Part shown: piece after piece, positions 1 to 36,791 of the stretch
Layout: each line of letters starts with the position of its first letter
Position numbering within the stretch: position 1 is the stretch's first letter
Origin: Bacteroidota bacterium
GTDB lineage: Bacteria; Bacteroidota; Bacteroidia; Bacteroidales; Prolixibacteraceae
Assembly (NCBI GenBank): GCA_023251435.1
Contig: JAHEYU010000062.1
Coordinates: 1 to 36,791, forward strand
Length of the DNA: 36,791 bases
Direction of reading: 5' to 3'
Notes under the pieces: model-generated
Told to the model about the DNA's origin: nothing
Seen by the model: only the letters and a program-made list of their open reading frames with translations
Databases searched by the model: none
Translations under genes and position numbers: made by a program

Positions 1-2075
1 AATGGTACTTCAAATGCGGTGGTCAGTTTGGTTTCAGCCGAAACCGGTTTGGTAGCAATTACTTTTCCATTCAGTTCCAGCCTGATTTCAGGATAATTTG
101 AATACACATTTACCTGAAGCTTTTGGCCTTTGCTGCCGGCCCAGTTCCAGCTTTGGTGTTCGTCTGGCCAGCCCCACATACTTACCAGTTCCTTCATTCC
201 TGAAGGGATGGGAGCGTGGACAGCCATCTCCAGGTTGCTGATTTTCCAAACAACATCGCGGAAATAAGATTGTGGTTTTTTGAAACCGCAAATGTCGATG
301 TCGCCGCAATTGGCATTGTACCAAGGCCATCCCGGCGAAAATTGAGGTTTGGTATCAGGGGTAGCGATCAGAGAATGTCCAATGCCCGCTTCGCCCAGAT
401 AATCCATTGATGTCCAGATAAAATCGCCCAAAACATACGGATACTTTTCAACCATTTGCCAGTTCTCAAAGGCTTCTTTTGCAATCGATTCGGTGCCGAT
501 CATCATTCTTTCAGGATATTTCTGGTGGTCGTTTTCATACTCGCGCCACATGTAATTGTATCCGGCCACATCGAGCAATTCCAGCGCGGGTTGCGCATAT
601 TCCCATGTTTTCCCCGGATTATCCCAGAACGAACAGATGGCGGATGTTACCGGTCGGGTTGTATCCAAAGACTTGATGATGTTGATTAGATTTTGGCTGA
701 TCACCAATCCTGCGGAATCGGCCCTTTCTTTGATCTCGTTGCCAATGCTCCATATTATTACTGAAGGGTGGTTTCGGTCTCGCAAAATCATGGATTCCAG
801 ATCTTCCTTGTGAAACCGATCGAAATAGTTGCTGTAATCATCGGGGTTTTTGGGGAGTTGCCACTGGTCGAAGGCTTCGTCGATCACCAAAACGCCCAAC
901 CGGTCGCAGGCATCCAGAAATTGGGCTGATGGCAGATTGTGACTGGTACGAATGGCATTGAACCCGAATTCTTTCATCAGTTCAACACGGCGTTCTTCCG
1001 CACGGTCGATAGCAGCCGAACCCAGCGGGCCATTGTCGTGGTGCATGCAACCACCCTTTAAAAGAACACGTTCGCCATTCAGTAAAAATCCTTTTTCAGC
1101 GCTGAACTCGATGGAACGAATCCCGAAAGTAGTGGTTTTCTGATCGACAGTTTTGCCTTTGAATTTTATTTCGCTGATTGCTTTATAAAGATTTGGCGAT
1201 TCAATCGACCATCGGGCAGGAGTTTTAACCTCCAACAATTGCTCTACTTCAGTATTTTTTGCTGAAATAGTTAGTAGTTTCGATTCTGACTGGCTGACCA
1301 TTTTGCCATCCGGAGAATAAATTTGGGTTGAAACCGTTACTTCAACGTCTTCGGTAGTTACATTATTGACAGTAGTTTTCACTTTGACCGTAGCTCTTTC
1401 TGCCGAAACTTCAGGACTTGAAACGAAAGTTCCCCAAACAGGAATATTTACAAGGTCGGTAGTTTGCAGTGTAACATGGCGGTATATTCCTGAACCTGAA
1501 TACCATCTGCTGTTTTTGCCTGGATTGTTCACCCAAACTGCCAAGGTGTTTTTTTCGCCAACAGGATTCAGGTAAGGAGTCAGATTGAAAAAGAAAGGAG
1601 TATAGCCATTGGCATGAAAACCAAGATGCTGACCGTTCAGCCAGACGTTGCATTCCATGTAAACTCCGTCGAAATAAATCTGTACTTTTTTGTTTTTTGC
1701 CGATTCATCAAGCGTGAATGTCTTTCGGTACCAGCCAACTCCGCCGACTGTATGAGCCGTAGAACCTTTGCCGGGGCTAGCTTCCGAAAACGGACCGATC
1801 TGATTTTTACCTTCTGCTGCAGGCAAATCTTCGATGCTCCAATCGTGCGGAAGATCAACTGTTCGCCATTGCGAATCATCGAAAACAACAGAATCGGCAT
1901 GAGGCGCATCACCCAATTTGAATTTCCAGCCTGTATCAAAATTCTGTTCCCGGCTGGTGAAATCGGGTTTTGCAGTATTGCACGAAACGAATAGAATTGA
2001 AGTGAAAAAAATGAAAAACGCAACACATTGTTTATTGGTTTTCTTTTTGAAATGATTCTGTTTGAGTTTCTTCAT
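1..2075 (-). CDS. GH2 beta-galactosidase-like lipoprotein (C-terminus cut by window)
   Basis: The reading frame is open from an ATG at 2075 down to base 1, about 691 codons without a stop, so the C-terminus lies outside the window. The N-terminus is basic, then hydrophobic, ending in a lipobox-like FVSC at about residues 33-36, so this is probably a lipoprotein. The order of parts fits glycoside hydrolase family 2: a jelly-roll sugar-binding region with PHDW and GVGWYRK, an Ig-like domain, then a TIM barrel. The barrel holds WSIGNEI, with the likely acid/base Glu447, and MIGTES, with the likely nucleophile Glu529. Family knowledge suggests exo-cleavage of beta-galactosides or a related beta-linked sugar; the exact sugar cannot be told. 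It is last in the visible glycan cluster, 58 bp after the GH26 gene. Confidence 0.9.
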   Translation of the reverse strand, partial: MKKLKQNHFKKKTNKQCVAFFIFFTSILFVSCNTAKPDFTSREQNFDTGWKFKLGDAPHADSVVFDDSQWRTVDLPHDWSIEDLPAAEGKNQIGPFSEASPGKGSTAHTVGGVGWYRKTFTLDESAKNKKVQIYFDGVYMECNVWLNGQHLGFHANGYTPFFFNLTPYLNPVGEKNTLAVWVNNPGKNSRWYSGSGIYRHVTLQTTDLVNIPVWGTFVSSPEVSAERATVKVKTTVNNVTTEDVEVTVSTQIYSPDGKMVSQSESKLLTISAKNTEVEQLLEVKTPARWSIESPNLYKAISEIKFKGKTVDQKTTTFGIRSIEFSAEKGFLLNGERVLLKGGCMHHDNGPLGSAAIDRAEERRVELMKEFGFNAIRTSHNLPSAQFLDACDRLGVLVIDEAFDQWQLPKNPDDYSNYFDRFHKEDLESMILRDRNHPSVIIWSIGNEIKERADSAGLVISQNLINIIKSLDTTRPVTSAICSFWDNPGKTWEYAQPALELLDVAGYNYMWREYENDHQKYPERMMIGTESIAKEAFENWQMVEKYPYVLGDFIWTSMDYLGEAGIGHSLIATPDTKPQFSPGWPWYNANCGDIDICGFKKPQSYFRDVVWKISNLEMAVHAPIPSGMKELVSMWGWPDEHQSWNWAGSKGQKLQVNVYSNYPEIRLELNGKVIATKPVSAETKLTTAFEVP

Positions 2076-2133
2076 ATCACAATTCAGGTTTAATATTTCT
2101 TTTCAGGAATGGATCGGCCTGTTTAATTGATTT

Positions 2134-3486
2134 TCAAATGACTACGAAACGCAGCTTGGCTGATATATTCTTTGACTCGACACTTAACAGATAAATACCC
2201 TGCTGAAGCGATTTTGTATTTTTGAACTCGTATATTCCATCAAATGAACTAGGAAGTTTTTGTCTTATAATTGCTTTTCCGCCAATATCAAACACACTTA
2301 TTCTAATTTCATGGCCTCTGATTAATCGGCTTAGATCGAGATTAAGGCCATTGCCCTTTCGCATTGGGTTTGGATAGACTTTTATACCATCGAAAGCCGG
2401 ATCGGGTCCGATTTTAATTAAACCCGTGGGCTGGGACCAATTCAAGTCTTCACGGTTGGCTACATAGCTGTCGGTAAGAGCTTCCTTCACATACTTATTT
2501 GAAGTCAGTCCCCAATTTTCGTCCCAGCACAAGAAAAAACAGGCATCGGGAAAGTTGGTTTTCAAACCATTAATAAATATCCTGTAATCAAAATTGCCTG
2601 ATGGATTGGAGGAGTTTTCAGGTCCGAATTCAGTAAATCCGAATGGTTTACCTAATTTGACCATTGCTGAATAGCCACCAATTGCGGCAGTGTTAACATT
2701 ACTGGAATAAACGTCAAATCCAGTTATATCGACATAAGCTTCACCCGGATAGTAACTGGTAGCAGTAGCCCCCGACATTGGGCCATAGACCCATAATAGA
2801 TTATTTAGCTTTTTGGTATTGGTATAATAATCGAACATCTGTTTCCATACTTTGACAAACAGTGAAGTGTTTTTACCGCCCCACCAGAACCAAGCCCCGT
2901 TCATTTCGTGGAATGGGCGGAAGAGCACAACCACACCACTGTCCTGTAACTGACTGAGTCCGGCTGCAATGATATCCATTTCGGAGATCCAGCGGGAATA
3001 GGTATCTGTCCCCGGAACCAGCAACTGATTAAGGTCGACTCCTGTATCCCAGAGGCCACCACCATTCGGGTTTGCCGGATTGGTCATCATTACCTGTAGT
3101 GTAACCAATGAACCGGCTTTCCATGCCTTAATAAGTTCCGGATTGGTGAAATTATACCTAATGTGATGACTGGGTGACCAATGAGCATAATCTGATCCTT
3201 CAATTCCCACCCATTTACCAGTATTGCTATATATCGCGGGAAGCATTCCGGCGTTTTTTGCACCGCCACTGTATCCGATGAATTGTCCTGAGACCAAGCG
3301 GTGATCTGTCCGGCTAGTTAGCGTTGAAAAGAAATTTAGGATTAATTTCACATTACTGTTAGCATTGGGATTTGCCGGTTCAATAGCAAAAACTTCTGAA
3401 CTGATTGCAAAAAAATAAATGAGAACCATTATTTTCAACTTCAATAATCCATACCAGTAATGCTTGTTCATTATGCTTAGTTTCAA
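2134..3486 (-). CDS. GH26 endo-beta-mannanase-like enzyme with T9SS sorting domain
   Basis: 450 residues. A signal peptide is visible; the second Met (residue 6, MNKHYWYG) may be the true start, since it gives a more normal leader. The catalytic domain (about 40-350) carries the two GH26 signatures: FRPFHEMNGAWFWWG with the acid/base Glu194, and FGFTEFGPE with the nucleophile Glu286. GH26 enzymes mostly cut beta-1,4-mannan, though some act on beta-1,3-xylan, so the substrate is inferred. The tail (about 366-450) reads VYPNP, then VFDIGGK, then GIYLLSVES, which is a type A Por/T9SS C-terminal domain. This predicts export across the outer membrane and anchoring or release at the cell surface. 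It lies between a GH2 gene and a beta-helix gene on the same strand. Confidence 0.9.
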   Translation of the reverse strand: MKLSIMNKHYWYGLLKLKIMVLIYFFAISSEVFAIEPANPNANSNVKLILNFFSTLTSRTDHRLVSGQFIGYSGGAKNAGMLPAIYSNTGKWVGIEGSDYAHWSPSHHIRYNFTNPELIKAWKAGSLVTLQVMMTNPANPNGGGLWDTGVDLNQLLVPGTDTYSRWISEMDIIAAGLSQLQDSGVVVLFRPFHEMNGAWFWWGGKNTSLFVKVWKQMFDYYTNTKKLNNLLWVYGPMSGATATSYYPGEAYVDITGFDVYSSNVNTAAIGGYSAMVKLGKPFGFTEFGPENSSNPSGNFDYRIFINGLKTNFPDACFFLCWDENWGLTSNKYVKEALTDSYVANREDLNWSQPTGLIKIGPDPAFDGIKVYPNPMRKGNGLNLDLSRLIRGHEIRISVFDIGGKAIIRQKLPSSFDGIYEFKNTKSLQQGIYLLSVESKNISAKLRFVVI

Positions 3487-3523
3487 ATCGACCTTTTGAT
3501 GCCAAATTACTAATTTATACCAA

Positions 3524-4927
3524 CTATTTAAAGAAAACCATTTTCGCTAATTCCTTTACATTCTTCGGCAGTTCAACCTCATTTTCAGGAATTTTGATTT
3601 TTGGATCTGTCAAAATTGCCTGTTTGTCTTCCGGAAAAGCAAGTGGAACTTCCCTGTTGGCTGACCATGCCTGATTTTCGGCAAATGTTGCACCGGTATA
3701 TCTGCCATTCGCGAATGAAACAGAATGTCCGGTGAGCAGAAAAATATTGTTTTTAAACTCGAATCCCGGATAATTACCTGGTTCAAAGCTGGCAGCATGG
3801 CCATAACAGTTCACCACCGTATTTTCATATATCTGGCAGTCAGACATTGGCTGTGGCGAACCGGGTGCAATCCACATCAGGAAACCGGCCTGTCCGTTTT
3901 TCCGTCCATCGTTGTAGCTGATGTTGTTTCTGATGATGTTGTTTTTCCAGACCGAAGCTTCAAAATACTGAAACAATCCGTATCCGGCGCCTTCGTTGTT
4001 GGCCGAAAAGTTATGTTGCATTATCGAATTAGTCATCCCGCCATCAAAGTCGAATCCTCCGCCATCTTTGCCTTTTTCGGATGTCTGGTTGTCGTGCGAG
4101 TAACAATATTGAATGGTGATGCTGTCGCTTTCGTAAGCCCATATTCCGACCGGGCCATTTCCTTCGCGTGGCATGTCCCAGCCATTGCCCATCGCTTCGC
4201 AGTATTCAATCGTTCCGTTGGTTACGCCACCAATCAGAATGCCATTTCCGGAGTGATTGTCCAAAACTGCCGGGCAACCCGGATTGTTTTCGGCCACACA
4301 ATTGGCGATGTATAAATTCCTGAAAGTTTTTCCACCCAATCCTTCCAATCCGCCGGCATCTTTTTCGTCGGACTCCACATTGATGCCCGAAAAGCCGTTG
4401 TCGTGGGCATAAACATTGGTGATCCGAAGATCCTGACCCCCCACTGCTTTCACGCCCGACCATAAAAAACCGCTGGCTTCGAGGCTGTCGATCACACAAT
4501 TGTGCGTATTACGAAATTCGACTCCGCTGCCGGTATTTCCAGTTAACCGGCCACTCCCAATAAGGATCAGGTTTTTTACCTGAAGCCAGGCGCAACTGTC
4601 GGCTAAAATGGAATTTTCATTTCCTCCATTGATAATTGCGCGGCCGTTCCCATAAGATCCGATCATAATGGGTTTTTCTTTTGTTCCGGCCAGTCCCGAT
4701 AATTTGAGCGTTCCTGCAAATGTTTGCCCTCCTGCGAATAATACCGAATTTCCAGCCTGAAGCTGAAAATCGACCTTTTCGATCGTTTTAAAAGGTTTTT
4801 CCAGTGTTCCATTATTGGAATCGTCACCCGATTGAGAGTTGACATAGAAAATTGTTTGAGGTGTGCACCCAATCAGAAACAGGATAAATACAGCGAATAT
4901 TTGATTCAAAATCTTTGGATATTGCAT
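3524..4927 (-). CDS. right-handed parallel beta-helix lipoprotein, possible polysaccharide lyase/hydrolase
   Basis: 467 residues. The N-terminus is a lipoprotein signal with LIGC, Cys21 being the lipidation site. Residues 26-60 hold the SGDDSNNGTLEKPFKTI pattern common at the start of secreted parallel beta-helix proteins. The rest has repeated Asn/Gly-rich rungs (for example NNIIRNNISYNDG and CYSHDN), as in pectate-lyase-like PbH1 repeats. Enzymes of this fold cut pectins or alginate-like glycans, but no catalytic residue set can be named from sequence alone. It starts only 5 bp after the stop of the esterase gene, so the two are very probably co-transcribed and share a substrate. Confidence 0.8.
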   Translation of the reverse strand: MQYPKILNQIFAVFILFLIGCTPQTIFYVNSQSGDDSNNGTLEKPFKTIEKVDFQLQAGNSVLFAGGQTFAGTLKLSGLAGTKEKPIMIGSYGNGRAIINGGNENSILADSCAWLQVKNLILIGSGRLTGNTGSGVEFRNTHNCVIDSLEASGFLWSGVKAVGGQDLRITNVYAHDNGFSGINVESDEKDAGGLEGLGGKTFRNLYIANCVAENNPGCPAVLDNHSGNGILIGGVTNGTIEYCEAMGNGWDMPREGNGPVGIWAYESDSITIQYCYSHDNQTSEKGKDGGGFDFDGGMTNSIMQHNFSANNEGAGYGLFQYFEASVWKNNIIRNNISYNDGRKNGQAGFLMWIAPGSPQPMSDCQIYENTVVNCYGHAASFEPGNYPGFEFKNNIFLLTGHSVSFANGRYTGATFAENQAWSANREVPLAFPEDKQAILTDPKIKIPENEVELPKNVKELAKMVFFK

Positions 4928-4932
4928 GGTAA

Positions 4933-5820
4933 TTATTTGATTAATTTTTGTTCTTTCAGAAAATTTGTCATTCGCTGCAAGGTAGGCAAAAAATTGGGGT
5001 TACTCACCGGCCAGTCGCATGAATGGTCAGCATCTTTCACACGTATTAATTCACAGGTATTTTCGGCCTCGTTCATCAATCGGGTAAATTTTTCAGCGAA
5101 CTCGATTGGTGTGGTTTTGTCTTTGGTGCCGTTCGACAAAATCGTTGGCGGCCAACCTTTCTTTACGTTCAGAATGGGTGAAAATTCAGGATGAGTATCG
5201 AAAAAAGCTTTGCCAAAACCTTCACCCAAAACCGGATTGTGAAGAACCATTGCATTCGGTTCTGAGCTGATTTTCAGATTTTCACCATCAGCATCGCCGC
5301 CATCAATTGCAGTGCAGGCGGCAATGTGTCCACCGGCAGAACCGCCAGCTGCGATGATTTTGTTGGGATTGATGCCCAATTCTTTGGCATGAGCCCTGAC
5401 ATAACGGATGGCAGATTTGGCATCTTGAACACACTCAACAGGCGTGGTTCCATGTCGCGATTTTACGCGGTAATCGGCTTCAATGCCAATAATTCCGTGA
5501 TCGCGAAACCATGCAGGATTGGGAATCTGTCCATACACATTTCCATTTACCCAGCCACCTCCGGTAAAATAGACAATGGCAGGCAATGCTTTTTTCGTCT
5601 TTCCCAAAGGACGCAGAATGTACAAATACATGTCTTCCTGCGGTGTTTTTTTATACAGAACCTTTTCGGCCAAAGCTGCCAGGTGTTTTCCGGAGAGTTT
5701 GTAGCTTTCTTTCACTTCGGAAAGAGATGTCGCCGAATCTGTTTTTTCCGTAGAAAAGGGAGTTCTGGCGGAGATAGTTACGGAAACCAGAATTAGGATG
5801 ATGAAGAAAAGTTGTTTCAT
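4933..5820 (-). CDS. secreted alpha/beta-hydrolase esterase (acetyl-esterase/BD-FAE-like)
   Basis: I place the start at 5820, giving 295 residues beginning MKQLFFIILIL, a clean signal peptide. A longer frame back to 5868 would begin inside an inverted repeat and spoil the leader. Visible motifs are the oxyanion-hole block YFTGGGWVNG (GGGW in place of the usual HGGG), the nucleophile elbow GGSAGGH with Ser161, an Asp in GTKDKTTP (about 234) and His in DADHSCDW (about 266). This is the layout of small esterases that remove acetyl or feruloyl groups from plant polysaccharides; the leaving group is an inference. It lies 5 bp upstream of the beta-helix gene. Confidence 0.85.
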   Translation of the reverse strand: MKQLFFIILILVSVTISARTPFSTEKTDSATSLSEVKESYKLSGKHLAALAEKVLYKKTPQEDMYLYILRPLGKTKKALPAIVYFTGGGWVNGNVYGQIPNPAWFRDHGIIGIEADYRVKSRHGTTPVECVQDAKSAIRYVRAHAKELGINPNKIIAAGGSAGGHIAACTAIDGGDADGENLKISSEPNAMVLHNPVLGEGFGKAFFDTHPEFSPILNVKKGWPPTILSNGTKDKTTPIEFAEKFTRLMNEAENTCELIRVKDADHSCDWPVSNPNFLPTLQRMTNFLKEQKLIK

Positions 5821-5844
5821 ATTTATAAGGGTAAAATGTATAAT

Positions 5845-5917
5845 GAACCACATAGGCACATAGGACACATAGTTTTTTTTTTGTTTTCTATTGTGCTCTA
5901 TGTGCCTATGTGGTTTC
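5845..5917. repeat. long imperfect inverted repeat between two esterase genes
   Basis: The left arm (5845-5872) and right arm (5888-5917) pair over about 27 positions with a mismatch and small bulges. Both are built from a CACATAGG-like unit repeated about every 8-9 bases. The 15-base loop is T-rich. It fills most of the spacer between the sialate esterase-like gene (stop near 5933) and the start at 5820. It could be an intra-operon RNA hairpin or an intergenic repeat; the sequence does not decide this. Confidence 0.7.
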
Positions 5918-5932
5918 CTTTATATGGGGAAA

Positions 5933-7321
5933 TTACCACTTATCAGTCCGGAAAGGAGCCAATGGTAAGCCTTCGGCGCTAAATACATCGGGCATCAAAG
6001 TATCGTCGAAACAGAAGCGGGCGGCGACCGGCGATTTAACGAGTTTGGATGAAAGCACAATAGTTGAACCTTCTATTTTTGCAGTGGCTTCAACGAATTT
6101 CTTATCGTCGCCTGCAATCATGAATTTTACCGGAGTTTTCCCTGTCGATTTCAAGCCTGCAGCGGCATTGCTGAAAGTGAGACGAGCCTTGTCTTTTTCG
6201 ACTTTCATCGATTCAAAAGCCGGGCTTTTGTATTCGCCAATACTTTGTTTGTAGGTTTCGGCCAAAGCATAATTGGCAAGTCGTTTACCAACATCCAACT
6301 TGTTTCGGGGATGGATGTCTTTTACATTATCAACCAAATCAGAAATAACGAGCATACCGGTATTCGGAACAGTTTTGGTCACCAGTTCCTGCTGTTCACG
6401 CAGGTATTCCGAAGTTCCCTGATCTCCATAAGTATATGGTGCAATTTGAACCTGGTAGAATGGGAAATCCTTTTTGAAATCGGCCCGCCAGTTTTCGATC
6501 AAAGTCTTCATTAATTGGGAATAAATCTGGTAATTTCCGCAGTTAGATTCTCCCTGATACCAGATGGCGCCGGCAATTCCATAAGGAGCTACGGGATAGA
6601 TCATTGAATTGTACAATGCTCCTGATTCTCCCGGCCACCAGTCGAAGTGCTCTTTATATCTGGCCTTGCTCAATTCCGAATTGTTGTCTATGCGGCTTTT
6701 TTCAATCCACACTTCAGCGGGAGTTCCGCCCCATGCCGAAACGATGATTCCAACCGGAACATTCAGTTTTTGCTGCAACTCACGGGCGAAGAAATAGCCC
6801 ACCGCGCTGGTTGAACGCATGGTTTCGGGCGAGCAAACCGTCCACGTTGCGTTGCAGTTTTGCTGCGGGAATTCTGCACCGATTTTCTGAACATGGAAAA
6901 TACGGATATTTGGATGATTCGCTTTTGCCGCTTCTTCTTCTCCATTGATAATTTTGGCGTTTACGCTCCATTCCATGTTCGACTGACCGCTGCAAATCCA
7001 GACTTCACCCAACATTACATTTTTCAGTTCAACTTTGCCGTTTCCTAAAATCTGAATGGAATAGGGGCCTCCGGCTGCAATGGTTTTAATAGTAGCAACC
7101 CATTTGGAAGAATTATTTGCCTTCACCTTTACGGTGTCTTTGGAATTCCAGCTTGTCACAATTTTTACGGTTTCGCCCGGATCGGACCAGCCCCAAATGG
7201 CTACATCAGAATTTTGTTGCAACACCATGTTGTCGGCGAATACCGATGGGAGAATAATTTTTGCGAACATGTTGGCAGTGAACGCGATAAGAATCAGAAT
7301 GGTTAAAAGAATTTTTTTCAT
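5933..7321 (-). CDS. sialate O-acetylesterase-like SGNH carbohydrate esterase
   Basis: 462 residues with a signal peptide (MKKILLTILILIAFTANMFA). The motifs are those of the sialate O-acetylesterase/acetylxylan esterase group (PF03629 type): an N-terminal beta domain with VLQQNSDVAIWGW, then GEVWICSGQSNMEW with the nucleophile Ser in GQSN (about residue 114), AIWYQGESN as the oxyanion-hole block (about 252-260), and DIHPRNK with the Asp-His pair at 335/337. Family members remove acetyl groups from sialic acids or from xylan, mannan and pectin. With GH26, GH43 and GH2 neighbours and no sialidase, a plant or algal acetylated polysaccharide is the more likely target; this is an inference. Confidence 0.88.
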   Translation of the reverse strand: MKKILLTILILIAFTANMFAKIILPSVFADNMVLQQNSDVAIWGWSDPGETVKIVTSWNSKDTVKVKANNSSKWVATIKTIAAGGPYSIQILGNGKVELKNVMLGEVWICSGQSNMEWSVNAKIINGEEEAAKANHPNIRIFHVQKIGAEFPQQNCNATWTVCSPETMRSTSAVGYFFARELQQKLNVPVGIIVSAWGGTPAEVWIEKSRIDNNSELSKARYKEHFDWWPGESGALYNSMIYPVAPYGIAGAIWYQGESNCGNYQIYSQLMKTLIENWRADFKKDFPFYQVQIAPYTYGDQGTSEYLREQQELVTKTVPNTGMLVISDLVDNVKDIHPRNKLDVGKRLANYALAETYKQSIGEYKSPAFESMKVEKDKARLTFSNAAAGLKSTGKTPVKFMIAGDDKKFVEATAKIEGSTIVLSSKLVKSPVAARFCFDDTLMPDVFSAEGLPLAPFRTDKW

Positions 7322-7432
7322 AGGTATGTTTTTAAAATTTTTTGTTTAATCATTTACGTTCGCTAGAGCGGAACGGCAAAGGATATTCTCGCATTTCATG
7401 AATTCTGTGACTGAAAACTGACCACTTTTGCC

Positions 7433-8557
7433 TTACAGGCTCCAGTGATCCTGCCAATATAGTTTTGGCGCATCGTTTTCAAATTTGATGGGTAGCCAGA
7501 TGTAGCGACCATCAATCGGGTTATCGGGAGTCCAGCGGTCGCCCAGAAAAATATAGCTGTCCTTTTTGCCTTCCACTTTCAGGACAAAGGTGCTTTGCGA
7601 ATGGAACGTAAGTTCAGAATCTTTGCCTTCCGCCGGATTGCCAAGTTCAGTCCATTCACCAAAAATCTCTTCGGCAACGGCAGAACGTGCAGCATTGGGC
7701 GCCCATCCGGTGCAGTCGGAAGCAATAAAATAGTACTTGCCTTTGCGTTTAAAAAGCGTAGCGCCTTCCATATAGCGCCCCGGAAATACCCGAAAATACT
7801 GCCCGGAGTATGATAAATAATCATCGGTTAATTTCGAAATGTGCGTGGTACTGTTTTCTTCGGAAGAATAAATATGGTAGGCTGTTCCGTCGTCGTCAAC
7901 AAACAAATTCATATCGCGGGCCATTTGTCCGCCTTTGAAATCGCGGCCTAAAATATTTACAGAATCAACGTGTGCAGGCAAACATCCTTTCCCGCCACAA
8001 TAATGGGGTTTCACCCAATCAGCAACCGGCTTTTTATGAAAAGGCTGTACATTTTCAGGCCAAAAACCGGTATTTGGGCGAAAGCTTTGCAGGAACACAA
8101 AAGGGCCGGTTGGACTATCTGAAAAGGCAACCCCGCTGCGGGCGGCATCGTACCCTTTGTCTTTTAATTCCAGATGAAACCACATCACGAACTTCTTCGT
8201 TTTTGTGTTGTAAATCACCTTCGGACGCTCAAGGATACAACCTTTGGCAATATCACTTTCAGGATTGGTTTCGTCCACTTTAAGGGCAATTCCTTCGTTT
8301 TTCCATTTATACAAATCGCGCGACGAATAACACCCAACTCCCACTTGAGCTGTATTTCCGATTTTACCGGCTATTTTATGTTCGCCATACCAATAGTAAA
8401 CACCTTTGTGGTATAGAACTCCGCCGCCATGGGCATTGATATGGGTTCCGGTATTGTCGTTCCAGATTTCTCCGGGAATAATTTGTTTAGAGGTTTGTGC
8501 CTTCAGAATAAAAATACAGAAAAAGAAAAGTACAAAGAATTGAAACTTATGGGCCAT
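7433..8557 (-). CDS. GH43-like five-bladed beta-propeller glycosidase
   Basis: 374 residues with a signal peptide ending near KAQ (residues 18-21). The start of the mature protein, INAHGGGVLYHKGVYYWYGE, is typical of a GH43 (clan GH-F) subgroup that includes exo-beta-1,3-galactanase-like enzymes. Other blocks, such as ERPKVIYN, FVDDDGTAYHIYSS, MEGATLFKRKGKYYFIAS and FLGDRWTPDN, show the repeated blade pattern of the propeller. I cannot assign the three catalytic acids with certainty; Asp/Glu residues in the DDDG and MEGA blocks are candidates. Expected action is release of galactose, arabinose or xylose from side chains. It follows the sialate esterase-like gene in map order and leads it in transcription. 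Confidence 0.8.
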   Translation of the reverse strand: MAHKFQFFVLFFFCIFILKAQTSKQIIPGEIWNDNTGTHINAHGGGVLYHKGVYYWYGEHKIAGKIGNTAQVGVGCYSSRDLYKWKNEGIALKVDETNPESDIAKGCILERPKVIYNTKTKKFVMWFHLELKDKGYDAARSGVAFSDSPTGPFVFLQSFRPNTGFWPENVQPFHKKPVADWVKPHYCGGKGCLPAHVDSVNILGRDFKGGQMARDMNLFVDDDGTAYHIYSSEENSTTHISKLTDDYLSYSGQYFRVFPGRYMEGATLFKRKGKYYFIASDCTGWAPNAARSAVAEEIFGEWTELGNPAEGKDSELTFHSQSTFVLKVEGKKDSYIFLGDRWTPDNPIDGRYIWLPIKFENDAPKLYWQDHWSL

Positions 8558-8645
8558 TTGACTTGGTTTAGGTTTGTGTTATTTCGAAACGTAAAGTTAA
8601 AAGCTTCGAAGTAAAAGACAAACTTAAAATGTCTGGATATTATAC

Positions 8646-10046
8646 TTACAAGATTAGCTTATGTGCCATTTTTTTTCCGCTAATTAAAATGTTAAGAATA
8701 TAAACGCCATTGGGTAGAGAACCGGGATCAAAATCGTAACTGGAATCGAAAATGTTGGCTTTGTGCAGAAGGGAGCCTTTAATGTCACTCATAGTAACCT
8801 GAATCTCCTGACCGTTGGTTTGCCCCGTTTCAATCCTGATCTTGCTGGAGAACGGAACCTGAATTATTTTTATACCTGCCAAAACATCATTGTTATTGAT
8901 TCCGGTTGTTGTACCAATCACACGAAATATTTTTCCGCTTCCCCGGCCGGCAACATATAGCTGACCGAAAGCATCTTCGCCAAATGTGCTGAAATTGTTA
9001 CCCGGGTATTGGCCGAAATCTTCTTTGACCCAATTATCTGCTACTTTATGCAATGTCCAAATCCTGTCGGAACAATAATCAGTAAAAAAGTAATATCCAT
9101 AGTAGGCTGAAGATATATTGCCCCGAAATACATAACCGCCTGTTACAGAACAATCAGAACCCTGCGGATATACATAAACGGGGAAAGTAAGTGACGATGC
9201 CGGCAGACATCCTGAAGTATTGTATGTCGCATTGCCTTCGTAGCATCTCCATCCATAATTTTCTCCACCGGGGCTCGATGCAGGTTGAAAATTGACTTCT
9301 TCGTAAGCATTTTGTCCAACATCGGCAATCCAAAGATCGCCGGTGAGCCGGTCGAAACTGAACTTCCAGGGATTTCGCAATCCGGTTGCCCAAATTTCGG
9401 GAAGAGTGGTTGTGCTGTTCCTGAAAGGATTTGTGGATGGAATTGCATACAGATTTCCACTATTTACATCAATCCGGAGCATTTTTCCAAGCAATAATTG
9501 TGGGTTTTGCGAGCGGTTGCCGGGATCGCCACCAGAACCACCGTCGCCCATTCCTATGTACAAATATCCGTCGGGACCGAAACAAATAGTTCCTCCATTG
9601 TGGTTCGAAAATGGCTGGGTAATCGTTAAAAGCTTCAACTCGCTTGTTGCATCGGCTATTTCTGTATTTCCGGAGTTAACTTTAAACCTCGAAATGGTTG
9701 TAATGTCACCTGTTCCTACATAATTAACGTAAAAGAAGCCGTTTGTTTTGTACTCCGGATGAAAGGCAAGCCCCAACAATCCGCGCTCGCCACTAAATAC
9801 TACCCTGCTTCGAATATCGAGAAACGGCTGGGAATTCACTTTACCGGCAGAATCAACTATCCGGATATAACCCGCCTGATCGACTACAAAAAGGCGGCTG
9901 TCGCCAGCATTTGTGATGCAAACCGGATTGCTTACCCCGGAAGCAAAAAGTACCATATTTCCGGTAGGCTGTCCACTTTGCGCTTTGGACGCACTAACAA
10001 TCAATACAAATGCAAAAAGTACAGTAATCTTTTGAAATACTTTCAT
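8646..10046 (-). CDS. PQQ-dependent aldose/sorbosone dehydrogenase-like beta-propeller with T9SS sorting domain
   Basis: 466 residues; signal peptide ending near KAQ (residue 23). The propeller domain (about 28-378) shows the soluble glucose/sorbosone dehydrogenase pattern (PF07995): GERGLLGLAFHP, NHNGGTICFGPDGYLYIGMGDGG, RNPWKFSFD, ADVGQNAYEEVN and GENYGW. Members oxidise sugar aldehydes using PQQ, though many Bacteroidota homologues have no proven activity. The last 80 residues end with GVYILNILISGKKMAHKLIL, a T9SS type A sorting domain, so the protein should reach the cell surface. It is the first gene of the glycan cluster and is followed by GH43 after 88 bp. I see no PQQ synthesis gene here. 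Confidence 0.85.
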   Translation of the reverse strand: MKVFQKITVLFAFVLIVSASKAQSGQPTGNMVLFASGVSNPVCITNAGDSRLFVVDQAGYIRIVDSAGKVNSQPFLDIRSRVVFSGERGLLGLAFHPEYKTNGFFYVNYVGTGDITTISRFKVNSGNTEIADATSELKLLTITQPFSNHNGGTICFGPDGYLYIGMGDGGSGGDPGNRSQNPQLLLGKMLRIDVNSGNLYAIPSTNPFRNSTTTLPEIWATGLRNPWKFSFDRLTGDLWIADVGQNAYEEVNFQPASSPGGENYGWRCYEGNATYNTSGCLPASSLTFPVYVYPQGSDCSVTGGYVFRGNISSAYYGYYFFTDYCSDRIWTLHKVADNWVKEDFGQYPGNNFSTFGEDAFGQLYVAGRGSGKIFRVIGTTTGINNNDVLAGIKIIQVPFSSKIRIETGQTNGQEIQVTMSDIKGSLLHKANIFDSSYDFDPGSLPNGVYILNILISGKKMAHKLIL

Positions 10047-10058
10047 GGCTGTAAATTT

Positions 10059-10093
10059 TAATCCTGTTCTGAATCATTGTCTTAACAGGATTA
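10059..10093. promoter_or_regulatory. inverted repeat in the leader of the sugar dehydrogenase gene
   Basis: A perfect 10-bp inverted repeat, TAATCCTGTT at 10059-10068 and AACAGGATTA at 10084-10093, is separated by 15 bases. It sits 13 bp upstream of the minus-strand start codon at 10046, in the 5' leader or promoter region. It could be a regulator site or an RNA hairpin. No Bacteroidota -7 element could be placed with confidence beside it. Confidence 0.45.
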
Positions 10094-10173
10094 ACAAACC
10101 ACAGGAGGAAATTGTTGGGGAAAGTGATCTAGTACAAGTGGATACTATCTTTACAGTGATGCAATTGTTGATT

Positions 10174-10338
10174 TCATCTCCTAATTACCACCACCCAATC
10201 TCTCCCATCACTCGGCTGTGGCATTACTAAAACAACTTTTCCTCCACCAGTCAGGTTTTTGACAGTTCCATCCTGCAGTTTTTCCCCGGCGCTCGGGTTG
10301 AACCATTTGGCAGTATATTTTGCTTTAGGTGGCAACAT
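10174..10338 (-). pseudogene. C-terminal remnant of a DUF4038/GH140-type glycoside hydrolase
   Basis: A 54-codon open frame begins MLPPKAKYTAKWFNPSAGE and ends DWVVVIRR. The spacing of YTAKWFNP, then GGGKVVLVMP, then DWVVVI matches the small C-terminal beta-sandwich (PF12904, so-called collagen-binding domain) that ends DUF4038/GH140-type apiosidase-like enzymes. Two in-frame TGA codons lie just upstream of the ATG, and no catalytic domain remains in the following 190 bases. I read it as the end of a deleted gene, though a tiny free-standing domain is possible. It fits the pectin/hemicellulose theme of the cluster. Confidence 0.5.
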
Positions 10339-10525
10339 TGAACTTTTTCATCAGTTTATATTTTGTTTTTTAATTGTCAGATGGAACTCGCCAGCGATAA
10401 TCATGCGTCTGTGTCCCGATTAATTGGGATGGCTCGTTGCATAACAGGTATTTTTAGTTAGGATTGAACCAAAAATAATGGAATTTTTAGGAAATGCGAA
10501 ATGATGAATTTTAGAACTGTCTTGA
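10339..10525. other. intergenic spacer, nothing recognised
   Basis: This stretch separates the gene remnant from the end of the eCIS operon. I found no long open frame, no RNA gene and no clear U-tailed hairpin that would terminate the minus-strand operon. Confidence 0.4.
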
Positions 10526-11848
10526 TTACAAGTTCAAATTGATCATTTTCCCTTCCTTGGCATACTCCTTATGTATTCCCCTCATTAAATCGGCTAAACA
10601 AATTGTATTTGAATTGTTTTCGAGGGTTTTGAGGCTGGAATAATGCAGAATATTGACAATGTTGGCGCCGTTAATTTCGTATTTACGCGCCATCTCATCA
10701 AGATCAACCCGATCTTCAAGTTTCATTTTGGTGGGAATATTGTTTTTCCAGATGAGTAATCGTTCTGAAGCCGAGGGATTTTCGAATTCGATGATGGCAT
10801 TAAAGCGGCGCGTAAATGCCGGATCGATGTTACTTTTCATGTTCGAAGCCAGAATGACCAGCTCTGCATGTGTTTCGATGCGCTGCAAAAGGTAGGAAAC
10901 TTCCTGGTTGGCATATTTATCGTGGGCATCGCGGATTCCGGTACGTTTACCAAAAATGGCATCAGCCTCGTCGAAGAAAAGTATCCAGTTTTTGTTTTTG
11001 GCACGATCGAAAAGTTTCGAAAGGTTTTTCTCGGTTTCGCCGATGTATTTCGAGATGACCAGCGAAAGATCGATTCGAAAAACATCGCGGTGAGTATATT
11101 TACCCAGCAAACTGGCAGTTAGGGTTTTGCCTGTTCCGGGAGGGCCACTGAAAAGTACGCGAAATCCGGGTTTGATGCGGTTTTTCATGCCCCACTCTTC
11201 GAACAGCGAGTCGTTGTATTTTAGCCAGGTCTCAATTTCGGCGATTTGCGAAGTCGTTTTTGCATTCAGAATTAAATCTTTCCATTCCAATCCAGTTTCA
11301 ATCAGTTGTGCCGGGAAATCGCTGCTAAGCCGGGGTTTGGAGACTTTTCCAATTGTAAACCAATCAACATATTCCTGCTCCATGACGAGTCGTCCGCTAA
11401 ACCGGGGCTCGCCAACCGGAACTTCTTCGAGGTACAAAACTCCTTTACGTACGAAAAAATGGTCTTCAGAAAACATTTTGGAAAACGCTGTTCGCTGTTC
11501 TACATCCCGACCTGCCAAAACGTATAAAACGGTTTCGCCGGTTGGCAAAATGCCGCGGTGATTTTTACCTTTTACCCCACCAAACTCCGGAAAATCTCCT
11601 CCTTCAGGTAAATATTCCTGAATTAAATTGCTTAAAAATCCAGGTGCGATATGTGGTATCAGTGCAAGGAGAAGTACAACTGTTTCAGGAATTGAAAGCT
11701 TGTTTTCAAGGATAAACTGCGACAGGGGTGAATCATCAACATTTTGACTCCCTAAGGTGGAAAATTCAGTTGGATTTCCTTTCAACTCATAATCGAGGCG
11801 AATACGAATACTATTCGCTAAAAAAGTCAGGTATTTTTGGTATATCAT
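10526..11848 (-). CDS. eCIS AAA+ ATPase (Afp15/Pvc15-like)
   Basis: 440 residues. The N-terminal half (1-about 200) is a winged-helix-like or adaptor region as in Pvc15 proteins. The AAA+ core follows: Walker A GPPGTGKT at 235-242, Walker B ILFFDEADA at 289-297, a sensor-1-like ILASNMKSN near 332-340, and the arginine-finger block DPAFTRRF near 342-349. Afp15/Pvc15 ATPases act late in assembly of contractile injection particles and have been implicated in loading or stabilising cargo. It is the last gene of the cluster and starts 3 bp after the small Ig-like gene ends, so the two are co-translated. Confidence 0.9.
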   Translation of the reverse strand: MIYQKYLTFLANSIRIRLDYELKGNPTEFSTLGSQNVDDSPLSQFILENKLSIPETVVLLLALIPHIAPGFLSNLIQEYLPEGGDFPEFGGVKGKNHRGILPTGETVLYVLAGRDVEQRTAFSKMFSEDHFFVRKGVLYLEEVPVGEPRFSGRLVMEQEYVDWFTIGKVSKPRLSSDFPAQLIETGLEWKDLILNAKTTSQIAEIETWLKYNDSLFEEWGMKNRIKPGFRVLFSGPPGTGKTLTASLLGKYTHRDVFRIDLSLVISKYIGETEKNLSKLFDRAKNKNWILFFDEADAIFGKRTGIRDAHDKYANQEVSYLLQRIETHAELVILASNMKSNIDPAFTRRFNAIIEFENPSASERLLIWKNNIPTKMKLEDRVDLDEMARKYEINGANIVNILHYSSLKTLENNSNTICLADLMRGIHKEYAKEGKMINLNL

Positions 11849-11851
11849 TGG

Positions 11852-12196
11852 TTAACTACTTAATACAAACACTTGCTCTTTCGCGGAAAACGTTCCCCAA
11901 ACAAGCTTTAATTCGTAAGTTCCTGCATTTTCGAAAAAAGCATCTCCCATTTGCCAACTGATGGTTTCACTTTTATGTGGCGCAATTTTAAGGTTGACCA
12001 ATGTCCCGTTCTGAACTGCCAAATCCCAGGCAATGCTACGTTCAGAATTAACCCAAAGCACTGATTTTGAGATATCCACATCAATCCACCGATCGCTTGG
12101 ATTGGTAATTTTCATCCCAACCGCAAATTCGGCGATTTCCGAAAGCTGAAACTCTTTTGGTTCCACAACTAATTCAATCATAGTATCTTTATCCAT
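11852..12196 (-). CDS. small Ig-like/BsuPI-like protein in the eCIS operon
   Basis: 114 residues, no signal peptide, no Cys. The predicted pattern is all beta: LVVEPKEFQLSEIAEFAVGM, KITNPSDRWIDVDI, a WQMGDAF turn and a closing GTYELKLVW strand. This resembles BsuPI/intracellular-proteinase-inhibitor-like or other Ig-type folds, but I cannot name a family with certainty. The spacing is notable: it starts 1 bp after the DUF4157 gene stops and ends 3 bp before the ATPase starts. That suggests a dedicated partner, such as a chaperone, inhibitor or immunity-like factor for the DUF4157 product. This role is inference. Confidence 0.7.
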   Translation of the reverse strand: MDKDTMIELVVEPKEFQLSEIAEFAVGMKITNPSDRWIDVDISKSVLWVNSERSIAWDLAVQNGTLVNLKIAPHKSETISWQMGDAFFENAGTYELKLVWGTFSAKEQVFVLSS

Positions 12197-12197
12197 A

Positions 12198-13832
12198 TCA
12201 GGTAATTACATTGGTTGTTGTTCTTGTAACCAACGCTCCGGCTTTATCAATCATTACCAATCCATCGTCGAAAATGGTAAATTCCTGAGTGGTATCAACA
12301 AAGAATCGACCTTGCGCATCAGTCTCCCCATCAATTTTATAGCGATTTGGAATCACCCAATCGAACGTACCGAAGGAGAATGGAGGTGGCGCTTCGTGCA
12401 AGGCAGCATGGTCGATCAAACCTGTGTTTTGATCATTGAATGGCAAATAGCGTGGATTTGGCCGGTGCCTTAGCTGCGAAGCCCGGAAGCGGGTAAAATA
12501 ACCGGAAATATTGCTGGCCGGGCCAGGAACTTCGAGCCATTGGGTTCGTCCGAAACTAACATTGAGCGGATTGACGGTTACATCAGTAATCATACAGGCG
12601 CCGGCCGTTCCAACCGCAATAGCCTCGTGCCGGTTGACCACCATATCAAGCGAATCGGGAGCAATTACTGTAAAATTCATGGCAGTTGCGCCCCCGGGGG
12701 TGGTTAATGTAATGACAGGATTTGCTGCAACAGCGGGAGCTTCCCACACCACATTCGAACCAGTGTTTATGCCAAGGATTCTGCCTTCTGTTGCTGTCCA
12801 TGTTCCGGCCGTATTTCCCGTAAGTCTCACCCGTTCGCCTACTCCAACTGTTGTTCGGGTATTGGCAGTCCCATCGGGCGCGTTTAAAAGCGTTTCAGAT
12901 GTTACCGTTGGCGCGGTGGTTGGTGGTGGAGTGACCGGTACAGCGGGTGGTAACACCGGAGCTCCTCCTGAATAAAGTGCATCTAGCGCCGACATGGTTG
13001 CAGGCCCAACCCGGCCATCGACAACCAACAACGACGCCCGCTGAAAATCCATCACAGCATTTCGTGTTTCGGTACCAAATGAACCATCAGCACCAAACTG
13101 TGGAAGAGGAAATCCTGCGTCGATCAAAGCCTGCTGAATGCTTGTTACTGCTGCGCCATGACTGCCTTGTTGCAAAACTCGCTCCCCGTCAAGACATGCC
13201 TCCAATACCGGATCGCCCGAGAACCGGGGCGACATCAGGTCGCGGTTATCGCCAATTGTAAACTGAATTACTGAAGATACACTGCCCGTTTGCTGAATTG
13301 TATGGGTTAACTCGTGTGCCAGAAGATGCTTCCCGTTGCTACTTTCAGGATTATAATTCCCCTTGTTGAAGTAAACATCCTTTCCAACCGTGAAAGCTTC
13401 GGCCCCTAAAGTGGTGTTCAGGTAAGCCGATTCCTCATCATCGTGAATATTTATCTGGCTGAAATCAGCTCCCAGCCCAGCCTCCATTTCACTGCGGGTT
13501 TTATCTTCCATTTTCTGTCCCGAACCATTGCTTTCCCTGATTTTCGCTTCAACAGTAGCATCCGCAACCCCCTCCAAAGCCATATTTTGCTCTTCCAGAT
13601 CAAGCGTTCCTGAAAGAAATTCAGACTCTTCCAGATTGGTGCCATATTGGGCAATACCTGAATGGCTTGAAGCAAAATCAGCCATCTGGTCGGCTTCCTG
13701 TTCGTATTGGTCGCCGGGTTGACCTGTTTTTAGTTCGCCCGCTGGACTAAAAAAACCACCTATATCTTTCGATTGAAAAAAAGCAGCTTTGCTTTGATTC
13801 GTCTGCGCTGTCTTGCTTTCTTTTGTTCTCAT
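12198..13832 (-). CDS. DUF4157 (eCIS core domain) protein with peptidoglycan-binding domain, candidate effector
   Basis: 544 residues. Residues 38-52 carry QPGDQYEQEADQMAD and 170-183 carry LLAHELTHTIQQTG, the two hallmarks of DUF4157. The HELTH is a zincin-like HExxH at 173-177. Residues about 213-286 form a PG_binding_1 domain (LDGERVLQQGSHGAAVTSIQ, FGADGSFGTETRNAV, VDGRVGPATMSAL). A Pro/Thr-rich linker (290-312) leads to an Ig-like region and an unassigned C-terminal domain (about 395-544). DUF4157 proteins are among the commonest companions of eCIS loci and are thought to be cargo or cargo-linked. Peptidoglycan binding would suit a bacterial target or a role in release through the producer's wall. 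No signal peptide is seen, as expected for particle-loaded cargo. Confidence 0.85.
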   Translation of the reverse strand: MRTKESKTAQTNQSKAAFFQSKDIGGFFSPAGELKTGQPGDQYEQEADQMADFASSHSGIAQYGTNLEESEFLSGTLDLEEQNMALEGVADATVEAKIRESNGSGQKMEDKTRSEMEAGLGADFSQINIHDDEESAYLNTTLGAEAFTVGKDVYFNKGNYNPESSNGKHLLAHELTHTIQQTGSVSSVIQFTIGDNRDLMSPRFSGDPVLEACLDGERVLQQGSHGAAVTSIQQALIDAGFPLPQFGADGSFGTETRNAVMDFQRASLLVVDGRVGPATMSALDALYSGGAPVLPPAVPVTPPPTTAPTVTSETLLNAPDGTANTRTTVGVGERVRLTGNTAGTWTATEGRILGINTGSNVVWEAPAVAANPVITLTTPGGATAMNFTVIAPDSLDMVVNRHEAIAVGTAGACMITDVTVNPLNVSFGRTQWLEVPGPASNISGYFTRFRASQLRHRPNPRYLPFNDQNTGLIDHAALHEAPPPFSFGTFDWVIPNRYKIDGETDAQGRFFVDTTQEFTIFDDGLVMIDKAGALVTRTTTNVIT

Positions 13833-13838
13833 AATTGT

Positions 13839-15374
13839 TTACCATTCAACAAATAACACTTCACTCATCGAGGGTAATTTTACAACGGAAATATTCCATT
13901 GTAATTTTTCGAGCAGTACATCCTGAGCCTTCCTTTCAACAAACAATTTGCCGGGTTTTCGTGTAATATCCAGTTTTCCATCGCGTTGCAAAAACATTTG
14001 CCGCACCGTATCAGGCGAACTGTTTTTTAATGCCGGCCAGTTTGCGATCATCGATTTCAACATCTCCTCACATTCAAATTTATCCTGATCTGATATGGAG
14101 AAATGACGTTCCAGTGGGTATTGGGGTGGAATTCCACAAAGAAATTTTTCAAAAATTAAATCAAATTCCGCTACATTTTCATCGCCAACAGCCAGAAAAC
14201 GTAACAAATGAACCGCCCTTGAAATTTCTGTTGCATAAATGTGTTTTTTGTCAGCACAACCGGTATTTACCAAAAAACTCCAAATAAAAGGATGGGCAAT
14301 TACAAGGCCTGCTGTATTGATAAAGATCGCATTTTCAGAACCGATTTTTTTTGATTTATCAAACGGTTCAGGGCTAAATTCATTCAGCAATTCAGGTAAA
14401 TGTTCATATAAAAACAATTCTGTTTTATCTTGAATTTCAAGCACTTTGTCTTCCAATAAAAAAAGCTGGGTATCATTTATATTTTGTAGTTCTTCAGGAA
14501 AGAAAGTTTCTGGCTTTACAAGATCAATTACCTGTTTTAGAAACTCAAATTGTATTTTTTCATTTTCAGATTGAGTCTGATTTATTCTTAGCCCATGCAC
14601 CAGCTTTTGGTAATGAAATTCATTTGACGAACGACCTGATTCGAGCAGACAGGCAAGCATAAAAAGCAGGATATCATCTCTTTGTTCGCGATTCAATATT
14701 TCCAAGCGATGCAAAATCGTGTCTGGCTCATGCTGCTTTTCTTTTAACAATAGCTCGATAAAATGAACTACCAATTTTTCATCGCATTGCTTTACAAATC
14801 GATAAAAAGAAAGTTCACTTTTCTTCAGAACGGATTTTAATCGATTTCTAAAACTTTCATTTTTAAATGATTTCTGAAAATAATCCGGCGTATTGAACCG
14901 ATCGAAATGAGAAGGATTGCCATACCAGGGAAGCAGGCCATTTTCAAGGAAAAAAATGAAGATATTCTCCAAATTAAGCAACTCACTACCGGCAAAACCC
15001 TCATTTTCTGAACTTTCAAAATCGAGTATGGAAGTTGGTTTTTCAGTATCCCAATTATCGATTATTTTAGTATCAGATAACTTGAAATAATCAGCCGGGC
15101 TTTGTTCCAACCTTCCTTTTAACTGACTCAATATCAATCCCTTTAATTCAGAAAGGTTTTCAAGTGAGCGAACTTCCAAATCAACATCAATCGAATCAAA
15201 CCGCCTGACCTCGCTGGGAGGCCCGAGTTCATCGAAAAGGCTTTCAAGGCTGGGTAAAATTTCGTTATAAAAAAAAGTCCCAGCCGAATCCTTAATTCCG
15301 TAGGCTAATTTTTTATTTCGCGTATTTACCTCGAAATTGATGGTTGAAAGAATATGTTGATTTATTTTTTTCAT
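13839..15374 (-). CDS. contractile injection system tape measure protein (Pvc14-like)
   Basis: 511 residues. The N-terminal block INFEVNTRNKKLAYGI and the C-terminal block KLPSMSEVLFVEW are typical of the CIS tape-measure family (PF19268), whose members usually end in a near-identical KLPWM...LYVEW motif. The middle is helical, Leu/Glu/Lys-rich and acidic. The protein should set tube length and sit in the tube lumen; this follows from the family. It lies 6 bp upstream of the DUF4157 gene but 241 bp after the 885-residue gene, a spacer that holds a strong stem-loop. Confidence 0.85.
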   Translation of the reverse strand: MKKINQHILSTINFEVNTRNKKLAYGIKDSAGTFFYNEILPSLESLFDELGPPSEVRRFDSIDVDLEVRSLENLSELKGLILSQLKGRLEQSPADYFKLSDTKIIDNWDTEKPTSILDFESSENEGFAGSELLNLENIFIFFLENGLLPWYGNPSHFDRFNTPDYFQKSFKNESFRNRLKSVLKKSELSFYRFVKQCDEKLVVHFIELLLKEKQHEPDTILHRLEILNREQRDDILLFMLACLLESGRSSNEFHYQKLVHGLRINQTQSENEKIQFEFLKQVIDLVKPETFFPEELQNINDTQLFLLEDKVLEIQDKTELFLYEHLPELLNEFSPEPFDKSKKIGSENAIFINTAGLVIAHPFIWSFLVNTGCADKKHIYATEISRAVHLLRFLAVGDENVAEFDLIFEKFLCGIPPQYPLERHFSISDQDKFECEEMLKSMIANWPALKNSSPDTVRQMFLQRDGKLDITRKPGKLFVERKAQDVLLEKLQWNISVVKLPSMSEVLFVEW

Positions 15375-15562
15375 GTGTTTGCTTAAAAAACTTTGTCCCC
15401 GGCATCCATTGTTTCAAAAAAAAGTTGTACTTTTAGACTAGCCTTTAGTAGGTTACTGGGTTTAGGTTTTTGGTTCTGAGCATCATGTTTGAGTTGTGTG
15501 CATCGTTATTATTTCGTTGTTCATTCTCGTTTTCGTGAAGTTTGTAACTGATTTTCGGCCCC

Positions 15563-15607
15563 ATGGGAGTTTCATTCGAGTACATTTTTAACGACTGAAA
15601 CTCCCAT
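15563..15607. other. perfect 12-bp stem-loop just after the 885-residue eCIS gene
   Basis: ATGGGAGTTTCA at 15563-15574 pairs exactly with TGAAACTCCCAT at 15596-15607 around a 21-base loop. On the plus strand it is followed by T6, as in a terminator, but no plus-strand gene ends here. On the transcribed minus strand it lies 8 bases past the stop codon at 15616 and has no U tract. It may be an RNA stabiliser, a partial terminator or a processing site between the baseplate genes and the tape-measure genes. The rest of 15375-15562 holds no recognised gene. Confidence 0.6.
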
Positions 15608-15615
15608 CTTTTTTG

Positions 15616-18273
15616 TTACAACACAATAAACGATTCTCCCTCTACCCTTCCTGAATAAAAATGCGCAGTGGTCGCGAATGTTGTTTGAAGCGACTTCAAT
15701 TGCGCGTCAGTCAGACCAGTTACGAAAATGGCAAAGGTGCTCTTTCCTTTCTTTTGATGCAGTTTTTCCCTCAAACGGATAAATAACACAATGTCGTTGT
15801 GCGTGTTATTTTTATTTAACTTGGTATTATTGACGTCGGTTGGATTTACCTTGGCATCGAAATAATCCAGCATACGGTCGTCAACCCAGGTTCCGTCGGC
15901 CCACTCGCCTGATAGCATAGCCGTTGCATTTCTATTCATGCCAACAATTTCAGTTTTAATTCTGCCCAAATCGGCTTGAATTTCCTTTGGAAGTCCGCTA
16001 ACTTTTGTAGCAAACCTTTGACCATTTCCCCTAAAGAATGGATTGGGCACCAATCGGTTGACCAAATCATACCATTTGCCCCATTTATCGTTGTACCGGC
16101 CATAATCGTCGTCTTTATTCACCGGATTGAACTTGCTGTGCATTTGCTGGTAGAAACCTTTCAGATGCATGTTTACCACCGTACAACTAATGTCTTTTGC
16201 CCTGAACATCCGCGAATTACGCATGAATGACTTATCGGTATAAGTATAAACCGGCGAGTTGTTGGAAAGCGTAATATCTTTCACGCTGAAAATGAAAGAA
16301 TCGTCTTTTAACTTCTTAATTTTAAATTGTTTATTTTGCTGATCGAAATCGAATACCATTCCAGTGGGGAATTTTTCATTCAGCTTTTCGACCACCACAT
16401 GCATTCTTCGCCTGAACACATCCGAAAGCGGTATAGCCAGTTCGACCGACTGTCCGATGAGGCTGATGCCATTTATGGAATATTGTCCGATCAGCAAACG
16501 ATAGTTTTTGGGCATTGGCACTCTTCGGCTTTGTGTTCCTATCAGGCTGCGCGACAGGTTGTTCAGGTATTTCAGCGAGCTGATCCACGGATACGAACAT
16601 TCCTCAATTTTACAGCACTGTTCAGTTTCACCAGCCATTAATTTGTACCCAAGAGCAAAGTCGGCAATAATTGTGTCGGCTTTTTTCACGAGCACCAAAG
16701 TTCCAGCTTTTGGAACTCCGGCCATGTGTTCAATCGAGTTATTTTGATTGATAAAGTATTGAAGGTCATTTTGTTCTTTATCGATATCGTAAATCAGAAA
16801 TTTCAAATCAGGTCCGTAGGATGCAATCAAGCTGTTCAGTCGGGTCGACACTTCGCCTGAAGCTTTTCCCAAATGACCTTCAATCCTGAAAAAATCGAAT
16901 CCATCCAGCTTGTATTTCAGCGGATTTCGAACATGATCGGCTGTAGAAAGATTTCCGGTAAAATAGCAAAGATTGTTTTTTTGAGCCAGCCTAATCGTTT
17001 TCGCGAAATCCCAATTTTCAATCAACTGATCATCAACTTTGAAATAATAAGGAATGCTGCGGTGGCTCAGCGAAACCATCATTTTTGAGGGAGTAATTTT
17101 TACTTCATTTCCTGAAATGCTGTAGTCTGAAAGCATCAGGTAAAACCTGGTAATCAGGCTGTTTAAACAAGCAATATTTTGCGACTCGACACCCAATACC
17201 GGCGATTTGCAGAATGTGTGACGGAACGTATTGCCGGTAATTGAAACTGAAAATTTCCCAAGCATCAAATGTTTTGGAAATGAATTGATATTGGGACTGC
17301 ATTCAGCATCGAGTTGCAGCAAAAGCTCTTTGATTTCTTTGAATGTTTCCACCAAATCGTTTAGTAAATCATACCTGTACTGAATGTCAGCAGGAATGTC
17401 AGTTGCCGAAAACCCTAATAACTGATCAATTAATTGATTAATTTTAATATCATTAATGGTTATTGGAAGTTTCAAAAACCCACCAAAATTAGTAAACAGG
17501 ATGGTAATCGCCGTTTTTAAATGTCCTCGAATGTTGTTTGCATCAATCGCATTGTAAAAATTTTTCAGCAAATTATTCTGGCTCAACGCACCGAAATTGG
17601 TCAGCAGAACGCGCGGCACAGCCAAATCGGGCAAAAGCAAGTAGGCCTGCCTGACGGCATGTTTGGTGTAAATTGGATCGGAACTGTTGATGTATCCGGC
17701 GCTGGTTTCGGAGCAAAGTAGCACTTTCAGCCGCGAAACTTCCACCACTCCCTGATTGTCGCAGTCGATGGCAGTGCACAATTCGGGTGGTTTCGGAAAT
17801 TCTTCGAGGTAAAGCAATGCCACCATGTTTTCGAGCCCAGGCAAAGTAGTAAGGGAAAATTCACCTTCTTTAGGTTGTGTAGTTTCCGGAATTAGTTCAT
17901 ATAGTGGAACCTGATTGACTCCGTTAAAAAATGGCTGATATTTGACGATTGAATCCTCAAACACCTTGTAATGCGTATATTTTATCGACTGGAATTCGAC
18001 ATCGCGGCTGTTTTCATCGGCACCCGGCTTTTGCAGTTTTATCAGGTCGCCATCTGTAGTGATGCCACAGCCCTGGGTTACAACCACTTCTTTGCTATTG
18101 GTTAGGCTGATTTTGAAACCGCAGGCAATTCCCACGCCGCTCAAACTCACACGCGACAACCTTTCCTGGTCGTCGAAATACTGAATCAGGTTGTTCAGTT
18201 GATCGGCAGTTAAAACCTGATTGTCAACAAACGAACGATATTGCGTGGTTATTGATTTTAATTTAGTTTCCAT
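15616..18273 (-). CDS. large unassigned eCIS-associated protein (position of Pvc13)
   Basis: 885 residues, no signal peptide or membrane segment. The N-terminus (about 12-75) reads YRSFVDNQVLTADQLNNLI, then LSGVGIACGFKISL and QGCGITTDGDLI, a region that looks like the start of baseplate- or fibre-attached phage proteins. Cys pairs occur at CTAIDC (about 166-171) and in EQCCKIEEC around residues 550-560. The rest is mixed alpha/beta with no repeats and no obvious receptor-binding or collagen-like stretch. By position it replaces the Afp13/Pvc13 fibre, but I do not recognise fibre sequence. It starts 10 bp after the Afp12-like stop, so it belongs to the operon. Candidate roles are baseplate attachment or target-binding structure. 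Confidence 0.75.
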   Translation of the reverse strand: METKLKSITTQYRSFVDNQVLTADQLNNLIQYFDDQERLSRVSLSGVGIACGFKISLTNSKEVVVTQGCGITTDGDLIKLQKPGADENSRDVEFQSIKYTHYKVFEDSIVKYQPFFNGVNQVPLYELIPETTQPKEGEFSLTTLPGLENMVALLYLEEFPKPPELCTAIDCDNQGVVEVSRLKVLLCSETSAGYINSSDPIYTKHAVRQAYLLLPDLAVPRVLLTNFGALSQNNLLKNFYNAIDANNIRGHLKTAITILFTNFGGFLKLPITINDIKINQLIDQLLGFSATDIPADIQYRYDLLNDLVETFKEIKELLLQLDAECSPNINSFPKHLMLGKFSVSITGNTFRHTFCKSPVLGVESQNIACLNSLITRFYLMLSDYSISGNEVKITPSKMMVSLSHRSIPYYFKVDDQLIENWDFAKTIRLAQKNNLCYFTGNLSTADHVRNPLKYKLDGFDFFRIEGHLGKASGEVSTRLNSLIASYGPDLKFLIYDIDKEQNDLQYFINQNNSIEHMAGVPKAGTLVLVKKADTIIADFALGYKLMAGETEQCCKIEECSYPWISSLKYLNNLSRSLIGTQSRRVPMPKNYRLLIGQYSINGISLIGQSVELAIPLSDVFRRRMHVVVEKLNEKFPTGMVFDFDQQNKQFKIKKLKDDSFIFSVKDITLSNNSPVYTYTDKSFMRNSRMFRAKDISCTVVNMHLKGFYQQMHSKFNPVNKDDDYGRYNDKWGKWYDLVNRLVPNPFFRGNGQRFATKVSGLPKEIQADLGRIKTEIVGMNRNATAMLSGEWADGTWVDDRMLDYFDAKVNPTDVNNTKLNKNNTHNDIVLFIRLREKLHQKKGKSTFAIFVTGLTDAQLKSLQTTFATTAHFYSGRVEGESFIVL

Positions 18274-18283
18274 AACCTGATAT

Positions 18284-20932
18284 TTAAATGATTCCTAAAT
18301 TGGTTCGGCCAAGTATAATTTTACCTTTCAAATTGTCAGTTTCGTCGTCGCAGTCGTACAAAGCGCCTGTTGGATAAATAGAATGCAGCATGCTTAAAAT
18401 GGTATTTAAATCAATGAGTGTCTGCATATTCTGATCTTTGCGATTCATGCTGTCGAGGAATAATTTAAAGGCCTGCTCAAATTGCATCATCTCATTTTTA
18501 TCATCGGCCACAGTGCCGGCAGGATAGCCAATCCAGCAAATGCGCGCCAACACGTGAGCTGGCAACTCGCTGCGAATCAACTCTTCCATAAAATTCCTGT
18601 AATCCTGATTCGAGAAACGCTCTGTCCAGCCCGGCAAAATCACCGAAACCCGGAACGAATACGGATCAAGTGGTTCGCAATCTTCGCAACTGCAAATGGG
18701 TAAAAACGAATTTGTGGTAATTGTGTAGTCTTTCGCCTTGTCGGGGCGGAGTAAAATATGCTCAATCAGGTACATTCCTTCGTTGGGCTTTACCTTTTTC
18801 ATAAATGCAACCAATTGCTGAACAGCCTTTTTTGCAAGCGCTTCACTGTCGAAATAATCAATTCGTCGGGCCACGATCCGGCCTTCGTCTTTAACATTGG
18901 TAATTCCAGGATTGATAAGATTGAAATAAAACTTGCCTGATTTGGCTTTTTTGATTTCGAAATTCGTGGCATTGGTGGCCAAAGCCCGTACCAACAGCAA
19001 TTCCTTGTTCATTTTTTCGGCTGAGTAGTATTTTTTCGAAGCCGATAAAAGAATATTCTGTCCTGCATCTTTTATCCGCCACCTGTATTCAATCAAACTA
19101 TCGCTGTCTTTTTCCTGATACACTTCCACCGGATCGTTCGACAGGTTGCGGCGACTGTAATCGGTCATACCCGTAAGCAGTGCAATCCGCTTTTCAACGG
19201 TTGAAACATTGTTGGTATTCCACAAACTTCCTTTGTGATGAAAATTAAACGCCGCGCCGCGTTCAGTTCCAAGTATTGAGTAATTTTTTAGGAAAATCTC
19301 TTTTGTTCGGATCACTGCCTTCGTTGAGTCGCTGCCGTATAGCTGTTTCATCAGAAAAGCATATTTGCTGAAATTTTCGGCAAAACGGGCCAGCAAATGA
19401 TCGAGCAACAGGTTTTTCCGGTCGTTTTTATGATCGAGTTTCGAGAACAACATTTCTGAAAGTTCCTCCGGAGTTCTGCTCAGATATTCTTCCGGAACAA
19501 GGTTTTCTACTCTTTTGATATCCTGAACTGCTTGTGAAAAATACGATCTTACAATAGTATGGTTGACCGAAAGCAAATCTTTTACTTTGACGAGTTGCGC
19601 AAAATAACTGGCCAGGATTTGGTCGAAAAACAACAGATAGGCCTGTAACTGTTTGGCCTGAGCTTTTCTCAAATCGGTGGCTGATGACGACAATCCGAAT
19701 TCTCCGATTCCGTAGGTTTCCGGAAAACTATTCTGAATGGTACTGTATTCGCCAGTTGAAACGAATGCTCCGGTTGGCAGCTCCATAAATTTGTTGAATT
19801 GAGCTTTTCGCCGGGCTTCATTTTCTTCGTTTTCAAGCCTGAAGATATGCTCTGCAACCGCTTTCTCGTTGATGTTCAACGGCAAAACGCCTTTGGTGAA
19901 ACTGAAAGCGCTTTTACTGCAAAGTGCGGGCTTTTTCCCTTCGTCGATGCAAATTACCCACTGCTGCCCGTTGGGTTTGCTGTCGGGGCCACAATTGTTG
20001 ATCGAAATGTCTTTAATCACGTTCACCCCTTCAATCTTCATAATCAATTGCACAATGTCGCTTAACCTGACTTCGCGACGCAACTCGGCTTTTTGTAATT
20101 CTGAAGTCTTGATAAACCCATTTTTCAGGATTGGCCCATCGAAAATTTCGGTCGAAGGATGCCCGGCGTCCATCATTTCCTGAAGGGAATAAAACCTGAC
20201 GGGAGGCGAAAAATAGTTATCGATGGCACGCAAAACCTTTGCTTTTACAAGCTCTTCATCCACTTCGGGCTTCACGTCGATAATGGCGCAAACCGAAATC
20301 GGGTGATCCGGAGCTTCGATAACCGACATCAAATCTTCGCACAGATTGCGGTTTTGGTGATACCGCAGTTTCACCTCATCAACGATTTTTTGCTTTCGTT
20401 CTGTGATTTTTGCAGGGCTTTCCTTGCTGTCTAACTCATCAAAATCCAGCAAAATCTCGTACAATCCCTGAAGTGTAAATTCAGCTTTCTTAATATCAGG
20501 CTCCTCGAAAGGAGTGTACGACAGCAAATTATCGGTTCGGTTGGCAAATACTTTCTTGCGAAAAGGCCTCACCCATGCATTTTTCACACCGTCGATGTCG
20601 ATAAAAAGCTTGCGGTAATCCATCGCAGTGACTGGCTTTATGGGCAGTGCCAGTTCAGATTTTATAAACTGGTCTTCGATAGAAGCGGAATTTGGTTCGC
20701 CGGTCAGCAGGTCTTCAATGGGTAAATTGATGCGCAAACCTAAATCGGATATGGCATAGCACAGCATTTCGAGAATGGTAATTCCCGGATCGTGCGTGTT
20801 GTAGTCGGTCCAGATTTTACTGCCCAGCTTTTCGATGTACTCGATCCCTTTCTTCCGAAGAAATGAATAATCTAGATCGTCGTTCGTTGCGACATTTCCG
20901 GGAATGCTAATATGTTTTTCAGCGTTCAACAT
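18284..20932 (-). CDS. eCIS baseplate wedge protein (Afp12/Pvc12-like)
   Basis: 882 residues. Residues about 40-66 hold IWTDYNTHDPGITILEMLCY, the very recognisable start of Afp12/Pvc12 wedge proteins, which resemble T4 gp6/gp7-type baseplate parts. The remainder contains Cys-rich ICSCEDCEP near residue 750, then FRVSVILPGWTERFSNQDYR, typical of the C-terminal half of this family. With the Afp11-like protein it should form the wedge ring around the spike and trigger sheath contraction. It starts 21 bp after the Afp11-like gene ends. Length is near the family norm. Confidence 0.88.
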   Translation of the reverse strand: MLNAEKHISIPGNVATNDDLDYSFLRKKGIEYIEKLGSKIWTDYNTHDPGITILEMLCYAISDLGLRINLPIEDLLTGEPNSASIEDQFIKSELALPIKPVTAMDYRKLFIDIDGVKNAWVRPFRKKVFANRTDNLLSYTPFEEPDIKKAEFTLQGLYEILLDFDELDSKESPAKITERKQKIVDEVKLRYHQNRNLCEDLMSVIEAPDHPISVCAIIDVKPEVDEELVKAKVLRAIDNYFSPPVRFYSLQEMMDAGHPSTEIFDGPILKNGFIKTSELQKAELRREVRLSDIVQLIMKIEGVNVIKDISINNCGPDSKPNGQQWVICIDEGKKPALCSKSAFSFTKGVLPLNINEKAVAEHIFRLENEENEARRKAQFNKFMELPTGAFVSTGEYSTIQNSFPETYGIGEFGLSSSATDLRKAQAKQLQAYLLFFDQILASYFAQLVKVKDLLSVNHTIVRSYFSQAVQDIKRVENLVPEEYLSRTPEELSEMLFSKLDHKNDRKNLLLDHLLARFAENFSKYAFLMKQLYGSDSTKAVIRTKEIFLKNYSILGTERGAAFNFHHKGSLWNTNNVSTVEKRIALLTGMTDYSRRNLSNDPVEVYQEKDSDSLIEYRWRIKDAGQNILLSASKKYYSAEKMNKELLLVRALATNATNFEIKKAKSGKFYFNLINPGITNVKDEGRIVARRIDYFDSEALAKKAVQQLVAFMKKVKPNEGMYLIEHILLRPDKAKDYTITTNSFLPICSCEDCEPLDPYSFRVSVILPGWTERFSNQDYRNFMEELIRSELPAHVLARICWIGYPAGTVADDKNEMMQFEQAFKLFLDSMNRKDQNMQTLIDLNTILSMLHSIYPTGALYDCDDETDNLKGKIILGRTNLGII

Positions 20933-20953
20933 GCTTCTGTTTTTTCTGAATGA

Positions 20954-23900
20954 CTATTTTGGGCAAACTGCCGGTTGAATCTCTATCGGGTGTTTTTTTG
21001 CCGATACCAGGATTGATTTCGGCCCCGATGGAATTACAATTGGCTTGAACTCTCCTTTGTGTTTCATTTTTAAGTCGGCAACATAATCGACGTAATTCAA
21101 TTTTTCGATGTAACTGATGACGACACTTTTATGTAGCTCGGTGCCGAAATTCAGGTCGATCGTTCGCTCAAAAGCCCAGGGTGACAGGAGTTTGGTAAGA
21201 TCTTCCTGAAGGACTTTCTTGTAATAATTTTCATCGTAGCCCACATAAAACCTTACGTTCAGTGAAATTTCGACAGCTTCGTATTCAGGATTAATTACTA
21301 CCGCATTCACATGCAGCGAGTTAAGCTGATTAACGTAACTCTGTATTTTATTGAGCGTTGCTTTGCTTACCCTCGGCTCGTACAAATCGAACACGTTTCG
21401 GTTTTGAATATCGGGAATAACCACAATGGTCACATTTCCGGGCGATAGATACGAATCGGCTGAAGTATGGTTTAAGCAGCGGACTTTATGTATTTCGGGG
21501 AACTCCTGAAGTATTAGATGTTCGTAATCCCAAAGCGTGATGGCCCTGTTTTTATGCCGCAACCGCTCGCTAATCCGCCGGTAATAAGCTTCGTCTGTTT
21601 CTCCGGGTTTGCCGCCAAAGGAATTGAACGGCTGACTCACAGATTTAATTTCCTGCTTCCGTTCCACCAATTTACTGATGGTTATGGCCTGAAGACCGTT
21701 TTTCAGGTGCGACAATTCATTGCCTGCATCTGAGAATTTTGCGACCACCGCCTGTGGAAGTATGTCGATAATCTTGCAAACTGCATCGAATTTCTTGTTC
21801 ATCCGCACTTTCACCCAAATCAGGCCCGCAGGTAAAATCGTATTGTTTTTGGTTGCTTCGGCCGGAATCGAAAATTTTACAATCCCCGATTTCAGAAAAT
21901 TGTCGGTTGCATTGGCAATCAGGTGATTGCTGTCCAACACCGTCCAGTTATTCGAACAAAGCACGCTCCATTCCATCTTTTCGCCATCGGCAAACCCCAT
22001 AGCAAGCGGGTTTTCGCTGCCTTCAAAAATCTGGAACAAAACTGCCATTTGCTGAAGTGGCCCGGCATCTTTCAACCCAAGATACAATTCGCCTCCTGGC
22101 TGATAATCAGGCAACAAAGCAACTAACGGAACTGCTGCAAATAAAGGTTTCGGTTTCAGAAAAGCATGTTCCTGACTTTGCCCAAACGGATGCTCGTGAA
22201 ACAGGCTGATTTGATTGGCAGAATAACTTTCGTCCGTCTCAAAAGTGACTGTTATTTCAGCGGAATAACCAACTGTAAACAACTCGACTAAAGGCGTATA
22301 GGGTTCTTTAGGAATGAGCGCCGTTTTAGTTTCGTCCATCATGGCCATCGCGTAAATTCGCGGGTACATTTCGTGCAGAAACGAATTTTTAAGCGTCAGT
22401 CGCAAGCCGCCATTTTCGCAGGTATCGAATTTCTGATTGCTATTGGTAATGGAAAAATGACTTTTGTAGGAATCACTTTCATCAACAAAAAGTACTTCTT
22501 CAGCTTTACTTTCATCAGCCAAAACCCAATCGTTTGCACTGAAAACATTCACCGAAACCTTGAAATAATTGTCATTTTTTACAATCAGGTTGGTTGGTTC
22601 CTGATTAAATCCTGAAGAATGCTTGGTATCAAGTAATATTCGTTCTTTGTAACGTTTGGAAGTAGTTTCGCTCCTAAAATCCTCACGATATGCAAAATAC
22701 TGATTCCGGAACGTATCCGGAGTATTCATCCAATTGAAATTCAGACTAAGACTCGTCCAGTTTTTTGTGAAAATTTCGTTGTTCCTAACCGTAAAGTTCG
22801 AGCCTTTTACCGGAATAGGGCCAAATGGCATGAATGGTTTTTTCGCATTCAGCATTCCCAGATCATTTTCAATGTCAATTCCCGACATTTCCTTCACGTC
22901 CACCTTCAGGGAAGCCGATTTCAGACTATTTGACGAAAAAGCGATAGCAAAAGCGTAACCATCATCGGTTCCGGTATCGATTAAAAACCGCATCACCGGA
23001 TCGGCAGATGAAAAATGCTCGCCCAAAACTGGCGCGTTGTATGCCGAAACAGCTTCCGTTTTTTTATCAAGTTCAATTTTAAAATTTAGTTCTGAAGCAT
23101 TCGCCGGAGTTGTCGGCACCAATGAAAACGGCCCCAGCCATTTCTTCTCACCGCTCAGATAAACGCTGATACACTTCGTTGCCTGAGTGGCCAAATTTGC
23201 CGCGAGTGAAGTCTGAAACTGTATATTCAGGTGGATGGTGCGGATTCCTTCCTTCAGAAGAAGCAATGGGGAAGAAATTGCAAAACCCAGTCGGGCATTG
23301 GGCAATTCGGGATTTTCGTCCGGATAAATATTCTTCACATAGCCAAACGGATACCATTTCGCATCGCTTTCGGGCAGGGCTTTTCCCTTTCCATCGAGCG
23401 AATTGGCTACTTCGCAAGCCTTAATCGCATCTTTGTTTATGACTGTATCTTTGGTGTGATGGTAAACATTTTTAAGCTGAGCGATGGTAATTTTATTGGC
23501 GACAAGCTCCTCTTCAGTATTGAATATTAGTTTCTTACCCATCGAATCCTTTCCGGCATCGAGCGCAGTACCCTTATCGATTTTCTCCTGAAGTACATTT
23601 TTGGCCAACTCGAAAATAAGATGAACCTGATCGGGAACCGGCGCCTGTTTTTCAATTTTTAATAGTTTTTGATAATAAAAATCGAGATGGCGCTTGCTCA
23701 ACAGGTTGAAATGATCACGGCTGTTATCCAACAATTTCAGGAAACAAACAAATAAAGTGAGATGTGGTGTAATCGACTGGTCGGTTTCGAGCTTATCCAG
23801 AAAAGACTTTATTTTTGATTCTTCGATGAAAAAATCCTGCCAGTTTCCGGTTATTTGATTGTTGGAATCAAAATAATTTACTTTTTCAGCAAATTGCCAG

Positions 23901-24034
23901 GCAAACTGAATCCATTCGGCCACCCCAAAATTAAGTAGCTTCAACTTTTTCGGATCCAGTACATCAACAATTCGTTGATCCTGATCGGTTCCGACACCTG
24001 GTAAAATTAGCTTACTGGTAGTATTTGTTGCCAT
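20954..24034 (-). CDS. eCIS baseplate J-like wedge protein (Afp11/Pvc11-like)
   Basis: 1026 residues. The first ~800 residues are a long platform region. The C-terminal part (about 820-1015) is a baseplate_J-like domain: ITLWDYEHLILQEFPEIHKVRC, NVTIVVIPD, VNQLNSLHVNAVVINPEYEAVEISLNVRF given in separate blocks, and FGTELHKSVVISYIEKLNYVDYV. In Afp and PVC this protein is the other wedge half. Five bases separate its start from the gp25 stop, and 21 bases separate its stop from the Afp12-like start, so all three wedge genes are coupled. Length is at the upper end for the family. Confidence 0.9.
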   Translation of the reverse strand: MATNTTSKLILPGVGTDQDQRIVDVLDPKKLKLLNFGVAEWIQFAWQFAEKVNYFDSNNQITGNWQDFFIEESKIKSFLDKLETDQSITPHLTLFVCFLKLLDNSRDHFNLLSKRHLDFYYQKLLKIEKQAPVPDQVHLIFELAKNVLQEKIDKGTALDAGKDSMGKKLIFNTEEELVANKITIAQLKNVYHHTKDTVINKDAIKACEVANSLDGKGKALPESDAKWYPFGYVKNIYPDENPELPNARLGFAISSPLLLLKEGIRTIHLNIQFQTSLAANLATQATKCISVYLSGEKKWLGPFSLVPTTPANASELNFKIELDKKTEAVSAYNAPVLGEHFSSADPVMRFLIDTGTDDGYAFAIAFSSNSLKSASLKVDVKEMSGIDIENDLGMLNAKKPFMPFGPIPVKGSNFTVRNNEIFTKNWTSLSLNFNWMNTPDTFRNQYFAYREDFRSETTSKRYKERILLDTKHSSGFNQEPTNLIVKNDNYFKVSVNVFSANDWVLADESKAEEVLFVDESDSYKSHFSITNSNQKFDTCENGGLRLTLKNSFLHEMYPRIYAMAMMDETKTALIPKEPYTPLVELFTVGYSAEITVTFETDESYSANQISLFHEHPFGQSQEHAFLKPKPLFAAVPLVALLPDYQPGGELYLGLKDAGPLQQMAVLFQIFEGSENPLAMGFADGEKMEWSVLCSNNWTVLDSNHLIANATDNFLKSGIVKFSIPAEATKNNTILPAGLIWVKVRMNKKFDAVCKIIDILPQAVVAKFSDAGNELSHLKNGLQAITISKLVERKQEIKSVSQPFNSFGGKPGETDEAYYRRISERLRHKNRAITLWDYEHLILQEFPEIHKVRCLNHTSADSYLSPGNVTIVVIPDIQNRNVFDLYEPRVSKATLNKIQSYVNQLNSLHVNAVVINPEYEAVEISLNVRFYVGYDENYYKKVLQEDLTKLLSPWAFERTIDLNFGTELHKSVVISYIEKLNYVDYVADLKMKHKGEFKPIVIPSGPKSILVSAKKHPIEIQPAVCPK

Positions 24035-24039
24035 AGCTT

Positions 24040-24453
24040 TTATGCTGTTTCAGTTCCTTCCGATTGATAGAAAGGAAACACCATGTTCTTTCTTGAATTT
24101 GTGACCCGTACCCGATAGTCGATGTTAATGAGCAGCAAGCCATAGTTGTCATCCGAAGGCTCAATCCGGATTTTATCCACATCAATTCTAGGTTCGTGAT
24201 ACAGAATAGCCGTCTTAATCAGGTCGGTAATGTATGTTTTCAGGGTCAGGTTCAGCGGTTTGAACAAAAGTTCTTCGAGGTTGCAACCGTAACCCGGAAC
24301 CATAATCCGCTCGCCCAAACGGGTGGACAACAAAATCTCAAGGCTTTTTTCAATGTCGGCCTCGCCTTCTGTCAGCAAAACGCTTGAGGTTGTTTTGCTA
24401 AATTCAGGAGGAAACCCCCATCCCCGGCCTAAAAATGAATCAGTTGCATCCAT
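24040..24453 (-). CDS. gp25-like baseplate wedge protein (Afp9/Pvc9-like)
   Basis: I choose the start at 24453 (MDATDSFLGRGWGFPPEF), giving 137 residues. The longer frame to 24486 would overlap the PAAR gene by 28 bases and adds an unlikely leader. The GPW/gp25 family is clear from GWGFPPEF, LTEGEADIEKSLEILLSTRL, GERIMVPGYGCNLEELLF and DLIKTAILYHEPRI. T4 gp25-type proteins nucleate the sheath at the baseplate. It sits between the PAAR tip gene (5-bp gap) and the Afp11-like gene (5-bp gap). The Afp order 9-10 is reversed here. Confidence 0.92.
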   Translation of the reverse strand: MDATDSFLGRGWGFPPEFSKTTSSVLLTEGEADIEKSLEILLSTRLGERIMVPGYGCNLEELLFKPLNLTLKTYITDLIKTAILYHEPRIDVDKIRIEPSDDNYGLLLINIDYRVRVTNSRKNMVFPFYQSEGTETA

Positions 24454-24458
24454 ACATT

Positions 24459-24752
24459 TTATCCTCCAATTAAAACAGTTGGGCATCCCAAAACAATTAT
24501 TCCTCCGTGCGCAGTGGAGTCACCAAGCCTTGCCGCCGGTTTACCGCCAATCATTACCGTTGCCGACCCTTTTGCAATCGTGTCGGGTGGACCAACGCAG
24601 GTGAGCATATCGCCAACACAAGCAGCCGGCATTCCGGCAATCAGCACAATTGGCGCTCCGGGCGGAAGGACAGACCCTCCAACATGTGGCACTGTTCCCG
24701 TTACCATCGGGCAAATGTGCATATCTCCTACTCTTGCGGCTGGCATTCCCAT
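24459..24752 (-). CDS. PAAR-repeat spike tip protein (Afp10/Pvc10-like)
   Basis: 97 residues, with three PAAR-type repeats: MPAARVGD near the start, MPAACVGD near 41-48 and KPAARLGD near 71-78. His and Cys residues around GDMHICP and MLTCVG can bind the structural zinc or iron of the cone. PAAR proteins cap the VgrG-like spike and sharpen it for membrane puncture, and sometimes carry toxins; here there is no extension, so it is a bare tip. It lies 5 bp before the gp25 start and 146 bp after the spike gene. Confidence 0.95.
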   Translation of the reverse strand: MGMPAARVGDMHICPMVTGTVPHVGGSVLPPGAPIVLIAGMPAACVGDMLTCVGPPDTIAKGSATVMIGGKPAARLGDSTAHGGIIVLGCPTVLIGG

Positions 24753-24757
24753 TTTGT

Positions 24758-24893
24758 TTATTTACGATTTTGATATTTACAATTTACCATTTTATTGTTG
24801 CGGGTTACGGGTTGTGAGATGCGGGTATTTCTGTCAACTGTGACTGACAACTGCGACTTTTTCCTCCACTCACCATGCTTCATGCCCCACGCT
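24758..24893. repeat. spacer made of four different degenerate short-repeat tracts
   Basis: Between the spike and PAAR genes, four tracts follow one another. They are an ATTTACxATT-like tract (about 24760-24795), a GCGGGTTACGGGTTG-like tract (24800-24826), a CAACTGTGAC / CAACTGCGAC direct repeat (24834-24857), and a CACCATGCTTCATGCCCCACG tract (24871-24891), each with its own unit of about 7-13 bases. No gene or clear hairpin was recognised. Confidence 0.55.
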
Positions 24894-24898
24894 CATCT

Positions 24899-26644
24899 TC
24901 AGTTTATCTGTACCAACGAGCCTTTCAGCTTTGCAACGGCGCTGGTTGAAATTTCTGCCCCGGCCGAGCCTTCGCCTTTAAACTGGGCCGAAGCCGATGC
25001 TGTAATATTCACTCCTTCAATCTTAATATCACCGGTTGCCTTTAGTGTAAGATCTTTCGCACTCTCAAGAACAATTCCTGATGAATCCATCACCATTTTG
25101 TTCCCGTTTTTATCTTCCACTTTTATTTCGCCTGCATCGTCGTCAATCAAAATTCGCTGTGAACCAGGCGTTTCAAGCAAAACCGATTTTTTATCGTCGT
25201 TAAAAATGAATTTTATCTTGCTCCGTGTAACAAAACCTTTTTCGTGATTATCGTCGGAAGCTTGCAATGGCGCCGGTTTCGCGCTGCTGTTCAGCATTCC
25301 AAGAACTACCGCGTCATTTGGATTATCGTTTATAAAACCAACAATCACTTCATCACCGATTTCAGGAAGGAAAAAAGTGCCGCGTTCGTTACCTGCATCG
25401 AGCGAAGCAATCCGCGCCCAAATTCCATCCGAAGTATTATCAATCAGCGGGCACCTGATTTTTATACGGTGCTCGTTATTCGGATCCGATTCCAACTGGG
25501 TTACAATCCCGATTTGCAGCCCATGAATCGCCGCAAATAATCCTGAAGCGGGCAGACTGGCAATATTAACACTCTCGGAAAACCAGGCAGGGTTTACTCC
25601 AAACTGGGCATCGGTTGTCCATTGTCCTTCAGTAATTTCGTGACGAATTGCTGAAATGTATATTTTACCATTGAACCGGTCGCCAACGCCCTGTAGCATT
25701 AAAGTTGTATTCGGTTTGCAGGCAGGGATTCCCTGGAATTTCAACCTTCCGCGAACTTTCGACAATTGGTTAAAAAGGGTCCGGGCATTTGCCCAATCCT
25801 GAATGGAGCCATCGGAAGTGGTTCCGCCATAAGTAAGTTTCAGGTTTTCAGTATCGATCACCGAAGCCAAATCGGAAGGGGTTAAGTTTCCGTTGAGGGC
25901 TACAGACGGATCGGCTGCCTCTGCTTCCGAAACTTCCTGCTTCGACTGATCCCACGCGTAAGAAGTAACTTTGCTGAACTGGTTTCTGGCGTCGATCTCG
26001 GCATCGAAGTCGAGCAAAGTGGAGCCAAAGACAACCGTTTGCAATTCAGACTGCGAAAAATCAGGTGCTTTAACAATGATTTTCCCATCATCAACAATGC
26101 AAATTTTTCCGTTGGCCTGCGCCCGTGTGACGATAAAATCCCAATCGGTACAATCGAACTGAACAAGTTCTTTGTGCTGCTGAGTGGTAGGACCGACATC
26201 ACTTTCAAGACCATAAGAGGCAATTATTTCGTCAATAATTTCGCTGTCTTTGCTGTCAGTAAAGTATTTACTTTTTCGTCCTGAAGTCAGTTTTAACGCT
26301 TTATCGCGGCACTCCACAACCAGAAGCGAATATTGCGGCCTGATTTTCAGGCTGTGTTTGATGATGACACCTTTGAAAATGGTTTCCTCGTCGGAATGAT
26401 ATCCTGCTTTGATTTCAATTTCTTTACCGGGAATCAGTGTACTTTCGTTGCTAACAGAAAATTCCTGACTGGCAGGGTCTCCATCGGTAATTACCAGTTT
26501 TGCCGAAGGCATCCGGTTGATCTCTTTTTCAACGCTGATGTTCAACACATTGACTGAAGCCGAAAGTTCGGTTCCGTCAATCAGCACCTTAAAAGTGACC
26601 AGATCGGCTGATCGTGAGGTTTGTATGTTCCGGGGAAATACCAT
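24899..26644 (-). CDS. VgrG-like central spike protein (Afp8/Pvc8-like)
   Basis: 581 residues. The gp27-like hub occupies about 15-355 (for example CRDKALKLTSGRKSKYF and FDCTDWDFIVTRAQANGK). An OB-fold gp5-like domain occupies about 373-452 (IGIVTQLESDPNNEHRIKI, DGIWARIASLDAGNERG, LPEIGDEVIVGFINDNP). The tail (about 470-581) is a repeating beta-strand needle (ILIDDDAGEIKVEDKNGNK, DLTLKATGDIKIEG). This is the Afp8/Pvc8 arrangement, the central needle pushed through the target membrane. No lysozyme or toxin extension is present. A 146-bp spacer separates it from its PAAR tip gene. Confidence 0.93.
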   Translation of the reverse strand: MVFPRNIQTSRSADLVTFKVLIDGTELSASVNVLNISVEKEINRMPSAKLVITDGDPASQEFSVSNESTLIPGKEIEIKAGYHSDEETIFKGVIIKHSLKIRPQYSLLVVECRDKALKLTSGRKSKYFTDSKDSEIIDEIIASYGLESDVGPTTQQHKELVQFDCTDWDFIVTRAQANGKICIVDDGKIIVKAPDFSQSELQTVVFGSTLLDFDAEIDARNQFSKVTSYAWDQSKQEVSEAEAADPSVALNGNLTPSDLASVIDTENLKLTYGGTTSDGSIQDWANARTLFNQLSKVRGRLKFQGIPACKPNTTLMLQGVGDRFNGKIYISAIRHEITEGQWTTDAQFGVNPAWFSESVNIASLPASGLFAAIHGLQIGIVTQLESDPNNEHRIKIRCPLIDNTSDGIWARIASLDAGNERGTFFLPEIGDEVIVGFINDNPNDAVVLGMLNSSAKPAPLQASDDNHEKGFVTRSKIKFIFNDDKKSVLLETPGSQRILIDDDAGEIKVEDKNGNKMVMDSSGIVLESAKDLTLKATGDIKIEGVNITASASAQFKGEGSAGAEISTSAVAKLKGSLVQIN

Positions 26645-26683
26645 CAGGATTTGTTTCGGTTATAAGTTATCTTGTTTTTACTT

Positions 26684-26738
26684 GTCATTTGATGGTCATT
26701 CGATTGTCATTTGTTGGTCATTTGTTGGTCATTTGCTG
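26684..26738. repeat. five tandem 11-bp units upstream of the spike gene
   Basis: GTCATTTGTTG-like units begin at 26684, 26695, 26706, 26717 and 26728. Two are identical and the others differ at one to three bases. The array fills much of the 144-bp spacer between the LysM baseplate gene and the spike gene. In the sense direction each unit contains AATGAC, an ATG overlapping a TGA. Confidence 0.85.
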
Positions 26739-26788
26739 TTTTTGCCAATTAATGACTATTAATGGCAACTAAGTGACCATTCTTTAAC

Positions 26789-27493
26789 TCAAGGAACTGA
26801 CTTCGCAATTCCCGCTTTCCCTATCGGCGGGAAGAAGATTTGTTGTCCGGGAGTCAGTTTCCTGAAATTGACCAGCTTATTTACTTTGGCAACTTCGAGG
26901 TAATATTTCGAATCGCCATAAATTCTGAAAGTCATTAACGGCAGCGTATCTCCCTCTTTTACAATGCGAACATGCGTTAGGTCGGGTGAATTGTTGTTTT
27001 CGCGGGCAATGCGTAAATCATCCTCAACAAATCCTTTAAAGGTTGCCCGGGCGCTTGCCCTTACCGGAGTTCCATCAGGTTTAAAAAGCTTAAACGTGAT
27101 TTCCATCTCGCTTAAACTGCCTTTAAACAACAGTGTGCCCCACGAAATTACCAGGTAATTAGGCTTGTGTTCTTCGCCGTTGTAATCGAATATTACCTTT
27201 TTAAACTTCTCGATATCATCAATAATTCCTTCACCCGAGGTATCTTCATATCCTTTAATCACTCCTGAACGGTCGAAAATAAAATCGAGCTGAAGGTCTT
27301 CGGGCAGTGCTTTGTTGAAACGCGGAGCGACCGCACTCGTTCCCTGTGCCTGTGTTTCGTCCTGCTCAATTCGATAATTAATTCGGTAGTTTTCAGGATT
27401 TAACAAGGTATTAAACTCTCCGTCGGCCACTTCCTGTGAAAACTTTTCATCGCGATATGCCTTTATTTTCAGCTTGGTTAATTCGCCGCTCAT
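26789..27493 (-). CDS. LysM-containing baseplate/tube-linker protein (Afp7/Pvc7-like)
   Basis: 234 residues. The N-terminal part (1-about 160) matches the CIS tube-like domain of Pvc7: LTKLKIKAYRD, NPENYRINYRIEQDETQAQG, then LDFIFDRSGVI and NYLVISWGTLLFKG. The C-terminal part (about 173-223) is a LysM: VRIVKEGDTLPLMTFRIYGD, then KLTPGQQIFFPP. In eCIS structures Pvc7/Afp7-type proteins join the tube initiator to the baseplate. It lies 11 bp after the DUF5908 gene. Length is normal for the family. Confidence 0.9.
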   Translation of the reverse strand: MSGELTKLKIKAYRDEKFSQEVADGEFNTLLNPENYRINYRIEQDETQAQGTSAVAPRFNKALPEDLQLDFIFDRSGVIKGYEDTSGEGIIDDIEKFKKVIFDYNGEEHKPNYLVISWGTLLFKGSLSEMEITFKLFKPDGTPVRASARATFKGFVEDDLRIARENNNSPDLTHVRIVKEGDTLPLMTFRIYGDSKYYLEVAKVNKLVNFRKLTPGQQIFFPPIGKAGIAKSVP

Positions 27494-27504
27494 AATCTTC
27501 AGTT

Positions 27505-27669
27505 TTACCGTTCGTGCGTTTTTGAAAGAATTTCGATCACCTGTTCAACGCATTGAGCCACCAGATCGCTTTGAGTTACTTTTCGACCCTGTTCAGTTTC
27601 ATCCGAAGCTTTTGCCTGGCCTTCAGAAACATTTATCCTGATATTCAACTCTTTAATCTCGATGGGCAT
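27505..27669 (-). CDS. DUF5908 small eCIS protein (Afp6/Pvc6-like position)
   Basis: A 54-residue gene beginning MPIEIKELNIRINV and ending EILSKTHER. The MPIEIKEL opening and the single C-terminal helix (LVAQCVEQVIEIL) are the marks of DUF5908, small proteins found beside tube genes in Bacteroidota contractile systems. It starts 1 bp after the second tube gene stops and ends 11 bp before the LysM baseplate gene. Its role is not established; the position corresponds to Afp6/Pvc6. Confidence 0.85.
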   Translation of the reverse strand: MPIEIKELNIRINVSEGQAKASDETEQGRKVTQSDLVAQCVEQVIEILSKTHER

Positions 27670-27670
27670 A

Positions 27671-28102
27671 CTAAAGGATTTTAAAATAATTGTAGCTCAG
27701 TTCAAGTGTTTCGATTACAATCTGGCTCTCTTCGGCATTGAAATCGGCCACTGCCCATTTTACCGGATAAGCGTGAATCACATTCCAGGTCATTAACGGC
27801 TCGTGCTCATCGTTCAGCAACTTGATGATGATGTCGGTGGGTGAATAACTGAAATCTTCGACCGACGACCGGCACCAGTCAATCAATGCTGAATCGGGGA
27901 GCAAGCCACGCTTAAGTACCAGATTCGGGTATCTTGGGCGCAACGGAAGTTTGTGAACAAAGCGGTTTTCTCCTCCTTCGGTAATATCTTCGGTTCCCAG
28001 ATTGTAACTCAATCCGGAGACCGATTGAAATTGATATTCATCAGGCTGATTTCCAAATTCAACCAGAAAATGAAATCCCAAAGGAGGATAATAACTACTC
28101 AT
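27671..28102 (-). CDS. second tail tube protein (Afp5/Pvc5-like tube initiator)
   Basis: 143 residues of the gp19/Hcp-like tube family (PF06841): LGFHFLVEFG, FQSVSGLSYNLG, NLVLKRGLLPDS, then LLNDEHEPLMTWNVIHAYPVKW and IETLELSYNYF. It differs clearly from the neighbouring tube protein while keeping the same length and block order. In Afp and PVC a divergent tube subunit forms the layer that meets the baseplate, and this is the natural assignment here. It is 2 bp downstream of the main tube gene. Confidence 0.9.
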   Translation of the reverse strand: MSSYYPPLGFHFLVEFGNQPDEYQFQSVSGLSYNLGTEDITEGGENRFVHKLPLRPRYPNLVLKRGLLPDSALIDWCRSSVEDFSYSPTDIIIKLLNDEHEPLMTWNVIHAYPVKWAVADFNAEESQIVIETLELSYNYFKIL

Positions 28103-28104
28103 TG

Positions 28105-28536
28105 TTATTCATTTTGAATGTATAATCCTTCGTGCACAATTTCCATTGATTCAATGGCGACTTCATTGCCATCGGCTTTTAAATCGGTTGACTGGATTTT
28201 GCTTGGCCAGGCATTTTTCACTTTCCAAACAACTACTGGTTCGTGTTCTTCATTCAGAAGCTTGATGGTGATATCGCGCCGTTCGATGGTATTTAATTTA
28301 ACCGTATTCCACCACTGATAAAATTCGTTGTCGCTCTGGAATGTGCCTCTTTTTAGGGTAATGTTGCTGAACTTCTGCATTCCAGGCATCTTTAATTTCG
28401 AATATTCGGGACTTGCCCCTTCGCGGTATTCTACCACTTCAGTTTCAACATCCAGCCCCGAAACCTCTGTGAATCCAATTTTAGTTCCACCCCAATCGAC
28501 CTGAAAATGAAACTTTACCAAAGGATAATTTGCCAT
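28105..28536 (-). CDS. main tail tube protein (Afp1/Pvc1-like)
   Basis: 143 residues. The tube signature is strong: VKFHFQVDWGG, GFTEVSGLDVETEVVEYREG, MPGMQKFSNITLKRG, then LLNEEHEPVVVWKVKNAWPSK and ESMEIVHEG. Members stack as hexameric rings to build the inner tube through which cargo travels. It follows the sheath gene by 27 bp, which keeps sheath and tube expression together. Of the two tube proteins this is the one closer to the bulk tube subunit consensus. Confidence 0.93.
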   Translation of the reverse strand: MANYPLVKFHFQVDWGGTKIGFTEVSGLDVETEVVEYREGASPEYSKLKMPGMQKFSNITLKRGTFQSDNEFYQWWNTVKLNTIERRDITIKLLNEEHEPVVVWKVKNAWPSKIQSTDLKADGNEVAIESMEIVHEGLYIQNE

Positions 28537-28563
28537 GATATATAATTTTTAGTTGTTAATTAT

Positions 28564-30519
28564 TTACGATTGCTGCAACTTGTGAGAGAATTTCAGGACA
28601 ATAAATTCAGCAGGACGAACCACTGCGAGGCCAATTTCGATGTGCATGTATCCGTTCAGGATATCATCGGCAGTCATGGTTTGACCAAGCCCCACACGAA
28701 CATAAAAAGCATCGTCGGGTTTTGCTCCGGCCAATGCTCCGGCGCGCCACTGAAGTATCAGGAAGTTCTCGATCATTGCCCTTACTTTTACCCAGGTATT
28801 GGCATCGTTGGGCTCGAAAACAAATTGCGCGGTTGCTTTTTTCACCGATTCTTCGACCATGTTGAAGAATCTGCGAACTGAAACATATCGCCATTCATTG
28901 TCGTTTCCGGCCAAAGTGCGGGCGCCCCAAACCAGGGTACCTTTTCCAGTAAACGAACGAATGGCATTAATTGATTTTCCTGAACCGGCATCCACATTCA
29001 AGCCATCCTGCATGTCGTTGGTAATTTTTACTGAAGGTTTGATGACGTAATTCAGTCCAACATTGGCAGGGGCTTTCCAAACACCACGGTCGCGGTCAAC
29101 ACGTGCATAAACTCCTGCAATGGCCGAACTTGGCGGCATTTTTACGTATAATTTTGCCAGTTGGGCTTTTATTTCGTTGAAAGTCTGGCTGTCTGATTTT
29201 TCGATGGCATTCAGTTTAAGGTTATCCAAATCGCCATTGGTATCGGCAGCACGGGCATCTTCAATCGCTTCAACAACTGGTGGATCAATTAATTCAGCGA
29301 TGTCCTCAATAACCGTTTCAAGGGTTGAAACAGTGGCAACAGCGGCCACCGCTTCGGTTTTTACTGCAGTTCCGTTTGCAGCAGCGGCAATTGCTGCGAT
29401 ATGTGCTTCCAGATTTGTTTTTATGGTTGCGATCGCTCCGCCCAATCCTGTGGTTAATGCAGTTGCGGCGGCAGTTGCGGCAGCGGCTACAGCAGGTGCT
29501 TCGCTTGCGGCAGTAGCAGCAAATGTTGCAGCGGCGGCAGCATCGGTTCCAGATGTTACAACCGAATCAATTAAATCGATAATTGGCTGAATGGCATCAG
29601 TAACCAGGTCTGACTGGGCAAGCGCTTCGGGAGCTGTTAAGCCGTTTATGACAGTCTGGGCATCTGTTAAAGCAGCAATTAAATCAGCACTTTCATCCAA
29701 AGCATTGATAATTTCATCCAAAGCATCGCTGGCATCTTCAAGCGTACTCAATAAAACGGGAGAATTATCGGTGGTATGTTTTAACGTTACTCCTGAAGTA
29801 CTGTAATTGTAATTCATCAGCGTTTCAACAAACGGATAATAGGCTGCTCCATATTTCAGGTAATCTTTTTCGAGGTTGACGCCATCACGCAAACCTTCGG
29901 AAGGTGTTGGATCATCACTTTCATCATCAGAATAAGTATCAAGTATGGTAAACCTATCCTGAAGCTTGTTGCATTGTGTGAGTGCATCCTTGTAAATTGC
30001 ATAGAAATTATCAGATGTTAATGCTGTGGCATCCGGAAACAGGAGTAAAGTAGGCTCGTCTTCTTTTTCCACCTGTGCCAGTCCATCCTGCAGATCATCA
30101 AGCTGAACCGGATTAGTAGCATTTGCTGTGGTTGCAGCTGCATAAGTACTCACTGACGTAATGTAACATGGACCTCCTCCATTTGCAAAATACAAACGCA
30201 ATGCATAATACATTAGGAAAGGAGATTTTGTAGCAGGTTGCGGAGCTGTAATTGAGCGGGTTACCACACCGTTAACAGTTACATCATTAATTTTAACTTC
30301 GATTCCGGTTTCGGGTGCGGCACCACCAAAATGAGTTTCGTAATCTAACAGCGATGTAATTCTGAAAGGAACAAGAATGAGGTCTCCGGTTTCCTTTTTG
30401 ATCGCTTTCTCAGTATAACCAATAAAGGCTGGGATCGCAGTTTCGACCTGTGCTACCGATGGCGGGAATTTTGCAATTTCCTCGATGTAAACACCGGGTG
30501 TTTTGTACGTTGTTGCCAT
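28564..30519 (-). CDS. contractile tail sheath protein with large Ala-rich insertion (Afp2/Pvc2-like)
   Basis: 651 residues. The N-terminus TYKTPGVYIEEIAKFPPSV with PAFIGYTEKA, and the C-terminal half (about 463-651: SSAIAGVYARVDRDRGVWKA, RRFFNMVEESVKKAT, FEPNDANTWVKVRAMIENFL, VRPAEFIVLKFSHKL in blocks), are classic sheath sequence. Between them, residues about 255-455 form an Ala-rich helical stretch (dense A/T runs at 325-400) that most sheaths lack or have in shorter form. It should lie on the outer surface. Only one sheath gene is present, unlike the several of Afp/PVC. It is the second gene of the operon. Confidence 0.93.
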   Translation of the reverse strand: MATTYKTPGVYIEEIAKFPPSVAQVETAIPAFIGYTEKAIKKETGDLILVPFRITSLLDYETHFGGAAPETGIEVKINDVTVNGVVTRSITAPQPATKSPFLMYYALRLYFANGGGPCYITSVSTYAAATTANATNPVQLDDLQDGLAQVEKEDEPTLLLFPDATALTSDNFYAIYKDALTQCNKLQDRFTILDTYSDDESDDPTPSEGLRDGVNLEKDYLKYGAAYYPFVETLMNYNYSTSGVTLKHTTDNSPVLLSTLEDASDALDEIINALDESADLIAALTDAQTVINGLTAPEALAQSDLVTDAIQPIIDLIDSVVTSGTDAAAAATFAATAASEAPAVAAAATAAATALTTGLGGAIATIKTNLEAHIAAIAAAANGTAVKTEAVAAVATVSTLETVIEDIAELIDPPVVEAIEDARAADTNGDLDNLKLNAIEKSDSQTFNEIKAQLAKLYVKMPPSSAIAGVYARVDRDRGVWKAPANVGLNYVIKPSVKITNDMQDGLNVDAGSGKSINAIRSFTGKGTLVWGARTLAGNDNEWRYVSVRRFFNMVEESVKKATAQFVFEPNDANTWVKVRAMIENFLILQWRAGALAGAKPDDAFYVRVGLGQTMTADDILNGYMHIEIGLAVVRPAEFIVLKFSHKLQQS

Positions 30520-30629
30520 AGTGTTCCGTTTTAAGATTTATAATTTTATATGCATTTAATCAGACATCTGGGATACTCTGCTTGATTTAAGTTATGTATG
30601 CCACCTTGCCGGTTTTATAAAGTTACACG

Positions 30630-31220
30630 TTATTGATGTTTAACGACATCCGTAATTTCCGTAATAACTTTTGCTGTTCCTATAAGTTCTTTGCGGTCGA
30701 TTTCAACAAGCTGAATCTTGTAAATCACTGAGGGTAACTGTCTTCCGCCCAATGTTCCCCATACATAGTTTAGTTCTTCGAAAGTGGGAGTGTACAATTC
30801 TATAATAAGCTTAAAGTGTTCGAGTACATCAAAATCTTCTTTGGTTTCAAAAATTGTATTTTCTGAAGTGAAGATTTTTTTCCCCTGAAAAAACTCAATG
30901 GTTTTTGAGATGCTACGCAAAGAATTGGTGTAAGTATTGCAGTTTCCGCTAATTAGCAAAAACAGATTCAGATGGACTGGTGGATTTCGATACTCAGTAG
31001 TAGTCTTATCAATGACTTTGTAATTAGGAAGATTCTTGAGGGTCGCTTCTTCTTCAAGATTCAACAGTGTCAATACAACCTTATTGGTCAGTTTTTCCGT
31101 ATTTTCGGAGGAAGTTTCGAACAAGGCAATATTTTCGATTGTAACCAGATTTGATAAACCTGCTGTTGTCAGATAATTATCGAGTTGCTGGCTAATAATT
31201 TGAATGGCTTCATAGATCAT
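30630..31220 (-). CDS. eCIS terminal cap protein (Afp16/Pvc16-like, DUF4255)
   Basis: 196 residues. The DUF4255 opening MIYEAIQIISQQLDNYL, with VVLTLLNLEEEATLKN, the RNPPVHLNLFLLI strand and SISKTIEFFQGKKIFTSEN, is diagnostic. Afp16/Pvc16 caps the distal end of tube and sheath and sets particle length together with the tape measure. It is the first gene of the operon, in contrast with Afp/PVC where the cap gene is last. The 110-bp gap to the sheath gene could hold a second promoter, but I could not place one. Confidence 0.88.
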   Translation of the reverse strand: MIYEAIQIISQQLDNYLTTAGLSNLVTIENIALFETSSENTEKLTNKVVLTLLNLEEEATLKNLPNYKVIDKTTTEYRNPPVHLNLFLLISGNCNTYTNSLRSISKTIEFFQGKKIFTSENTIFETKEDFDVLEHFKLIIELYTPTFEELNYVWGTLGGRQLPSVIYKIQLVEIDRKELIGTAKVITEITDVVKHQ

Positions 31221-31561
31221 GGCAATTGATTTATTTGGTGCTTATTAAAATAAATTACCAACAAACATTTACCCTTTTTCGATCTGGTATAGCTTTGAAT
31301 AAGAATTACCACTTAAATAATAAATTTATCGGCAATCATTATCCTGATGATGGTTAGGCTGCATCCGGGGGAGGATAAATAGAAACTAAATCCCTGCAGT
31401 TAATCTTTCGTGAGTTTGGATTTATTTTCTCCGGATTTGATAATCAAATTTACAACAATCAGTTACCAAAGACAATAGTTGATGTAATGATTTTGTTTTT
31501 AATAATTAATTCAGAAATTTGAGCAAAGGTTACCCTATCTTGTCAAGAATATTTTCAATAA

Positions 31562-31586
31562 AATAGATTAGCCCATTTAATCTATT
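31562..31586. promoter_or_regulatory. palindromic candidate operator upstream of the methyltransferase operon
   Basis: AATAGATTA (31562-31570) and TAATCTATT (31578-31586) form a perfect 9-bp inverted repeat with a 7-base spacer. It lies about 80 bases upstream of the promoter of the plus-strand operon, in the 497-bp divergent region shared with the eCIS operon. No U tract follows, so a terminator is unlikely. A second, 15-base palindrome, ATTTGATAATCAAAT, is at 31435-31449. The rest of 31221-31666 is AT-rich with no gene recognised. An operator role is inference. Confidence 0.4.
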
Positions 31587-31666
31587 GTGATACAATCATG
31601 TACAGAAAGAAAAAAAAATACATATTCCGGGACTTATCTGGAATCATATTAAATTATCTATATATA

Positions 31667-31697
31667 TTGATTTGATATATTTTTAACTTTATCTTTG
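31667..31697 (+). promoter_or_regulatory. Bacteroidota-type promoter of the methyltransferase operon
   Basis: TTG at 31667-31669 and TATCTTTG at 31690-31697 match the -33 TTG and -7 TAnnTTTG elements used by Bacteroidota primary sigma factors, with a 20-base spacer. Transcription should begin near 31703, giving a leader of about 15 bases before the ATG at 31718. Confidence 0.75.
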
Positions 31698-31717
31698 CAC
31701 CTCAAAATTGAAATTTC

Positions 31718-32359
31718 ATGGATACAATCGAAATTGCCGGAAGATACTCTGCATTGGCCAACGACACTTGTTGCTTGTCGTGCGGAGGAGCAGCCGAAAA
31801 AAGCGAAGCAAAAACCGGGGAGGTTTGTATTGATTTGGGAAGTGGCCGTGGAACAGATGTTTTGCGCCTTGCCGAAGAAGTTGGCGAAGGTGGTTTTGTT
31901 TATGGAATTGATGTTACCGAGGAAATGATCCGAAAAGCCACATCGACAGCTGCAAAAATGGGTGTCGAAAATGTGAAATTTATTCAGGCCGATTTGGAGC
32001 AGATTCCTTTGGAAGATGAAATTGCCAACCTGATTATTTCAAATTGCACCCTGAACCATGTTTCAAACAAAGTAAAAGTTTGGGCCGAAATTTACCGCTT
32101 GCTGAAGAACGGTGGTCGGTTTGTAATTAGCGATATATATTCAAGTGAGCCTGTTCCTGAAGAATATGCCAATGACCCGGAAGCAGTAGCCGAATGTTGG
32201 GCAGGTTCGATTACCAAAGCCGAATATCTCGCGATCATTAAAAATGCCGGATTTAAAGATTTCACGATTATGGAAGAAAGCCAGCCTTATCCGAAAGGCA
32301 AAATTGAAGTGTCGAGTTTTACCATTACAGCGAAGAAAGACGAATTTAGTTGCTGTTGA
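31718..32359 (+). CDS. ArsM-like SAM-dependent methyltransferase with Cys pairs at both ends
   Basis: 213 residues. The Rossmann methyltransferase core is clear: VCIDLGSGRGTDVLRLA (36-52) binds SAM, VYGIDVTEEMI (61-71) is motif II, and LIISNCTLNHVSNK with EIYRLLKNGGRFVISDI follows. Cys110 in SNC and Cys160 in AECWAGS stand where arsenite methyltransferases carry their two conserved arsenic-binding cysteines. Extra thiols are CCLSCGG at 18-24 and the final CC at 212-213. Bacterial ArsM proteins are usually about 260-290 residues or longer, so this one is short at the C-terminus. The substrate could be arsenite, another soft metalloid, or a protein or peptide thiol. It is first in an operon with a radical SAM enzyme and a thioredoxin system. 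Confidence 0.82.
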   Translation: MDTIEIAGRYSALANDTCCLSCGGAAEKSEAKTGEVCIDLGSGRGTDVLRLAEEVGEGGFVYGIDVTEEMIRKATSTAAKMGVENVKFIQADLEQIPLEDEIANLIISNCTLNHVSNKVKVWAEIYRLLKNGGRFVISDIYSSEPVPEEYANDPEAVAECWAGSITKAEYLAIIKNAGFKDFTIMEESQPYPKGKIEVSSFTITAKKDEFSCC

Positions 32360-32361
32360 AA

Positions 32362-32520
32362 CAAGTTTCAAGTTCCAAGTCAAGTTCGCCCTGTAATTTC
32401 AGGGTGTTTAGCACCAGAGGTGCGAAATATTTGTTGAATAGATAAAGAAAAGATGGTTGCCGTCCGCGATATAAGTTTGATCAACGCAAAAACTTCCTTT
32501 CGGACGGAAAGAGGTTGCCT
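32362..32520. repeat. structured intergenic element, likely dispersed repeat
   Basis: The region opens with a CAAGTT-rich tract (32362-32386). Three inverted repeats follow: CCCTG/CAGGG (32389-32393 with 32400-32404), GCACC-AGA-GGTGC (32411-32423) and CCGTCCG/CGGACGG (32460-32466 with 32501-32507). The stretch GGTGCGAAATATTTGTTGAA resembles intergenic sequences I recall as recurring in many Bacteroidota genomes; that is memory, not a search. No protein is apparent. It may also act as the transcript end of the methyltransferase gene. Confidence 0.5.
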
Positions 32521-32614
32521 AAATAATTGAAAAGTCTGAGAGTATTTATATTGAACTTTGGTTCATTTAACCTACTTTTATTCTCTATAGTTTAATCAAT
32601 GCAAAATTCTCGAA

Positions 32615-32710
32615 ATGAAAAGTTTAGTAAAAAAAGCCCGCAAGGGACAGATTAAACAGGCGCAATGCTGTGCCAAACAATCACAGATTATTGCCGGATG
32701 CCACGATTAA
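32615..32710 (+). CDS. 31-residue Cys-containing ORF, candidate peptide precursor
   Basis: A short ORF starts at an ATG at 32615 and stops at TAA 32708-32710. It begins with a very basic segment (MKSLVKKARKGQIKQ), continues with QCCAKQ (Cys18, Cys19) and ends AGCHD (Cys29). It lies between an ArsM-like methyltransferase and a radical SAM/SPASM enzyme, where RiPP precursors are often found. The basic leader-like half and Cys-bearing core-like half fit that role, but there is no homology evidence. It could be a chance frame; the last codons overlap a CCACGATTAA direct repeat. Confidence 0.35.
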   Translation: MKSLVKKARKGQIKQAQCCAKQSQIIAGCHD

Positions 32711-32727
32711 GGCGTCCACGATTAATG

Positions 32728-32804
32728 ATTAACGATTGATGATTAACGATTAAAGAAGTATTCTAAAGTCTGCAATCTAAAATCGTTAATCGTTGATCGT
32801 TAAT
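32728..32804. repeat. 24-bp inverted repeat just upstream of the radical SAM gene
   Basis: The arms 32728-32751 and 32781-32804 match at 21 of 24 positions and are built from an ATTAACGATT-like unit; the mismatches are mostly G-U wobble in RNA. A 29-base loop separates them. The right arm ends 17 bases before the ATG at 32822, so the hairpin could affect termination, attenuation or translation of the radical SAM gene. A short T run (32815-32819) follows. Confidence 0.6.
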
Positions 32805-32821
32805 TTTAAATTAGTTTTTCC

Positions 32822-34123
32822 ATGCAACTCTCCAAATACAACATTACTTCAAAAATTAAAGACTCCGATAATTGGTTCCTAGTGAATTCATTGTCGGGTC
32901 AGGCTGATATTCTTGATCATGCCACTTTCGAACAATTACACAATATTGACGAAACAAATCAGGAATTAATCGAAAATGGTTATATCGTTGATCCGGTTCA
33001 GGAAAAACGATTGTTTCGTGAAAAATACCTGAAATTTCTGGATGACCGCGAAAAGGACGAGGTTCAAATCTTTTTCGTGACCAACTATTCGTGCAATTTC
33101 GATTGTTCGTATTGTTATCAGGCCGGTTACGAGGCTTTGCCGGTTGCCTTGTCGAAAGAAGTTACCGACTCGTTTTTTGAATATATCCAGAAAGAGTTTT
33201 CGGGAAGGCGAAAATACATCACCCTTTTTGGTGGCGAACCTTTTATGAATGCGCCACGCCACAAGGAAAATATCGAGTATATTATTGAAAGGGCAACCGC
33301 CTTGAATCTCGAAATTGCCGCGGTTACCAACGGATACAATCTGGAAGAATATATTCCCATTTTAAAGAAGGGTATCATTCGCGAAATTCAGGTGACTATT
33401 GACGGAACCAGCGAAATACACAACCAGCGTCGTTACCTGAAAGGCGGTAACCCGACTTTCGATCGTATTGTTCGTGGAGTTGACCTTTTAATCGAAAACA
33501 ATATCCCGGTCAATTTGCGCATGGTAGTTGACAAACAAAATATTGAAAATCTGCCTGATTTGGCTCAATTTGCCATCGATAAAGGATGGACAGCTTCTCC
33601 ACTTTTTAAAACTCAATTGGGTCGGAATTACGAACTCCACGAATGTCAGGCCAATCAGCAAAAGCTTTATTCGCGCCTCGAATTGTATCAGGATTTATAC
33701 AATCTGCTGAATCAGTTTCCACACATCAGCGAATTCCATAAACCTGCATTTTCTGTCGCGAAATTCTTGTTCGAACAGGGCGAAATGCCTGCACCTCTTT
33801 TTGATGCCTGCACCGGAACTAAAACCGAATGGGCCTTCGATTTTACCGGGAACGTTTATGCCTGCACGGCAACAGTTGGGAAACAGGGAGAAAGTCTCGG
33901 TACTTTTTATCCTGAAGTCAGGAAAAATACCGATACTGTTGAGGAATGGCAGGAACGTGATATTTTGTCAATTCCGAAATGCCAAAGCTGTAACATGAGT
34001 TTGATTTGCGGCGGCGGTTGCGCATCGATGGCCAAAAACTACAATGGAACACTGAACAGCCACGATTGCCGCCCGGTAACTGAATTGCTGGAACTTGGAA
34101 TTGGACATTATTTCAACGAATAA
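32822..34123 (+). CDS. radical SAM/SPASM enzyme, peptide-maturase-like
   Basis: 433 residues. The radical SAM cluster motif is CNFDCSYC (Cys91, 95, 98), followed by GGEP at 137-140 and an IQVTIDGTSEIHNQRR strand. A SPASM-type C-terminus has Cys330, 348, 387, 390, 396, 400 and 416 (CQSCNMSLICGGGC is the core), enough for two auxiliary Fe-S clusters. The first ~80 residues (SKYNITSKIKDSDNWFLVNS, then SGQADILDH) resemble the N-terminal domain of peptide-modifying SPASM enzymes. It lacks the sequence layout of the arsenosugar enzyme ArsS. Likely action is radical modification of a peptide or protein side chain; the target is unknown. It lies 3 bp upstream of the DUF1847 gene. Confidence 0.88.
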   Translation: MQLSKYNITSKIKDSDNWFLVNSLSGQADILDHATFEQLHNIDETNQELIENGYIVDPVQEKRLFREKYLKFLDDREKDEVQIFFVTNYSCNFDCSYCYQAGYEALPVALSKEVTDSFFEYIQKEFSGRRKYITLFGGEPFMNAPRHKENIEYIIERATALNLEIAAVTNGYNLEEYIPILKKGIIREIQVTIDGTSEIHNQRRYLKGGNPTFDRIVRGVDLLIENNIPVNLRMVVDKQNIENLPDLAQFAIDKGWTASPLFKTQLGRNYELHECQANQQKLYSRLELYQDLYNLLNQFPHISEFHKPAFSVAKFLFEQGEMPAPLFDACTGTKTEWAFDFTGNVYACTATVGKQGESLGTFYPEVRKNTDTVEEWQERDILSIPKCQSCNMSLICGGGCASMAKNYNGTLNSHDCRPVTELLELGIGHYFNE

Positions 34124-34126
34124 ACG

Positions 34127-34693
34127 ATGGACTGCACCAATTGCACCTACGATAAACAATGCCGTAAAACGGAACCCTGTAAAGCAACTTCGTTTGATCG
34201 CGATGAGGTGATTTCAAAATATGCCGAAGAATCAGAAATTGTTCAAGCTGCAGCTGAATTGGTCGATTTTGGTCGTGCCGGAACATTGTCGAGACTTCAG
34301 GAAACCATCGCTTTTGCCAAGAAAATGGAATACAAGCGAATCGGCCTGGCCTACTGCTACGGAATGGAAAAGCAAGTCAAACAAATTACTGAAATTATCC
34401 GAAGCAATGGATTGAATGTACGACCTGTGTCGTGCACCGTTGGAGGCCTTCCGCAGAATGAAGTAAATCCGGAAAGTTCGATATGCAACGTTTCCTGCAA
34501 CCCAATTGGGCAGGCGCATCAATTGAATCACGAGAATGTTGATTTGGTGGTGATGATCGGACTTTGTATGGGGCACGACATTTTGTTTCAGCGCGAAGTG
34601 AAAGCCGATTGCACCACGCTGGTTGTGAAAGACCGCATTTATAATCACGCACCTTTAAATGAATTAAAAACATACACCCATGAGAGAAATTAA
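34127..34693 (+). CDS. DUF1847 Cys-rich metal-binding-like protein
   Basis: 188 residues, ten Cys or more. The N-terminus MDCTNCTYDKQCRKTEPC has Cys3, 6, 12 and 18, a metal-binding cluster pattern. Further cysteines are Cys77 (AYCYG), 103 (VSCTVGG), 120 and 124 (ICNVSCNP), 147 (GLCMGHD) and 162. This set and the GLCMGHD block are typical of DUF1847, a family of anaerobe proteins with unknown function. The core may bind an Fe-S cluster or zinc and may act in thiol transfer. It starts 3 bp after the radical SAM gene and its end overlaps the next gene by 14 bases, so the three are tightly coupled. Confidence 0.85.
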   Translation: MDCTNCTYDKQCRKTEPCKATSFDRDEVISKYAEESEIVQAAAELVDFGRAGTLSRLQETIAFAKKMEYKRIGLAYCYGMEKQVKQITEIIRSNGLNVRPVSCTVGGLPQNEVNPESSICNVSCNPIGQAHQLNHENVDLVVMIGLCMGHDILFQREVKADCTTLVVKDRIYNHAPLNELKTYTHERN

Positions 34694-35948
34694 TGCATCA
34701 GATTTTGAAAAAGAAGTATTAAACGGAGGAAATGTTCTGGTTGATTTTTATTCGACCGAATGTGCTCCATGCGAGGCTATTGCACCAAAACTGGAAGGTC
34801 TTGAAAAGCTTTTTGGAAAAGAAATCAAATTTGTGAAGATTTTTCGTCAGGGAAACCGCGAACTATCGGATAAGTTAATTGTAAAAAGCTCGCCAACACT
34901 TCTGTTTTATCAGGATGGGGAAGAAGTTTCAGGTCGTTTGGCAGGTGGTGTTAAACGCTCCGAAATTGTTCGCGAGCTGAAACATATTCTCGGTAAAGAA
35001 AAAGTAACTGATATAATGGCTACGCAACAACCTTTTGTAACCAATGTTGATGTGGCTATTTTGGGTGCTGGTCCGGGCGGATTGACTGCCGGATTGTACC
35101 TGTGTCAGGCAAAAATAAATACTGTTTTAATCGACATTGCGCTTCCTGGCGGGTACGTTTCAACCACCCACATGGTATCGAACTATCCCGGTTTTATTGA
35201 CCCGCAGCCCGGTTATCTGCTTGGGCACAACATGTCGGAACAAACCAAACAATGCGGAACAACCTATAAAGTGGCGGTTGACGTAACCAAAGTCGATCTT
35301 CTGAAAAAGGAGATTACCATTGACAACCAGGAAACCATCCGAGCCAAACGAATCATTGTTGCCACCGGAACTTCCCCCAACAAAATGGGCATTCCCGGAG
35401 AAGTTGAATACCGGGGCAAAGGAATTTCGTATTGCGCTACCTGCGATGCCAAATATTTTGGCGACAAGGAAGTGATTGTTGTTGGCGGCGGAAATTCGGC
35501 CATCGAAGAAGCTGATTTTATTTCGAAGTTTGCTTCCAAAATCACCATCATACACCAGTTCGACCAACTTCAGGCGAATAAAACCGCGCAGGAAAAAGCT
35601 TTTGCCAATCCAAAAATTTCGTTCCTGTTATCCCACGAACCACGTGCCATTAAAAAAGACGGAGATAAAATGGTGGTTGAGGTGGAGGATCTGAAAACTA
35701 ACGAGATGAAAACAATCACAGCCGACGGTATTTTTGTTTTCATCGGGTTAAAACCCAATCTCGAAATATTCAACAATCAATTTGAACTCGATGAGTGGGG
35801 CTACATCAAAACCGATGAAGATAAGCGAACCAACATTGATGGCGTGTTTGCAGTGGGAGATGTGACCAGTAAAAAATACAGGCAGATTACCACAGCCATT
35901 GCAGATGGAACCATTGCGGCCATTTCAATCACCCGTGAAATCGGATAA
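34680..35948 (+). CDS. thioredoxin-thioredoxin reductase fusion
   Basis: 422 residues. Residues 1-~108 are a thioredoxin fold with active site ECAPCEA (Cys28, Cys31) and the cis-Pro block SSPTLLFY. Residues ~122-422 are a low-molecular-weight thioredoxin reductase: FAD motif GAGPGG (129-134), redox CATC (Cys252, Cys255), NADPH motif GGGNSA (269-274) and the FAD-closing AVGDVTSKKYRQ. NADPH electrons should pass to CATC, then to the fused CAPC and on to a partner in the operon. ArsM-type methyltransferases are known to use thioredoxin as reductant, which fits the first gene. The start overlaps the DUF1847 end by 14 bases, implying translational coupling. Confidence 0.92.
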   Translation: MREINASDFEKEVLNGGNVLVDFYSTECAPCEAIAPKLEGLEKLFGKEIKFVKIFRQGNRELSDKLIVKSSPTLLFYQDGEEVSGRLAGGVKRSEIVRELKHILGKEKVTDIMATQQPFVTNVDVAILGAGPGGLTAGLYLCQAKINTVLIDIALPGGYVSTTHMVSNYPGFIDPQPGYLLGHNMSEQTKQCGTTYKVAVDVTKVDLLKKEITIDNQETIRAKRIIVATGTSPNKMGIPGEVEYRGKGISYCATCDAKYFGDKEVIVVGGGNSAIEEADFISKFASKITIIHQFDQLQANKTAQEKAFANPKISFLLSHEPRAIKKDGDKMVVEVEDLKTNEMKTITADGIFVFIGLKPNLEIFNNQFELDEWGYIKTDEDKRTNIDGVFAVGDVTSKKYRQITTAIADGTIAAISITREIG

Positions 35949-35981
35949 ATTAGAACTATTAAGGGGTTAATATAAATTCGG

Positions 35982-36033
35982 AAATTCCGGTATTCATTTT
36001 CCTGAAAAGGGGAGTTACGCCGGAATTTTTTTT
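35982..36033 (+). terminator. stem-loop and T-tract terminator after the reductase gene
   Basis: AAATTCCGG at 35982-35990 pairs with CCGGAATTT at 36020-36028 and is followed by further Ts to 36033. It lies 34 bases after the stop of the thioredoxin reductase fusion. The loop is long (29 bases), but the stem plus T-run fits a Rho-independent terminator for the plus-strand operon. Confidence 0.65.
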
Positions 36034-36036
36034 GAG

Positions 36037-36072
36037 AGTGAGGGTCTGACTTCAAGTCAGGCTCTCACTTTT
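36037..36072 (+). terminator. second stem-loop between convergent genes
   Basis: AGTGAGGGTCTGACT (36037-36051) pairs with AGTCAGGCTCTCACT (36055-36069), with two positions forming wobble pairs and a 3-base loop; TTTT ends at 36072. It overlaps the stop codon of the potassium channel gene. It may serve as a back-up terminator for the plus strand. On the minus strand it is followed by an A-run, not a T-run. Confidence 0.65.
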
Positions 36073-36791
36073 CAATTAAACTGGTAATTTTCTCCCCGCA
36101 CTGATTGCAAAATTGTGCATTTTCAGGATTTTCGCTGTTGCAGTTTTTGCATTTCCGATTGGTAGATTTGCTTTTTGACAGCTCAACGGTGATAATTCCG
36201 GTTGGGACAGCAATAATAGCATACCCGATAATCATCGAAATGGATGAAAGGAATTTCCCTAAAACGGTTTGGGGCACAATGTCGCCAAAACCCACAGTTG
36301 TAACCGTAACAATTGCCCAATAGATACTTTGCGGGATACTTGTAAATCCATTTTCACTTCCTTCAACAACATACATCATAGTACCCAATAAGGTCACCAT
36401 TGAAATAACTGCCAAAAGGAAAACTCCAATTTTATATGAACTTCCTTTCAACGCTTCGAGAAGCACTCTTGCTTCTTTGTTGAACCTGACGAGTTTTAAT
36501 ATTCTGAAAACCCTTAGCAATCTTAATATCCTGACAGTCAGAAGATAATGATAACCAGGAACCATAAGATCAATATAAGTCGGAAGTATTGCTAAAATAT
36601 CGACAAGACCCCAGAAGCTGAAAATGTATTTCAAGGGTTTTGGCGAACTCCAAATCCGGAGCAAATATTCGATTGAAAAAAGAATAGTAAAAGTCCATTC
36701 ACTCAGGTAGAACTCTGAAAAGAAGTTGGTATGATATTGTGGAATACTTTCAATAATTACAACTGCAACGCTTAGTAAGATAAGCCATAAC
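36065..36791 (-). CDS. voltage-gated K+ channel with C-terminal zinc ribbon (N-terminus cut)
   Basis: The frame runs open to the window end, so 241 codons are visible and the N-terminus is missing; TTG at 36664 is internal, not a start. Segments read: part of S1 (LWLILLSVAVVIIES), S2 near FTILFSIEYLLRIW, S3 (GLVDILAILPTYI), a charged S4 (RILRLLRVFRILKLVRF), S5, the pore helix and filter TTVGFGD, and S6 (IIGYAIIAVPTGIITVEL). It ends with CKNCNSENPENAQFCNQCG, a four-Cys zinc ribbon in the cytoplasm. The protein should be an inner-membrane tetramer passing K+. It is convergent with the thioredoxin reductase fusion and unrelated to it in strand. Confidence 0.92.
   Translation of the reverse strand, partial: LWLILLSVAVVIIESIPQYHTNFFSEFYLSEWTFTILFSIEYLLRIWSSPKPLKYIFSFWGLVDILAILPTYIDLMVPGYHYLLTVRILRLLRVFRILKLVRFNKEARVLLEALKGSSYKIGVFLLAVISMVTLLGTMMYVVEGSENGFTSIPQSIYWAIVTVTTVGFGDIVPQTVLGKFLSSISMIIGYAIIAVPTGIITVELSKSKSTNRKCKNCNSENPENAQFCNQCGEKITSLIEK

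Follow-up and report, generated by a model that had tools for sequence, protein, structure and literature searches.

A conserved gene cluster with a precursor-like cysteine peptide, a radical SAM/SPASM enzyme and an ArsM-like methyltransferase: a probable RiPP pathway

Introduction

The SPASM domain of radical SAM enzymes is recognized by a CxxxCxxC motif together with seven auxiliary-cluster cysteines in SPASM order. Radical SAM chemistry is paired with an ArsM-type methylase in the arsinothricin and arsenosugar pathways, in which we know of no SPASM peptide maturase and no peptide. To our knowledge, no RiPP pathway has yet been reported that includes both an ArsM-type methyltransferase and a thioredoxin-thioredoxin reductase (Trx-TrxR) of its own. 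Among peptide maturation systems, SCIFF is described as spread through Clostridia in excerpts of PMC8326336, and the substrate motif of PapB is given as CX3D/E in excerpts of PMC9413430. Regarding arsenic, C72/C174/C224 of CmArsM bind As(III) and are required for As(III) methylation (excerpts of PMC3877260), while Trx, TrxR and NADPH increase arsenic methylation by human AS3MT (excerpts of PMC12608789).

Here, a gene cluster was analyzed in a stretch of 36,791 nucleotides from a Bacteroidota bacterium, referred to below as the window. A first-pass annotation had described four genes behind a single promoter and ahead of one terminator, leaving open a RiPP-like peptide system or metalloid/thiol detoxification. 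Its observation was partly confirmed and its interpretation partly supported.

Results and Discussion

Organization of the gene cluster

The four same-strand genes described earlier are all present, the 3-nt gap and 14-nt overlap among the last three are exact, and the family calls (ArsM-like, radical SAM/SPASM, DUF1847, Trx plus TrxR) are borne out by profile scores. The list was one gene short: the 462-nt gap between the ArsM-like gene and the radical SAM gene is occupied by a peptide ORF of 31 codons, preceded by a spacer of 255 nt and followed by one of 111 nt (Table 1). An Rfam scan of 30500-36791 returned no match.

Table 1. Genes and candidate control elements of the cluster in the window.
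Feature	Position	Strand	Evidence
Operator-like imperfect dyad (inferred), upstream of promoter	31642..31672	.	Aligned upstream regions
Candidate -7 promoter element TATCTTTG, Bacteroidota type	31690..31697	+	TAnnTTTG match, support from relatives
ArsM-like SAM-dependent methyltransferase, short form, 213 aa	31718..32359	+	Profile match, invariant Cys
Putative precursor peptide gene, 31 aa, C-terminal core AQCCAKQSQIIAGCHD	32615..32710	+	Conservation, selection
Radical SAM/SPASM peptide maturase (predicted), N-terminal RRE-like domain, 433 aa	32822..34123	+	Profiles, model, invariant Cys
DUF1847 protein, facultative accessory, 188 aa	34127..34693	+	PF08901 match
Thioredoxin-thioredoxin reductase fusion, 422 aa	34680..35948	+	Profile matches, active sites

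The motif TAnnTTTG, which we take to be the Bacteroidota-type -7 consensus, shows no excess over chance across the window (25 sites observed vs 34.9 expected). It lies no more than 100 nt ahead of the ArsM-like gene in 35 of 52 loci, vs 6.2% of random 100-nt windows, and this recurrence in relatives supports the candidate in Table 1. A second TAnnTTTG at 32472-32479, 143 nt ahead of the peptide ORF, makes an internal promoter possible, so that the promoter proposed earlier is backed but may not be the only one. The proposed terminator did not hold up: the candidate at 35978-35990 does not stand out from chance, with five terminator-like sites between 31200 and 36200 where 5.8 are expected. Upstream of the candidate promoter, a block of type AACATATCAAATAATCTAnATATGTT is common to most of 16 aligned upstream regions (the window and 15 loci) and is conserved above its flanks. 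It forms the best inverted repeat in 8 of the 16, the window copy being less symmetrical, and no second copy of the dyad was found in the window's own genome at 0-3 mismatches.

Precursor-like peptide and co-occurrence of the genes

Of 65 named-genome loci, 59 have a homologous peptide ORF ahead of the radical SAM gene, a count that includes near-identical relatives; in the remaining six, the 5' part of the radical SAM gene is missing. Two of the regions, L125 and L126, resemble the contigs of L019 and L018, respectively. The peptides have lengths of 30-37 aa, with one of 50 aa, a basic MKS[LV]xKK-type start and a conserved C-terminal core, A-Q-C-C-A-K-x-S-x-x-x-x-G-C-H-D. Among 68 distinct peptides, pooled from all sources, 47 contain exactly three cysteines and 21 contain more. 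The core is under purifying selection in a codon-level test and is nearly invariant across Bacteroidota, Spirochaetes and Myxococcota; Ser8, His15 and Asp16 are well conserved within it and could act as crosslink acceptors. A short encoded precursor-like peptide is thereby found next to a modifying enzyme and conserved with it, as expected of a RiPP.

One Myxococcota member apart, the loci belong to Bacteroidota and Spirochaetes; they were gathered by one scan of genome contigs with short patterns from the window's own protein, so that remote members are under-sampled. Among 140 genomes from the same family as the window, which are not phylogenetically independent (the radical SAM gene occurs in 5 of 23 genera), 42 have the radical SAM gene, the ArsM-like gene and the peptide together, 94 have none of the three and 4 have some of them. 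The closest companion of the peptide gene is the ArsM-like gene; at loci where the radical SAM gene is set apart, the two are still adjacent. One genome (G401) has a truncated radical SAM gene with neither the ArsM-like gene nor the peptide, and in three (G480, G484, G488) the ArsM-like gene is present and the radical SAM gene absent. The Trx-TrxR fusion lies downstream in all 65 loci. Co-conservation in other genomes, on which the first-pass annotation had made its single pathway depend, was found for every gene except DUF1847. The latter is present in 33 of 65 loci and was not found in 32, and is therefore regarded as accessory rather than as a core pathway member. Regarding individual neighborhoods, the ArsM-like gene of L028 is preceded, at a distance of about 1.7 kb and beyond minus-strand ORFs, by an ArsR-type gene, and L034 has a DUF302 gene after Trx-TrxR.

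Radical SAM/SPASM enzyme and its partners

The radical SAM enzyme was modelled as RRE, radical SAM and SPASM domains. Its closest structural match is CteB, with Z of 27.4 and 26.4 for two entries vs 25.8 for anSME, a margin of 0.6-1.6; anSME is not known to form thioethers. In the model, the RRE-like N-terminus consists of strands 7-11, 18-22 and 27-31 followed by helices, and alignment with CteB begins at residue 4; as modelled, the enzyme has the leader-recognition RRE domain of a RiPP pathway. The CxxxCxxC motif (C91/C95/C98) and seven SPASM cysteines (C330, C348, C387, C390, C396, C400 and C416) stand in the characteristic order and are invariant in 31/31 and 48/48 sequences of two alignments. 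The 48-sequence set comprises the window and the 47 of 65 loci with all ORFs called full length; L028, L029 and L059 lie outside it and are all included among the 31. The earlier proposal further depended on the protein not falling inside a family of known, different function; it scores under the cut-off of each of its best 25 NCBIfam models. The peptide-maturase look attributed to it is upheld by the RRE, the CteB-like model and RiPP maturases as nearest families. Viral homologues (24 loci, 19-33% identity) and plasmid homologues (5 records, 26-29% identity) were not taken as orthologues.

The ArsM-like enzyme retains the arsenic-binding cysteines, as had been claimed: C72/C174/C224 of CmArsM align with C22/C110/C160. 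These three, together with C18, C19 and C37, are invariant in 24/24 and 48/48 sequences, the 24-sequence alignment taking in L028 and L059 and not L029. Both active sites of the Trx-TrxR fusion are kept (C28/C31 and C252/C255). The DUF1847 protein scored 132.5 bits vs a PF08901 gathering cut-off of 25, with invariant C77, C103, C124 and C147; a search of the open-access literature on this family found no paper.

Proposed pathway and alternative explanations

The RiPP-like reading is well supported by the conserved precursor-like peptide, the RRE-bearing CteB-like maturase and near-perfect co-occurrence. From sequence and model, the cluster probably represents an undescribed, conserved RiPP pathway of the "housekeeping" type, and the peptide is very probably the substrate of the radical SAM enzyme. 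The RRE domain would bind the N-terminal leader of the peptide, and the radical SAM enzyme would form a ranthipeptide-type thioether between a core cysteine (any of the three) and a side chain close to it, with Ser8, His15 and Asp16 as candidate acceptors. Thioether chemistry is our better guess for this step; the type of crosslink remains a guess because the peptide has neither the CX3D/E motifs of PapB substrates nor the six cysteines of SCIFF. The ArsM-like enzyme, which on balance seems likely to act on the peptide or on something carried by it, would then methylate a remaining cysteine sulfur, or a soft metalloid held by thiols of peptide and enzyme. Reducing power passing from NADPH through TrxR to Trx would keep the cysteines of the peptide and methyltransferase reduced and turn the methyltransferase over. 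Among flanking clusters recurring in at least 4 of 65 loci, no exporter, protease/peptidase or immunity gene was recognized, so that release of a mature product is not accounted for; two or three of the recurrent clusters are without a Pfam match. Genes for leader removal and export, which many but not all radical SAM RiPP pathways have, may lie elsewhere in the genome. Since no such gene recurs recognizably nearby and the core barely varies over three phyla, the product is proposed to be no bacteriocin but to stay in the cell, acting either as a thiol-based cofactor or as a ligand of soft metals or metalloids. That its physiological ligand is a metalloid (As, Sb or Se) is conceivable but rather doubtful.

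In metalloid detoxification, the peptide would be a three-thiol As(III)/Sb(III) chelator-carrier handing the metalloid to the ArsM-like enzyme for resistance, with regeneration by Trx-TrxR and a radical SAM step that tunes the chelator. The match of C22/C110/C160 to the As(III)-binding triad and the effect of Trx/TrxR/NADPH on AS3MT fit this explanation, as do the ArsR-type and DUF302 genes of L028 and L034. It is nevertheless unlikely, since the system does not follow arsenic genes. Canonical ArsM occurs in 24/42 carriers of the system vs 51/94 non-carriers (Fisher p 0.85) and the arsenite exporter Acr3 in 38/42 vs 80/94, neither showing an association, and no ars gene is found among the flanking clusters recurring in at least 4 of 65 loci. 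Moreover, the window genome already encodes a separate canonical ArsM (354.5 bits) and Acr3 elsewhere, and the ArsM-like family, 37-42% identical to the canonical ArsM of carriers, branches apart from it when 14 ArsM-like and 5 canonical sequences are placed in one tree. A metalloid-bearing RiPP is a long shot: here As(III), or Sb/Se in its place, would be bound by the three peptide cysteines and methylated on the peptide by the ArsM-like enzyme, the radical SAM/SPASM enzyme would fix it via a carbon-sulfur or even a carbon-arsenic bond, and Trx-TrxR would recycle the product.

A secreted RiPP natural product (a bacteriocin or signal) of the ordinary ranthipeptide type accords with the nearest families, the maturases CefB, TIGR04463, Clo7bot and PapB. 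It is quite improbable given a core almost invariant over three phyla, a radical SAM gene present in nearly all of the window's genus (22 of 23 genomes), and flanks in which no recognizable exporter, peptidase or immunity gene recurs. Very improbable, too, is that the substrate of the radical SAM enzyme is a partner protein (Trx-TrxR, ArsM-like or DUF1847), matured in the manner of QhpD or anSME, with the peptide as regulator or adaptor. The structural closeness of anSME, nearly that of CteB, and the constancy of Trx-TrxR would suit such a role; the RRE-like N-terminus aligning with that of CteB and the frequent lack of DUF1847 argue against it, as does a peptide with a basic conserved leader, tiny cysteine core and fixed C-terminus, comparable to RRE-bearing radical SAM RiPP systems (excerpts of PMC8326336). 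As for unrelated genes around a spurious small ORF, the long spacers and chance-level terminator-like sites are all that would suggest it, and we consider this explanation refuted by co-conservation and purifying selection.

Significance of the RiPP reading

The peptide gene provides the very probable missing substrate and makes the cluster testable. If the RiPP reading is true, this would join the small number of peptide systems whose conservation resembles that of a cofactor pathway, not that of a weapon. Methylation of peptide sulfur would mean that an arsenic-binding fold has been reused, methylation of a peptide-held metalloid would be a new kind of metalloid chemistry, and with a metalloid-bearing RiPP an organometalloid cofactor or carrier would, for the first time, be ribosomally encoded. 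The cluster also provides a genomic context for the uncharacterized family DUF1847. In the open-access literature, no description of this system was found among the matches listed (titles and abstract beginnings), and the letters of the peptide core gave unrelated matches only; in the main text of a Bacteroidales RiPP survey (PMC10352776), the words arsenite, thioredoxin and Prolixibacter do not occur.

Comparison with known systems

With canonical ArsM (PRK11873/CmArsM) the window enzyme shares the methyltransferase fold and all three arsenic-binding cysteines, but it has 213 aa, begins shortly before the first triad cysteine, has the extra invariant C18, C19 and C37 in its family as well as a peptide gene partner, and scores 194.8 bits against PRK11873 (NF008823), under the cut-off of 263. 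The model of the DVU_1556 family (NF045667) likewise describes a methyltransferase related to ArsM and, at 213 positions, is close in length; against it the window protein reaches 86.8 bits vs a cut-off of 155. The ArsM models of the arsinothricin/arsenosugar pathways are weak matches (105.4 vs 500 and 71.1 vs 400 bits).

Regarding the maturase, CefB "Cys-every-fifth" (NF038107), TIGR04463 and Clo7bot (TIGR04334) are the top-scoring NCBIfam models and align over most of the protein, but the scores of 159.7, 133.9 and 119.6 bits lie under the cut-offs of 600, 525 and 600, respectively, and the peptide cysteines do not occur at every fifth residue as in CefB. PapB/PapA of freyrasin (NF047865) is also a radical SAM/SPASM ranthipeptide maturase, whose model is matched by 31/31 scanned orthologues; the window enzyme scores 117.7 bits vs a cut-off of 340, and CX3D/E is absent from the conserved peptide core. 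SCIFF/CteA-CteB (TIGR03974) has the same RRE, radical SAM and SPASM layout with a full-length structural match, the same small conserved cysteine peptide adjoining the maturase, and a similarly housekeeping-like conservation. It differs in score (92.6 bits for the window enzyme vs a cut-off of 425) and in its peptide, with six cysteines in about forty-five residues vs three core cysteines in 31 aa. Furthermore, SCIFF is spread through Clostridia, whereas the present one is seen in records of Bacteroidota, Spirochaetes and Myxococcota, and its cluster has an ArsM-like methyltransferase and Trx-TrxR as partners.

Layout of the putative operon and the peptide gene

The four open reading frames (ORFs) reported in the first-pass annotation are present at the places claimed, the family assignments concur, and both the 3-nt gap and the 14-nt overlap between genes are confirmed. 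Its gene list was incomplete, since a peptide gene lying between the first two genes had been missed.

Genes of the operon, with their positions in the window
Feature	Position	Strand	Basis or location
ArsM-like methyltransferase	31718-32359	+	ORF, family match
Peptide ORF, 31 residues	32615-32710	+	between ArsM-like and radical SAM genes
Radical SAM/SPASM	32822-34123	+	ORF, family match
DUF1847	34127-34693	+	ORF, family match
Trx-TrxR	34680-35948	+	ORF, family match

The single promoter that had been proposed is backed by relatives: TAnnTTTG occurs at most 100 nt upstream in 35 of 52 of their upstream regions versus 6.2% of random windows, and an operator-like dyad lies immediately upstream of the promoter in the window's genus. 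Within the window alone, however, the motif shows no enrichment, and there is another copy at 32472-32479. The terminator claimed was no better than chance. The spacer between the peptide and radical SAM genes (32718-32811), which differs in sequence in some relatives, contains a 14-nt direct repeat as well as AT-rich imperfect inverted repeats whose arms, 22-40 nt long, are 73-78% complementary.

One search of genome contigs with the radical SAM protein yielded 65 loci. In 59 of these, a homologous peptide ORF with the same orientation precedes the radical SAM match at a distance of 9 to 630 nt. In the other six the radical SAM gene is missing its 5' portion: five (L061-L065) start inside the gene, and the sixth, L020, carries unrelated DNA ahead of residue 96. 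The window peptide ends in AQCCAKQSQIIAGCHD and matched no Pfam or NCBIfam model at E 0.01. Pooling all sources gives 68 distinct peptides, in which core residues A1, Q2, C3, C4, A5, K6, G13, C14, H15 and D16 are invariant; 67 have Ser at position 8. The N-terminal start of these peptides is Lys-rich, M-[KRT]-[ST]-[LV], and a stop codon directly follows D16. At the DNA level the 16-codon core has 54 distinct versions (from the 59 loci and the window), across which every invariant residue varies synonymously; 16 window-versus-relative comparisons give pS of 0.21-1.20 versus pN of 0-0.18. L109 (G486, contig 66) has two peptide copies. The additional one, whose core is AQCCAKTAKTVAGCHD (Ser8 to Ala), precedes the radical SAM gene; the normal one stands about 5 kb upstream, behind the ArsM-like gene. 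Between them lies a gene that, judged by eye, resembles a different, non-ArsM methyltransferase.

Co-conservation of the gene set

All 65 loci have Trx-TrxR after the radical SAM gene. Where 1000 nt or more of upstream sequence is available (55 loci), the ArsM-like gene precedes the radical SAM gene in 53; the contigs of the two exceptions, L023 and L030, begin 1697 and 1224 nt upstream, respectively. The radical SAM gene is carried by 22 of 23 genomes of the window's genus and was found in 6 of 395 genomes searched in its phylum, the window's own included. The other five all possess the ArsM-like gene, peptide and Trx-TrxR; Trx-TrxR is visible only in part in three and precedes the ArsM-like gene in two. 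Among 140 genomes of the window's family, the radical SAM gene was found in 43 (E limit 1e-60), the ArsM-like gene in 45 (1e-55) and the peptide in 44 (0.01); all three occur in 42 genomes, none in 94, and a partial set in four. Of these four, G480 and G488 carry the ArsM-like gene and peptide, G484 the ArsM-like gene alone, and G401 a truncated radical SAM gene alone, a search for the ArsM-like gene and peptide in G401 finding neither. G401 is taken as the genome of L020; its radical SAM gene lacks residues 1-95, which represents either decay or misassembly.

Reading 20 regions around family members placed the peptide in front of the radical SAM gene in 17. In the remaining three, the ArsM-like gene and peptide are found at another site in the genome, separated by about 70 nt, so that these two, kept together even when apart from the radical SAM gene, form the tightest pair. 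They overlap by 4 nt in L059 (Myxococcota). Protein distances of the ArsM-like, radical SAM and Trx-TrxR proteins correlate (Spearman 0.76-0.85; window and 47 loci), which fits a gene set that has travelled together.

Of the 65 loci, 33 were found to contain DUF1847, which comes in two forms. One carries extra Cys at its N-terminus and is encoded close to the radical SAM gene or immediately behind Trx-TrxR; the other is shorter and lies downstream. Four cysteines are invariant in 30 sequences, and the structure model is Rossmann-like. An accessory role suits DUF1847 best, perhaps as a thiol or metal protein.

Flanking genes

Beyond the core and other thiol-redox proteins, flanking clusters recurring in 4 or more of the 65 loci comprise injection-system genes, CreD, IS1595, GDSL, enolase-like, aminotransferase and ion-channel genes, and three clusters without a Pfam match. 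An extracellular contractile injection system locus occupies 12198-31220 of the window (minus strand), with eCIS core, tape measure, Baseplate_J, gp25, baseplate V, two gp19 tube proteins, sheath and Pvc16. Upstream of the operon, Pvc16-type genes occur in 10 of 65 loci and sheath genes in 9, implying a neighbourhood conserved among relatives. A voltage-gated-type ion-channel protein with a C-terminal zinc ribbon is encoded at 36065-36790 (minus strand), and by sequence likeness its gene is near the operon in five loci. An IS1595-type transposase zinc ribbon gene lies beside the ArsM-like gene in 15 of 65 loci (minus strand, 1.5-2.2 kb upstream of the radical SAM gene). After Trx-TrxR, 13 of 65 carry genes for CreD, an inner-membrane protein, and a 212-aa protein without a Pfam match, 2.4-5.5 kb downstream of the radical SAM start. 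In the Paludibacter-type loci L039, L042, L048 and L056, Trx-TrxR is followed by rhodanese, a disulfide reductase with rhodanese domains, thioredoxins and an FAD oxidoreductase resembling SQR (Pfam on L039 and L048); more loci list ORFs similar to these sulfur/redox genes. By eye, radical SAM and Trx-TrxR genes lie near NifX/dinitrogenase-cofactor-like genes in L108, L109, L110 and L115, with an MBL-fold-like gene near those of L108 and L110; DUF1847 is nearby in L109 and L115.

Proposed function and relation to known systems

From gene content, conservation and modelled architectures, which are observed, we infer each chemical step. The RRE of the radical SAM enzyme would bind the peptide leader, and radical chemistry would form a Cys thioether in the core. 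The ArsM-like enzyme may then move a methyl group onto peptide sulfur or onto a metalloid held by the peptide, while Trx-TrxR would reduce the cysteines. Two points speak for an arsenic role: the As-binding Cys triad kept in the ArsM-like enzyme, and the finding in PMC12608789 that Trx/TrxR/NADPH raise arsenic methylation by human AS3MT. Against it, neither canonical ArsM (24/42 carriers versus 51/94 non-carriers) nor Acr3 (38/42 versus 80/94) is associated with the system, and no ars gene is among flanking clusters recurring in at least 4 of 65 loci. The sulfur/redox genes of the Paludibacter-type loci point to sulfur rather than arsenic metabolism. Taking these points together, a metalloid as the ligand is considered conceivable but somewhat doubtful.

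The near-frozen core over three phyla and the near-universal presence of the radical SAM gene in the genus speak for an internal cofactor or ligand rather than a bacteriocin, as does the failure to recognise any exporter, protease or immunity gene among flanking clusters recurring in at least 4 of 65 loci. PMC8326336 uses the wide spread of SCIFF peptides for an argument of this type. None of the window's maturase, peptide and methyltransferase attains the cut-off of any listed NCBIfam model, and none of the literature matches listed describes the system. We regard it as probably a new RiPP family in the radical SAM/SPASM, RRE-bearing class, unusual for such a family in its ArsM-type methyltransferase and private Trx-TrxR.
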